Shown in pieces: positions 1-64,000 of a stretch of 64,000 bases of DNA. How positions within the stretch are numbered: the stretch's first letter is position 1; each line of letters starts with the position of its first letter. Below the pieces are notes generated by a model that did not search any database, was not told where the DNA came from, and saw nothing but the letters and a program-made list of their open reading frames with translations. The DNA comes from Eutreptiella sp. 'Long Island Sound 2002' (Eukaryota; Euglenozoa; Euglenophyceae; Eutreptiales; Eutreptiaceae). The stretch covers positions 155,576,352 through 155,640,351 of the forward strand of contig OZ038381.1 of the NCBI GenBank assembly GCA_964036045.1. The letters are read 5' to 3'. Position numbers and translations under genes: made by a program.

Positions 1-1282
1 CCAGGAAAACCTTGGTACCCCACGCTTGACCCGGGGAGGGCATTGATACACCCTTGGCGTCGATGAACAACTCCTCCTCTGGCCCGAATGACATCTCGTT
101 CAGGGTGATGGAGTCCAGCGTCGACTTGAGACCCTCCAGCGGACATGGGGTGGAACCTATGCCGGTTATGACCAGGATCCCCTTCGCCCTATCCACGATG
201 ATCTTCTCCACCGTACGTCTGGTGTTATCTAGGGAGCCATGCCAATACATGGGTCCCCACTCCTTCAAACCCCAGTGCCTGTGCCAGGCTGAGTCTCCTC
301 GATGCCAATGCCTCCTACACTTCCGCAGAAGTGGGGCATCCCGGGAAGCGAAGACGTCCGTCTCGGGCACTTCAGCTCCCAGCGTCTGAATCATCCTGGT
401 GTACACCTGCGGCGCCATTCCATACTCCGTGAGCTGAACTCCACGGTCTCCTCTGGACTTGGCACCCACAGCTTGCACCGCTCGGACGATCCGATCCTCT
501 TCCTCAGCATTCCATTGGGATGACCCGCACGCATAATCCGTGGACAGCCATGTTAGGCATTCGTCGTCCTCCCGGACCAGCGTTGCGCGATGGGGAAGGG
601 CTCCAATGGCGTTGGCCACCATGAAGTCGTACCCCATGATCATATCCCAATCAGTAATGTCGGCCACGTAGAAGTTCCCGGATAGAGTGCTTCTCTTCGC
701 CTGATCAGGGCGGTTCAAGCGCTCATGTTCCCAGAATTCCATACTGATAGTGGCCTCATGGGTGCCACCACCCATAATCTCTCCGTTGGCGACCTTCAGG
801 CGGACCGGTCTCCGGCTGGGCTGCAGGAATTCCTCCTTGAACAACCCTCTCCGGACCAGGCTCACCTGGGCACCCGTATCCACCAACACATCCACCACTT
901 TCTCCTCTCGTCCGCACCGTACTCGCACTTTCAAGTGCAACTGCCGCTCGTCGCCATGAGGTGTATGGACGACTCTCACGGCATGCAACTCTAGCACGTC
1001 CGGGTGCATCAGGACTTCAAGGGTATGGTCACGGATGGTGTAGATCTTGGGTTGGTCCTGCCCGTCCACGGGGCTCTCCGTGGTCGCTCCTTCCTTCTTG
1101 CCATGTCCCGTACCCACATGTACTTCCCTTGGCAGGGCGCTCCAGGGGTTGGGAGTGGCGAAACTCAGTGGTTTTGGCTCTTCCGGAGCCTTCTTCGGCA
1201 CCCGATGTGCCTTCGCCTTCTCAGGGATTCCACTGATTTTCGGAGGAGAGACCTCCGAGGTCCCACTCCCGTGGGGGCTCCT
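1..1282 (-). CDS. Retroelement pol, 5' part: retropepsin plus DIRS-type MT-like segment (runs off the window)
   Basis: This frame is open from the codon after the gag stop (1283-1285) to the window edge and is the same frame as gag. After ~130 low-complexity residues comes a retropepsin-like aspartic protease. Its catalytic motif VDTGAQVSLV lies near 850-883 and a hydrophobic MIMGYDFMVANA segment near 600-650 fits the protease C-terminal half. Further on, near 180-370, DVFASRD, a Trp/His-rich stretch, GPMYWH and AKGILVITG follow the order of the methyltransferase-like segment of DIRS elements (compare IDMFASPSN...HPPW at 21.1-21.3 kb here), though the HPPW core is not kept. Reverse transcriptase should lie beyond the edge. 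A protease suggests an LTR or PAT-like lineage. No own start codon is obvious, so expression may need readthrough of the gag stop. The protease call is firm; the MT-like call is tentative. Confidence 0.7.
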
Positions 1283-4087
1283 CTAGACTTGGCTTCCCGC
1301 AGCCCCTTCCGGCTGCGATCCGCCAGGACTTTGTCCTCCACTTTGCTGGGCTTTGAGTTCCGCCAACGTCCTCAACATGTCCTCAGCAACTTCCTCGATC
1401 GACCTCACTCGTCGGTCTTGACCAGGTCCACCACCATAGCCTCTTCCTCCGCCTTTTTCTTGGCCTTTGCCTTGGCCTTTTCCCCCGTCTCCGCCCTTCG
1501 CCTTCCAGTCGGAAATCCGCTGCTCCTTGGGCTTCTTCTCGGGGTGAGCGGCGAAGTAGGCCTTCTTGTCCGCCTCATACACCTTGCACTGACGGTGGTC
1601 GTGTGCATGGTTGTGTCCCTTGCCATAACAGACCCAGCACCCATCGTGCTGAGACCTGTACTCTCGGAACGAGAGCGGTGGGTTCCCGATCCTCCTTGGT
1701 CCTTCTCTGTTCTTCCTGGGTCCCACCTGGCTCCATCTGGACCGATCCTGCCCATGGTTCTTCACGTTGTGCGCCACGAACGCGAAGAAATGGGCCTCCT
1801 CGTGATCCTCCCGGGACCAGTGGTCTTGGCCACTTCCACTTCGATCCTCCGCGGAGTTGGCCGTGTCCTCCTGGATCTCCCGATGATGGCGGTCGTCTCG
1901 GTGTCCTCGTTGTCCATGACCATGCCGATCCTGCACGTGGGCCTCGTTCTTCGCATTGAGCTTCAACTCCACCGTGATGTACTTCACGATCTCGTCCAGG
2001 CTCATGCGAGCGAAGATGACTTGCATCTTCAGCGGCTCCCCGCGCCTCCACTCCACGTTGTTGAGGCGCAGCAACCTTTGCCCCATGGAGTCCCCGAATA
2101 CCTCCGCGTACACGGCGTTCTTCAGGCCCAACATCCGGTCGGGTTCGCCCAGGTTCCTCCTGAAGAACTCCATGATACCCGCATGGGTATCCTCCGCCGC
2201 CATAATCCTCACCGCCACCCGTCGCTTGGCGCGCTTCTTCTCCTCGTCCTCCACTCTCCTCTTCCAGCTGCCGGGGAGGACGTCCTTCAGCAAGTGGCGG
2301 ATCTCACTGGCCTCGTTCCAGTCTTCCACCAACTTGAGGCATCTGCGGTACTTCCGCAGATACCGGTTCCACTCCCGGACCCGCAACTCACCGCGGTCCA
2401 GCGGCAGTGGAATGGACCACAGGTCCTCCAGCTTCTGGTTAGGAGCGTCCACCCGCTCCTCATCCTCCAGCCACTGGAGGCAGGCCTGCTCCGTGCGGAT
2501 CAATCCTTCCCGGATCTGATCCCGCAGCTCCTCCTTGAGGTCCTGCGCCAGCCGGTGTGGGAATGTCCGGCATACCCATCTGTCCCGCGGCGCTCCCCGC
2601 ATCTCGCCGACGACCTCCTCGGCGAAGTCCTCCCAGTCCAGGATGAAGTCATCCAGGTTGGACGGGTTCCCGTCACAATAGGGGATTTTGATTCCCCTGA
2701 GGTCGTCGATCCTGATGGCGTCTCCGACGTCTCCAGCCACCACTCCACCGAGACGGATACCACCTGTGGCCGGGGGGTTTGAGTACACTCCCCGTACATC
2801 CCTCTCCTCCATGGAGTGCGGTCCAGTTGGGCCTGAACCCATGGGGTTTGGAATGCGCGAAGGACTTCTTCCATCGGCCGTCCATATCCCCGTATTGGGG
2901 TCCTTCGCCCACAGATTTCCGCTTGGATGCCCTCGACCATGTCCGTCGGCCCTTCCCATGGTTTGCCCCTGCGTGGTCTGGTTCTGGATCTCCTCTTCCG
3001 CATAAACTGCATAGGTAGTCGTGGATGGTGGTAGATCCTGGGCGGCGTGGGACATCTGCACTGTCAGGCTCCTCGGGTCCGTGGCTACGTGCCCTTCCCG
3101 CCTGGACCCAGCCGGTGCCGTGTGTTCCCCGAGCATTGTTGACTCGCTGAACAGGGGAACAAACGGCAGCGCACCCGGGTCAACACGCGGAGGCGCGTAG
3201 GGTGCCTCTGCAGGGCCGCCCATGGGTTTCTCCATGGCGCTCCTGAGGGTCTTAACCCGCTCCACCAGCTCTACCGCGGCCGGCTTTGCCGGGAGCTCCG
3301 GACCCGAGGCGAGGGGCTGTCGCTCCTCTAGCCTTCTCAGGCGTCCCGACATGTCCTCCACTAAGTGGAGGAGGCTGTCCACCACTTGCTGCTGCTTCTG
3401 CAGGGCCAGCTCCAGATTCTCCCGGTACCGGGCCTGATCCGCTCGCAGCTCCTCCATGTGGTTCTCCGCGGCCGACTGGTCGTCCAGGATCCCCGCGACG
3501 TCCTCCTCTAGAGCATCCTTGGCGTTGTCCAGGCGGTCAAGATGGTTCACGATGGCGTCCATCCCCATCTTCGGGTACTTGCCCATGAGGAAGGACACGT
3601 GCTCGCAGTGGCACGCAGCGTGCTTTCCGCCTGATTCAGCACATCCCGCGGTTCCCGGCACCTCAGACTCATCGCCCATAGGCGTATCGCCTATGGCGTC
3701 CGTCTCTGGGCCCGTGTGCCGGGGCACAGGTGCCGTCCGGGCCCTGGCTGGCCTCTCCAAGCCCTCGGCGTCGTGCTGCAGGGCGGGCTCGGGGGCCGTA
3801 TGCGCCCTGGCGATCGGCGCGGACATCTCCGGCTCCGAAGGTGGCTCGTGGGCTGTCCGATAGCCCTCGGAGTGCCCCTCGGATTCCCACAGCCTGACCG
3901 GGCTGGGGTCCGTGTCCATAGCCCCGGCGTCCCTTGCCGCGGACTTGGGTGACCCGCGCTTCCGGTAGCGCCGGGCCCGTCCTCCACTGCTGCCTGAATG
4001 GCATGCCTCATCAGAGTCCTCCGCGGCGGAGCGGAGGTTGCATGCCTTTCGGCAGCGACGCTCACACATGGAGACGAGGTCCTCCAT
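1283..4087 (-). CDS. Retroelement Gag polyprotein with zinc knuckle
   Basis: The frame is open from 4393, but I place the start at the ATG at 4087 (MEDLVSMCERRC...). The stretch 4088-4393 contains a primer-binding-site-like block at 4290-4307 and reads more like LTR end and leader. From 4087 the protein is 934 aa. It has a charged, Pro-rich N-terminus with helical heptads around 3200-3600, a gag core around 2000-2700 (includes YCDGNPSNLDDF), and a His-rich zinc knuckle CWVCYGKGHNHAHDHRQC near 1585-1640. A Gly/Lys-rich RNA-binding tail follows. The knuckle is CX2CX4H with a longer-than-usual spacing to the last Cys. The role is capsid formation and RNA packaging. It ends with UAG, after which pol continues in the same frame. 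The frame is long and undamaged, so the copy may be recent. Confidence 0.75.
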   Translation of the reverse strand: MEDLVSMCERRCRKACNLRSAAEDSDEACHSGSSGGRARRYRKRGSPKSAARDAGAMDTDPSPVRLWESEGHSEGYRTAHEPPSEPEMSAPIARAHTAPEPALQHDAEGLERPARARTAPVPRHTGPETDAIGDTPMGDESEVPGTAGCAESGGKHAACHCEHVSFLMGKYPKMGMDAIVNHLDRLDNAKDALEEDVAGILDDQSAAENHMEELRADQARYRENLELALQKQQQVVDSLLHLVEDMSGRLRRLEERQPLASGPELPAKPAAVELVERVKTLRSAMEKPMGGPAEAPYAPPRVDPGALPFVPLFSESTMLGEHTAPAGSRREGHVATDPRSLTVQMSHAAQDLPPSTTTYAVYAEEEIQNQTTQGQTMGRADGHGRGHPSGNLWAKDPNTGIWTADGRSPSRIPNPMGSGPTGPHSMEERDVRGVYSNPPATGGIRLGGVVAGDVGDAIRIDDLRGIKIPYCDGNPSNLDDFILDWEDFAEEVVGEMRGAPRDRWVCRTFPHRLAQDLKEELRDQIREGLIRTEQACLQWLEDEERVDAPNQKLEDLWSIPLPLDRGELRVREWNRYLRKYRRCLKLVEDWNEASEIRHLLKDVLPGSWKRRVEDEEKKRAKRRVAVRIMAAEDTHAGIMEFFRRNLGEPDRMLGLKNAVYAEVFGDSMGQRLLRLNNVEWRRGEPLKMQVIFARMSLDEIVKYITVELKLNAKNEAHVQDRHGHGQRGHRDDRHHREIQEDTANSAEDRSGSGQDHWSREDHEEAHFFAFVAHNVKNHGQDRSRWSQVGPRKNREGPRRIGNPPLSFREYRSQHDGCWVCYGKGHNHAHDHRQCKVYEADKKAYFAAHPEKKPKEQRISDWKAKGGDGGKGQGKGQEKGGGRGYGGGPGQDRRVRSIEEVAEDMLRTLAELKAQQSGGQSPGGSQPEGAAGSQV

Positions 4088-4289
4088 GTCACGTCCTCCT
4101 CTTCCCGAGTGTCGTTCTTCTCTTCGGGCTTCAAATTCCGGAGTTCGCCATGCTCTTGAACGTCTCGGTCCTTCTATGGCTCTAATCTCCGGCGTGGTCT
4201 CCACCGAGTCCACAATACGCACCCGGGGCGTACTTGGGCAGGGCTCATGAGGGCCCAAGTCCCCGGGTCGGCGGTTGGTAGGGGCAGCA

Positions 4290-4307
4290 GGTAAGCCTCT
4301 GCTACCA
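4290..4307 (-). promoter_or_regulatory. Primer-binding-site-like block of the minus-strand element
   Basis: On the minus strand this reads TGGTAGCAGAGGCTTACC. It begins like the initiator-Met PBS of plant LTR elements (TGGTATCAGAGC) with small differences. A near-identical block (one difference in 18) sits in front of a second gag at 10174-10191. Two unrelated leaders sharing it supports a primer site. The tRNA is not identified. Confidence 0.35.
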
Positions 4308-4309
4308 TA

Positions 4310-6430
4310 AAGAAGGTCCCTACCAGGACCGGCCCCCGCTGTGCCCCTTCCGCCTGTAATCCCCGCTGACTTGCTCCGGATCAATGCTTGCATTTATCAA
4401 AATCCAGGGTCCAAAACCAAAAATATAGAAAATAGAAAATACAATCCTCCTTCAACCCTGAATGGCAACCAGATCCCACAAGTATGGCAATAACCCAATT
4501 CACAATCCAAATCAGGCTGCGGGCTTTCGTTCAGCACACCGGTATTCCCACGGTGGCGGGCATGTACAAGAATTGCACCAAGGAAGAAAGCCCTGAAATT
4601 GGCATATGAACACAAATAAAGCAAAGTTGGGGCACGAGGTAAACATACCCATTCACAGCCATAAACCCCTCATTCCCTGGACTCAAGACCTTCCCTTGAC
4701 TCACCAACATGTTGCCCTGAACCAGGTCAAATGAGATGGCTGAATGCCATGTGTCACAAGTCACTACATAAACCCCAAAAATGTGTTCACTCCCAAGCCT
4801 CTAAATCCTAGCCCAATAGGGGAGGTGGCGTGTCATGGCCTAGAGTGGCACTCAGGACCATGCCCTACCCTGACATAACCTTGGTTGGACTTGGAGTCGA
4901 ATGGGCTTGGAGAATTGACCTATGAGTTTGAACTCATAACATGCCAAAAAACTGCCAATTCACACCATATTGGCCGTATATCAAAAATATGCTCAAAATT
5001 GAAGTTACTACTTATCCGAAGGCTCAAAGCATGCATGGAATCGAAGTCTAGTATTCATGGAGGATAGAGACCAAAGGCCAATGCCCATGTACATCCCCAC
5101 TTTACCCTTGAAACCCCTTCGGATATGGGCGCCACGCACTGCCCAAGTCAGCCCATGATCTTGAGACCAATTCTTATATTCCTTCGTGCGCCAAGCCAAA
5201 TGGAGTACACGATCCGGCATATGGTGGTGTTCAACTCCGAAGCATATGCCAACATATGAAGAACATACCATGGTTCGACTCTCCATAGGCTTCTTGCTGT
5301 TAGCTGACCAGGTGAGTACATAAAACGCAAAAATGAGCAAAAATTGAGGTCAAAAACATGAAAATATGACCAAATACAAAGTTGTCATGATAGTATATCT
5401 CTATGCTCACCCATGATATCCGCTCATGGTTCAACACACAAATGATTGGAACCATATGCGAACGATTCCCCCACTTGGATCCCCAATCGGGAGCATGGAG
5501 ATACCTTCGCCACTAATATCTACATGCCCCATGAAAATGGGAGTGCACCCATGGATCTCTTTGTCAAACATACCATGAGCAATACATACGCGGTAGACTT
5601 GGTCTAGCGCTTTGAATTCCACAATTGGGACATGGGCAAAGCCCTTGTCACGTACGGCTCCCCATCTCTTCGGCCACACGAAGATATATAACATGGGCGT
5701 GAGCATATCAAACATATATCATGCATATAACAAATACCCTCAAAATATGGCTCCCACCATGATATGCCATGTCCCTCCATTGACATAACTTCACGTTAAA
5801 AATACGTAGGAACCCAAGGAAAGTTGCTATGCAACCCCAACACTCATGCGGCACACTCGAAATTCGCATTAAAATATTCGGTTGCACGGTCCAAGAGTTA
5901 TATATCACTTTATACCCTCTTGACCCTTTTCCCTTGCTACACCGGGCATGTGTGCGCACCAAAGGCGTTTGATGCTTCCTAAATTAAGTTGAGACCAAGG
6001 CAGTACCAACCCAACCTTCCTTATTCTCATTCCTCACACTCGCGCGTAGATATGGCTCTTCAAAGTGATCCCACGATTCGATTTTGTTTCCCTTATATCT
6101 CCAAGTCAAATGGGTGGCAAGTATAAGGGAAACCTGATTCGGGCATAGGGGAAGGAGTATGACCACTCGAAGAAGTCCAAATCAAGTGCGGCGATGTCGA
6201 AGTCGAAAATCCGTTTTCGACATCACGAAAAATTCCGATTAAATTTTCGAGTGCTTATTTAGAAAATTGCGGAAGCAACGAACCCTTTACAGATGAAATC
6301 TGACCCTTCAGAAACGTTTCCGCCAAAATATCTGGAAATAACAGTTAACCAATCGGTCAACGCAAAATCGCGAGCCAACTGACAGTCGCCGATACATTGA
6401 CTATCAGAACAAAAGGCTGAAAAATTACGG
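4310..6430. other. Non-coding, LTR-like stretch upstream of the gag gene
   Basis: About 2.1 kb, AT-richer than the gag gene, with no frame that looks coding. By position it should hold the 5' LTR of the minus-strand element. I could not define its ends because no second LTR copy is in the window. Confidence 0.3.
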
Positions 6431-6559
6431 AAACATTATGATAATAAAACCCTGTTGATTCCTGATATTCTGCTATATAAATCTCCGCTGGCGTTGCCTC
6501 GGTTCTGAATATGGTCGCTCATAGCCGGAATGGCCAAACCTATCACACTATCACATCGG

Positions 6560-7137
6560 GTTAGTTCAGGTGGATGGGAGAGTATGATATCAGCCAATGG
6601 CGGCTTGCCGGCACATAGATACACACCCCAAGTGACCCCAAGATGGCCACGGGGGTCCGAACCGGCTTCAGGAGGAGAAGCTGCAGGTGGTTCCACAGGC
6701 GCGTGTTCATGCTGGTGGGCATGCCCGTCTGGTGGAGTATCCAGCGTGGGCATGTGTTGCGGGCCTGTTGTGCGGCTTGGAGGCGGATTGTGGCGACCTC
6801 GCGGACCTCCGGGGAGTGGTTGTGGGTCATGCGGTGAAGGAGGAGGGCGGTGTGTCTGGTGTAGGCCACTTTCACCTCGTCCCCTATGGCGTCCCCATAG
6901 TGGGGCCATGCCGCCCGGATGGCGCGGGTGGGTATGGAGGTGGGCCAGCCCCCGTGTGCTGCCCATGCCTTGGTTACGGCGCGTGTGGCCGGTTGAAGGG
7001 CGGTGGTGGGGTGTGTCAGGTGGAGTGCCTGAAAGCCTATGGAGGCGTTCAAGACCCCGGTGAGGTAGTACGCCAGGCTCTGGTGGGATAGGGAAAGGGC
7101 CTTGGTGGTCGGGGACGCATATCTGGGGAGCCTGCTT
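6560..7137 (-). pseudogene. LINE reverse-transcriptase C-terminal fragment
   Basis: The minus strand encodes about 190 open residues. They start near SLAYYLTGVLNASIGFQAL, continue with AWAAHGGWPTSIPTRAIRAAW, and include LLLHRMTHNHSPEVREVA. The helical, Trp/His-rich texture and the YYLTGVL pattern resemble the segment after the RT palm of non-LTR retrotransposons. No palm motif or endonuclease is present on either side, so it would be a fragment truncated at both ends. It differs from the LINE at 45-47 kb. Family assignment is by pattern only. Confidence 0.4.
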
Positions 7138-7536
7138 TATCTATTTAATTCCTGGCCTTGGGCTGGTGGGCTGGTGAGTTTTGCGGTTGCGTCCTCGGGC
7201 TGTTTGACACTTTGCACCTGCAGCGAAAGGGAGGGCAAACGCGACGGGGATGGGGCACTAGCGCGAGGAGAAGGTACATGGAGAATAATAAAAAAGGGGC
7301 GAGAGGTGGCGAGTGCAGGGGCGTAACGTGCTACAAAACATTTTCGAGTTTTACGCGCTGCTCGCGACGTCGTTTTCTTTGACTATTTGGCACGCACAGC
7401 AACGAAGGGCACCTCGTTATGCTCGTGAGTTTATTAAGGTGCTTACGGCGTTAACTATTCACTTATTTAAGGACGAAAAAATTTTCGTCGCGTTTTTACG
7501 CCTTTCGCAGCGCGCTTTTTGCCCTAAGCGTTTTTT

Positions 7537-8307
7537 ATGCTATTTAGCTTTATTTTCAGCTATTTAGAAGGTTTTTTCGTGGTGTTTTTCTTATCTTTTT
7601 TTTTATTCTGGCCCTGGGGATCAGCGCGCGCGAGGATGATCAGGAAAGCTGACACAGAAGGTTCCACTTATAATAATCTGGTGTACTACGAGATGCTTTT
7701 GTTCCAACAGCACATTGCTGAGCATCAGGGACTGCCCAAACCTGAACACAAACAGGCACAGACTCTTGTACTCAAAAGGTGGAAGTTCTTGCACCACCCT
7801 GTGCATTCAGCCAGCTATGTGCTTAATCCTGCTTTGAGGACTCGTGATGAAGACCCATTGAAGGACAGTGAGATCAGGAATGATGTTGCTCAGGTTTTTG
7901 AATCCTTTGGTGGCAAGGAGCATGCTCAAACAGCCAAACTGCAACTGCAACAGTTCTTTATGAAGTGTCGAGAGTTCGCAGATGAACGCCTTTGGACCAA
8001 GGAAAGTCTTGCCCTGGGTGTGCTCAATTGGTTCCGAACTCTTTGCTATGAAAATTGAGTGCTGAGGGACATTGCACTGCGCGTACATTCAACCCCTATA
8101 CTGGCCTCTGCTGCAGAGCGCAACTGGAGTGTGTTTGGTTTTGTGCACTCAAAAAGTAGGAACCCTCTGTATGGCCACAAGGTGGAGAAGCTTGTTTACA
8201 TTTATCAGAACATGAGGCTACTGCGAAAGATAAGCGACCCAGCTTTCAGAGAGCCCTGTGTGTTGCCTGACTATATGTTTGACGAAGATGATGAGGAGGA
8301 GGAATAG
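7537..8307 (+). pseudogene. hAT-family transposase, C-terminal half, with a premature UGA
   Basis: Two stretches in the same frame are separated only by UGA at 8056-8058. After it comes the hAT C-terminal dimerisation signature: LRDIALRVHSTPILASAAERNWS, then HSKSRNPL, then KLVYIYQNMRLL. Before it, around 7640-8055, lies a helical region ending in LALGVLNWFRTLCYEN, which matches the usual lead-in to that domain. The N-terminal BED finger and most of the RNase H-like catalytic domain are missing, and the first ~35 codons (hydrophobic, Phe-rich) do not look like transposase. It is a truncated, inactive relic of a cut-and-paste DNA transposon. The acidic tail DEDDEEEE ends it. I found no terminal inverted repeats. 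Confidence 0.75.
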
Positions 8308-8309
8308 GA

Positions 8310-8985
8310 ACTCAAACCTGTTCAGGCGCACTGTTCCTCCTGCTCTGCAGTCCACCAGTTCTTCAGATCCTGCTCGCAATCCCATAGCATCTTCAGTTGC
8401 GACCAGTCAGCGTAGGACATCGGCTGTCGGCTCTCTCTTTGTTGTCTCTAACAATACGACTCGTACTGGTGTCTCTGCCATTGGTCTGCAAACACATGGT
8501 CCCATGCATCCCACTCATCAGAACTTCTGTCATCTGCGTCGGCATTTTGAGCGAGACAGTTGGCTTTCGTGTGGTTTGTTTGGATACCTTCTGACTCTTG
8601 TATGCTGCTCGTAGCGTTTCCTTCACTGCACGCAGATGTTGTTTGTGGCATTCTACATCTCTGCACGAAAAGTTCCCGACGGCTTTTTCTCGGCCCGCAA
8701 GTGTTTTCAAACGACGACAAGCATACAGTACGATGCGCAATGGCAGTGGGGACACAGCGGTGCTATTGGTTTTCGAAAACACGTCTTAACTTGCAACTCG
8801 TTTTTATTTCACAACTACTTTAAAGCAATATGTCGGGAATCAACAGTTAAAATTTTGGTACATGCAAAATTTCGGCAGCCTGCAGAAACACGAAAATCTC
8901 GAGTTTTGTTAGTTTTTAACCTTATTTTCTGCGGCGGCACGCGCATCTGGCGCCAGTCGGTGGCCACCCCAGAAGACACGTGCTG
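8310..8985. other. Non-coding stretch after the hAT relic
   Basis: Several short overlapping frames occur on both strands, none with recognisable motifs. It probably contains the 3' remains of the hAT element. Confidence 0.3.
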
Positions 8986-9007
8986 TATTGTATTCTCGCG
9001 ATACAGT

Positions 9008-9041
9008 ACGCGTATATATACGTTACGCGTATATATACGCC
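9008..9041. repeat. Tandem palindromic ACGCGTATATATACG units
   Basis: ACGCGTATATATACG occurs twice, 2 bp apart. Each core CGTATATATACG is a perfect palindrome. It lies exactly where the gag fragment on the minus strand loses its gag-like character, so it may mark a rearrangement breakpoint. Confidence 0.6.
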
Positions 9042-9049
9042 GTGTTTTC

Positions 9050-9410
9050 CAACCCTGGACCTCTCGTCCTGCACCTCCTTGTCTACTTCGTTCAACAATT
9101 GTCCCAATGCCTCTACTTGCGCCGTCAAGGCTGACCCATCTACTTTTACTCCCCGCGCATGGAGTTCAAGCTCGCGAGAGAGGGCTTGGATCACCTGACG
9201 AATTTCGGAAATAGCTGAAACCGCCTCAAAATTGAAGATTTGGAGATAGTTCAACGCACCTGTAAGCTGGTCAACCTGCGCCGGCAAGGTTGCTAAATCA
9301 TGAGTCTCCAGTGTCCACTCATGAATCGAAATCCTTTCGGCTGATTCACGGAATTGATTTACCATCCAAATCCTCTCAAAGGACCGGTATCCCCATGGTG
9401 CGGATTCCAT
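9050..9410 (-). pseudogene. Second retroelement Gag fragment (N-terminal, coiled coil)
   Basis: The minus strand from ATG at 9410 (MESAPWGYRSFERIW...) encodes about 120 residues of long amphipathic helix. It includes LPAQVDQLTGALNYLQIF, ISEIRQVIQALSRELELHA and VEALGQLLNEVDKEVQDE. This resembles the N-terminal coiled coil of plant Ty3-type Gag proteins. The frame stays open to 8922 but loses that character after about 9050, next to a palindromic repeat. No capsid core or zinc knuckle follows. Upstream on the same strand lie a leader of ~0.75 kb and a PBS-like block. It is probably a truncated element related in its leader to the one at 1-4.4 kb. Confidence 0.4.
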
Positions 9411-10173
9411 GTTGGTGTCTTCCTCAGTTGGGTAGGATGGCTGGCCCTGCCTAAGCCCAACTGCCAATTCTAAAGGAGACCCAACGGTTGACTCGATGCA
9501 TGCCCTGTCCCACACTGGGGCGACCCAGCCGACCCACCGGGCCAGTGGCAGGAGCGGTACTCCACGGCCACTGGTCCGAGCCCGGCCAGGCTGCATCGGG
9601 GACCATGGCAAACGTCACCCGGAGCCATGGAAGCAACCAGTGACAGGCGAGCCGGTACACAGTCCAGGAGGGGGTCGCCTGCAAAGCGGAGCGGCCCCGC
9701 AACGCAAGCCACAAGGGTGAGGCGGTCGTACCGTAGACAAGCAGGAGCAATACCCCTTGTGGTGAGAGATACTCCACACGGCTCGGCAGCCCCCAGAGCT
9801 GCCGCCCAAAGGAGGGGGCATGTGGCCCTACTCATGGACACATGTGGGGACACCCTCCCACCTGCAACACATGGACCGGGTGGCCGCGACAATGCCTTCC
9901 CAAGCACATGCGGGAGCGGCTCAAGAGGCACCTGACATAGGGCAGCGGGAGGGACAGGACGTCCCCTTGGTAAGACCTTCTTCCTGCATTGTCAAAGGAG
10001 GCATCCCGAGCTCCCGAAGATACCTACCCTACCTACCTACCTCGATGCATGCCCTGTCGCATAGTCGGAACCCGATTCCTCCGGCCGTGCTGTGGTCATC
10101 CCGATCGTGGCCGTAACCTCGCCGAGAGTCATCCCACTGCCCGTGTCAGAGCCGTAGGCTAAACCCCCGCCCG

Positions 10174-10191
10174 GGTAAGCGTCTGCTACCA
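10174..10191 (-). promoter_or_regulatory. Primer-binding-site-like block of the second minus-strand element
   Basis: Minus strand TGGTAGCAGACGCTTACC differs by one base from the block at 4290-4307 and sits upstream of a gag fragment in the same orientation. Sequence above it (to ~12 kb) would be its LTR. Confidence 0.35.
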
Positions 10192-10199
10192 ACAATTGG

Positions 10200-12330
10200 C
10201 CCTCGAGGTGACTTGAACCGGGTCAATCTTCCATTTTTCGCAATTTCCAACCAACCAATTTCCAACCAATAAAACCAGCAGAGATTTCCAAGCTCACAAC
10301 CCACTCAAGTTGATTAAAGTCCCTCAGAGCACGGCAATGACACATACAACTCCAACCGAAAGCCCGATGACGAAATGGCGCAGGAATCCAATACGGTCCA
10401 ACAATGATCCAACCAAAAGTTCACCAATGGTCCACAAAAGCCACAAATTATCCACAAATGAGCCACGGTCAAACAATAGTCAAACACGGGTCCAAGGCAG
10501 GTACAAATGGTCCACTAGTCCACACGGGACGAGCACGGGTCAAAGGAGGGTCCAAACGGGCACAAGGTAGGTCCACCCTTTAGAAAAAAAAAAGAATTCA
10601 CAGGCGCGAGTAAGAGTAAACCTACTCTCCCGGTCGGACCACATGTAATGCAAGACGAAGAGTTCATGGGCACGGGCATCATCCTATGAACTTAAAGTCA
10701 TGCATGCAAAAGTGTAAACCAAAATTCACACTACTTCTACCCGTCGACAAAGATGGTCTCACCGGGGGTGGAGCAGTGGGAAGAAATGAACGACACCGCC
10801 GTCGGGCCATCCCCAAAGAGCACATGAGTCACACTTGAGTCTCCGGACGTCTTGACTAAACCGACATGAGGAAAGGAAGTGCACATGCACATACATGGTC
10901 ACATGGGGCATGTAAACCCACCAACAAAAGGCACCAAACCATGACCCGGCTAGCTCTTAGGATCAACAACTAATCTAAACCAAATTAGCAAATGAGCAAT
11001 ACACCATGGACATGGAGATCCACCTCTTGGGCAAAGAAGAACACAATAGGCCAATGGCCTCCCGGGCTACTCATGGGACCTAATCTCCACCCAAAGAGAG
11101 CACCCACATGGAGAGAAAGTCACCTAACCATGCCCGAGGAGAGATATTCCCCGACCAAATCGCTTAGGAAAGATTGACGTATCCATCATGAGAGAGAGCA
11201 TGCATGGGGAGAGAGTTTCTAATAGCCTTGACCCAAGAGAGCATGCATATGGAGAGAGTTTCGCCTAGCCTTGACCCAAGAGAGCATGCATGCACTTGGA
11301 GAGAGAGTGGCGAAAGCTCGACCAATGCCCATCCTTGAGTCTAATCATAAGACGGCAAAACAACGGCATGACTTAATTGGATAACTCCCAAGCCACGGGC
11401 ACTTGAAAAAAGTGAAAGAGCCCAAGAGTCTCAAATGATCAAATACAACGGTCACATGGCATTAAATGCTCAACTTACCTCTTGAGGAGTATGACGAATT
11501 GGGAGAGAGAGTGAGAGTGAGGGAAAGCATCAAATCCACCTTGGGGAGAGGAGACACCATATGTTCACCTTGACCATGGAATCATGGGCACCACCAAGTT
11601 TGAGTCACACCATGAAGACACAAATCAACCATGCATCAATGACAAATGCAATGTCAACTCTTAGAATGAATGCATGAAACCTCAAAACCAAATATGGTGT
11701 GGCACCCCAATGGAATCCAATTGCAAGGCAACAACCAATGTATCCCACGACCAGCGGTGCGCCTACCTATGCTTCCCTTGGTCTCACCTCTCGTCCCCTT
11801 CGGAAGACACCCAATGTGACGTGGTAGGTTTTTGCCGTGACTACTAGTACCACCATAGCAGAGATAAGGACGGCCTTGGTTTCCAAAGGTACTTCCTCAG
11901 CACTTGTCCACAAAAGCGATCAACGTACGTACTATGGCTGTCACATAGTCTTCCTCCGGTTGGATAAGTGATTCCAAATTCCACATGATAGATCTAACAC
12001 TATTAGCACCAGACTGGAAGGGTATTCCATTGGCTGGCCTGCATTACGGCGCGACCAAAGACGGCGCGCACACACACAGCAGCAGCCAATCGACGAATCG
12101 GAAACCCAAATAGGGTTAGAACAAATGCTGGCCAACCGCAGAATTGAAATGAAATCAATGCAACATCATAAATGCAAAAACAAAACTGAAATCTGCAGTC
12201 GGATTTAATTCTGGGATCCAAAAATTGGATTGGAATCGAATGCTGAGATCACATAATAATTTACACCTGAAATGGCACACAAGAAGCAACATGAGTGTGC
12301 AAAGGAGAAATGGGCAACAAATATGGATTC
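10200..12330. other. Non-coding, LTR-like region with imperfect repeats
   Basis: No coding frame is supported. The part near 10370-10580 is packed with diverged GGTCCA/CAAA units; 11190-11320 holds a short minisatellite. Position and texture fit the LTR of the truncated minus-strand element, but its limits cannot be fixed here. Confidence 0.3.
11194..11312 (+). repeat. 43-bp minisatellite, about three units
   Basis: The phrase GAGAGCATGCAT recurs at about 11194, 11237 and 11280. The first two units share GGAGAGAGTTTC and AGCCTTGACCCAA; the third is diverged. The spacing is 43 bp. Confidence 0.65.
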
Positions 12331-12423
12331 TGACATGGCTATGCCCTAAGTTTTACAAAGTGGACCTCACGGAGCGCGCTAAGGACATGATGGCCTTCAT
12401 CACACTCAAGGCCGCATCTTCAG

Positions 12424-12720
12424 GTAGCGAGTGATGCCTTTTGGCATCAGCAACGCCCCAGCTTTGTTTCAGGAGATGATGTCTCAAGTCCTACACCTCG
12501 TCACGAAGAGACCTGCTGTTCAAGAGTTACTCAAAAGGGGTGCCGTGTTGGAAGCGCACATCGACGACGTGCTGCTGTGAACCGAGTCGGTTGAAGATCA
12601 TTTAGTACTCTTGAGCGAGTTCTTTGAGGTCTGTCAAGAGCAACATTTAAGGATAAAGCTGAAAAAGTGCGAATCCTCCAGAAGCCAGATGGAGTATCTG
12701 GGGTTTACAATCGGACCAAG
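12424..12720 (+). pseudogene. Chromovirus reverse transcriptase fragment
   Basis: The frame gives RVMPFGISNAPALFQEMM and, 90 bases on, EAHIDDVLL, the Ty3 RT blocks around the catalytic Asp pair (YVDD replaced by HIDD). KCESSRSQMEYLGFTIG follows, typical of the RT thumb border. A UAG stands just before RVMPFG where an aromatic residue is usual, and a UGA directly after DDVLL. The palm is only partly present. Later sequence shifts frame and carries more stops. Confidence 0.8.
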
Positions 12721-13139
12721 ATGGTGGAAGCCAACGGAAGCGATGCTGCGCCATTGCTCAATTTTGCGCTGTTGGAAGTGAACGGAAAAGCCGAAGGCGT
12801 CAAGAAAATACGCCAATTTGTGGTGTCTTGCAACTTCTACCGAAGGCACCTGAAGAACTTCACCTGCAGTAGTGCTCCACTGACGGACCTCATCAAAACG
12901 AGACCAAGTGGCAATGGACAGAGAAGGAGCAAGCAGCGCTGGAGGAAATGAAGGGGCTGCTGATCACGGACACGTCCGACGTTGGCAACGGAGGTACCCT
13001 GTTCCAGTGGCAGCGCCTGAACAAGGATTTGTACCAAAAGGTGGAACACAAGCTCAGGACGCTTGGCGTAAACCGAGACGAAACGCTACGACATGAGTAC
13101 AACGATGACGAGTGGCGTTCGGTCTCGCTAGGGCACTGG

Positions 13140-13514
13140 AACTAAAAGTGGAACAACGCCCGGAAGAATTACGCGACCTACGAGCGGGAGATCATTGGCG
13201 GAGTGCTGTTGCTAGCAAGCCAGACACGCATTGTGGGCTCAAACCCTGTGACATGGTTGTGTGGTCAAGGACCGGCTCAAGCGTTCCTACATAAACCACC
13301 CTCGAGCAGAACAGGATCAGGAGATGGTGGACCTTTTTATCACAACTTCGGCTAGCGACCTTCCACATCCCCGGCGTGAAGAACGAGTTGTGTGACTACC
13401 GGTCAGGAGGGTCGTTCAACGACATGTTGGGACGAGACATGGAAGAGCTAGCGAAGGAGGCATTCTCTAAGATGGACGTGCAATTGGACCTCTTCACAAA
13501 GGTTACACCCTAGA
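13140..13514 (+). pseudogene. Chromovirus RNase H fragment
   Basis: Pieces in more than one frame give NYATYEREIIGGVLLLAS (Ty3 RNase H E-helix), NPVTWLCGQGP, and, after a shift, ATFHIPGVKNELCDY followed by FNDMLGRDMEELAKEAFSKM. The usual DxLSR after CDY has changed to a non-matching stretch. The domain is broken by frameshifts and ends at a UAG at 13511-13513. Confidence 0.7.
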
Positions 13515-13735
13515 GATCTACAGAGTGGAAGGTGACCGTCCTGCTGCCCGAATTCCCCATGCTAAAGACGTTGAAGAAAGCGCGACACTTCGTGGACGAA
13601 GATGGAGCTCAGTGGGCACGTACAGCGAGTCACCTGTACAGAGAAGAAGTGATATGTGCACCGTCAACACACGTGAAGTCAATGAGTTGATGGGCACAAA
13701 AGACGAACGGACATCCTGGAGTAGAACGAACACGA

Positions 13736-14377
13736 TGGTTTTTCGAGAAGCACTTCTACACCACGCTCACTCAAGAGCGACTAAACGAAGTCTTAAGTGA
13801 AGTTTGCGCTAAATGTCCGTGCTCCAAGGCCAAGCAAAGCACAAGCGCAGACCAAGGACTAACAGCACACCTGCCCATACCGAACATGGTGAACAGCATG
13901 TTGTACCTGCACTTCACGGAGATGCCCAAATGCTCGGGGCATGACTTTGCTCTGCTCGCGACGTGTGGGTTAAGCAGATTCACACGAGTGTTTCCGCTCA
14001 CGAAGAAATACGACGGAGAAACCATCTTGAAAGAGCTGTTCGAAGGGTGGACACAAGTGTACGAAATGCCGATAGGAGTACACAGTGACAGGGATATCAA
14101 ACTCACCTTGAACAACGGCTGGTACACCGGAGTCCTCAAGAACATGGGAGTCCAAGTTGACTGCATGACGCCGAACTACAAGAGGAAGAACACACAGTGT
14201 GAGAAGCAAATCAAGGCATTCAAGACGATCACGAGGGTATTGCTCGCCGAAGAAAGCAGTCCAAATTGGATCACACTGCTATCTGTAGCCGTGTACATGA
14301 TGAACCACCACATCTCTAGTCGGACAGGTTACTCTCCCACCGAACTATTCCTGGGCGGACCGGGATTCTTCTACTAG
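13736..14377 (+). pseudogene. Chromovirus integrase (zinc and catalytic core)
   Basis: One open frame carries the tail of the H2C2 zinc domain (EVCAKCPCSKAK) and then the DDE core: LHFTEMPKCSGHDFALLA, LSRFTRVFPL, IGVHSDRDIKLT, TPNYKRKNTQCEKQIKAF and SSRTGYSPTELFLGGPGF. The first Asp, usually LDFT, reads LHFT here; HSDRD and the later Glu (QCEKQ) remain. Loss of that Asp would abolish strand transfer. The role was insertion of element cDNA into chromatin. The frame ends at a UAG before the GPY/F region. Confidence 0.8.
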
Positions 14378-14540
14378 TTCCCTACGGCAGACGAGTGCAA
14401 CACCAAAGTGAAGGACTGGCTCGAAAATCAAAGGGCCATGGCTGAGAAAGCACCAGAGTTGCTGACGAAAGTTCTGAATCAAGAGCATTGTCGAACAAAA
14501 CCGAGGGAAGTCGAGTACAGAGTACTGAGAAGGAGACCTG

Positions 14541-15122
14541 GTGCAGGTGCATCACACACGCATTCCACGGTGGGCTCAAAACGAGCTTTATCTCCCGTAT
14601 TTCGGGCCATACGTGGTGACGGAGGTGAGTCCCAGTACCGTGAAGGTCAAGGCAAGCCCAAGCATGGGTGGATTCGTGGAAGTGGGCTACATTCAACTCA
14701 AAAGGTGCACCGCAGTGGAAGATGACGACGTGGAAGCTTGGGAAGAATCGGCGGCTGAGGCTGAGAGGTCGAAGATCGCGGCTGACGAGGACGAGAACGA
14801 AGGAGGCATGCATGAGGAAGACCAAGTTCACCAACTCCCTGAAATGGATGACGCAGAGATCAAAGAAAGGGAATGTCACACAGTGGAGTCGATCCTGCAT
14901 TACAAATACAAGCACGGATGGCGATTCCTCACGAGGTGGGCTGAGTACGAGGTAAGTGACAGTACTTGGGAGCCCACAAGCGCCTTCGTGCTGGACAAGG
15001 GCAACTTGACAGACAAATTTGCTCGTTACTGCTGGCTGCATGACCTCCATGGAATCCTGGAAACAGCAAGAAAAATGGCGCAAAGGAAGTTGGAACGAGC
15101 TCAACGTCGAGAAGCGAAATGA
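14541..15122 (+). pseudogene. Chromovirus integrase C-terminus with chromodomain
   Basis: The open frame begins with a GPY/F-like segment (LPYFGPYVVTEVSPSTVKVK), then an acidic linker of about 70 residues. A chromodomain follows: VESILHYKYKHGWRFLTRW, YEVSDSTWEP, then a helix DKFARYCWLHDL. In chromoviruses this domain reads histone marks and directs insertion to heterochromatin. The aromatic and TWEP positions are kept. It follows the integrase core after a short gap with a stop and shift. Confidence 0.8.
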
Positions 15123-15270
15123 GGGGAAGCACGAAAGCAAATTGAGAGAGATGATGAACAAAGGAACGAGTCGGATGCACCACGAAGGAGTAAACGATTA
15201 AGAGCGAACTAACCTCACTGGAACTGGAACTGGAAGAACGCGATGAACGCCCTGATGAAGATGGAGTGGA

Positions 15271-15918
15271 TCACGCTGCAGACAAACGCAGTGGCCGCTT
15301 GCTGCTGAGCTGGGTCGAGAGGCTGAACGGCGGCAACCGGAGCCTCAGGAAGTTTTCGTCGATGACAGGGGCAACCGGAGCTGCAGGGGGGTGAACTTCG
15401 ATGACCACTTCCGCGTCATCCACCACCATGAGGAGGTCCCCTTGGGTAATGGCGAGGGGACCTTGACGAGGAGGGATTACCCACTCCTCGGGCACTGGAT
15501 CATTGAGAGGCAAGGGCTCCAAGGTCCAGGCCCCACGCATCCCAGCGGGGGTGAGCCGAGGGGCACGCCGCATTGAGCGACGCCGGTTGCCAACCAGCGC
15601 ATCGGAGCAAGTATCGAACCACAGGGAGGGTCCAGCCGAGTCAGAGGGCTGAGACAAGACCCAAACTCCGTGGTACGGGACCCATTTGCCGTAGGTCCAC
15701 TCCGATGGCCGACCACCGCCATAAGCCGTTCGGAGGTGGGACGGCTGGCTGTGGGGCGGGTTCCGAGGTAGACGCGTGGCTGGTGCTGCTGGTGGTGCTG
15801 TTGTTTCCCCACACAACCCTATATCAACCACACGAATGCGAGTTCGACATGCTGTAGTTATGGGAAAGTAAGCTGAGCCGATGGGCAGCGAGTCGAAAGA
15901 ATGACTGGCGGGCGTCAA
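15271..15918 (-). CDS. Uncharacterised antisense ORF at the chromovirus 3' flank
   Basis: A 215-residue frame on the strand opposite the chromovirus starts about 0.15 kb past the chromodomain stop. It is rich in Pro and Arg, with hydrophobic patches such as GDLLMVVDDAEVVIEVH and WVPYHGVWVLSQPSDS. I recognise no family. The opposite strand has no equally long frame here, which argues slightly for real coding. It could be an antisense gene of the element or chance in GC-rich DNA. Confidence 0.25.
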   Translation of the reverse strand: MTPASHSFDSLPIGSAYFPITTACRTRIRVVDIGLCGETTAPPAAPATRLPRNPPHSQPSHLRTAYGGGRPSEWTYGKWVPYHGVWVLSQPSDSAGPSLWFDTCSDALVGNRRRSMRRAPRLTPAGMRGAWTLEPLPLNDPVPEEWVIPPRQGPLAITQGDLLMVVDDAEVVIEVHPPAAPVAPVIDENFLRLRLPPFSLSTQLSSKRPLRLSAA

Positions 15919-15919
15919 T

Positions 15920-18405
15920 GAGGAACTTCGAAAACTTCAAGATTTATCCGAGCGACGCGGACAACGTGGCCAACGCAACAAGTGTGTACTGCTTCGCCTG
16001 CATCATTCGCAGCAACGGCGGAAACTGAGGGATGAGCAAGGACTCCAAGAGTACAAAGACACTGAGTGAGTGACTTGATGAAGATCATAATCAAGCCGAA
16101 CGTTTCACAGAAACTGAGGAATGGCAGCGCTAACGAGTCTGAAAGAACTACGAGTACGACGCGTAGCTGTGGACCTCAAGCAGGGCAGCATCAGACCTTG
16201 AAGAAGCCCTGGGTCACCTGATCGAGGGACTAGATTGTAGGAGAGGGAGTCGTCATCGACGGCAAGATCAGAGCCAATGACGACTGAACGGCGTCCTACG
16301 AACCACCACAGAGGCGACGATGTTTACGACTGCGTGGTCTAGGATGAGGAGGGAGTGAAATGGACCCACAATCCAGCCTAAAATTATGGTCAAAAAGGTA
16401 CTGAAAATGGTTTAAGTCAGGTTGTGTACATTAGTGCCATTTTGCTGACATGCACAGGTTCTTGGCTGTAAAGGCCATTGCACGCAGACGCGCTCGCACT
16501 GTGTGAGCGACCACAAAACGTGTGTCTATGACATGCGCGCATGCATGATGATGATGATGATTGTCATGATGATGATGATGATCATGATGATTATACTATT
16601 TGGGTGTCATGCCACCCTGTTTTCTGATGGTTATTTTTAAGGTTTCCAAACCAATGTTTTATGGTACTGTACTATGCGCCTACTCAGCAAGGTGTTTGCT
16701 TGCTTGTGTATGGCCTAAAGCTTGTTATTTGGGGAGTGCACATGTGACCACCATGGGTGTTTCTGGCTTAAGGAGGTAGAGGAGAATAGAGCACAAAACC
16801 CATAAAGGCACCACACGACAAGTGAGACAAGGTGAATAACATGTTAGCAAAGCATGGACCAAAGCAACACCATACTTTGCTTTGTACAGCCTCAGTGTTT
16901 ATGAATCAAATGAGTCCAAGGTGCAGTGCTTTCTAAGGGGTGCTGGTTAGAGCCTAAATCTTAGTCCACGGCACGCCTCACAGACCATGAGTGCCTCTGT
17001 ATTGCTTGTTACATGGTGTGTGCCTCGAATGAGCAATTTTCCGGTTCCCGAAAGCATGCGTCGCATTGTACTTCACAGAGTGCTATGGGCGCAATCCATT
17101 GTTGCTTTGTTGCTTTCAACATCCTGCTTGCTTAAGTCCTGCTAACGAGGGTACCCAGAAATAGGATTGCAAATATTGGGAAAGCCGTGCCCATTGTGCT
17201 TACCCTTGCTGCCACGGGTGCTGGGCGGTGGTTGGTGTTCTGCCTTCCACTCCTAAAAAGAGGCAAGCGCAACCAACTTTTCACTCCTCCATCCCCTTTG
17301 ACTCCTCCCTCACCCGATCGCCCCAAGTGTCAGATTTGTTTCAAGATTGTAGTATACGAATGCTTGGACGTCAACCCTGAGGCCAAGAATTGTGCCAACA
17401 TGGTTAGGGTGGTATGTGGTAGGACATGTACCAAAAGGTGTCGTGTCATGTGGGAACATCTACTGCCACCTTGGGTCCTAAGGGAGAGGAGGTACAATGT
17501 TGGACCTCTTGCAATTGCTTAACGAAATTGAGGATGCTTTCCAAGTAACCACCCGCTCCTTTGTAAACTTGGTCACAAACATTCAAAAGCTCCGTCCCAG
17601 CATCAAACACACTTCGATCAAACCATGTTGAACTCCAATCACATCCCATAGCCAGGAAAGTTGTGAACTTAGTTCTCGTGCAAAATGGACGTAACAGGCC
17701 TCTGCAAAGGCAACCAATGCTCGAATGGCAGTGGTTTTCTCAAGAACTTGCTCTGAACCACCACGACACAACAAATCCCATGCAACTGCATTCCCTCTAG
17801 CGGAGACATTTGCCTCAACTTGAAGCTTTGCAAGTTGGCTCCAAATATGGGATTGCGAGTGTCAAGGTTATATGTTATTTCAACTTTGTATGCTGACACT
17901 GCTTTTGTCAATACATGTGAGGTTGAGGGTTTGAAGGTTCTTTTGGATGAAGCTCGAAAATAGGAGCACAATCATGATACGGCCTTGTGGTGCCCTCCTT
18001 TGGTTTATCGCGAGTTCAGTTCAAAGGTTATGACAATCACATCCTTGCTCTTGTGTATGCTGCCTTTAACCTCAACTTCATTGAATGGGCTGCCCTCTCC
18101 CCCGGCACGCAATACTTCTCTAACTTGAAGAAACGTGCTGGATATATTGCATTCCCTTTTCAGGTTCTCAAGCAGTTGCCAAAGCGACTGGGCGGACTTT
18201 TGCACTTGGTGTGGCTTGGCCAAAGCCGATTTTGACAAGAGCAACCCGCCACCGAAGGGCATTGGTATTGTGAAGTGTAGCTTCAATCAAAATTGAAAAA
18301 CAGTGCAACTTTCAATGCCTTTGAAGCTGACAGATTTTCCCTTCGAACTCTGTCCGCAGAATCCTTGAAATACGTCCACTTCGTAAATTCTTAGGTAGGG
18401 TTCGA
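15920..18405. other. Intergenic stretch between chromovirus and DIRS element
   Basis: About 2.5 kb with only short frames. The chromovirus 3' LTR would be expected in the first part but has no partner to compare. A trinucleotide microsatellite lies at 16544-16590. I see no gene. Confidence 0.3.
16544..16590 (+). repeat. (ATG)n microsatellite
   Basis: Runs of ATG/GAT units interrupted by TTGTC and ATC. Confidence 0.85.
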
Positions 18406-18406
18406 A

Positions 18407-18504
18407 CGGCACATCGCTTGAGCAACAAGACCCATGTGAGGTCCACTCTTCTCTGCCCTCGTGTAACTTCGGTACGATTTTCTTTGCCAGCGGTTGGCGG
18501 TTAC
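18407..18504 (+). repeat. DIRS left inverted terminal repeat
   Basis: It pairs with the reverse complement of 22747-22845 at about 85% identity over the 85 bases from GAGCAACAAGAC to GGCGGTTAC. The outer ~20 bases are less similar. It ends ~40 bases before the gag start. Confidence 0.85.
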
Positions 18505-18541
18505 AGTCCCGTAGCTTGGAACTTTGAGTCAAACAATTATT

Positions 18542-19648
18542 ATGGCTACAATTACTATGGAATTCAATCAAATGGACCTACAATCCTTTGGTTCTATACT
18601 TGAAGATTCATCTAGCGGAAAATTTGCCGCCGCCTGGGACCATTTGATTCAACAGCCAAACTCTTGGCTTGAAATTCGAAGTTTGGGTCCTGAACGTTGT
18701 GAAGGTTTATTGAATATTGCTTTGAAATCTTGCATGCCTACTTTGAAGATAAGCCAGATCGCCTTGCTCGTGCACAAACATTCGGGTGTAGCTATGGGTC
18801 ATGTGGACCCCAAGATTTATCGTGATACGTATTTATACGCCTTTTCATTGGTTTGGGAAGTGGGTAGTGTTATTACCCTTAACGAGGTTTTGGCGGCGGC
18901 GGCATTTGGGTTAGCAACACGGGCCACTAACACCAAGGCGGTGACTACTCCTATGGCTACTCCCATGGCGGGCAATTCTAACGATGTTGAAGATGCCGAG
19001 GATGATGTGATCGACCTTCCTGATGATGAATCCTCTATTTCGTTACCACCGTGGTTTGCGGAAGCTTGGAATCGTTCAAGAGATCCCGGTTGTGATCGTT
19101 TGGATATTAGAAAGGTTTTGGAGAATTTACCTTATCTCGAGTAGGTGCCTGGGCACCCACAAGACAACAATCATAACAATGATGGTAAGCAATATTTGGA
19201 TAAGACGGTTAAATCATGGCAACAAAAGCTTTTGCACGGTTTGCGCATTATTGGCAACATTTCCGTTGTTGATTCTGATACCCCCGATACATATGAACGC
19301 TTGTTGCAAGCACTCCATTTGCTTTCCGACCTTAAACAATCCATTTGTGATTCTAGAAAATCTTCCAGCATCAAAGGCTTGGTTGCACATTCTAACCAAT
19401 TGTTCAATAAGGAAGAGCTTGCTAATGCCAGTTTGAGTGCGAATATTAACTGTTTGGGTCGTTCATACCATCCAAAGGGTGGCAAGGGGGGAAAGGGAGG
19501 TCGAGGTTACTCCAATTGGGGTTCCAATTTTCGAAGTTTTGGTAAAGGTAAGTCCTTCGGTCGTGGCTACAATTCCTACTCTCGATATTCCCAACCTTCC
19601 TCTTCCACCTCCGCCCCCCAAGGACCTCGTGGACAAGGGCCTCAATGA
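18542..19648 (+). pseudogene. DIRS Gag, interrupted by one in-frame UAG
   Basis: From ATG 18542 the frame runs 200 codons to a UAG at 19142-19144, then continues unbroken in the same frame for another 167 codons. The second part has a helical core (KTVKSWQQKLLHGLRII, TYERLLQALHLLSDLKQS) and a Gly/Arg/Lys/Ser-rich nucleic-acid-binding tail (GGKGGKGGRGYSNWG). A basic tail in place of a zinc knuckle is usual for DIRS Gag. An acidic stretch (DAEDDVIDLPDDE) precedes the stop. It is most simply one Gag with a nonsense change. Confidence 0.7.
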
Positions 19649-19690
19649 CTCACAACACCCTTTGTACATGAGGCTTCGCAACCGCATTTC

Positions 19691-21342
19691 TTGGTGGGAG
19701 AAATACGCCACACCACAAGTGGTGCATCTTATCACACCTGGTCTCCGGCGTGTTCGATAAAGTCTCTTCCGCGTCCCAGGAAAGTTTTAAACCGTCCATT
19801 TCAGGAAGTGAAAGACGCTCTCGAGATTATGGAAGAGTATTTGAGCGTGCACGCAGTGAGAGAGTTGCATCAACCCTCAAGTCACCTCATTCCATGGTTC
19901 CTTGTTTACAAGCCAAAGCCGCGCTTCATTTCCAATTGTGTGCAAATAAACATTTGCCTACAACCACCGCCTTATTTTTGCCTCCCAAATTGGAATGCCA
20001 TTTTTCCTTATCTGGTGCAAGGCCATTGGGCCATAAAGAGCGATTTAAAACACGCGTACTTTCATTTGGCGTTGTGCCCCGAGCTCCAAAGGCTCTTCAA
20101 TTTTCAAATAGGCAGTCATTTTTTCCAATGCAGAAGCGCTTGTTTCGGTCTTCACTACATTCCGTATTTGTGGACACAGTTAATGAAAACTTTCCTTCGA
20201 AAGTGAGAAAAGTGAGAAAAGCAGGCATTGTTGTTTTTATGTACCTAGACCACATCATTGTCCTAGGGCCTTCAAGAGAAAGGTTGTATGTTCATCGCCC
20301 CACCGTGCTCAGAGATTTGGTCGCCTCAGGTTTGACTATAAACTTCATCAAGTCCCTTCTTTCCCCCACACAACAGTTCGAAGCTTTGGGGTTAGAGGTA
20401 AACCTAAAGGATGGATATTTGATGGTCCCCATGCACAAGCGCAAGGGTTATCGAAAGGAGGCCGGAAAGCTTCTTACCAACGTGCACATGACGCCGCGAA
20501 AAATGGCCGCCATCTTGGGCCGTTTTCGCAGTTTGCTCCCCGCTTTGCCCGCTCTCACAGCCTTCACCGATCTTCTAGTTACTTTCGTGGGAAAACATCG
20601 GATGCTCGGTTGGGACACCGCGTGCCCAATTCCTTTCAATCTAAAGGAACAAGTCAGAAGTATGAAAAACTTTCTTTTAAGTTGGCCAAGTAACCCTTTT
20701 TCAGGCAACGTGCATCAACACACTCGCGCGCTCGGTTCCGATTCAACCTCGTTTGCTTGGGGAGGTCTAGACACACAGTCAAAGGCAGTTGTACACGATT
20801 TTTGGAGACTCGACGAGTCTCATATAAATCTCAAGAAGCTTCAAGCATCCATTCACACAATCATGTCTCTTGCACCGCCAAAGAGCCTCGTCCATTTGGA
20901 CGTCGACAATTCAGTAGCATTCTCCTATCTAACAAAACATGGAGGAAAGATTGGCAAGCTCAACGCCATCCTAAGACCTTTTTTGTTGTGGATGAACCGC
21001 AATCAAGTCACCTTAGTGCCTCGCCTAGTTCCGTCCAAGGACATGTTGGCAGACGGGATCTCCCGGTGGCGCTTCGACCCAGGGGAATACTCCGTCAAGC
21101 TACAGGTGTTTGTCACCCTCATGGGAATTTTTCGTCCTCATTGCACGGCGCACATCGACATGTTCGCGTCGCCGAGCAACGTGCGCCTACCTCTCTTTTG
21201 CGCGTGTTGGCCCCATCACCAAGCGCATCTAGTAGACGCGTTGTCCACAGATTTGACATCTCTCACCCACGTGTACGCACACCCGCCGTGGTCCATTATA
21301 GACAAGTGGTTGCATCGTCTTCGGGTGCACCCAAATCTATAG
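19691..21342 (+). pseudogene. DIRS reverse transcriptase - RNase H - methyltransferase-like ORF
   Basis: RT fingers and palm read in one frame to about 20206 (KPRFISNCVQIN, WAIKSDLKHAYFHLALCPEL). They then continue in the next frame from about 20210 (IVVFMYLDHIIVLGPS). The shift sits in a GTGAGAAAA direct repeat. The catalytic YLDD motif is YLDH, so the second Asp is lost. RNase H follows (ALGSDSTSFAWGG, HINLKKLQASIH, HLDVDNSVAFSYL, PSKDMLADGISRW), then the MT-like segment IDMFASPSNVRLPLF...VYAHPPW. A UAG at 21340-21342 cuts that segment; the same frame goes on with CLTVVPLWASELWWPLL, which belongs to it. Confidence 0.85.
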
Positions 21343-21362
21343 TGCCTCACAGTCGTTCCCTT

Positions 21363-22749
21363 ATGGGCTTCCGAGTTATGGTGGCCCCTGTTAACAGCCT
21401 TGCACGTGCCATCCACTCCAGTGGTGAAGATACGACCGAGGTTCGGCCTCTACGAGAGTGCCTTGGGGACACCTATGAGAAGACCTCGCTGGCCCCTGCT
21501 TTGCATTCTGTTATCCGGGAGTGCTTATACTCCTGGGGTCTTTCCGAGGTTCAAGTTGCTGAGCATTTGAAAACTGTGAGCTGCTCTAGGCGCTATCAAG
21601 CTTCTTTTTCTCTACTGTATGCAATGGGTTTGCGCGATGAGTTGACCATGCAAAGTTCTCCTGATCTATTTGCTGGTTTGCTGCTTGAGCTCAATGGCTA
21701 CTCCGCATCTACGGCGAGGAATGCTTACGGTGCGCTGCTGCTCATTCCCGGGTTCCAAACCCTCAAGTGTCACCCACTTTTGGCGCATGTGCGCAAGCTT
21801 TGGAACAAAATTCCCAAATAGTGTTCCCAAATATGCTCCTTTTTGGGACCCCATGCCTGTATTTTGTGCTTTTCTCAATACTTCTTACGACATGAATGTC
21901 ATCAAAGAGGTGCACATTAAACTCATTCTTCTTTGGCAATTTTTCGGCCTGTTTCATTCATTTGATTTGTCCATGACATTGAGACAAGTTTCATCCGTGG
22001 GAGATCGCCGTTTTGTCGCCGTGCGGCGAAAGAACAAAGACTCTTATCGATGGGAAAAAGTTTTAGTCTTGAATGACTCCTCTTTTTGTCCATGGCATGT
22101 CATTTTAACCTGTGTTGGGCTTACCAAGCATTTGGTTGCCTCAGGTTCTCCTCTCCTTATTACGTTGCATCGCCCTTTCACACCTTTGACTGCAAACACT
22201 ATTGGTAGCCTCACTTCACATGAATTGCGAACCAGGTTTGGTGTGGACACTTCCATTTGGCGACCACATACCACTCGTGGCACATTTGTTGATTTTTATC
22301 GCAAATTGGGTCTTCCAAGCGAGGTGGTCGCGTCTTTGGGACAATGGGAGAACCTAGAGGCTTTCAGCAAGCACTATTTGCGTGTTGGCGCCTCCGGCGC
22401 TGCAAAAGACGCGCTGAACGATTTTGTGCACAAAGCCTCACATGGGTCTTGTTGCTCCAGCGACGTGCCGCAAACTCACCAAGAGCCCGCCACGCAGGTG
22501 AGAAGGGGAGGACGTGGCACGGAGCACGAGCAACAAGACATGGGTGAGCCCGCCCGTCCCATCCCAAGTCATTCGTCCAGCGCATCTAAGAGGCCACGTG
22601 TTGATTTGCTTTCGCCTCCTGCTAAGATACCACGCCTCGATTCTGTCTCTTCACGTGGTCGACCGACCACACGGTTGATATTGGATTCTGACAGTGATTG
22701 TGACTTTGGTAGTGATGGTGGTGGTGGTGATGTTTCAAGCTCCTCGTAG
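21363..22749 (+). pseudogene. DIRS tyrosine recombinase with 13-bp duplication frameshift
   Basis: The recombinase frame starts inside the end of the MT-like segment, in a different frame. An N-terminal helical domain (SVIRECLYSWGLSEVQVAEH, YSASTARNAYGALLLIPGF) runs to 21821. There a tandem duplication (TTCCCAAATA twice, 13 bp apart) shifts the frame; removing one unit would fuse the two parts directly. The catalytic domain follows. An Arg near DLSMTLRQVSSVGDRRF is a candidate first Arg, then PHTTRGTF (HxxR), and Tyr in GQWENLEAFSKHYLR. The tail past 22440 overlaps the ICR and is Ser/Arg-rich. The enzyme would integrate a circular DNA copy without a DDE integrase. Confidence 0.82.
22435..22556 (+). 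repeat. DIRS internal complementary region (ICR)
   Basis: Bases 22435-22470 match the reverse complement of the left outer end (18407-18441). Bases 22471-22556 match the reverse complement of the right outer end (~22805-22892). The two halves meet at GTGCCG|CAAACTC, the predicted circle junction of the DIRS replication model. Confidence 0.85.
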
Positions 22750-22892
22750 CAACCACCAACCGCCGTCAAACAAAAGAGTGCCGAAGTTACACGCCGGCAG
22801 AGAAGAGTGGACCTCACCCGTGTCTTGTTGCTCGTGCTCCGTGCCACTTCCTCCCCTTCTCACCTGCGTGGCAGGCTCCTGGTGAGTTTGCG
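22746..22892 (-). repeat. DIRS right inverted terminal repeat
   Basis: It is the inverse of the left repeat plus an outer extension of ~50 bases that is also represented in the ICR. A longer right terminus is typical of DIRS1-like elements. Confidence 0.85.
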
Positions 22893-23000
22893 AAATTTTC
22901 AAGCGAAATTTTCAACAAATTTTCAACGAAATTTCAGATAAATTTCACAAGTGAAATATTACCAAATATATGGTTCTTGTCCACAACTCACTGCTCTTGG

Positions 23001-23043
23001 CCCACTCCCATAATTTGTTTGGTTGAAAAATTATGGGAGTGGG
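23001..23043. repeat. 16-bp perfect hairpin
   Basis: CCCACTCCCATAATTT (23001-23016) pairs perfectly with 23028-23043 across an 11-base loop. GTTTGGTTGAAAAA in the loop side recurs at about 23059. It lies ~110 bp past the DIRS end. Confidence 0.8.
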
Positions 23044-23098
23044 AAATTATGGAGATTCGTTTGGTTGAAAAACGCCGGAGCATCTGTTGGCCAATCTA

Positions 23099-23260
23099 AT
23101 GGACCATAGGTATCGTGGATCAGCCCTCACTGATGCTAAGCGGGCCACTGCCCTTAAGTCCGTCAAGAAAGCTTGTGAGAATGTGGGGGTGGATGTGGCT
23201 CCCCTTGATGAGGTTCTCACATTTGTTGCGCAAACCGGTCCGTTTGTTGATATTGAATAG
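23099..23260 (+). pseudogene. Short transposase-like fragment (possibly hAT)
   Basis: A 53-residue frame reads MDHRYRGSALTDAKRA, VKKACENVGVDVAPLDEVL and ends in FVDIE. It has protein-like composition and resembles the segment between catalytic and dimerisation parts of some plant hAT transposases (DPRF-type start). There are no catalytic residues and no neighbours to confirm it. Confidence 0.25.
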
Positions 23261-23681
23261 TATGTGTGCAAAGCGTACCATTTTCGGAATGCATTGCATC
23301 CTTCCTCTTCAGCCGCTCCACTTGGTAACATTTGAGTTTCGAGATGTTGAACCGCGAGGTCTTCATCCGAGTTAACTATATTAAGATGTCTCATGAGGAG
23401 TAGCATTGCTCCAGCGATTGGCTCAGCATTCTGCATCACGTTGTCTGTGGACTTCGCCATTGCAACTGGGATGCACTCATTACGTTGTGTTCGGGACTTC
23501 ATGCACCTTGGGGATTGTCGAGGCTGTTTGTGGCTCGCCCATGGGGGCCCCACATAGGACAGGGACAAGCCCCCTCCCCTCAAAATGAGGATTTTGACAT
23601 TTTTCATAAATTTCGAAAGTTCCACGAAAAATTTCACCTATTTTTTAACCCTGAAAAGTAGATTCCTAAATTTCATGAAAT

Positions 23682-23862
23682 TTTTCAATTCTATTCTTAG
23701 GAATATGACCTCACCGTGGATCAACCATCGAGGGAGTCAATGCACGGGAGCAATCTTGCAGTAGAAAGTTGTCTTCATCAAAAAATTGTGGTTCCAATTT
23801 GCTGTAGTAGGAGTGATTTTGTCCTCTACATGGCGGTTGTCCTTTGCACTTGCTTGAATGGC
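23682..23862 (+). repeat. ~170-bp direct repeat, left copy
   Basis: It is about 95% identical to 24823-24992 apart from an 11-bp indel. It ends exactly where the inverted-repeat element begins. Confidence 0.85.
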
Positions 23863-24822
23863 AGTGCTGGGTTGACTGAGTCTAAATCGACAAGCGGTGA
23901 CTGAGACTTGACTGAGTCAAAAAATCAATCACTAATGACTGACTCGAGTCAGTCACCGGCGATCGTGACTGGTGACTCAGTCATGACTCAGTCGCACCAA
24001 AAACTTGACTGCGGCGGGGTTCAAACCGACGACCGGAGCGGATTTGCAGCTGCTTCACCTTCTAGAATACTATTGACAACACTTGGTGCCTATGAATTTC
24101 GCAAAGCATCATGTGCAATGCCCTCACTTGAGAAGGCGTGCTCCGTAGCTGCCTCGGTTACACAAGCATGGCAGCCCACAGAATAAATAGCAAAGAGTTC
24201 AGGCAACTCAAGGGCCACAACATTCCAATAATCAGCCATGTTGAACACATTTTACCGTTCAGTCTTCTTTTTCCGACTTGGGAGGGGCTCCCCAAATGAA
24301 TGGCCGTACAAGTGTAGCATGACTACCTAAGGTCTATGAGGCCATTTTGGTGATTATTGTACTTCGATGGAAATAAAGTGCATCAAACTGTTATAAAAAA
24401 TAGGTCAATGCATGCAAGAAAAAAAGACAATCAGAGTAGTATGTACAGAAGTTTCCGAAATTGTGGAAAAAGTCTGTTTCTAAACTTGTGAAATCAAGAA
24501 ATCTGGCATATCGCGATTTTTTAGCGCTCGTTCGGAAGTAATGTACTGTGAAATCGGCATTAAAAATGCTGCAGCGTTGGTTCAATCCCGGCTCCCTGCA
24601 GCGATGGACCGATCGGTCGCCGATCCGATCGCCGATCGGCAGAGCGATCGGCAGCGCGCCACAGTACAGACCACAGTGGGATTCGAACCCGCTCCTAAGG
24701 GCCTATCCAGTCACAGTCACCGCGCGACATCGTGACTTGACTGAGTCGACTGGTGGTGACTTGACTTGACTGAGTCAAAAAATCGTGACTCGTGACTGAC
24801 TTGACTGAGTCAACCCAGCACT
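23863..24822. mobile_element. 960-bp non-autonomous element with inverted termini and GACTGAGTCA-rich ends
   Basis: The left end AGTGCTGGGTTGACTGAGTC and the reverse complement of the right end match at 19 of 20 positions. Both sub-terminal regions are dense in TGACTGAGTCA/TGACTCG motifs. Inside lie two tRNA T-arm-like blocks in the same minus-strand sense (near 24018-24036 and 24678-24695). There is no transposase frame. The preceding C and CAGTGCTGG start recall hAT termini, but no 8-bp target duplication is evident. The ~170-bp direct repeats abut both ends. Confidence 0.7.
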
Positions 24823-24992
24823 TTTTGAATCCTATTCTTAGGAATATGACCTCACCGTGGATCAACCATCAAGGGAGTCAATGCACGGGAGCAAGTTTGC
24901 GGTAGAAAGTTGTCTTCATCAAAAAATTGTGGTTCCAATTTGCTGTAGTAGGGGTCTACATGGCGGTTGTCCTTTGCACTTGCTTGAATGGC
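24823..24992 (+). repeat. ~170-bp direct repeat, right copy
   Basis: It begins at the base after the right inverted terminus and repeats 23682-23862. The flanking sequence then differs. Confidence 0.85.
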
Positions 24993-27174
24993 GTTGCACC
25001 ATGTGCGTTGCTTGCGCTTCTTTGTGGATGCAATTCGGCTTGCATGGTGTTCCTATGTATTGCACAATTTTTTTGCAATGGGATCTTGATGTGTTCTCTC
25101 GTGCCCTTGTCATCCTTGACATGGTAAGAAACGTGTGGCCATGTCCGGCCACCTTGCATAACCTTGATTGCAATTTCTTACTATTGCTCGTCGGAATTGA
25201 ATAAGGTGTTCGCTACAGTCAAATGTTTATCAAGGTGATGGATATCATTTTGTTGCAATGAAGTTGGTGGAGCAAACTGCAATCGTGTCAAACCAATCCC
25301 AAAGCGACGAGCGAGATCCTCAACCATGTCAAAAATACCCCTCCGGAGAATCTTCGGCTCTTAGGATGGATTTCACACGATTTCATGCGTTTGCACTTTG
25401 TCACATCGTTCTCCTTTGTCAACTAAGCATTTGTGGGGCAGTTGTGTTATGGTGCGTGCTCGCTCTTAAGCACGCCCAACCCGGTCAACCATGTATAGCG
25501 TGATGGTCGTGACTTGCTCGTTGGTATCGGCGATTGGTGCGCAGCATCATTTGATGATGTAGGTGGCCGCCAACGGCTTAATCAACTTCCCTCATGTAGT
25601 GATTTCCTCATGTCGGGCCACTCCAAGCTGTTCGTCGCCACGTCTACCGAGCACCGCTAACAACCCCGGAGTATTCTTTTTTCGACGACGTGTGACAACA
25701 TTGGTGTATCTCGGACAACACATTGCTACGTTGACTAGTTTTGAGTCAACTTTGCCTTTCCCTTGAAGCCTCGAGGTTTTGTTTTGGAGATTGTGGAACC
25801 GTGTTCATTCCACTAACCATGGTTCTCATTGATGGTAACCACATAAAGAAGCGTGCTAAACATACACACTCAACTTTGTATTTTGTTGACGGGTCTCCAA
25901 GGATGCATGGTGTGTTTTCAAACTTATTGACACGCCCAGTGAGCTCACCTCTTATGTGGTTTGCATTCGCAAAATGGCACGCAAAGCTTGACCCAATATG
26001 CGACTATATGCGACAAATGTTTCCAGCTGCCGATTTTCCGAAGACGTACCCAAGCCAAAATGTAAGTTCATATGCATCCCATTGAAGCGAGGGTCATTGA
26101 CCACTACATCGATCATTGCATTTACTTTATTTGGTGTCTTGCAAGTATTCCTTTGGCGTGTTCGTCCCACAATATTTCTTGTGAGCCGATAGCGATTGCA
26201 ATCTAGCTAGCAGCTCGCATGCAGACGTTACTCCATTTTTGTGATATTTGGCATTCGAAAAAGTTCACCACTAGGGTGCACGCAAAATTGCCGTCCTCCT
26301 TGACCGTGTTCAACTCATCCCTCAAAGACACATTCAAGATGCACTAGCCATGCAAATGTGTTTAGTTGGGTTGTTGGTTAACACTTGACAATGAATTCGA
26401 TGATTTTATTCGCTTGCCCAAAGGAAAAACTGTAGTTCCCGGAAAACGTGCGGAAACTTACAGATGGGCGGCCACTTAATTGGCCTATGATGATTTCATC
26501 ACTGGTTCTGAATGTCGTCAAGAAGGCTTTCCACTGTAGATTTAGCCAAGCAACTCTGTAGCTCAACCTAGTTTCAAATTTTTGGACATGCAAGTATGGG
26601 GGAACCCATTGACAGCCTGGACCCCCTGCGCTCCCACACCAGAAAATGGCGGTGTACGCCTGTGACCTCGATGGCCAGATGTGAATTTTGCTATGCAAAT
26701 AGAGATGACTTGTCGGTATCACACTCCATGACATGTGGAACAGGTTTGATCCTGGTGCGCCTGACCGGTGCCTTGTGTCTCTATTCTGTGTGCATAATTT
26801 GTATTTGTTCTCAGAAATCGACCCATGGGCCTATAGCGGATTGTCTCCTCACACTCTTTGCTTCTGTGTCATCATCTGTGGCCGTATTGCTGCAGTGCGA
26901 CCTCTTGCTACGTGTTTGTGCTGACGTCCCAACTACCCCGCCTGACGAAGAGAACAAATTGATTTGTACCACACAACAAGAAATCTTTGATACTTCACTA
27001 ATTGATTGCATCCTTCTCTCGAAGAAAAAGCACTCACAACTTGGACTTCGGAATCTTATATTTTGAGGCAAGAGGGCAATTTTGCATTTGCAACCACCCG
27101 CACTCAAGTTTGAGGCATTAGGGCCAGCCCCGCTCTTCAGGGTTGTTCATTCCTTGCTTCACCAAACACAACTT
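24993..27174. other. Non-coding stretch before the coiled-coil gene
   Basis: About 2.2 kb with only short, overlapping frames on both strands. The part 25.7-26.2 kb has protein-like patches (for example VVNDPRFNGMHMNLHFGLG, minus strand) that may be transposon debris. The last few hundred bases should contain the promoter and 5' UTR of the next gene. Confidence 0.3.
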
Positions 27175-29448
27175 ATGGCAAATGTAGCACCCTCCGAGGA
27201 CAGTGAAGATGCAGATTGGAGGAATGGTGAAGTCGATATTGGTTGTCCGGTGCTACATCATCCGTCCCACAGCACTTATGCAGAGAAAATTGAGCGACAA
27301 TATCAGCGCTTCCAAGGTGTGGACATTTGTGAAAGGTCCATCTTAGAAATGAAAGGCAATCGACATGGCCTTCAGGAAACGCAACCCGACCCCGAACTCT
27401 CGAATTCGAGGCAACGTTTCGAAAAAGCAATACAGCCTAGACCGCAATTCGACAACATCCTAGATCAATTGCGGTGGTTGGTATCCGACAGGGACGAAAC
27501 CATTGAAGAGTGCACGGCCATAATTGAGGAGCAAAAGCGCCAAGTTGCACAGTTGGAAGATGAGTTGCTTAGTCAAAGGGACATGGCTCACAAGCAAGAA
27601 CATCAACTGCAAGAACTCCGTCAAGAATTGCTACTCAATGAGAAGGTGATCGTGCGATTGAATGATGGTATGAAGAGGCACGACGCAATAAACCATCAGA
27701 TGGCGAAGGAGAAGGAAGACCTCCAAAGGCAAGTGGATGCCTTGCAGCAACAGGTCCACCGCTTGTCAGCTTATGAGTTGGAGATGGTTGCCATCAAGGC
27801 CCAATTGCAAGCAACATTGCAAGACACTTTCAACAAAGACCAACAGTGCAAGGGGTTGAAGCAACAAGTGCAACAACTAGAGCGGCAACTTCACCTAGCA
27901 CTTTCTCGGGCCGATCAGCTCGAGGCTGCAGTTGGAAGTCTGCGTGCTGCCAGCGAGGCACAAAGGGAGCAGGCAGCTTTACTGATGTCGACGAATGTGC
28001 AATTGTGGCAATCATCACAGTCTGGAGCGTGTGAGCACCTAAACAAATCGATGGACTCTCAACCCTCAGATCCACCACTCTCTGAAATCTCGCAATGGCT
28101 GCAACACAATGGACCCACTAGACAGTGCCAGGACCTCGATGTGGATGCTGGTGTAGTCAATAGTCAGCTGAGCAAGGGTTCCGAGGCAGGGGCCGTGGAA
28201 CAAGTGCTGAGGTTTCTGCGTGACCAAGGCCCCAGGACTCCGGAACCTGAGGTTGCAGTGGACGGGGTGTCGGAGCAGCTCAGGCGAGAGAAGGACCGCA
28301 ACGGGCGGTTGCAGATGCAGGTGAAGTATGCCATGTCCGCAGTGCTGGCGTTGGTACGGGATTTGGAGGAATGCCGCCGCCATGCTCTGGCGCTCACAAA
28401 CGGTGTCGTTGACCCTCTTAGAGACCTTGTCCCAGGCCTCCAACGAATCGTGCGCCATCTTGGGCCGGCGACATCCCCGGCTCCACTTTCTCCACCACCC
28501 CTACGGCCCGCGCCAATGCTGACAAGTACTCTCGGAGCCACCCCCCTGGACACGCAGGGATTGCAGAGCAAAGTGGAGTCCTTGGAAACTATGGTCGCGG
28601 ATATGAGGCAGGCGCTGGAGAAGGGCCAGCTTCCTCAACAAACTGCGCACCAGAGCCCCGTGAGCCACACACACGCCAGACATGGGTACAGTTCAAAGGC
28701 AGGTTTGTTGTGCATATCCTCAAGCTGTCGATCCTTTCATGCTGCGTCTGCCTCACACTTGCGTGGTGATGACACATGACACAGTGCCGGATGTAAAAAT
28801 GCAACTGCATTGCAGTGAAGTGCCTCCTCTTAGGGGGATTCTCAGCAAATGATGCTGAAGGCTCCATCAAACAGGCCACAGGCTTCTTCCACACTGTTGG
28901 CCTCTGAGCCTGAATTTAATCTGGTCTGAAGCGCTTGCATATCTACTTGTATGTTCTACACGGTCTCGGTGTACAAGTGACCCAGCAGCGTCTGCGCAGG
29001 GGGATCTTGCATAGGCCGGTTGGTTACTCTGTGAGTATAATTAGTGTCCGGTGCGTTGTCTTTTGTGACTTACTTGTTGATTGAGGTCGTTTGTGTTGGT
29101 GGCGGCGGCGGCTGCGGCGGCGGCGGCGAAACAAATGAAAGAAAGGGGATAGATAAATGAGTGTGTGTTGTATGCTCTACGGAGTCTCGTGTAAAGGGGG
29201 ATCGCGTGTCTTTGCTCTTCCGCGCCGCTTGTTGTGAAAAGTGTTTTGTGTAGCCTCCGCCGCTCTGACCTCGTGTTGCAGAGCGCGGACTGCCTGAAGG
29301 GGAACATGGCCGGCACTTGAGCAGGCAGCTGCGGGATGTGCATCAGCTGCAGGCGGAGCACAACGAGGAGCTGAGTACCCTGCAGCAGCACAACAAGGAG
29401 CTGCTGCAGGGACGGGAAGCCACGCGTTCTTGGGGAGGGAATGCATGA
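27175..29448 (+). CDS. Long coiled-coil protein, probably two exons (host gene)
   Basis: Exon 1 runs from ATG 27175 (MANVAPSEDSEDADW...) to a GTGAGC donor at 28660. Exon 2 starts at 29284 behind a TTGCAGAG acceptor and ends at UGA 29446-29448. The phases agree and the join gives 549 aa. Residues ~120-310 form a Gln/Leu-rich heptad coiled coil (IIEEQKRQVAQLEDELLSQ, QVDALQQQVHRLSAYELEM, KGLKQQVQQLERQLHLALS). A second helical block (~395-435), a Pro-rich linker and a third coil follow. Exon 2 continues the coil (QLRDVHQLQAEHNEELSTL). No catalytic motif is visible. A scaffold, tether or cytoskeletal role is likely but not shown. If unspliced, exon 1 would run to a stop at 28777-28779 (535 aa from this start). 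More exons cannot be excluded. Confidence 0.6.
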
Positions 29449-31944
29449 CGTGGTGGGAGGGCAGGACAAGAGAATTGTGACTTTTGACCCTTAGGGGCGT
29501 CTGCGTCGTAGCGTATTCAAAATGGAGATTTGAAACCACCAATGATGTGCATAGGCACATTGTGCAACTTCCCTGGTCTTCAGACGTAGATAAATTCTTC
29601 ATGCCGGGTCGTGGTTGTGTGGGAACACTCTTTGGAAGATGCGATGAGGTGGTCACAACAAGAAATGTGGCGGCAGAAATCGGTGTTTCCTCAGAGTGCA
29701 GAAACTGGGATTTCTGCACTTTGTTTGGCGAGCCAACCAGGAGAGCGTTGAACACTGTGAGCCCAAACAAGTCAAACCGTCCAGAAAAGTGCATATCAGG
29801 ATGTCACTTGGGTATCACATGGGGAACATCTAAGGCATGAAGTCGATGCTTTGCCAGCAAACAGCCATTTTGACTTTATACGGTGTGGTGTGGTGTGATG
29901 AGTGTGTTGTGGTGATGCACCGTAGTGACATGGCCTGCGTATGAGGCGAGGTGAAGTGAGGTGAGGTGAGGTGAGCCGAGGTGACCAAAAAAGGTGAGGC
30001 GAGGTGCGTGGGAAAGGGTGTGGTGGTTGAGTGTTGACAGCCGCTGCTTTTTTTGTTTCCAGTTTGTGTCCAGTGATCACGTTTCGAATTGTTGCAGGAG
30101 TGGGTTGACAGCCTTACATCAGGCCATGCGTAAATCGCCTTCCCTTAAAGATTTCAAACCTTCCAAATGCACGAACCCCCCCCCCCCCAAAAGACAGCGT
30201 TGAGGACGGCCCTTCAGGTTGGGAATGGCGGTCACAGGCCAAATACCATTGCTCATAGCCCAACTGCCAGCATTTAACAGTCAATCGCTGGTGGTTGTGG
30301 GCAAAATTGTGTCCGCCAACCTCCGTCTGTTCACCACTAACCGCCACTCGTTCACCAGTTGACCACGATTAGACACCGCCCCTCCGACAACCCCTCAGAC
30401 AACCTTGACTCATCCCCTGCTGAACCACAAAGCTGTGGTGCCCCGTTCGAAGTTGGATGAGGAGGTTTCTTGCACCCGTCCGCCATGAATATTGGGCAAC
30501 ACTGCCTTTTGCGCCCTAGGCTCGTCGAAGGGGCACCGTTCCTTGGATCCTTATTGCTTCATTTTCCCCTTAAAATTTCCCCTTGAGTGTCGCTAAATTG
30601 TTGTGTGGCAACCATTCTGCCAAGTAACCTCTCTGCCACCAGTTCACCCCTTCACTCCATTGTACCTGCTGGTCTGCGGATATTATGTCGACGTGGGGCA
30701 CTCGAAAACACTCGTGTTGGTCTTGTTGCTTGTCTCAGTTTTGCAGAGCAAGTCATGGACAGCAGCAACGGCTGGTAGTCCACAGGGGATGTAACGGTGG
30801 ATGACCTGAGCAGTGTGTTGTAAGTTTTAACGGATGTTCAGGTGACCAGCAGGTTGAATGCAGATAGGTGTAGGAATATGCTTACAGGTCCTCAGGGTAC
30901 AGGCACTGGCAAGACGCGACCTGGGATATCGGTGTGACAATGAACACAGGATTAGATACGCTTGGGGTTGTAAGATTACACTTCATCTCACGAGCACAAG
31001 CGCAACAACATTTGAATATGTACTGACAACACCTGATGTCGACGTAATATGTTTAGTCGGTTTAGTACATAATGTCCTGGCACTTTTCAATTGCAGGGCG
31101 GTTCATGTCAAAAGAGCACAAAATTTGCAGATCCTTGCTGTCGATCACAGCATGGAAGTCCACGTGCCTTGTGTGTGCTGTGAAATAGTGAAATAACACG
31201 TCCTAGTTTAGGGGTATTGTTCTGGCTGTGGAGGCAAGCTGGGCACTCTACAAGCATGTATCCCCCAGGCAGCCCAGGCACTTGCAAATAAGTAATCCCA
31301 CAATTTGGCTCAGGTTTGTGTGTTCTCAGGCCGAAGGTATGGGTCCTGTGGACCCGGTGACCCTGAGCACAGAGCTGTGGGAGGATGGGGCGGGCGGTCA
31401 CGAGTTTGGGGGTGGGGGGGGGATGTTTGTCTGGTACCACAGCTGGCCTGCACCAGGGGCAGCAAAAATGTGTGCGGGCTGAATTTTTTTTTGGAAAAAA
31501 TGTGGTTGACAAAATATGTGGATTTTCTTGGCTGAGGAGTGATGGGCTATCTATGCTGCCTCCTGATGGCCCTGTGATTTGGTGTAAATTTTGAAGGCGC
31601 TGTTCAGGGGTGTGGGGGGAATGCGTACGCATTTTTCCCTTGGTGCAGCGGCTTACGCCTCCGAGAAGTTAGCGATGTCAGTGAGACGTCACACCAAGGT
31701 GCTCGATGATGGAGAGGGATGACTTGGGAGAACCCAAGTTGCAGTGGGCCCAGAGCACCAGTTGCTGGTTGTGTACAGTGTCAGTTCTGCCTCCTGTGAG
31801 GTAATGCATGTATGTGTCGGTCAGAGCTGGGCTGTATCCTGGTCTGTCTGTGTAATGCCTGCTGTTGACTGCATCCCCTGTACTCTAGAGCATCTGTTCT
31901 GGAGTGAGAGAAATTCTCTTTTGCAGTTCTGTTTTGGTTGAACG

Positions 31945-31948
31945 GTGT

Positions 31949-32014
<66 letters not shown>
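31945..32014 (+). repeat. (GT)n microsatellite
   Basis: About 35 GT dinucleotides with one GTAT interruption near the start. Confidence 0.95.
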
Positions 32015-32015
<1 letters not shown>

Positions 32016-32694
32016 GGTGCATTCAGGTGGTGACTGTGGTTTGTATGTGTGTTGTGTAAGCGCACAGTGCTGTAGGGGCCTTGTGTGTGCTGCTTATTTG
32101 CAGTGGCGATGCTGTAGAGGGCAGGGGGCTGCCAGTGGAACAAGACTGGGCCAAAGTTAACCTCGCTTTCAGCCAAAGGGGATTTGAGCAAAATTTGTCA
32201 TGGCCAAGACCAGCACCTTGAACACAGCACAGGGTAAGCGAAGCGAAGGATCCATATGGCATTCATCCAGTGAATTTGATTGGAACCTTGAAGGTGATGG
32301 GCTCAGCCGGTGAAGGTGTGCTGCTGCAGGGGGGGGGGGGGGGCAGGGAATGCAGTGCAAAAAATCACATGAGAATAGATTGATCAGGAGCAAAGGTACT
32401 CATTAGGGGTCATGAATCGTGGCAGTGACTGAGGAGTGCTGCGGACGACAGGACAGAAAATGGAACTATGAAATGACAGGTGCTGAGGGCAAAGCATAGA
32501 ACGATCAAGCTTCAGTTTGGGTGCTATCTCCACTTTTCCACTAGTGCAGTCCCCCTGTGGGGCCCCACCAGCGAGGATTTAGCTGTTTTCAGGCCGGCAT
32601 GGATTGGCTGAAAAATCATGATTTCGGGTTGACCCCCGATGACCTGCGGCGACCCTTCGGCCGATGTTGGGGGATCATTTGGTGACGACGCGAG

Positions 32695-32705
32695 TATATA
32701 TAAAA
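32695..32705 (+). promoter_or_regulatory. TATA-box-like TATATATAAAA
   Basis: A strong TATA match in an otherwise mixed region, about 490 bp upstream of the small gene at 33194. The distance requires a long 5' UTR or intron, so the link is weak. Confidence 0.25.
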
Positions 32706-33193
32706 CCAAGGGCGCCATGTAGCTAGGCCCTCCTAGTGGTGCTTACTGGCCCTGACAGGACCGTTTTGGCCCCTTAGCACCATGTTGGGCAAAATCCAAG
32801 TTTCTCACATCATCGGTCTATAGTGTCTCTCTTCGAGGTGCCTAGCCGGAGGCAATAAAATTTTTGAACACGGGGGGGAGGGGGGATGGAAAAAACATCA
32901 CAGCATTCGGAGCCTTGGAGATTTGTCAGATGCGCACTGTTTGAGGTGAGACCCCTGTAGGCTGGCCCCATGGGCAGGTATCCCGTAGCCTTTCAATACT
33001 GTTTTGTCTGCAACATGATGCATGATGTCACGTGGCCTTCTTCACCTGGATGTAGCACATGTGGTCCAGTGCACAGAATCTAGTGTGACACAAAGCCACT
33101 GTTGCCTGCTTGTTAACGTAGGTTGTTCGCCGCTGCCTTACGCTCTCAAGTTCTCCAAATTCGTGATTTCCAGGGTCTCTGAACTCTTGAAAA

Positions 33194-33493
33194 ATGGCAG
33201 AGGCAAGAAAAGCTGATCGAGCCAACCCTGTGGATGCTGACAAATTGTGGTGTGATCGTATCAAAAACGAGCTGCAAAGCCAACAGAACTGGGCCCAGTC
33301 CTATGAGTACCTCGTCAAAGACGGCGTCCAGACGAAGGAGGAGCGATTGTTGCAGCTTGAAGAGCAACTGGGCACCAAGAATATGACCCTCAAAGACCTC
33401 AAGACCACAACGCAGGAGTCATTTCAGCAACGACCCACATTGGAGACATTTGGCAAGAGCCAGCACGGCCGCCAGAAGCACACTTGGAATTAG
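33194..33493 (+). CDS. Small protein resembling ciliary microtubule inner protein 1 (CIMIP1/C20orf85)
   Basis: 99 residues from an ATG in good context (AAAAATGGCAG). Residues ~15-45 read DKLWCDRIKNELQSQQNWAQ followed by SYEYL. The W-x2-R-[IL]-x2-E-x3-[QR]QNW-x5-[FY]L pattern is that of the CIMIP1 (C20orf85) family of axonemal microtubule inner proteins. A charged helix (ERLLQLEEQLGTKNM) and a short basic tail follow. Family members are typically a little longer (~137 aa in humans). If right, the host builds motile flagella. The next 250 bases stay open in another frame up to a good GTGAGT donor near 33750, so the gene model may be incomplete. The match is short and by eye. Confidence 0.45.
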   Translation: MAEARKADRANPVDADKLWCDRIKNELQSQQNWAQSYEYLVKDGVQTKEERLLQLEEQLGTKNMTLKDLKTTTQESFQQRPTLETFGKSQHGRQKHTWN

Positions 33494-34510
33494 AATGTGG
33501 AATAGGGGAATCACTTTTGGACACTCTGAGATACTCAGACCAACCCGTATGTCAACAACATCCCGAAATTCTAGCAAATCCCCACAGTTTTCAAGCTTCT
33601 GTCGTCAAGGAGGGCAAACAATGGTGTCCAGCCAAAGATACCCATGGACCTATCAGTGGGCATATGACACGTGCAGTGCTGCGTTATGGAGCGTTCTTGG
33701 GCGCAAGGGATCCCAATTTGTGCTTTCCCCAGAGTATTGGGAAAGCAATTGTGAGTACATGCTCCAAGTCATTATCTTTATCCCTAACCCTGTCTTGATT
33801 TGCATCTCCCAGACCCTGAACAAAAAGCAAGGCCCATCTGTCCTGTTTCTGGACGAGGGTTTTGCTTTCCTCTGATTGTTGATGTCACAGTTCTTGTCCT
33901 GTTTGGTGGCGCATCGTTTGCGGGAATGGGGTGTTACAACCTGTTTCAGTAAAGTCACCTGAGAAATTCAGTGGAGTTGCAATTTGAATGAACATATTCC
34001 AATATTCCTTTTTGTGGTGACCCATTTTACTGCCAGATGTCGATACATTCTTGTTGCACACGTCACCTGGACCGTGGTTTAAGCACCCAGGAGCCCAGCG
34101 TCCTGCAGGTCCCACCCTGCCAGCCCTCAAAGGAGCCCATAGGTCAAGTCTATGTGTTACTGTTGCATGTGGGACAATCTTCATCTCGCCTTTAATTCAG
34201 AGCCTGTCCACCAACCTGTACCATTTCATGGCCAATGTTCACTGTTGCCATTGACTGTGGCTATTTACCATTTGGGAAGTCTCTTTGTTGTGCACTTGTC
34301 AGGTACAGCCACCGACCTCGCCAGGTGAGAACGAGGTGTGAACGATGTGTACATACCCGTTATGTTTTGTACTGCATGTTGTCTTCCTAGCCATATATCG
34401 CACGAAGCCGCCCCCCCCCTACCTTGGAGGTAGGGGAGGGGGTAGGGGGGGGGGGCGAGAAGGTAGGGGGGGGATGGGGTGGGTTGGGGGGGAGGGGGGG
34501 GGGGTTGGAT
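33494..34510. other. Stretch after the CIMIP1-like gene
   Basis: A frame open until a GTGAGT-type donor near 33750 could be an exon (LLDTLRYSDQPVCQQHPEI), but I cannot link it in phase to the gene before it. The remainder shows nothing. Confidence 0.25.
34420..34508 (+). repeat. G-rich tract (GGTAGGGGG units)
   Basis: Runs of 4-10 G separated by TA/GA, G-quadruplex-prone on the plus strand. A similar tract lies on the other side of the minisatellite (34975-35035). Confidence 0.8.
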
Positions 34511-34519
34511 CATACACAC

Positions 34520-34910
34520 AGAAGGCGGTGCACACACAAGGCGGAACACACAAAAGGCGGTCTGTGGCCACCGCAGGAGTCATGTTATTTAAGGGGCCAC
34601 AGGCAAGGCGGTGCACACAGAAGGCGGTGCACACACAAGGCGGTGCACACAGAAGGCGGAACACACAAAAGGCGGTCTGTGGCCACCGCAGGAGTCATGT
34701 TATTTAAGGGGCCACAGGCAAGGCGGTGCACACAGAAGGCGGTGCACACACAAGGCGGAACACACAAAAGGCGGTCTGTGGCCACCGCAGGAGTCATGTT
34801 ATTTAAGGGGCCACAGGCAAGGCAGTACACACAGAAGGCGGTGCACACACAAGGCAGAACACACAAAAGGCGGTCTATGGCCACAGCAGGAGTCATGTTA
34901 TTTAAGGGGG
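34520..34910 (+). repeat. 99-bp minisatellite, four units
   Basis: The phrase TCTGTGGCCACCGCAGGAGT recurs at 34561, 34676, 34775 and (diverged) 34874, that is 115, 99 and 99 bp apart. The longer unit has one extra 16-bp internal repeat. Units contain nested AAGGCGGTGCACACA sub-repeats. Because 99 is a multiple of three, long chance frames run through the array; I do not call them genes. Confidence 0.9.
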
Positions 34911-34931
34911 GTGCGGGGGCTGGCCCCCGCG

Positions 34932-34973
34932 TTGAGCGAAGCGAGCCGTCCGTCGAGCGAAGCGAGCCGAAGG
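34932..34973 (+). repeat. GAGCGAAGCGAGCCG duplicated
   Basis: GAGCGAAGCGAGCCG occurs twice within 40 bp. It is a partly palindromic motif next to the minisatellite. Confidence 0.7.
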
Positions 34974-34974
34974 T

Positions 34975-35035
34975 AGGGGGGGGAGGTAGAGGGGGGGGGT
35001 AGGGGGGGGGGTAGGGGGAGGGTAGGTAGGGGGGG
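34975..35035 (+). repeat. G-rich tract, right side of the minisatellite
   Basis: Repeated GGTAGGGGGG units with G runs up to ten. Confidence 0.8.
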
Positions 35036-35049
35036 GCGACTTCGTGCAT

Positions 35050-35125
35050 ACTATCAGCATAGTTGGTAATGCACTTAACGTCCATCCCCCAGGCGGGGGT
35101 TCGAGCCCCGCTGTGGGTGCGGTGC
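35050..35125 (+). repeat. tRNA-derived SINE-like unit 1
   Basis: It has an A-box-like D-arm (CAGCATAGTTGGTAATGC) and, ~45 bases on, a perfect T-arm CGGGG-GTTCGAG-CCCCG carrying the B box. The acceptor ends do not pair, so it is not a functional tRNA. Confidence 0.6.
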
Positions 35126-35179
35126 ATCGGTGAACCGAATCCCTCGGTTGTCCCAAAAGTACATGCACTTCGTGGTGGG

Positions 35180-35235
35180 AGGAGCATACCTGAAACGCAC
35201 TTGACCCTCGCGTCACAGTGCTCTCGGGGTTCTTG
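35180..35235 (+). repeat. tRNA-derived SINE-like unit 2 (partial)
   Basis: GCATACCTGAAACGCACTTG closely matches the A-box region of unit 3; the B box is degraded. Confidence 0.4.
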
Positions 35236-35359
35236 TCGCGGCCGCGTGCTGGCGGCGCTGCCCAGGGCTGGGGTAAATACAGATAACGGTAGGGCCGGTC
35301 AGGTGTCTCTTCTGTCCCCGCTGGTGGTTCGGTCAACGGGTGTTTTGTTAACATCGTCC

Positions 35360-35425
35360 ACATAGCATACGTGTAACGCACTTGACCCTCACGGCAGAGG
35401 GCGTCGGTTCGAGTCCCGGGGTGAA
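35360..35425 (+). repeat. tRNA-derived SINE-like unit 3
   Basis: AGCATACGTGTAACGCACTT resembles a D-arm/A box. GGTTCGAGTCCC at about 35406 is a consensus B box. Spacing fits an internal pol III promoter. Confidence 0.5.
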
Positions 35426-35449
35426 GGCGTCGGTGCCGCCGGGGTTCTA

Positions 35450-37900
35450 TCTTTTTGCGTTACACGGACTGGCTGGTGGACTTCTTTGGGCATGGTCCTC
35501 TCAGGGGGGGGTCCCAACGACCCCAACCTCCCTCCGCCGCGGCGCCATCCACAAGAGATCAAGTGTGCTTAACCCGATGTATGTATCGCGTGGTACGGCT
35601 CTCGGTGGGAGGGATACCCAAGCTTGCCCAACTTTTCGCACGCCCGCGCTTCACTTGGGCGCGATCCACAAAAGCAAGAGTGCAGGAGAGCTGCAAACAG
35701 GAACGGGGCATCCGCAAGAACAGTGAAGGAAACAGTGTGCCCAATAGGCGAGATCACGCCAGTGTGCATAGAAGGGTGTGTGCACATCAATGTCATGTTA
35801 CTAAAGAACAAGTGTGTAGCCGACATGAGGTCAGGTACGTGTCGTGTACTCCAAAACGTGACATGACGACGGCATATACTCACTACTGTCCGTGGAAAGT
35901 GATCCCTACAGGCTTTGTTGTGCTCACGGGGCAGGGCTGGGGCAAGCAGAACCCCTCTATGAATGCAGGTGGAAGCAGCGAGGCATCGGGTACCCCACTG
36001 TACCCCGTCCCACCCAGTTCCATTCCATCCGGAATCGTTGATGCCACACCCTCTAGTGATCACCCACCATCTCATACCGGGTGCCCTAATGTAGAAGAAA
36101 TCCTGGTTGATGTGTGCAAAGCACTTAGTGATAGCCAAGGCTCGTTTCGCCCATCCTTGTTAGAGGTAGAGGCACTACATGCCATGTATGTCCGGTCACA
36201 TAGGGGGTCAAACTTAAGGCAAAGGTATTATTCACGAGCTGGGGCACAATCAAGGGTGGCACGAAAGACATATCAATGGACAACGCTTCCAAAGTGCGAT
36301 GTGCCCACGATCCAACCAATTGCCTTTGGCGTTGTGGACTGGCACATGAGGCATGCCACAATGAGTCACGGACAACCCACGCCACACCCATTGTGTCCCA
36401 ATCCGCACTGAGAGCAGTCTGGGCTGCCCACCAGTAATACACCACAACGTCAGCACAGTCTGTGACATAGCTCTTGGTGGTGAGGTCCCTGAAATGGCGC
36501 GCCTCAAACTCAAATTGTTGCAGCAACGAACCTGGAACCGACATTGTTGGGGCAAACCAGGAGGAGTTGGCTGTTGTGGATTTGATTGCTGAGCTAGAAG
36601 GCATTCAACCACCGCAGCGGAAGAAGTGGGCAAAGATTTTGGATGCTTTCAGTGCCCTTGCATTTGCAATTGCACCCCTGCATTCCACCGTCATTTGGTG
36701 TCTGTTGCCATCCGGCATGTTTCTTGACATTGCATTGTGCCTTGTCTCGATGTTGTCAAGGGGATATTGCAAGTGCCACAGGATAGATTGTGGTTGCTGC
36801 GTGAAACGGCTGAAGCTACACGCTTGAAGAACAAGTCGGCCTTAGTATCTGCATAGCTTGGTTTGCCTACCTGATGGGATTTGTTGTGCACATCCCAAAG
36901 ATATTTTTTTTCCATTCCCCTTGCAGCTTGGTGCAAAATTCTTGGTCATTTCTCAGTTGACCATCAGCATTTTGGGGCTATTGAGGAGGCACCGCATACC
37001 ACTTGCGACAGATCCACACACCGGGACACGTGTTAACATGAGAAGCAGCAACAACAGTAAAAGCCAAAGCAGCAACAGCAAGGTTGGCCGCCCAAAATTG
37101 GCGCAATCCAACATATATCGCCGATGACACAAGATAGATGCATGCAAGGTACAATGAAGAACCTTACATTCGTAGTAGGCTATGTGAGGTGTGCCATCAC
37201 AAAAAAAGCATGTGTCAGCGGGGTCCACATATTTGGGTTCGGTGTACGTCCGAGCCACCTCCCAATGCATTGCTGGGGTCCCGGGTGTGGAGGCCGACTT
37301 GGAACGACTGTAGTACAAAGTCTTTTGTAACTCGCGGTAGGTAGTTGGCACTGATGTTGGTTGTGGCCCTGCTAGGTTCTCTTTTTTTAGTACACCCGGT
37401 TTTGTTCCCAGTGCCGCCGCACTGATGTTGGCCATGGCCCTGTCAGGACTCTCTTCTTGAGCCTAATTTTGTTTCTAGTGCCCGATCCCAACTATATTAT
37501 GCCCCCCCCCCCCTTTGCGGAAGCACCGCCTTGTCTAAGCACTGGGACCCGGTCTGACCATCGTTGACTGCATTTTTTGTGGTCAGAAACTTAGCAAAAC
37601 GTGATTGTGTGTCAATTGTAGAGGGAAACAGGGGCTGTGTCATCTTTGGGATGAGTCCTCCCGCTCATAACAACATTATGCTTCCTATTGCAACCCACTG
37701 CTGGTTGTTTTGATGTGATTTTCAGCCATGATTAATGTCATTACTCCTGGCTTGGCTGGTACCGCACGTCGCGCGTAAGCACTGCTTTGTCCAAGCACCG
37801 GGACCCGGTCTGACCGTCGTTTTTCTGATTTTCCTGGTGCTTGCGCAAGGGGGGGGAGGGTATGTTGGCCAAGTGCCAATTAATTGGTGTGCATGATGGT
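35450..37900. other. Region with no assigned gene
   Basis: Several 100-300-residue frames overlap here on both strands without family motifs. Patches such as AVVDLIAELEGIQPPQRKKW (36550-36640, plus) and a Cys/His cluster LCEVCHHKKSMCQRG (~37180-37225, plus) look protein-like and could be transposon or exon remains. Poly-C lies at 37502-37513. Confidence 0.25.
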
Positions 37901-37919
37901 TCGGCCTGGGTGGGGTGCC

Positions 37920-37981
37920 ACTAACACAAGTGGCCGGGGATCGACCCCGGGGCTTTGTGCCCGTAACCCCCAGTGCCACCT
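37920..37981 (-). repeat. Possible tRNA-derived fragment (minus strand)
   Basis: The minus strand has GGTGGCACTGGGGGTTACGG and then GGGGTCGATCCCC, resembling A and B boxes with a paired T-arm. The anticodon arm is missing. Confidence 0.35.
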
Positions 37982-38013
37982 ACTATTGAACCTTGGTAAA
38001 AACGGGGGGGGAT

Positions 38014-38124
38014 GGTAAAACTCAGTAGAAACGAGGTAAAAGTTAGTAAACAATTTTTTTACATAAATTTTTGTTTCAAATTTTTTGTTTACTAAGTTTT
38101 ACCTAATTTCTACTAAGTTTTACC
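38014..38124. repeat. Fold-back element with ~40-bp arms
   Basis: GGTAAAACTCAGTAGAAA... on the left and ...TTTCTACTAAGTTTTACC on the right are inverted copies over ~40 bases with few mismatches, around an AT-rich loop. Further TACTAAGTTTTAC copies follow to 38165. It has a MITE-like form and no coding capacity. Confidence 0.75.
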
Positions 38125-38165
38125 AAATTTTACTAAGTTTTACGTTGCCTGGTACTAAGTCTTAC

Positions 38166-39247
38166 CAAATACCCTACTACACATTGACACTACTTCGCCA
38201 ACAGGAATGCCAGCCCCTCCCCCTCGCCCCCATTGTCTCCAAGAATTGACAGCAACCATCTAGAGACCTCTAAGAAAGAACAACATCCTTCCAGATCCAA
38301 AGACCACCAGGAATGAACAGCCTCCATTGAGAAGCCTCCAAACGTTAACAACATTCTTCCAGAGCCCTCTGAGCAATTCAGAATTTCCAAGCATTTTGGG
38401 TTGTGTATATGTGACTTGCTGGTGTGTTTCTGTCCATTGCACACAGAAGTGCCCGCACATCAATTGCCTACTTGGTGCGCTGCAGCTGAATCTGACTGCG
38501 TTAGCGCAGAACCCTGAAAGTTCAGGTGCTGCGAGCCCTCCACCCTCTAAGAGCCCGGCCTCTTGAGGGGCGTTGTTGCACGGTGCGCACATAGTGCAGC
38601 ACAGCTCAAAAGTTTTTGGACGTTTATCCAGATTTTCCCTGGTGAAACAGCATGGCATGGCAGATCCCTCTACTGCACACCTTCGAAGGAAGCCACAGTG
38701 CAGGGCAAAAGGGCGCTCTCATTTCTCCCACCTTTGTAATCCTTGTACACACCACGGCAATGGATTTCAACGGATGCCAAGATGGGTGCTGGGGCAGCCT
38801 GCTGTCCCTGGGGTCCACACAGGTGGCCCCCTACCCTCCCAGCCCCCCCCCCCCCCACCACCACCAGTAGATGCTCCCCCCCACTACCACCCGTAAATGA
38901 TTGGGGGAGGCGAGTGCAGAGACGTCCAGCAGAGTAAGAGCGGATTCTGTCTTTTCTCGTGAATAGGTTTGTCCCCGCTCTTCAATCCCTCTGTCACGTG
39001 CATTTTTACTGGGGTAGTGCCCACTAGCCGGAGCTCATCCCTGGTTCAATGCCTGCCGCCCCTCACCTTGACCTATGGTGGAGATTCAAGAGCATAGCTG
39101 AAGAAGGGCACGAGCCTGTTCGGTCCAAAGCGCCAGTGTGCCCTGTGCCCCAAAAAACTACCAGCATTGGACACGTCTTGTGCGCCCACATTCTTCTGCC
39201 AACAACTACCTGCACATCTGCACATGCTCCATCTCTAACAGCTCAAA
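38166..39247. other. Upstream region of the F-box gene
   Basis: No exon supported. It contains poly-C near 38847-38858. The promoter and 5' UTR of the next gene should lie here; no clear TATA box seen. Confidence 0.3.
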
Positions 39248-42200
39248 ATGCTGCCAGGATTACCAGGGGAGGTATCCCTGAACATCCTACTTTTCCTGGA
39301 CGTCCCCAGCGTTCTGCGCATGGAGCTTTGCTGCAGCTGGATGGGGCAGCTGACACGATACCAGGGCTATTGGGCTGCAGTGTGCCGCACCACTTTCCCG
39401 AGCATGTGCACGCAGATTGACAGACAAGAGACCAGCGGGTCAGGGCCCATCAGCCCTGTTTCAGGGAGTCCTGGATCCAGTGGTCGGAAAAATTCACGGA
39501 AGGGGAACCGCAATGTATGGATGGGGCCTAGGTATTAGTGTTTTGGGTTCGGCTGAGGCCTGATAGTAGGGCTCGCGTCTGGCTGGGGCATGGGATTGAT
39601 CGAACCAATGAGTATATGGGCAAGTTGAAACAATTAGCCCTCCGAGAACCCTGACGTTGTGGTCTTGGGAAGGCAATCCATCCATGGCTGAACGAGGTGT
39701 TGAAGCAGCATGACTGCACTTGAGGCACCCACAGAACCCACTGCGTAGATCTGCTTCGAAACCCCAACATATGCACAGGACACACACAGCGCTTGTCGCT
39801 CCCCCATGTATTTGCTTCATCTCCCCCTGACAGGGTTGTTCTTTTGGGGGTAGAGTTCCACACAAAAGCTCAGGTGATGAGTGGGGTTGCTGGTGCCAGA
39901 CCACCCACCCGACGCCTTTTTGGCCCACCAACTCACCCCAACCCCATACTCCCCAAACGGGGGCTATGAGTCATTCGCGCCTGCCCTTGATCTCATAACC
40001 TCTTGGAGGTGATTCTGGCTCACCCAATGCACCACAAAATCAGCTGAAGGCACAATTGTGGTCCCCACTGGTTTTGCCCACCAAGCCACTTCCAGCATGT
40101 GTTCCATGTGTTCAAATGCCGTTGCTGAAGGTCATCCATCCATTGCCCCGTGGATGTGAGGGTTGTTGGTCAGCCACAAAAAGTTTCTTCGGATCAAAAT
40201 TGAAAATTTTCAAAAATCATTTGAATCCTCCCCCTGTTCAGCAGGGGTGTTGCGCGGGGGGGTCCAGGGATTTGGACCAAAAAAATTCATCGGGAGAAGA
40301 TTTAATCCCCTGTGGTGTGCTGTGCCTATTGCAGACCCACAGCTACTGGCTTGCACGTGCCCACTAGACTGCACCTCGCTTTCACCAAGATGAAACCTAG
40401 TAAAGGACATCTGTTGGACGGCGGGTTCAGCCGTCAATTAGGCTCCATAACCCGTTTCCCAACCCGAGGAAGCAGGAGATGCCTGCCTGGAAAAGCAAAC
40501 AACAGACACAGCTTGCGGCGGGCACGTTCGGAGCACGTGCTCACATAGTTGTACTGCTGGGGTGTCTGTAGTAACATGTACTCCAGGCACGGTAATTCCC
40601 TTCCAGATGTGGGCAGCTACAACCACCATTGGTGAGGAGGGAGAGTGGCGGTGTAATGCACAGTGCGTGCGGTGTATGTGTTTCAGTGACAAAAAGTTTT
40701 CATGAGCAAACTGGAGTATTTTTCTCTCTGAACAACAGCCTTGTCTCTACCCGCTTGTGGCCCTCTGCGGCCCTGTTTGGTCCTCTACTGCCCTCCACAA
40801 CCCTCGATGAACTCTCAAAATTTCTTGTGTAGGCAAGGCACCGTCAGGCACAATCGATCAAAGCAGAAGCTGAGGCAGCAGCAGCCACGGAAGCAGCACG
40901 GTCCCGCCATGCGCAGCTCTTGGTGCCTCCCTCTTCTGCTTTGTTGTGTTGTCCTCATTGCTCGGTGTTGTCCGCCTTCCCCAAGGCAAATTCACCTGCA
41001 TGGAGAGGGGGCTTGGAAACAAGCACAAACAGCCACACCATGCTGCAGCATGCAGCAGCGCAAGAAAAAAAAACCTTTGCTGGGTGCTGCAGCGCGCTGA
41101 AATCGCTATGGGATTGTAGATGAGGCAACAGTGTGTGCCTTTTACCGTCTTTTGTTGTCTTTCCCACAACATCTTCTGATGTCAACACCTGCTACTGACA
41201 AAGGTATGCTGCGTCCTGTGAGGAACCATGAGACAGGCAGGACTACCACCAACAATTTATGCCAGATTTCAAAGCAACACCAGCAGTTTCCAGGAAAATT
41301 TTGCATGCCGTTGGTGGTGGTGGGGGGGTCGCGTCATCCTCAAACCCGCACAAGTGCTCGATGCAGTAGAATGAATTCATAGCTGGGCCTATTTCTACTC
41401 TTTCTCATGGAATTTCCGCTTGCTGTCCATGTTGGTGATATGATTGCTAGGTATGTCAACGATCATCAGGGGGAATGTTTCCCCGCGCATGCCCGGCGAG
41501 CTACCTTTGTATTGGGTATCTTATCTCTAGCCCCAGGTTTATCCTCACCTTGGGAAGTCCCCCAAGTAGACCGCACTAGACCGCAAACCTTCCCTGCAAG
41601 GCACCTGGCATAAGCCGAAGTATGAGAATTCAACAACACAAAATGTCACTCCCACCATTTCCAACCACCACCCTTGCCATCGTCATAAACTGGGTGAAAA
41701 GGATGGACCAAATTCTTAGACACGGCGAGAAGGTACTCCAAATTGTTTGGTGAGGTGGGGGCAAAAACAGGCACAGGTGGGGCTAACGCTCCCCCTCAGT
41801 TAAGTGCACATGATACAGGTTTTGGTGCATGGCTACCGTCCTTTTGTTTCACCACTGTCTTCCCCAAGACATGGTCCTTGAGGATGGCACGCTTTGATGA
41901 TAACCAAACAGCACACAGAAAACATCACAGTTTGCCCTTCTGTGAATTGCGTTGGCTGTCTGTCAGGCTCACCATTTGCCCGGGGTACTGGGGCCAACCC
42001 CTGGTAATGGGACCGCGGAGAATCTCCTTTGGAAGATTGCATAGTGCATCTGAAGCAGTCTGGAAGAAGAGTGCCCAGCTGACGTGTCCTGTTCCTCCTT
42101 CAGTGCAGCCTGATTGACAATTTTTTCGGTGGCCAGCAATCCGAGTCCTGCTCCCCCTTTCTTTCTCGTCCCTGAGTCCACCGACACAAAGAAGCACCTT

Positions 42201-45200
42201 GAGTCACAGATGGCGGTTGTCCGGACACCTAACAGCAAGTTGCGGACAATGATTGTGAGCCTGTGCATGTGTGTGGGGGGGGGGGGGGGGTATTTGAGGG
42301 CAGCACGGCAGAAAGAGCATGGTGGGTCTGGGAGCAGCAGACGTGAGTTTAGAGAGTCTACACGCATGCGGGAAGGCAGGAGGTGAGGGGGGCACGGCCT
42401 GAGGGGGTGTGGAAGCATATCTCGCAAGTCATAAGTCAGTACAATCGTGTGCCACTGGAAGTTGAAGTGGCAATTTCACACTGCTATCTATTGCTGTCGC
42501 ACTTCTGACGTTGCCTTTGAACTGCTCACCCCTTCTTATCTTGGCCTCAACCAGTTGCTCCTTTGGTTCACACTTGGCGTGGGATTTTGCCAAACCTCCT
42601 CCTTCACGTGGAGAGAAAAGCTCCTACACGGCAGGTGTATTCCTGACAGCAGCCAGAAGACTCGCAGGCCCTCTTTCATTTTCTGACATTTGCATGAGAA
42701 ACCACACGGTGTTTGTGGTCCCATGCAGATGGTTGCAAGGGTTGTGGGTGGAGGGATCCAGGCGCTTCTGGGGGCTGGCATAGGACTGATCTCAGGCTAT
42801 CAATGCCCCTACTTGTCGGCCCTTTGGTCATGACAAAGTAGCGACAATGGGAGTGTCATGTGTCAAAATACGCAATTTACAATCTTGCAAACTTAGAATC
42901 ATAGAATCTATGATCTCCTCCCACTGCATCAATGGCCACATCATGATGCAACATGCATTGCACCACAAATCGCCCAGGGAAATCACCCTCAATTCATGAC
43001 TGAAGTTGCCTCCAAGTGTCTGGATGATCATTATCCCAGACTCCAGTTTCCAGACACTGCAAGCAACTTGGGTCTCTGGTCATGAATATCCGATCACCTG
43101 GAAGCTACCGTGCCAATCCTAACTATTTGCGGAAATAATTAATTCCCAGTCCAACGTGTTGTTTGGCCGCAAAAAAAAAACGCAAAAAAAATATTAATTT
43201 TTGGCTTTGTGCCCTTCGCAAAAATGGGTTCCGCAAAAAAAATCGCAAAATATTTTTTTTTTGCCCCTGCCCCCCTTTGCAGAAATACCACAATTGCGGG
43301 ACGGATGCTGTGTTTGCCCCACTGCTTGTTGCCCCACCCCCCCACCCTTCTGTTTCTCAGACCCCATTCTGCTCCTTGCTGTGCTGCAGAGAATCCCAGA
43401 GTTCAACTGATCCACATTTGTATGCCTGCGTAGGATTGGACTGCAATCCCACAGTCCAAATGATCAACATTTGTATGCCTGTGTAGGATTGGACTGCAAT
43501 CCCAGAGTCCAAGGTACCCCAGGCCCTTCGCAAAAATGGGTTCCGCAAAAAAAAACGCAAAAATAAAAAACACTTTTGTCTCAATACGCTCCGCAAAAAT
43601 GGGTTCCGCAGAAAAAAATCGCAAAAAAAAATTATTTTTTCCCCTGTTTTAAGTGTTGCCGCAAAATTTTGCTTAAATAAAATTCGAAACACCCAAACGC
43701 AAAACTTAGGATTCCGCAAATAGTTAGGATTGGCACGGTACTTGAGACTCGTGTAATGGCCTTGGAAACATTTGCAGTGTTGGGCAATCATTCCCCGGAC
43801 ACGTAAAATGAGCCATTGTCCAAGCTCGATTTGCTCAGGGCCAGAACCTGGGCCAGGCTTCATTCAGGCGCCAGCCCAGTCCCCTCTGCGCAGGACAAAC
43901 GGCACGAGCTGCCACAGCGGAAGGAGCATCTGCGACGCCAGTTGAACGTCGTGCCCGAGGGCTCAGTTGCAGCTGCAGAGTTGACAGAAGCCTTGCATGC
44001 CTTGGACAGTGAGCAGGAGCAGCTACTTGAGGACCTGGTTGACGCTGAGGAGGCCTTATGGACCACCTCGGCGGCATCGCAGTCCCTCAGGACCCCATCT
44101 GAGCGCGATTGGAAGGCGCTGTATGTCGCACGAGTGATCAGACAGCGGCATTGGACGAAGCATTCGAAGAAAGGTGTTTGTGGCACAGGGGCAGAGCACT
44201 GGGACACACATTGGATGCGATGAAGTTAGACATGTTAGCATGTGCTGCTGCTGCCACTGCTGGTGCTGCTGGTGTGCACTACTGCTGCGGTTGTGGCTGT
44301 CGCTCCCATTCCCCATTGTAAACACTGTCAATAGAGGTACGAATTGACAAAGTGCAAAGGCAGAGGACGTGTGACGCTTGTGGGGCACGTTTCGTGGTCG
44401 ACGACAACAAACTGGGGGAGTGCCGACGCCACCCAGGCCGCTTTGTCCACATGGATGCACTCTGTCACTGCCAAGGTATTGTGCTACTTGCACTGATGCG
44501 TCCCAGAGGTCATGGGTCTGTTCCTTTGAGGTCACTTGACCTGGGCACCAATTTGCGAATCCTATTCTGCGAGAACACTACCACTGGGGGAATCTACACA
44601 GTTTGTGCACACAACAGCTGATTGGCCTAAATGGCATGAAAGCTCTGCTGTTCTCGATTATGCACGTACCCCCTTACACCCCTTGCCACACCCTTGTCCA
44701 AGCATATTAATTTGGGACCTAATTTTATTTGGTACCAAATGTAGTGCAGCCACATAAGACATGGATTTGGTGATGAATTTGCCAGTTGCATAGAGTCATG
44801 GACACATTTGTTGTGAGCATTTGCCCACTTGAACCCACATAGCTCTGATTTTGGGGATCTTTCTGCATATCCCCCTTGCACGAGCTCATCATGCAATCTT
44901 CTCTTTTTCAACCTGGGCGTCCAGTTATTTTCACATTTTGATGCCACGATGAAGGGACCATCGGAGAAGGGGGACCTATTTGCAGTGTTGGAGTACATGA
45001 AGGGTGGGCGGGTGGTCACACACCCCTGTGCTCCTCTTCCAAAAATTGAATTCTTCATCGGATCCCCATCCCCATCCCTGGAGCCAAGCTCACTGCCGCC
45101 ACCTTCCCCTGTGGCTACCAGAGGTGGTGGCCCAACCTTGTCCAAAGCCAAGGCACACCATGAAGGTCCCCCCAGGGCCGCTGCAGCAGGGCAGCTCACA

Positions 45201-48200
45201 GTGAAGGACTTCTTCATTCGCCCTGATGATGAGGATGCCCCCGCCCTGATGATGAGGATGATGTTGTCACGTGTGTCGGTAGTTGTATGTGTTGCGTGCA
45301 AGCCACGCCCTTGTCTAAGCTACAGTAGGCGCGACAGCACCCAGGTGAGGTAGCCGGCATCACAGTGAAGCCGTCGTTGAGGTATTTGGGAGTGTTGCTC
45401 GGGAATGTTTCAGACTAGGCCTACGGGCCGGCGATTGCGAAAACAATGGCGACCCTCCCCCTCGGCATGGAAGAAAAGGCTAGCCTTTTGGCATTGTGGG
45501 TGGCGCCAGTTGTGTACCTCACAGCGAGGGCCTACAAGCCCTCCAGCAAAGTTTTGGCACTGTTGAATTTGGTACAGTGCGTCGCGCTCAATCTGAACTC
45601 GTGACATCTTACGATGGGCATCTTGAGTATGCCTAAGAGGGAGGGGGGTCTGGCGCATGCCTCGCTGTCTTCGTATGGGCTGTGGGTCCACTCCCATTCA
45701 TTTGTGACATTGGTCTGCTGCCCGCAGGCGTACCCGGAGTCGCAGGTGGTACCGTTTCGCGGCTGGGCACGGCGGGTGGGCCTAGTTCTCGAGGAGACTA
45801 CCCTGCCGTATGTGCAATTGGCGCCAGTCACCATTAAACGACCGTCCTTTCTTCAGGGCTCTCTGAGGGCGTACTCACAAGTGCGAAGGGGGGGGCGGCA
45901 TCCCCCCCCCCCCCCATCAGCTTTACCCGACATGGGGATACGGCACTCGGTGCTATTCAGGGGGGAGACGGGACTTACGTATGTGTGTCCGAGGTTGGTG
46001 AGAAAGGGGGTTGTGAGGTGGAGGGACCTAGTCGTGTCAGGTATAGTTCAGCTAGAGCACTTGGACGTCATCGCCTATACATTCAAGATGGTATATGACA
46101 TGGGGGTCCAGGAAGTACGGTTGAGGGCGCTTGCCACGGGGGACGGGGATCGAGGGATGGCGCTAGATCAATGGGGGTGGGTGTGGGGAAAACAGCGAAC
46201 GTTGTTATATATGCGTGGGTTGGCGGAGGAACCCCGTCAGCCCTTGGAAGTGTGGCGTGCGTTTGGCCGCCTTTACTTGCCCAAGTGGGACTTGGATTTT
46301 ATCCGACGGGCGCTGTGGAAGAAACTGCCTATTGGTGGCAGAATGGGGCATCGGGTGGGAAGTAAGCTATGCCCTCTTTGTCATAAGGTGGAGGACCACG
46401 GGCACGTGCTTCGGCACTGTCGTTTCACCCCTTTCATTTTTGATACCGTTCGCAAGGCCTTTGGCCTAGTGCGTCAAGACAAGCTGGTTGTAGAGCCTAG
46501 TCGTGTTTTGCTGGAGAACACCACACTGTCCCTGCAGACAAGCCAGGGACTGGTATTGTGGGCAGCTCTCAAAGCGCAGTGGTCGTTGCGCTGCGAAGCA
46601 CGCTTTCAGGGAGCGGTACCCACCCTGGATGACTTTGTGGCGCGGTGGGTGGGGGTATTGGAGGTTTGGCGGGCAGACAAGGACCTATCGCTCTCTAGAG
46701 TGGATTTACAGCATTTGATTGAACAATTATTTTCATGGTTCACGAGGGGGATGTTCATACAAAAGGCCCCGGCCGCCGGGGTCTATCCGGCGAAGCCCAC
46801 GGCTACGCCCCGGGACCTTAAAGAGCAGAAGTGGGGACAGTATAGGGACGCGGTGGTCGAGAAATTGGCGGTGTTGGGGAGAGAGGGGTGGCAGTTGGTA
46901 TACACAAACGGGTCGGCAAAGCAAGTACGCGGTTGGTGGCAGGCGGGGTACGGTGTTTGGTTTGGGGAAGGTTAGGATAGGAACGTAGGGGCGCCAGTGC
47001 CGACGCACGAACGCCAGAGGGTTGGCCGAGGGGAACTACGGGGTGTCCTATATGCACTGGAACGGAGAAGGGGGGGGGAGAGGATGGTGGTGGTCGTGGA
47101 TTCCGAATACGTGTATAAAGGCATAACGGAATGGTCGGTGAAATGGCACCGCCACGGGTGGCAGGTTAAGAATAGGGAGGTGGGGCACAGGGACTTGTGG
47201 GAACAGATTTTTCTGCTACGACGGGAGGCGGGGTCGTTGTTGCAGTTGGTGTGGACGCCTTCCCATATGCAGGTTGTGGGAAATGACAGGGCCGATGCTT
47301 TGGCGGAGGAGGGTAGGCTGCAACATCCACATAATAAAAAACGGAGGTCAGAGGAGCCGAGGCCGCCGCTGTTGTGGGAGGAGGAGGGGCTGCTGCCCAT
47401 GCGATCCGATGCATCGTCCTCTGTCGACCCCTCGTTTCAGCCGGAGCAAGGTCAAGTGTCGGGGGCTCGTTAACGTCGTCAGAGGGGTCAGACACGTCGA
47501 CAGTTTCCTCCACGGCAGACTGGGTGAGTGAGTCCAGTGATGGAGGGTCGGGCTTCAGCACAGACGTCAGCGATCGGCAGCGGGAGCGCAAAAGAGCGAG
47601 GGGAGCAGCATAGCATAGTTGGGCATGCGCAGCTCTTGGATTTCACAGAGGGTGGTTCGAACCCCGGGGAGGGCTGGGAACCGCCGAATGTCCCGCAGCC
47701 CCAAGGGATGTATGTTTTTTTATGGCCGCACGTGGAAGGTGGGGGGCGAGCATACCAGAAAGTGTACGGGGGCCAGGCCCCGCAGTGCGCTCCGTCATCG
47801 TGGCTCGTGGAGGCCACGGCGTCGGCGATCATGAAGATCTACTGCTCTTGTGCGGCCACTGTAGCAACTGACAGCAACGATGCGGACAATGAGGTGTAGG
47901 GGGGTGGGCTGGATGACGGTTATTTAACCACATCGGTGGCGTAGTATACTAGATGTGCACGGGGGTCTCGTCCCGGAGAGCGTAGGATCGATGCCCGGTG
48001 TGTAGATCATGGCGCCGACAGGCATGACACAGCTCTTTTGAGGGGTACACTTTTTCCTGAGCCTGAGTGGCAACAAGACCCAATCCAACAGGGAGGTAGG
48101 GGCAACGCATGGGATGTGCACGCACACGAGAGGGCGGCTTCGCCGCCGTTCTGGACTCATGAGCGCGGCTTTGCCGCGTATGGACGATTTGTGGCCGCGG

Positions 48201-49533
48201 CTCTGCCGTGTGTGCCTGACACGAGAACATTGGTTTCCTGCCGGTGGGATACCAGGGGTTACGGCCATCATCGGATTATGGCTAAGCTACGATAGGCGTA
48301 AGAGCTATGACAAGAGGGGTGGGGTATTTAGATGGGTCCAGCAACGTTTTGTCAAAGCAGGGAGAAGGTTAAATCGTTCCACATGTGCATGTGACCCCAG
48401 ACTTTGCCCGAGCGCTTTTGGAAGGGGTTTTTCCATGAACCCATAAAAACGATAAAAAGAAGGCAACAATAACAATCAACACTCATCCCAAAGCCCCTGA
48501 AACTGAGAAGACTGATACTGAACAAATACAGGTGTGAAAACGGTGTCACAAAAAAAAGGCACCACATGACAGCGGGCAACAGTCGGCAGAATCATGGCAC
48601 TCCATACCGTTGGGGGCGCTGAGCACAATGCCGGGCCCCAACACCCGGTTGAAGGGGGGGGGGGAGTTACAGTCACATGAAGTTTATTGCCATCTGGATC
48701 CTTAATGTTTTGATGAAGTTTATTGCCATCTGGATCCTTAATGTTTTGGCTGACACGACTAGCCGCATGGAGAAACAGAAATGGTGTGGCCAAAACAGCG
48801 TCTTGCAGAGCTTCAAAAAATTTCAAACACGCACTTGCGCTGGCAGGCAATCCAACTTGTCGGGTCTGAATACAAAAGGAACCAGGGACACTGAGTACCC
48901 TGCAGAGAGCCCAACAACGGGCCCAAGGACAACACACATGCATCCCCAGGGGGAGAGGGGATCCGCAGTCAATTTCAGCCCCCCCCCCCTCCCCCCGCGC
49001 GCCCCAACCCCTTCTCAATTTACCACCTGCATTGCTCAGCACAGACCACCCACGTATGCACGGTTCTCTCCACAAAAGTCCAACAAGTGTGTAACACGGG
49101 AATTATTAAGCGGTCCATTTGTTTTGACCCCCCCCCCCCCCGCCGCCTCCCCAAAATCAGTGGCAGATACAGCATATGGCAACTGCGGGTTATGGACCAT
49201 CAGCTGTCTGTATGGCTATGCCTGCCAGTCATGCACTCGCGAACCCATGCCTGCCAGTCGTGCGCTTGCGAATGCAAGTGCCATCACAGCCCACGTCCTT
49301 CCATCTCACTTCTTTGTCTAGGGCAAGTTAAGAAGGTGAATCCCCAGATTGATTCTGAAATGAGTGTGCTGATCGCACGAGCACGTCGCAAGGGTGGCCC
49401 CAACAAGACCAAGGCGGTTATGTACAAGTACAAAGGGGTCAATTGCATGTTCCGTTATACATGCTGTGGAGCAAGCAACAGTGCGAGCCCCGGGTGCGCC
49501 ACAGGCCGGCACTCGTGGAAAGGGGGGCGTTGA
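39248..49533 (+). CDS. F-box protein with CHORD-like zinc-binding C-terminus (five exons)
   Basis: Exons: 39248-39514, 40833-40922, 43894-44173, 44335-44475, 49322-49533. Every junction is GT-AG, all phases agree (0,0,1,1), and the sum is 990 bases, so 329 aa plus UGA. Exon 1 has an F-box (LPGEVSLNILLFLDVPSVLR, then CCSWMGQLTRYQGYWAAVC), the docking site for SKP1 in SCF ubiquitin ligases, then a Ser/Gly linker. Exons 2-3 are helical (KAEAEAAAATEAARSRHAQ; LRRQLNVVPEGS...) and include DWKALYVARVIRQRHW, the Trp-rich helix often found after F-boxes. Exons 4-5 carry CDACGARF, GECRRHPGRF, YTCCGAS, SPGCATGRHSW: Cys/His spacing like a CHORD-type zinc domain, probably the substrate-binding part. Introns of 1.3, 3.0, 0.16 and 4.8 kb hold a MITE and a LINE. 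F-box confidence is high; the CHORD relation is tentative. Confidence 0.72.
43106..43740. mobile_element. 635-bp MITE with perfect 29-bp terminal inverted repeats
   Basis: Bases 43106-43134 (TACCGTGCCAATCC...) and 43712-43740 are exact reverse complements. If the outer TA pair is the target duplication, the termini are 27 bp and the element is of Tc1/mariner type. The interior is simple: repeated CCTTCGCAAAAATGGGTTCC modules with poly-A and a 53-bp tandem repeat. No transposase frame. It sits in intron 2 of the F-box gene. Confidence 0.88.
43415..43520 (+). repeat. 53-bp tandem repeat, two units, inside the MITE
   Basis: CATTTGTATGCCTG(C/T)GTAGG and the following sequence recur 53 bp apart (43415 and 43468). 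Confidence 0.8.
45347..47473 (+). pseudogene. 5'-truncated LINE: RT end, zinc finger and RNase H
   Basis: One frame carries, in order, the RT border RYLGVLLG, a helical post-RT region (EKASLLALWVAPVVYLTARA), a knuckle-type zinc finger CPLCHKVEDHGHVLRHC near 46370-46420, and an RNase H domain. The latter shows GWQLVYTNGSAKQVRGW (usual TDGS is TNGS, first catalytic Asp lost), GELRGVLYAL, VVVDSEYVYKGI, and TPSHMQVVGNDRADALAEEG. In-frame stops at ~45416 (UAG), 45602 (UGA) and 46973 (UAG) and the missing 5' half make it inactive. It lies in intron 4 of the F-box gene, same strand. Truncation at the 5' end is the usual outcome of target-primed reverse transcription. Confidence 0.82.
47613..47692 (+). 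repeat. tRNA-like module in the LINE tail
   Basis: AGCATAGTTGGGCATGCGC (D-arm/A box, close to SINE-like unit 1 at 35 kb) is followed ~40 bases later by GGTTCGAACCCC (B box). It may be a SINE sharing the LINE's 3' region. Confidence 0.5.
47934..48012 (+). repeat. Second tRNA-like module
   Basis: GGTGGCGTAGTATACTAGA and GGATCGATGCCCGG have A- and B-box character with plausible spacing, though the arms pair poorly. Confidence 0.35.
48677..48748 (+). repeat. 36-bp perfect tandem duplication
   Basis: The unit beginning ATGAAGTTTATTGCCATCTG is repeated exactly once, 36 bp on. It is in intron 4 of the F-box gene. Confidence 0.9.
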
Positions 49534-52500
49534 GAAACCATACATGTGATGTAACATGTGCATACATGTGTTCATGTGTGTGCGCGTGTGTATTGCAATG
49601 CCATCCATAACCCATAATGCTCATACATCTTTCGTTGCTTCTGGCTGCTTCCCTGATGTTGCCAAGGGGGTTTTGGCACCCACTGTGTGCGCATTGTGCG
49701 GCGTTCAGGGGGCGCCTGCAGAAGTTTGGCTCTGAATCTTAAGAAATCGGGGGCAGCTCCGAAATGATGTTTTTTTTGGCGGGGGGGTTCTAATTTGTGT
49801 GTCATGTGGCACGCTATGGCAGTCGTCTATCTGACCCCTTTGATATTACGGAAAGAATACGGCATTGCGGTGTTGAGCGAAAAGGCCAAAGTAGAAATTG
49901 TACCGTCTGCAGCATCAAGCACACCCATGTAAAGGGAGGCGACGACGATTCAAAATCCGCACCAACAGGCGGTGCACTACCCACACCGTTGCAGTAACTG
50001 CCGGGTATTGCCATCAAATAGGTTCGCCCAGCTCCGCCCAATTCAATTTGGACGGGGGACCTGGAGGGAGTGGGATGTGTTGGCAGACAGGGGTTGTCAT
50101 TAGTGCTCGGGCTTTCTTGCCCTCCCCCTTCTTTTTCCCCATCCCCCCCCCCCCCTCCTCTCATGGTGTGGGGCCACGGTGTACCAGGCCACGGCGGCGG
50201 GAGCAGCAGGCCATGCCCCAGGCCTGAAACACGAGCAGGCCCACAGCCCGGCCCTGCGGTGCATGGGCAGAAGTCGTTGCCCCACGAGCATTGGTCCTGC
50301 TGGGCTTCGCAACCCCCTGTTGCTGCTGTGCCCTGCGTGCAGGGGCCCTGCGACTGGAGGATGGCGGATTGCCCCTGTGCGCCAGAGCGTATGCACATGT
50401 CTAGGGGTGCGGTGATGGCGCCGCCGGTCTGTGCCACTGGGGGGGGGGGTCCAGTCACGTCCTGGAACAATCCTGTGGTCCTTTCTGTTCGGCACCGCCT
50501 GAGCATCGTACGCCTGGCGCCTTGAACACTGCCAGCCACTGGGAGTGCCCTTTGGGGGACCTGAACTGGACTGAGGGAGGGGGTTGGTGAATGTAAACTG
50601 TAGAAGCAACCTCTTAAGAGGGGCAGACGTCGACAATGCTGTCTGCGCCAGCGCATTCAGCGCATCCCATCCCACTCTATTACAGGGGCCCCTGGGCGGA
50701 GGGAGGGGGGCTTCTCAGAGAGCCGGGGGAGCAGGGACAGTCAGGCCAGGAGCTGGGGCCTCCAACCAATTCTGGCTTGCTGTTCTCGGTGGGGTTCGAC
50801 ATGATATTTCTCTGTGTGCCAGCGTTCAGTTTGTCTGGAACCTGGTGATTCCTTTTAAGGCTGCACCTCATCGCACCACCAAAGCAGGATGGTCAAGATG
50901 GGGGGCCAGGAAGGTAGTGTTGAAGATTTGGGCCTAGGCATCAAGGGGAACCAATCACCAGAGCAGAGCCTCACCAAAACAACCAAACAGTGATTTGCTG
51001 AGAAAGTAGTCTCACGTTGACCACCCTCGAAGCTGTGCTCACAGTCATATGCTGGAAGTGTTCATGCTTTTGCGCCGCATCCTATTGATCTTGTTTTTTC
51101 CTGCTGGAGCGACACCCTCAATGTGGTTGTGATTTCGGCCAGAAGACCCTTGCTCCTCTGCGGGCAGGGCAGGGTAGGGCAGGGTAGCGCCACAATGAAA
51201 GGGGAAACGCATGTGATGGTTTCACAACGGGGGCAGGAAAGGGCAGCCCAGCAACAACTTGTCGCGATGAATTTGCACCGGCACTCGGATAAGCGCCCCG
51301 CCCCCTCCAGGAGACATCAGCGTAGCAATTTTGATGCATCGATTGCTGCTTCTGGTGTGCACATGTGTGTGCTCGAGTGCGTAGTGTGTTCCCGCATGGG
51401 AGATGGGGCAAAGGTGGCGGATGGTACCTGATGCAGCAGCAGGGCCAGAGTGGATTTGATATGTTGGCAAGCGTTGTGCAATGAACTATCAGAGGCACAT
51501 TATTTTGCGGCACACAAAGCATCATACTACAGGTAAAATCTTCTGCCCCATCGTTGAGAGGCCCCAGGAGCTGATAGCAGACAGCAGAGCAGCGGTGCGT
51601 TGGATATTGCATATTTATTTCTGCAACAGAATGTGTCTCTGGGCTTCATAAAGTATTGTGGCTGTACGCTGGCAGGTTCTCGCAGAAGCCCGACATATCT
51701 GTCCGTTGCAGTTCTTGTGCTCCTGGCAACAGGTGCTTCCTAAAGAGACAACTTGGGGGGGCTGCAACACTCCTTTTTCGCCAGCTGCAACTGTACACGT
51801 CAGCACTTTGAGTCGCTTGAGGTGGCACCAGCTCTGCACCCTGATTCATGCAGCAGGTTTCCAGTGTCAGGGTTAGCTGTGGGAGGCAAGTAGGGTCACT
51901 CCACCCCTGTTGTGAGGATGGGGAATAAAAAAAAAGCATGAAATAGTTTGGGTGAGGAGTTTAGCCTTGACAAGGGGTCTGAAGGGCTGAAAATAGGAAT
52001 CACTGTGGGACTATCTTGCCTGGATGACTACCAGTGGGCTCAAGTAGTGGCAAATCCCCAAAACGCAGCCTACACCCCTATTTAAGTTTGTCCACCAGAG
52101 AATTGAAAGTGGGTGAAGTACTGCCACTTGCTATGGTGTGCGATATCCTTTTGGCTGTTTTTACCCGTTGGTGAGGCCCAGAACCTCACCCCAAACATGT
52201 AATGTTCTGAAATCTTTTTTTTGTGGGTTCCCTCCCCTCAAAATGGGGTGGGTTCAGCTGTTTCTGCCAACAGAAGTCCACCCAGTAAGCTAGCGGCTGG
52301 CTCATTGACCAGCGTTGATAATCCAAATGACCCCAGCCACGTGCGATTAGTTCAACAAGCTGCAAATGTAAGGAGGCGCACATTACATTGTGTCCCGTTG
52401 CTACTGTTTGACCACAAAACCAAGAGGCTCTCTGGGGTTGCGTGATGAACGAGCTGCCCAAACATATTTTTTGGGGGGAAATGGTGGCCTGTACCCTGGC

Positions 52501-52699
52501 AAGGCCTCAGTCCCTACCCTCAAAGACAAAAAACAGTAACAAGTTAAAGGAAGCACAAGAAACAGAATAAGAACAGTGAATGATGTCAATTGTATGCTTC
52601 TCAGTGAATTGGTTCTCGAAACCCTCGGTGGACGGCTGTTAGCCGTCGGCTGTCCCAAGGCTACATTGGTCACATCCTTTTGTGTGCTTCATGCATACA
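49534..52699. other. Region downstream of the F-box gene
   Basis: About 3.2 kb with several C- and G-runs (for example 50144-50157). Frames of 100-280 residues overlap on both strands and read as chance frames in GC-rich DNA. No gene supported. Confidence 0.3.
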
Positions 52700-55600
52700 G
52701 AAATTACCTCGAAGAGGTTGTTAGATCACGCCCGGACGCGAGCGTCGTATACCCCCCCCTTTTTTGCCGTGGGGCCTGTAAGGCCCGCCGTCACTGTCCG
52801 GCCGCGGGGGAGGGGCCACGCGGCCGCCAGCAATGTTCAGCTGTAAAGCTGACCCCGGTGATTATCTTGCCGGATTGGCCCTCTCGTACAGCTGGCAACG
52901 GACGCGGTTTCCGACGAACCGAAAGCACATTTATGAATGGCAGGTCGGTCCCGACAAAAGTATATATCTAAAAAAAATTTTCGTGGCCGGAATCCGGATT
53001 TCTGGTCTGAAATTGGTGTGCACGCGTGACTAGTGGCAGTCGCCGACATTGCCAATCTTGGTTTGGGCCTGTCCAACTCAGCCCCTAGCTAGAGTGTACG
53101 AAAATTAGATTTGAGATCACCAATATGAATGGTTTTAAAGCCCGAATAATGCTGTCAAATCGCTTTTTCGCAAAGATGCGCGGATCGCTGTTCTGCAACA
53201 CCGATCGTCGATTTGTGTGATGAGAGTGTTAGGCGCCGAGGTTTTGACCTCATATTCGTGTTCGGCATCAAAAACTACCCATATTTAGCTTTTGGTTTAT
53301 CAAAATTCGAGCCGGTAGGCCAAAGATATGACTTTTTCAAGTTTTGATACATTTGGCTCAGGGTGGCCATTTTGGCCTATTTCGTGTTGTAGCATAACCA
53401 CGAGGCTCTAGCAACGAACCAAGTGACATTCTAACTCCATTTGCACCCAAATGATGTGAAAAGCATTAAGGTTGACCCCTCTAGCCTCTTCTTGATGCTT
53501 AGAATGAGGGTACAACGGTTGAAAAAAGTGGTACTCAAGTGAGTTCATATGTCTCCATTGTACAGCTTTGTCAAAGTGCTATATCCCGGCCTAGGGATTG
53601 AACCTTTGTGTACGCTAGTCCTGTATGGGTCCCCTGGGACGGGGTTAAGCAACGGTACGTCCCTATGGCCTCTATAGAGAGCACATCGGGGCGAAAACTG
53701 AAAGATACAAGCTTTGTAAGCCGTGTTTCTAGGTGTCGTCACGACACCAGCGTGCCAAACTCATGGGTCCCCCCCTTGGTGTTGCGGTTGCATCCCTATG
53801 CCTCTGTGGGACCTCAACCAAGTATATTTGAGTAGTTTGGGGGATGGCCACTTGTTTGCCAAGTGTAACCCCAATGGCCCCTAGACATCTCGGGTGGGGG
53901 TTTGGCATTTTTGACAAAAATGGCCATTTTGGGTTCGTGGGTCCATTCGTCGGACGTCGTTCTCCTACCCGACCACGTGCCAACAGGTACACACTTTAAT
54001 GTGGCAGGGTATGCAAAACATACATCTAATTTTACCTAAAAATGACAACCAAAGACGCCATTTTTGCGAGAAATAAGTGTGAGACGGTCTGTGACGGGTC
54101 CTGATATCCTTTTAGGACTCATTCTCATCTTTCAAACGAGCCCAACGTTTTGTTCCAACTCCACGGTATGTTGGAATCACATAGGTTATCGGGCCCTCAA
54201 CCAAGCATATTGGAGTTCTTCGGATTTAGAAGAATGCAAAAGGTGAATTGTTTGCCCGTTGAAGCCCCGTGGGCCCTGGGTTATAGGTGTTGGGGGTTTT
54301 GCAGTTTTGTCAAAAGTGGCAGTTTTCAGTTCATGCCTCCATTTGTCGGAGGTGGTTCTCCAACGTACCGTTGAGTTGGAACGAACCGTTAGGCTCGTTT
54401 GAAAGGTGGAGACATATCCTAAAAGGATATGAGGACCCATCATAGGCGAGCTTGCACCCATTTTCCGTGAAAATCGGGTTTTTAGCCATCAATTTTAGCT
54501 GAAGTGAGACATGCTGAATTCAGAACATGGCGTATTCAAACGTGTACGTGTTGGCACGTACCGAAACTTCTGGTACTTTCGGCGTTTCTAGGCTTGGGGA
54601 GGAGGAGCAAGGGATTGGTACACAACCTTTCCCATATTGTGATCACTTAAAATGGCCATCCAAGCTTGTTTTAGCCCATAGTTATGTAGTGTTTACCCTA
54701 TTTTGGGTGTGTGTTGCTTGGGGTAGAATCTCTACGATGTGCACTTGCCGAAGGCAATAGAATTTTGCAAATCACCTCGCAGAGGTTGTTAGATCAAAGC
54801 CAGGCAGGCGTATAATGCCACATACCCCCCCCATTTTGGGTCTTTTTGGGCATATTCGCGTACCGTACCCCAAGGGGTTGAATTGTTAGTTTAACCCCTT
54901 GTAAAATCATTATTTCGTCCAATGAACACATCCCCCAATTAGTTTTTGGTCCGGACCCCCCCACCCCCCCCCCTTGTAACCCACTTTTTTGGGCTTTTGA
55001 GGGAGGGGGGGGTCAAAAAAATGACCCCCTTTTTTTGGGTCGAAAATCATGAATCTTTTGGTTTCTTTTCGATCTTGAGCCGAAAAGTGTTTCCGGGTCC
55101 CGACTCCATGAGGTGTGTATGGGGCGGAGTGGGACGAGCGCTAATGCGGTTTATGCACTTTTTAGCCATTTTTGCTATGTTGACGGTTTTGGCGACCTCG
55201 GTGACCCCCGTGCTACCCACTCTTGAGGGATGTGGGTGGGGATGTTGTGATAGTATATGCCTTCTAGGATACGATAGGCATTTTTTTTGCAGTCCGTAGG
55301 GTCGAGGGCCGGTCAAAACCCGTGCCAAAGACGCGAAATGGCTATTTCCACCAAAAAATGGCTTACATGAGTGAATGGGCCTGTGCACAACCTGCTGATC
55401 CGGTTTTTCAGCCCGTAGAGATCAAAAATACAAATTTTCGAAACTTATTTTTTTTTTTGATATTGTGATCACCTAAAATGACCATCCAAGGTATGTAAAG
55501 CATGTTTTAGGCGGTATTTCTGTGTTTTTCACCCTATTTTATGGTATTTAGGGCAAGGGGAGGGGGTCTCCAAGGGATTGGTACACAACCTGCTTCGGCA

Positions 55601-55841
55601 GTTTTTTACCTTGGGCGGCTCGAAAATGGCAGTTTCCGAACCCTGTTTTTTTTAATATTGTGATCACCTAAAAGGACCATCCAAGCATGTTTTAGCCCGT
55701 ATTTATGTAGTGTTTACCCTATTTTGGGTGTGTGTTGCTGGGGGTAGGTTCTCTACGATGTGGACTTGCCGAAGCCAATAGAATTTTGCAAATCACCTCG
55801 CAGAGGTTGTTAGATCAAAGCCATGTAGGCGTATATATGGG
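52700..55841. repeat. Satellite-like non-coding repeat region, left of the YR element
   Basis: Diverged copies of a few modules recur. The CCTCGNAGAGGTTGTTAGATCA module is at 52709, 54776 and 55796. A hairpin CAAGGGGTT...AACCCCTTG lies at ~54871. A GTGATCACCTAAAATGACC module occurs at ~55465 and 55655. Similar modules continue to the right of the YR retrotransposon (61347-64000). Nothing coding. Confidence 0.75.
54097..54441. repeat. Long imperfect inverted repeat (~80-bp arms)
   Basis: 54097-54176 (GGGTCCTGATATCCTTTTAG...) and 54363-54441 are inverted copies at roughly 80% identity; weaker pairing extends outward. The spacer is a diverged direct copy of part of 53830-53970. It would form a long RNA hairpin if transcribed. 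Confidence 0.7.
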
Positions 55842-55905
55842 AAAACCGATGTTTTGCCAAAAACATACGTTTTGTTCATAGTGCTTACTGTTTTTCTTGG
55901 CCCCC
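55842..55905 (+). repeat. Split direct repeat A1
   Basis: AAAACCGATGTTTTGCC to CTTGGCCC recurs at 61107-61170 with about one mismatch. It starts at the left junction with the satellite and ends 34 bases before gag. Confidence 0.9.
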
Positions 55906-55938
55906 CCCCGGGTGCGCTTCCATTGGGTGAACACATAA

Positions 55939-56949
55939 ATGTCTGAGACTATGGAACAAGACAAGAACCCGGTGGTGGACAATTCAGGACCCGACCCGGG
56001 GCTGGCCAAGTTCAGGATGTGGGTGCTCGGGCCGTTCGAGACAATCCAGGGTCAACAGGAGTACCAGGAGAGGAGCGGCGAATGGTTGATTGAGGAGCAG
56101 GAGAGAATAGTGGACCTGCAGGTGGGTGCAGATGTGGTGTCCGAGTTCGCGGGGCAGATTGGTGTCGGCCACCTGGACAAGAACACCTTCCTCACAGCGC
56201 TGCGCTGCTATGCGATCCGGAAGGGCCTGGTGCCTGACTACGTGAATAAAAGGTTTGTCCATGATGAGACTCAGGGGACGGGGCAAGGCAATGCGGGAAC
56301 AGAGATCACAAGACCACCATCACCGGCGGTCAGCGGTTTGGCGACGCATGAAGTGGCAGAGCTGGTGCAACTCCTGGCGGCAACGAAACTGGAGAATAAA
56401 AGACTCAGAGCGGCGGCTATACCAAGGCTGACGAAACAAGAACTGGAGCGGATGCTGGCAGAAACACTGCCATACCAATGGATGCAGACCCTGGCGGTTG
56501 GACTGATGACGTACTCCAAGAAAGACCCACAGTGGGACGCCCATGAATTGTCAACAACGATATGGAAGGTCGTGCATGAGGAATTGAGAAACAAAAGGCA
56601 GGGACGCAATTCCCACATGCCAATACCGCAACAAGTGCAAGGTGCAGGAACTCCAGGAACACACACGGCACCGGGGGCGCCGCTGGGCAGAGCGATCAAC
56701 ACTCCAGGAGGACAGCAGATCATGGGGACCCCGGTGGGATGGGGTCAGTGTTTTGTCTGCGGCCAGATTGGGCACTGGGCCAGAAATTGCCCGCAGGCAG
56801 CACTGACAGGCACCCTGAACCAACCGCACGTCCAGGCCAAAATATCGCAGGTGGGGGACCAGACTGTGATGACCAGTAACAAGGGGTGGACCTTCGACCT
56901 GAATGGCCCACCCCCCGCCAACTGCAGGCGCTGTGGGCAGCTCCACTAG
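55939..56949 (+). CDS. Gag of the YR retrotransposon, with CCHC zinc knuckle
   Basis: 336 residues from ATG 55939 in the clear after A1. An N-terminal helical part (ETIQGQQEYQERSGEWLIEE) and a second helical block (~130-220) precede a classical knuckle CFVCGQIGHWARNC at residues ~271-284. The protein ends with a second Cys/His cluster, CRRCGQLH, directly before UAG. Past the UAG the same frame reads EMFPCG, which would supply a last Cys of a knuckle. It then runs 57 codons to a UGA, after which the YR frame follows, still in phase. So either UAG is a nonsense change inside a second knuckle or it is a readthrough stop. The role is the nucleocapsid of the RNA intermediate. Confidence 0.8.
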   Translation: MSETMEQDKNPVVDNSGPDPGLAKFRMWVLGPFETIQGQQEYQERSGEWLIEEQERIVDLQVGADVVSEFAGQIGVGHLDKNTFLTALRCYAIRKGLVPDYVNKRFVHDETQGTGQGNAGTEITRPPSPAVSGLATHEVAELVQLLAATKLENKRLRAAAIPRLTKQELERMLAETLPYQWMQTLAVGLMTYSKKDPQWDAHELSTTIWKVVHEELRNKRQGRNSHMPIPQQVQGAGTPGTHTAPGAPLGRAINTPGGQQIMGTPVGWGQCFVCGQIGHWARNCPQAALTGTLNQPHVQAKISQVGDQTVMTSNKGWTFDLNGPPPANCRRCGQLH

Positions 56950-57156
56950 GAGATGTTCCCGTGTGGGGCACAGGGGAGGGTGTCCCTGTTGCCACAGCCA
57001 GCGACACCGGTCGGACAGGCGGGGGTGGCGGGCGGACAACGGGAGGGCTCGGATGATGCCGTTCTCCGCATGGTACAGGACTTGCTGCAATCGCGGGCAC
57101 TAGACCCAGGACAACAGCAATGACAAGAGCTCAACGGAGTCGGGGCCGGATCGAAG

Positions 57157-59412
57157 GTGGCACTGGGGCCGGACATGGGAGCCACGGTGGCCGAGACCTG
57201 GCAGGCCCACGATGCCGTCATGCACGCCAGGACAGAGGTGTGGGGAACAGTGGGTACGGCGATGGCGATCCGTGGCGTGGAGGCCAGCTCATCAGCGACG
57301 TATATGCAACAGGTACGGATGGCATTGCGAGGGTGTGGCACCGATGAACCACTGGCGGTGGCGATTCAACGGCGGTTCGCAGAACTGGCACTACGAAAGC
57401 GGGGCTACTCGGCGGCAAACAACTTGGTGGCGGGGATACGGATGCTGGAGAAACTCAAACTCATACGGGCTACCGTCACAGACCTACACAGGCTACAACT
57501 CAGAGCAATCGGCAAGATGGCCAAGGCGGAAGACAGGCCACGAGTATGGGTGACAGTGGCCGACTTTCAACCGTTGGCAGAGAGGAGGGTGCACTGGGCC
57601 TGGGCAAGGGTGTTCTTTGCCGTCGGGATGGCATTCACCATCTGCCTCAGGATTTCAGACGTCGCACAACTACGATGGGGCTGGTTGGCACACAAGGGGT
57701 GGTTGGTGTTCTTCGACTACAAAGTGGCCAAGGAGATGTGTGCCCAGCCCATACCACCGTTTTGGGAACGGTGGCGGCATTGGCTCTACACGCACAGGCG
57801 GCCTCACCAGCACGACGAGAACATATTCATCCCGGGAGGACCCGATGCCCTACGGAAGTTACAGACTGAACTGTTCACAGGTACGGAGTGCGGCCTCTCG
57901 GGATGGCACCCGTGGAAACGCATGGGGGCTGCATGCTTCAGGGCGCTGGGAGGATCCCTGCAGGCCTTGGCACTATGGGCCCGCTGGCGGACACCAAGGC
58001 AAGCAGCACGATACGCAGCGCACCCACCGTCACGGAAGATGCCATCCAGGGTCCTCCTTCCATCACCAGTGGGTGAATCAGGGCACTTCACGCGCGACTG
58101 TGAGTGGACTTGGATGCCGGTCAAGGAGCTCTGGCATAGGGATGCATTCGCATGGGATCTTGGGAGAAAACGGAACCAGACCCCCCCTACGGTCCACACG
58201 TTTGCCCGCCCCGCCACTCCTCAGGAGGTGGACAGCGAGTCCGACGACGACGAGGAACTGGACGATCAGGATGGGGAATGCGACCAGGACAATCCAGATC
58301 ATGAAGAACCCCGAAGAGAAGCGGAGAACAGGAGCATGCAGGACGCCGCACAAAAGGAAATGGGACGAGATGCCGAACTTGTGCCTGGTGCAGGACCTGA
58401 GCATGAAGGTGGACCACGGACGGACGAAGGAACGGCAGGACACGGTGCGAGACCCATCGAGATCATCGACGTGGACGAGTTGGAGGACGGCGAAACGAAG
58501 ATGGACGCCGACGGGGACAGTGGAGGAGCGGGCGCAGCGGAAGCCGTCACAGCTCCGGAGGGGGCGGTGGCAAGTGGGGCGGACGCGGACAAGCATGAAC
58601 GGGATGCAGGCGATCAGGCATCAAACGAGGACCGGGCAGGAGGGGACAGACGATGCGGGGATCCAGACGAAGCGCACATGGAGGCTGAGCCATGCCAAGA
58701 AATGGAAGTCAGCGCGGGAGAGTCTGGGGACGACGTCGGCTCCGAAGGCAGCAGCGCAGGGGACGGAGACGAGTCAAGCCCAGGTACGCCGACATGCTCT
58801 ACTGATTGCTCTGAGTCCCGATGGAGATTACATCAAGCCAAGAGGAGAGTATTGGGGAAAAGAACAACACGTGAGTTTGGTGAGGAGGAGCAACGTGGGG
58901 CAAAGCGGGGACGCGGAGAGACTTGCGCGGGAGACCAGCAGCTGGTGGCGATGCCCGACGGGACTGAAGCAGACGGGGCCCCACACTGGGGATACCTGGT
59001 CACGGCGCCTCAGAGGGGCCATAGATTCCAGCTGTGGAAGCCTATGCCTCTGCAATGCGAACGAGAGGAACAAGGACGAGATGGGGGTGGACATGGAGCA
59101 GCTGACGGAGGAAGTGGCGGAGCGTATGGCGCGGCAGTGGAGCAGACCGGGGACGATCAGTGGGCTGTTGCGAGATCTGACAGTCAGGGTGGGTCAACGA
59201 GCCGGGACGGGCCCACAGCAGGAGGAGGCGGAACAGAATTTCACATCGGTGCTGCAGGCACTCCGGGACGACGAGACGGAGCCATGGGACGTATCGCCGA
59301 CAGGGGATGTCAGCCCCAAGGGCAACAAGGATGGCGACCAGAGTCGGGGCCAAGTGTCGGTGGAGACGGCGATCAGAGGCCTTGGAGTAGCTGGCAGAGT
59401 GGACATCCCTGA
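57157..59412 (+). CDS. Tyrosine recombinase ORF with long acidic tail
   Basis: 751 residues if started at 57157; the frame is open from the UGA at 57121-57123. Residues ~1-145 form a helical core-binding domain. The catalytic domain shows CLRISDVAQLRW (first Arg, ~163), a Lys in VFFDYKVAKEM, GWHPWKRMGAACF (~248-260) and RWRTPRQAARYA (Tyr ~285). The usual HxxR reads HPWK, a Lys for the second Arg, with Arg as the next residue. After ~350 comes an acidic, low-complexity tail of ~400 residues rich in Glu, Asp and Gly. It overlaps the start of the RT ORF by ~330 bases in another frame. The enzyme would recombine a circular DNA copy into the genome. Confidence 0.78.
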   Translation: MALGPDMGATVAETWQAHDAVMHARTEVWGTVGTAMAIRGVEASSSATYMQQVRMALRGCGTDEPLAVAIQRRFAELALRKRGYSAANNLVAGIRMLEKLKLIRATVTDLHRLQLRAIGKMAKAEDRPRVWVTVADFQPLAERRVHWAWARVFFAVGMAFTICLRISDVAQLRWGWLAHKGWLVFFDYKVAKEMCAQPIPPFWERWRHWLYTHRRPHQHDENIFIPGGPDALRKLQTELFTGTECGLSGWHPWKRMGAACFRALGGSLQALALWARWRTPRQAARYAAHPPSRKMPSRVLLPSPVGESGHFTRDCEWTWMPVKELWHRDAFAWDLGRKRNQTPPTVHTFARPATPQEVDSESDDDEELDDQDGECDQDNPDHEEPRREAENRSMQDAAQKEMGRDAELVPGAGPEHEGGPRTDEGTAGHGARPIEIIDVDELEDGETKMDADGDSGGAGAAEAVTAPEGAVASGADADKHERDAGDQASNEDRAGGDRRCGDPDEAHMEAEPCQEMEVSAGESGDDVGSEGSSAGDGDESSPGTPTCSTDCSESRWRLHQAKRRVLGKRTTREFGEEEQRGAKRGRGETCAGDQQLVAMPDGTEADGAPHWGYLVTAPQRGHRFQLWKPMPLQCEREEQGRDGGGHGAADGGSGGAYGAAVEQTGDDQWAVARSDSQGGSTSRDGPTAGGGGTEFHIGAAGTPGRRDGAMGRIADRGCQPQGQQGWRPESGPSVGGDGDQRPWSSWQSGHP

Positions 59413-60994
59413 GGAGATGTGGCAAAGGCACAGGCCGTGCAATTGGAGAGAGGCTCATGAGAACGCACCGGTCCAGAAGGCGAGCCGGGACCCGGCCTTG
59501 GCAGCGATGGTCCAGCGCATACACGAGGACGGCATGCTGGACGAGATCACTGACGGGAGGCTGCCGAATGCCAAGGCGTTCACCAAACCGAAGTCCCAGG
59601 AGAAGGGGTCATTAATCATCAACATGGTCCCGTTGAACAAGCGATGCCAGAGGCCAAGTACACGACTGCAACTGCCCACACTCGAGGAACTGGGAGACAC
59701 GTTCCGAGAGGCGGCGGGCAAGGGTCAGGCCATATGGTTTTGCAAATTAGACGTGGCGAACATGTTCTGGCCCTGCTGGATGCCGGAGCAGGAGAGGGGC
59801 ACGATAAGAATCGTGGTGCAGGGCAGGGTGTGGGGTTTCCACAGCCTGCCGTTCGGGTGGACACACAGTCCCCAGATGGCCACAGAATTGCTGAGAATGA
59901 CGCTGGAGAAGTTCCACATGCCGGGGATACGACCGATACAATACGTCGACGACGTGCTGGTGTATGGGTATGACAAGACGGAGGTAGGGGCAGCAGGATT
60001 GCAACTACGGGAGCTGCTGGAGCGTGACGGCTGGATATGCAGCCCCAAGTCCCAGTTGGAGCCCACGAACACAATCGAGTGGATGGGGAAGAGCCTGGAT
60101 GGCAGGCGTTGGACGATCCAGTCTTCAGCGCCGTACATTGCCGGCATGGTGGCCTTGTGGCTGAAGCTGGCGACCAGGGGTTACAGCCAGAAGGACATGA
60201 GACGCATGCTGGGAAAACTGGCGTGGGCAGACAGACCAGCCCGAGAAACAGGGCCACACACGAGTGGGGCCATGGCATGGATGATGTGGGGGCCCCAGAA
60301 TGCGAGGTACACACCGCCGAAGGTGCTAAGGGGACTGGCGGAGGCGCTGGCGTCCGTGATGGGGCCCTGGTCGGCACGAAGAACGACAGCAGCAGACGAC
60401 ATCGACATGTATGTGGATGCAGCAGAATACGGGAACACGTACCTGGTCGGTTTGTGGTCTCAGGAGGCAGGAGCGCGAGTATGGGAGTGCCCTAAGACAG
60501 TGCGGAATCAGCAGGCGGCAGAGCTGCAGGCAGTGGAGCGAGCGGTCAAGATGGCGGCGTACAGGAAACGGCAGCAGGTGCATCTGGGGGCGGACAACCT
60601 CGCGGCCATATGGGCGGCGCTCAAGAGGAAGACAAAGATTCACCACCGAGATCGGGCCACGACGGTAAGGAGGATACAGCAAACGCTACGCTGGTCAGGG
60701 ATCGTAGTTAAATTAAGCTATGTACCGTCCAAATGGAACCCGGCAGACGCCATCTCCAGAATTTTTAACTGGGGGTCAGCCTTCCGGGCGACTGTGGAGG
60801 CCAGGGCATGCGAGCTGGCCCTGCGCACTGTTCTGTACGCACCCTGCTCTGTTATGGGACAGACTTCTTACAGAAGCACGGGGGGGGGGGGTGACAGACC
60901 TATACTATGTCAGGCACTTTCCACAGACAGAGGCACATGGCAGCCTGAAATGCCAGATGAACCACGCTACCCACCACCAGTGTACTGCAGGTAG
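59081..60994 (+). CDS. Reverse transcriptase - RNase H of the YR retrotransposon
   Basis: The frame is open far upstream (from ~57617), but the part before ~59080 is the shadow of the YR gene. I take ATG 59081 (MGVDMEQLTEEV...), giving 637 aa. RT blocks: LIINMVPLNKRCQ, WFCKLDVANMFWPCWM, GFHSLPFGWTHSPQMA, and the intact catalytic IQYVDDVLVYG (YVDD at residues 288-291). RNase H keeps its acidic set: DIDMYVDAAEYGN, QQAAELQAVERA, HLGADNLAAIW and NPADAISRI. No protease, DDE integrase or MT-like domain is present. Translation probably needs a frameshift or re-initiation from the YR frame, which overlaps by ~330 bases. It ends 14 bases before repeat B1. Confidence 0.85.
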   Translation: MGVDMEQLTEEVAERMARQWSRPGTISGLLRDLTVRVGQRAGTGPQQEEAEQNFTSVLQALRDDETEPWDVSPTGDVSPKGNKDGDQSRGQVSVETAIRGLGVAGRVDIPEEMWQRHRPCNWREAHENAPVQKASRDPALAAMVQRIHEDGMLDEITDGRLPNAKAFTKPKSQEKGSLIINMVPLNKRCQRPSTRLQLPTLEELGDTFREAAGKGQAIWFCKLDVANMFWPCWMPEQERGTIRIVVQGRVWGFHSLPFGWTHSPQMATELLRMTLEKFHMPGIRPIQYVDDVLVYGYDKTEVGAAGLQLRELLERDGWICSPKSQLEPTNTIEWMGKSLDGRRWTIQSSAPYIAGMVALWLKLATRGYSQKDMRRMLGKLAWADRPARETGPHTSGAMAWMMWGPQNARYTPPKVLRGLAEALASVMGPWSARRTTAADDIDMYVDAAEYGNTYLVGLWSQEAGARVWECPKTVRNQQAAELQAVERAVKMAAYRKRQQVHLGADNLAAIWAALKRKTKIHHRDRATTVRRIQQTLRWSGIVVKLSYVPSKWNPADAISRIFNWGSAFRATVEARACELALRTVLYAPCSVMGQTSYRSTGGGGDRPILCQALSTDRGTWQPEMPDEPRYPPPVYCR

Positions 60995-61007
60995 CGAGGT
61001 GATGGTT

Positions 61008-61110
61008 GCATGGGAAGAGCTGTACATGGACTGTCCGGAGATGTTTGACAGTACGAGACAGAATGCGAATTGACTGACGTGCAGGGCAGGTGAGGGAAGC
61101 AATCACAAAA
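61008..61110 (+). repeat. Split direct repeat B1
   Basis: 103 bases from GCATGGGAAGAGCTGTACAT to AATCACAAAA, identical to B2 at 61244-61346. Confidence 0.92.
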
Positions 61111-61170
61111 CCGATGTTTTGCCAAAAACATACGTTTTGTTCATACTGCTTACTGTTTTTCTTGGCCCAC
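61107..61170 (+). repeat. Split direct repeat A2
   Basis: It repeats A1 and overlaps the last A's of B1, so B1-A2 reproduces the junction expected in a circular intermediate. Confidence 0.9.
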
Positions 61171-61243
61171 CCACCCACCCATTGGAGCGGGTCAGGTGTC
61201 TACATTTAGCCGCCACCATACGGCAGTGCAGCCCATCTGTACA

Positions 61244-61346
61244 GCATGGGAAGAGCTGTACATGGACTGTCCGGAGATGTTTGACAGTACGAGACAGAAT
61301 GCGAATTGACTGACGTGCAGGGCAGGTGAGGGAAGCAATCACAAAA
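61244..61346 (+). repeat. Split direct repeat B2 (right end of the element)
   Basis: Identical copy of B1; ends at the junction with satellite sequence CGCCACATACCCC. Confidence 0.92.
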
Positions 61347-64000
61347 CGCCACATACCCCCCCTATTTTGGGTCTTTTTGGGCATATTCGTTACCCTACCC
61401 CAAGGGGTTGAATTGTTAGTTTAACCCCTTGTAATGAACACATCCCCCAATGAGTTTTTGGTCCGGACCCCCCCCCCCCCCCAGACCCCCCCCACTTGAC
61501 ATGCTTTTTTTGGGGGCTTTTGAAGGGGGGTGAAAAATGTCGAAAAAATGACCCCCCCCCTTTTTTTGGGTCGAAAATCATGAATCTTTTCCTTTTTTCG
61601 ACCCCGAAAAAGTGTTTCCAGGTCCCGACTCCATGGGGTTTGTATGGGGTGGAGTGGGACGAGCGCTTTGACTGCAGTTCAAGCACTTTGCAGCCTTTTT
61701 TACTATGTTGGCGGTTTTGGCAACCTTAGTGACCCCGTGGTACCCACTTTGAGGGGTGTGAGTGGGGATGTTCTGACAGTATATGCCTACTAGGATACGA
61801 AAGGACATTTTTTGCAGTCTATAGCCTTGCCGAGGGCAGGTCCAAACCCATGCCAAAGACGCGAAATGAATGTTCCCACCAATAATTGCATGAGTGAATG
61901 GGCCTGTGCACAACCCGCTTATCTAGTTTTTCATCTTGGGCAGCTCAAAAATCGAAGTTTCCAAAACTTATTTTTTTGACATTGTGATCACCTAAAATAG
62001 CCTGTATTAGCCCGTATTTATCTAGTTTTTCCCCTATTTTGCATTTTGGTTCTTTGGAGTAGATTCTTTGCCCGGTGGACTTGCCGAAGGCAATAGAATC
62101 ACCTCACAAAGGTTGTTAGATCAAAGCTAGGCAGGCGTGTATATAGGGGACAACGCCACATACCCCCCCATTTTGGGCCCTTTTGGGCCTATTGGCGTAC
62201 CCTACCTTGAGGGGTTGAATTGTTAGTTTAACCCCTTGTAAAATCATTATTTTGTCCAATGAACGCATCCCCCGATGAGTTTTTGGTCCGGACCCCCCCC
62301 CTCCAGACCCCCCTCACTTGAAAAGCACCTTTTTGAGGTTTTGAGGGACGTGGGGGGTGGGGGGGGGGGTAGGGGGATGGGGGGGTGGGGGGGAGGGTCA
62401 AAAATTAGTCCCCCCCTTTTTTTTTGTGGGTCGAAAATCATGAATCTTTTGGTTTTTTTTGATTGACCCAAAAAAGTGTTTCCGGATCCTGACTCCATGG
62501 GGTTTGTATGGGGCGGAGTGGGAAAAGCGTAGTTTAAGATGTTTTCAGCCATTCTTGCTATGTTGATGGTTTTGGCGACCTTGGTGACCCTGTGCTACCC
62601 ACTCTTGAGGAGTGTGAGTGGGGATGTTGTGACATTATATGCCTACTAGGATACGAAAGGACGTTTTTTGCAGTCTGTAGCCTTGCCCAGGGCTGGTCAA
62701 AGCCCATGCCAAAGACACGAAATGACTATTTCCACCAAAAAATGGCTTACATGAGTGAATGGGCCGGCCCACGACCTGCTTGTTTTCCACCCTATTTGGG
62801 TGTTCGGCGCGCGGGGGGGGGCGGGGGGGGGGGGGGGGGGGCTGGTCTCCTAAGGGATTGGAACACAACCTGCTAATGCAGCTTTTGAGCCTGCGCAGCT
62901 CAAAAATCAGAGTTTTTGAAACTTATTTTTACCGTGATCGCCTAAAATGACCATCCAAGGTATGTAAAGCATGTTTTAGGCCGTATTTATGTGTTTTTCA
63001 CCTTATCTGGGTATTGGGTGTGTGGGGGTGGGGGGGTGTTCAAACGGGATGGGTACACAACCTGCTAGTGCAGTTTTTCACCTTGGGCATCTCAAAAATG
63101 GAAGTTTTTGAAACTTATTTTTTTGATGCTGTGATCACCTAAAATGACCATCCACGGTACGTAAAGCATGTTTTAGGCCTTATTTATGTGTTTTTCACTT
63201 TATCTGAGTATTGGGACGGGATTGGTGCACAACCTACTTATGCAGTTTTTCACCCTGGGTAGCTCAAAAATCGAAGTTTTCAAAACTTATTTTTTGACAC
63301 TTTGATCACCTAAAATGACCATCCAAGGTATGTAAAGCATGTTTTGTGCCGTATTTATGTGTTTTTCCCTTTATTTGGGTATTGGGTGCGGGGGGGGGGG
63401 GGCAAGGGATTGGTGCACACCACCTGCCTATGCAGTTTTTCACCCAGGCGGCTCAAAAATCGAAGTTTTCAAAACTTATTTTTAATCACCTAAAATGACC
63501 ATCCAAGATATTTAGAGCATGTTTTAGGCCGTGTTTATGTGTTTTTCACCCTATTTGGGTATTAGGTGCGGGGGGCGGGGGGCGTTCCAAACGGGATTGG
63601 TACACAACCTACTTATGCACTTTTTCCAATCTATCCAGCTCAAAAATCAAAGTTTCCGAAACTTATTTTTTTGACATTGTGATCACCTAAAATGACCATC
63701 CAAGATATGTAAAGCATGTTTTAGGCCATATTTATCTAGTTTTTCCCCTATTTTGGGTGTGTGTTGCTTGGGGTAGATTCTCTGCGAGGTGGACTTGCCG
63801 CAGGCAATAGAATTTTTTTTTGATATTGTGACCACTCACAATGTTGATATATGCTATGTAAAGCACGTTTTAGACCCTCTTTGTGTGTTTTTCACCCTAT
63901 TGGGGTGTTGGGGGGGGGGTCCCAAGGGGGTTGGGGTACAACCTACTTATGCAGCTTTCCAGCCTCGGCAGCTCAAAAATGGAAATTTCGGAAACAGATT
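61347..64000. repeat. Satellite-like repeat region, right of the YR element
   Basis: It continues the array seen at 54.8-55.8 kb. Hairpin modules lie at ~61400 and ~62203. The GTGATCACCTAAAATGACC module recurs at ~61985, 62933, 63130, 63303, 63486 and 63680. Spacing in the last part is 172-198 bp, a diverged tandem repeat. Between them lie G/C runs and TTATGCAGTTTTTCACC phrases. No gene. Confidence 0.8.

Follow-up and report, generated by a model that had tools for sequence, protein, structure and literature searches.

The 64,000-nt stretch of DNA analyzed here (the window) very likely contains a member of a large family of tyrosine recombinase (YR) retrotransposons that has been active recently, resides in a euglenid genome, and has the architecture of the kinetoplastid VIPER and TATE elements. 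The element spans positions 55842 to 61346 and reads, by its repeats and open reading frames (ORFs), A1 - gag - YR - reverse transcriptase (RT)/RNase H - B1 - A2 - B2, with all of these features on the forward strand. Within the scope of the searches, three aspects are new: the lineage of the host, how large the family is, and a +1 reading frame that runs over the YR gene. In the open-access literature searched, we found no description of such an element in a euglenid.

A first-pass annotation of this DNA had proposed both the gag-YR-RT/RNase H order and the A1-B1-A2-B2 split direct repeats at the termini, and had suggested searching the genome for further copies with the same order and with B1-A2 junctions. 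Both proposals held in the window and beyond it, and the search was productive. The order is evident from the window ORFs and is conserved in four divergent relatives (L031 to L034), whose RTs are 38 to 43% identical. We read 25 genomic copies, 21 of which have complete A1...B1-A2-B2 ends; these 21 represent 19 independent places, since three of them belong to a single segmental duplication. The host genome holds many nearly identical copies as well as several subfamilies. Pfam scans of the window element and its relatives found no methyltransferase domain.

The left end of the element is the terminal direct repeat A1 (55842 to 55907), in which the letters preceding CCGATG are the shared A-rich core. 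Two internal direct repeats, B1 (61008 to 61111) and A2 (61107 to 61172), meet at a join, CACAAAACCGATG, that is presumably a copy of a circle junction, and the terminal repeat B2 (61244 to 61347) forms the right end. The repeats are thus direct and split, and the inverted terminal repeats and internal complementary region of DIRS1-type elements are not present. L032 has the identical split-repeat layout, with repeats that are 100% identical and the AAC overlap as well. B1/B2 and the core are present in L031, where A1 was not seen, and a search for split direct repeats in L033 and L034 found none.

The insertion lies within a satellite that occupies positions 54634 to 55841 on its left side and resumes past 61346, with related units at 54675 to 54970 and 62011 to 62318. 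The A-rich core is present at both ends of the family: right ends read CACA/AAAC in 20 of 21 copies and left flanks end in AA in 18 of 21, the departures from the AAC core being three left flanks and one right flank. In the satellite unit that precedes the window copy, the corresponding letters are AA/T, at variance with the AAC core. Repeats of at least 5 nt between the flanks occur in none of the 21 copies, with 4 nt shared in one and 3 nt in eight (mostly the A-rich core), and related uninterrupted sites for L006 to L008 and L016 align across the join without duplication. Apart from a short AAC-like core, insertions of the family show no duplicated target bases, which is the outcome that a YR should give; the duplication made by the DDE integrases of LTR retrotransposons was seen neither at these 21 copies nor at the related empty sites of L006 to L008 and L016.

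The gag ORF (55939 to 57123) has 394 codons in the family and ends at a TGA (57121 to 57123). It encodes two zinc knuckles: a CCHC knuckle, CFVCGQIGHWARNCP, at 56746 to 56796 (PF00098, E 4.4e-7), and a second at 56923 to 56964 that is conserved, as CxxCGxxHW...C, in the four divergent elements. The window copy is damaged here, as a private TAG at 56947 to 56949 occupies the Trp codon of the second knuckle and truncates Gag at 336 aa. Gag and YR share a reading frame; a single TGA separates them in the window subfamily and none does in L034, where the Gag knuckles and the YR lie within a single ORF.

The YR ORF (57124 to 59412; 762 codons plus stop) contains a putative recombinase domain at about 57448 to 58110, followed by an acidic tail. 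The codons of the putative catalytic residues begin at 57649 (R), 57721 (K), 57907 (H), 57919 (R), 57985 (W), and 58012 (Y). An alignment of five elements recovers the R-K-H-R-H/W-Y pattern: R168, K192, H254, W280, and Y289 are invariant, and R258 is present in four of the five, with Lys in L033. With the catalytic pattern of Cre as the reference, the second catalytic Arg lies at H+4 rather than H+3, so that the H-to-R spacing is one residue longer than in Cre. Comparison of the YR with Cre/lambda Int by hhalign gave an E of 0.0033, and a PHROG integrase matched at an E of 0.17. A Pfam scan and a comparison with phage records returned no match, and PDB sequence searches with YR profiles returned no recombinase. 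YR profile A3 gave nothing meaningful against the YR of the DIRS element in the window and a probability of 0.5% against lambda Int. The predicted structure (mean pLDDT, 38) was too poor for structure searching. Assignment to the YRs rests on the motif and the insertion pattern, from which we infer catalysis.

The RT frame (57104 to 60994) is +1 relative to gag and YR and overlaps the entire YR ORF. Of the 25 copies, 14 keep it open from 57104 to 60877; that of the window copy is broken by a TGA at 57551 and extends to the stop at 60992 to 60994. Over the YR gene, the +1 frame is nearly stop-free in all five elements tested. The frames are under constraint, and from the sequences compared, the second frame over the YR gene seems to be kept open by selection. 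Since the YR and RT lie in different frames, we considered a chimera, in which a YR element sits inside or beside an unrelated retrotransposon. This is highly improbable: the YR and RT frames overlap within a single segment of DNA, the matches of all 25 scored copies cover the joined YR and RT region, the order is kept in four divergent elements, and in P0027, from a second subfamily, the YR reads as joined to the RT leader. YR and RT identities also correlate at 0.97 across 10 pairs, which are not independent of one another. The joined copies, the conserved order, and this correlation led us to reject two nested elements and to treat gag, YR, and RT as parts of one element.

The RT region proper (59411 to 60390) carries a YVDD motif and contains Pfam RVT_1 matches, and an RNase H domain follows at 60398 to 60772 by structure and Pfam comparison. 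When the stretch from 60395 to 60991 was isolated, its best Pfam match was the hepadnaviral polymerase C-terminal domain PF00336, at an E of 4.3e-4, below the curated cut-off. The same Pfam signal has an E of 0.026 to 0.093 in L034 and L032 and is absent from L031 and L033. Structure comparison of the RT/RNase H region returned RNase H in general; hepadnaviral RNase H was absent among the VIA-align matches listed, which is no evidence against kinship. A BFVD search returned caulimovirid, retroviral, and hepadnaviral polymerases, with caulimovirids first. An RT profile search in which 7995 candidates were scored yielded 20 proteins, all unnamed ENA entries except one named fish protein that carries an LTR-type integrase domain; none is named VIPER or TATE. 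No relative was confirmed among IMG/VR viral contigs queried with the window RT, RT profile A2, and YR profile A4, or among GTDB genome contigs, which were examined in part for contaminating kinetoplastid DNA that might carry VIPER.

The element might instead be a PAT, Ngaro, or DIRS element whose YR has moved forward. A1...B1-A2-B2 repeats are common to PAT and Ngaro (PMC4157794, PMC8547959), yet we regard this origin as unlikely, because these groups are generally described with the YR behind the RT, the methyltransferase domain of DIRS and PAT was not found in the window element, and DIRS1-like elements have inverted repeats. An example of the latter lies nearby, at 18.4 to 22.9 kb. Listed in the first-pass annotation as a classical DIRS element, this neighbor is indeed DIRS1-like. 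It too is a retroelement of this genome with an RT and a YR, but its terminal repeats are inverted, unlike those of the element at 55842 to 61346, and its YR lies behind its RT. As a caution, one figure legend for DIRS1 names the ORFs as GAG, YR, and pol, and the drawn order may differ (PMC3266345). Ngaro elements are described as having A1-[ORFs]-B1-A2-B2 repeats without a methyltransferase, as here, but with gag, pol, and YR listed in that order (PMC8547959, PMC3783388), whereas here the YR precedes the RT/RNase H. PAT, Kangaroo, and TOC also share split direct repeats, and Pat1-like elements have a Gag with a zinc finger; unlike the window element by Pfam, however, they carry a methyltransferase domain, and in Kangaroo the YR is inverted and internal repeats lie between the methyltransferase and the YR (PMC4157794).

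The anatomy of the element suggests how it most probably replicates. The two-knuckle Gag would package element RNA, which the RT/RNase H would then copy. The split repeats would allow the cDNA to be completed and closed into a circle with the B-A junction ...CACAAAACCGATG..., and recombination by the YR between this junction and an A-A-C-like triplet in the genome would insert the element precisely and leave the target bases unduplicated. Expression of the YR could involve read-through or re-initiation, and that of the RT could involve a frameshift or spliced-leader trans-splicing.

The host genome, at 2.28 Gb, contains full-length paraflagellar-rod genes (PF05149; 39 matches, best E 1.2e-105), and PF05149 matches none of 14 control genomes. 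These genes identify the host as a euglenozoan, very probably a euglenid, and displace the green-lineage genome presumed in the first-pass annotation. This placement changes the meaning of the element: the hosts of VIPER and TATE are kinetoplastids, which likewise belong to the Euglenozoa, and both elements share its gene order and arrangement of repeats. The gag-YR-RT order thus has a described counterpart.

Like members of the VIPER-like group, the window element combines the gag-YR-RT/RNase H order with split direct repeats and lacks a detectable methyltransferase. It is likely to descend from an ancestor shared with VIPER. We tentatively suggest, as a plausible reading, that the family is the euglenid offshoot of an ancient YR group of Euglenozoa that predates the split between euglenids and kinetoplastids, with VIPER and TATE as kinetoplastid relics, and that the YR and a forward RT extension of about 760 codons share DNA in two frames, both under selection. 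It is also possible, if somewhat doubtful, that this is a separate YR clade, unrelated to VIPER and TATE, that reached the same order independently. Structural homoplasy is common among YR elements (PMC4157794), the hepadnavirus-like RNase H signal is confined to some members, the YR has diverged beyond recognition by Pfam, and the 20 proteins from the RT profile search include no named VIPER or TATE. Independent origin is, however, at odds with the agreement with VIPER and TATE in order, repeat layout, and Gag knuckle, with the methyltransferase not found, and with a host in the kinetoplastids' own phylum.

YR-before-RT is a stable arrangement, present beyond kinetoplastids. The many near-identical copies and subfamilies offer sequence depth for placing VIPER and TATE, and the long dual-frame YR/RT stretch would make a clean case for how overlaps persist. 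If the host is a Euglena, insertion could be watched in a cultivable organism.

VIPER and TATE, united in one VIPER-like group, have been described as elements of kinetoplastid hosts with gag-YR-RT order, split repeats, and few matches elsewhere (PMC6681497). A later study omitted both from its trees, the samples being few and mutated (PMC12440569). VIPER had been cited in the first-pass annotation as the known case of YR before RT, and the published account agrees: in Trypanosoma cruzi and other kinetoplastids, a Gag-like ORF, which in several species includes a CCHC box, is followed by the YR and then the RT/RNase H, and in T. cruzi and C. fasciculata the 5' end carries A1 and the 3' end carries B1-A2-B2, both as here (PMC6681497). 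VIPER is also listed without a methyltransferase, as in the window element (PMC3266345), and its RNase H has a hepadnavirus affinity (PMC6681497), for which the window RNase H gives a weak signal below the cut-off. Compared by published description, the window element differs from VIPER in its very probable euglenid host, its two zinc knuckles, and its AAC-like target core. It differs as well in an RT frame that is open over the whole YR gene, a feature that the available text of PMC6681497 does not report for VIPER. TATE, likewise compared by description, has no clear CCHC box in that account, unlike the window element; its split repeats in L. braziliensis resemble those described here, and its Bodo saltans copies, in which a single ORF holds the three genes together, are reminiscent of the Gag-YR fusion of L034 (PMC6681497).

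The order Gag, tyrosine recombinase (YR), RT/RNase H, which the first-pass annotation had reported for the element at 55842-61346, is old and is borne out by more distant relatives in the same genome. A protein search of that genome with P0009 as query (RT 43% identical to that of the window) gave 96 matches from 95 scored of 10,549 first-look candidates; these matches are candidates rather than confirmed copies, and fall into classes 100, 80-91, about 56-69 and 43-47% identical to the query. One copy was taken from each of four places (L031 to L034), and all four encode a Gag with two zinc knuckles, then YR, then RT/RNase H. L034, an interrupted copy, holds the Gag knuckles and YR within a single open frame (1266-3062), unlike the main subfamily, which has one TGA between Gag and YR. 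Split repeats are complete in L032, with A repeats at 420-495 and 5581-5656 and B repeats at 5495-5583 and 5767-5855, each pair 100% identical; where B meets A, they overlap by AAC as in the main family. L031 retains B1, B2 and the core, and its A1 was not seen; split repeats sought in L033 and L034 were not found. Across the five elements, pairwise identities of YR and RT correlate at 0.97 (Gag-RT 0.84, Gag-YR 0.85; the same ten, non-independent pairs in each case), which argues that the genes travelled together. The possibility that YR and RT come from two nested elements, raised beforehand as the case to check in other copies, is excluded by this correlation and by the order kept in the four divergent elements.

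A DNA search of the 2.28-Gb assembly containing the window identified at least 25 copies, the window's included, that are 96-100% identical (25 of 376 candidates were scored, and counts are lower bounds). The further copies with a B1-A2 junction that had been called for were present: 21 of the 25 carry the full set of two A and two B repeats. As far as the other four were read, A1 is missing from L023 and B2 from L024 and L025, and A1 is the only repeat in L027. Because L006 to L008 share flanks as one segmental duplication, the 21 complete copies represent 19 insertions. Their right end reads CACA/AAAC in 20 (AAAG in L008), and AA directly precedes CCGATG on the left in 18; the left flanks of L015 and L028 have a single A after G, and that of L026 has AAAC. 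No exact flank repeat of five or more letters occurs in any of the 21, and the shorter ones (one of four letters, eight of three) reflect the A-rich core. Related uninterrupted sites align over the joined flanks with nothing duplicated for L006 to L008 (cagAA/CGCAGCG) and for L016 (ttttAAA/CAATG). For the window copy, the upstream satellite unit aligns with a 9-nt gap and AA/TGCC at the join, and the downstream unit reads ACAACGCC (from the sequence, about 62150). These end sequences, flanks and uninterrupted sites make AAC, common to the B1-A2 join, the likely crossover core, with some tolerance. An apparent empty site for L012 was an inverted element end inside its own flank; the right flank of this copy (5781-5955) holds the left flank and the start of A1 again in inverted orientation, resembling head-to-head ends. 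The window copy lies within an AT-richer satellite (54634-55841 and 61347-63758) built of units about 0.8-1.0 kb long, in which a 170-200 bp array is nested.

YR elements, unlike those that use DDE integrases, enter at a short common core and leave no target-site duplication; the insertion pattern supports a YR reading of the middle ORF (57124-59412). Residues R168, K192, H254, W280 and Y289 are conserved in the window and all four divergent elements, which share 34-40% identity with the window copy over the YR region, and R258 is kept in four of the five, with Lys in the fifth. Compared with Cre, the W-to-Y spacing of 9 is the same, and the H-to-R distance is one residue longer. Profile matches are weak: hhalign to Cre and lambda Int gave E 0.0033 and probability 9.8%, covering the N-terminal part and first Arg box, and a PHROG integrase was matched in two of five members (best E 0.17). 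A Pfam scan of the ORF recognised nothing, its matches among PDB sequences included no recombinase, and its structure model (mean pLDDT 38) was too poor for use. Taken together, the aligned catalytic residues, weak profile matches and insertion pattern identify a putative YR with high, though not complete, confidence.

In all five elements, hardly any stops interrupt the frame +1 to YR. We shuffled synonymous codons of the YR frame 2000 times and counted +1 stops: the window ORF has 1 versus 15.4 expected, L032 0 versus 6.4, L033 0 versus 12.2 and L031 (335-codon stretch) 0 versus 6.4, with no shuffle as low in these four; L034 (334 codons) has 0 versus 3.6, with 15 of 2000 as low. The same test found no deficit in +2 over YR in any of the five, nor in +1 or +2 over gag; the RT/RNase H control showed a slight +1 deficit (15 versus 20.2; 49 of 2000). 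Conversely, with the RT frame kept, the YR frame stays open behind the YR domain of the window copy, with 0 stops versus 8.1 expected (0 of 2000 shuffles as low). Of the 25 copies, 14 have the RT frame (57104-60877) open.

The element had also been described as complete and apparently young. Among the 21 copies with all four repeats, the two B repeats of a copy differ at 0-3 of 100 positions and its two A repeats at 0-3 of 55; relative to the window, the remaining 20 show 96.4-98.9% identity. The window copy is nevertheless not intact, with a TAG in Gag at 56947 (TGG in the other 24 of 25), in the second zinc knuckle kept by the four divergent elements, and a TGA in the RT frame at 57551. All three frames are full length (Gag 394, YR 762, RT frame 1258 codons) in 8 of 25 copies, three of which are one segmental duplication. 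By codon position (1, 2, 3), the frequency of variable columns peaks at the third in Gag (0.109, 0.066, 0.185) and in RT/RNase H (0.100, 0.093, 0.224); for the YR domain it is lowest at the second (0.119, 0.056, 0.145). Behind that domain the values are flat (0.173, 0.173, 0.192 and 0.138, 0.143, 0.138). Leaving out the two most divergent copies weakens the contrast (RT 0.073, 0.080, 0.133; YR 0.092, 0.039, 0.104; Gag 0.099, 0.061, 0.119). Such a pattern is expected if purifying selection acted on the genes before the copies inserted.

The host had been taken for a member of the green lineage. Paraflagellar rod protein is a marker of Euglenozoa, and PF05149, its Pfam family, has 39 matches in this genome and none in 14 control genomes; four are full length (E 1e-105 to 6e-105) and mark the host as euglenozoan instead.

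Elsewhere in the window, a DIRS1-like element (18408-22892) has RT before YR, an internal complementary region, and inverted terminal repeats (18408-18502 and 22751-22845, 82% complementary); it matches a Dam methyltransferase weakly (E 0.21). By eye, a 1036-aa open frame (1283-4393, minus strand) resembles a Gag-type or other mobile-element protein, and a 456-aa frame (45605-46975) a LINE-type reverse transcriptase end with an RNase H start. Outside the window, the ENA protein P0020 (815 aa) has a distant RT (28% identity) and behind it a part that looks, by eye, macro domain-like.

In a literature search, with Repbase and subscription papers outside it, none of the papers listed joins VIPER, euglenid and tyrosine recombinase, and the titles for VIPER with green alga include none about an element of this kind. 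Of two papers that combine Euglena, retrotransposon and tyrosine recombinase, one, in its accessible part, speaks of Merlin transposons in Euglena and the other concerns chloroplast genomes. In the E. gracilis genome paper, the table has no entry for DIRS or YR elements, and 32.7% of the genome counts as unknown repeats (PMC11252322). The available portion of PMC6681497 mentions extensive YR/RT overlap for YR elements generally and does not mention overlap of the whole YR gene. It places the VIPER RNase H with hepadnaviruses; the best Pfam family for the window RNase H is the hepadnaviral C-terminal domain, below cut-off, with a faint match in two of the four divergent elements. As described there, T. 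cruzi VIPER encodes a CCHC-box Gag, then YR and RT/RNase H, between A1 and B1-A2-B2 repeats, as does our element. By this shared layout, with VIPER known here from its published description, the Eutreptiella element would work like VIPER.
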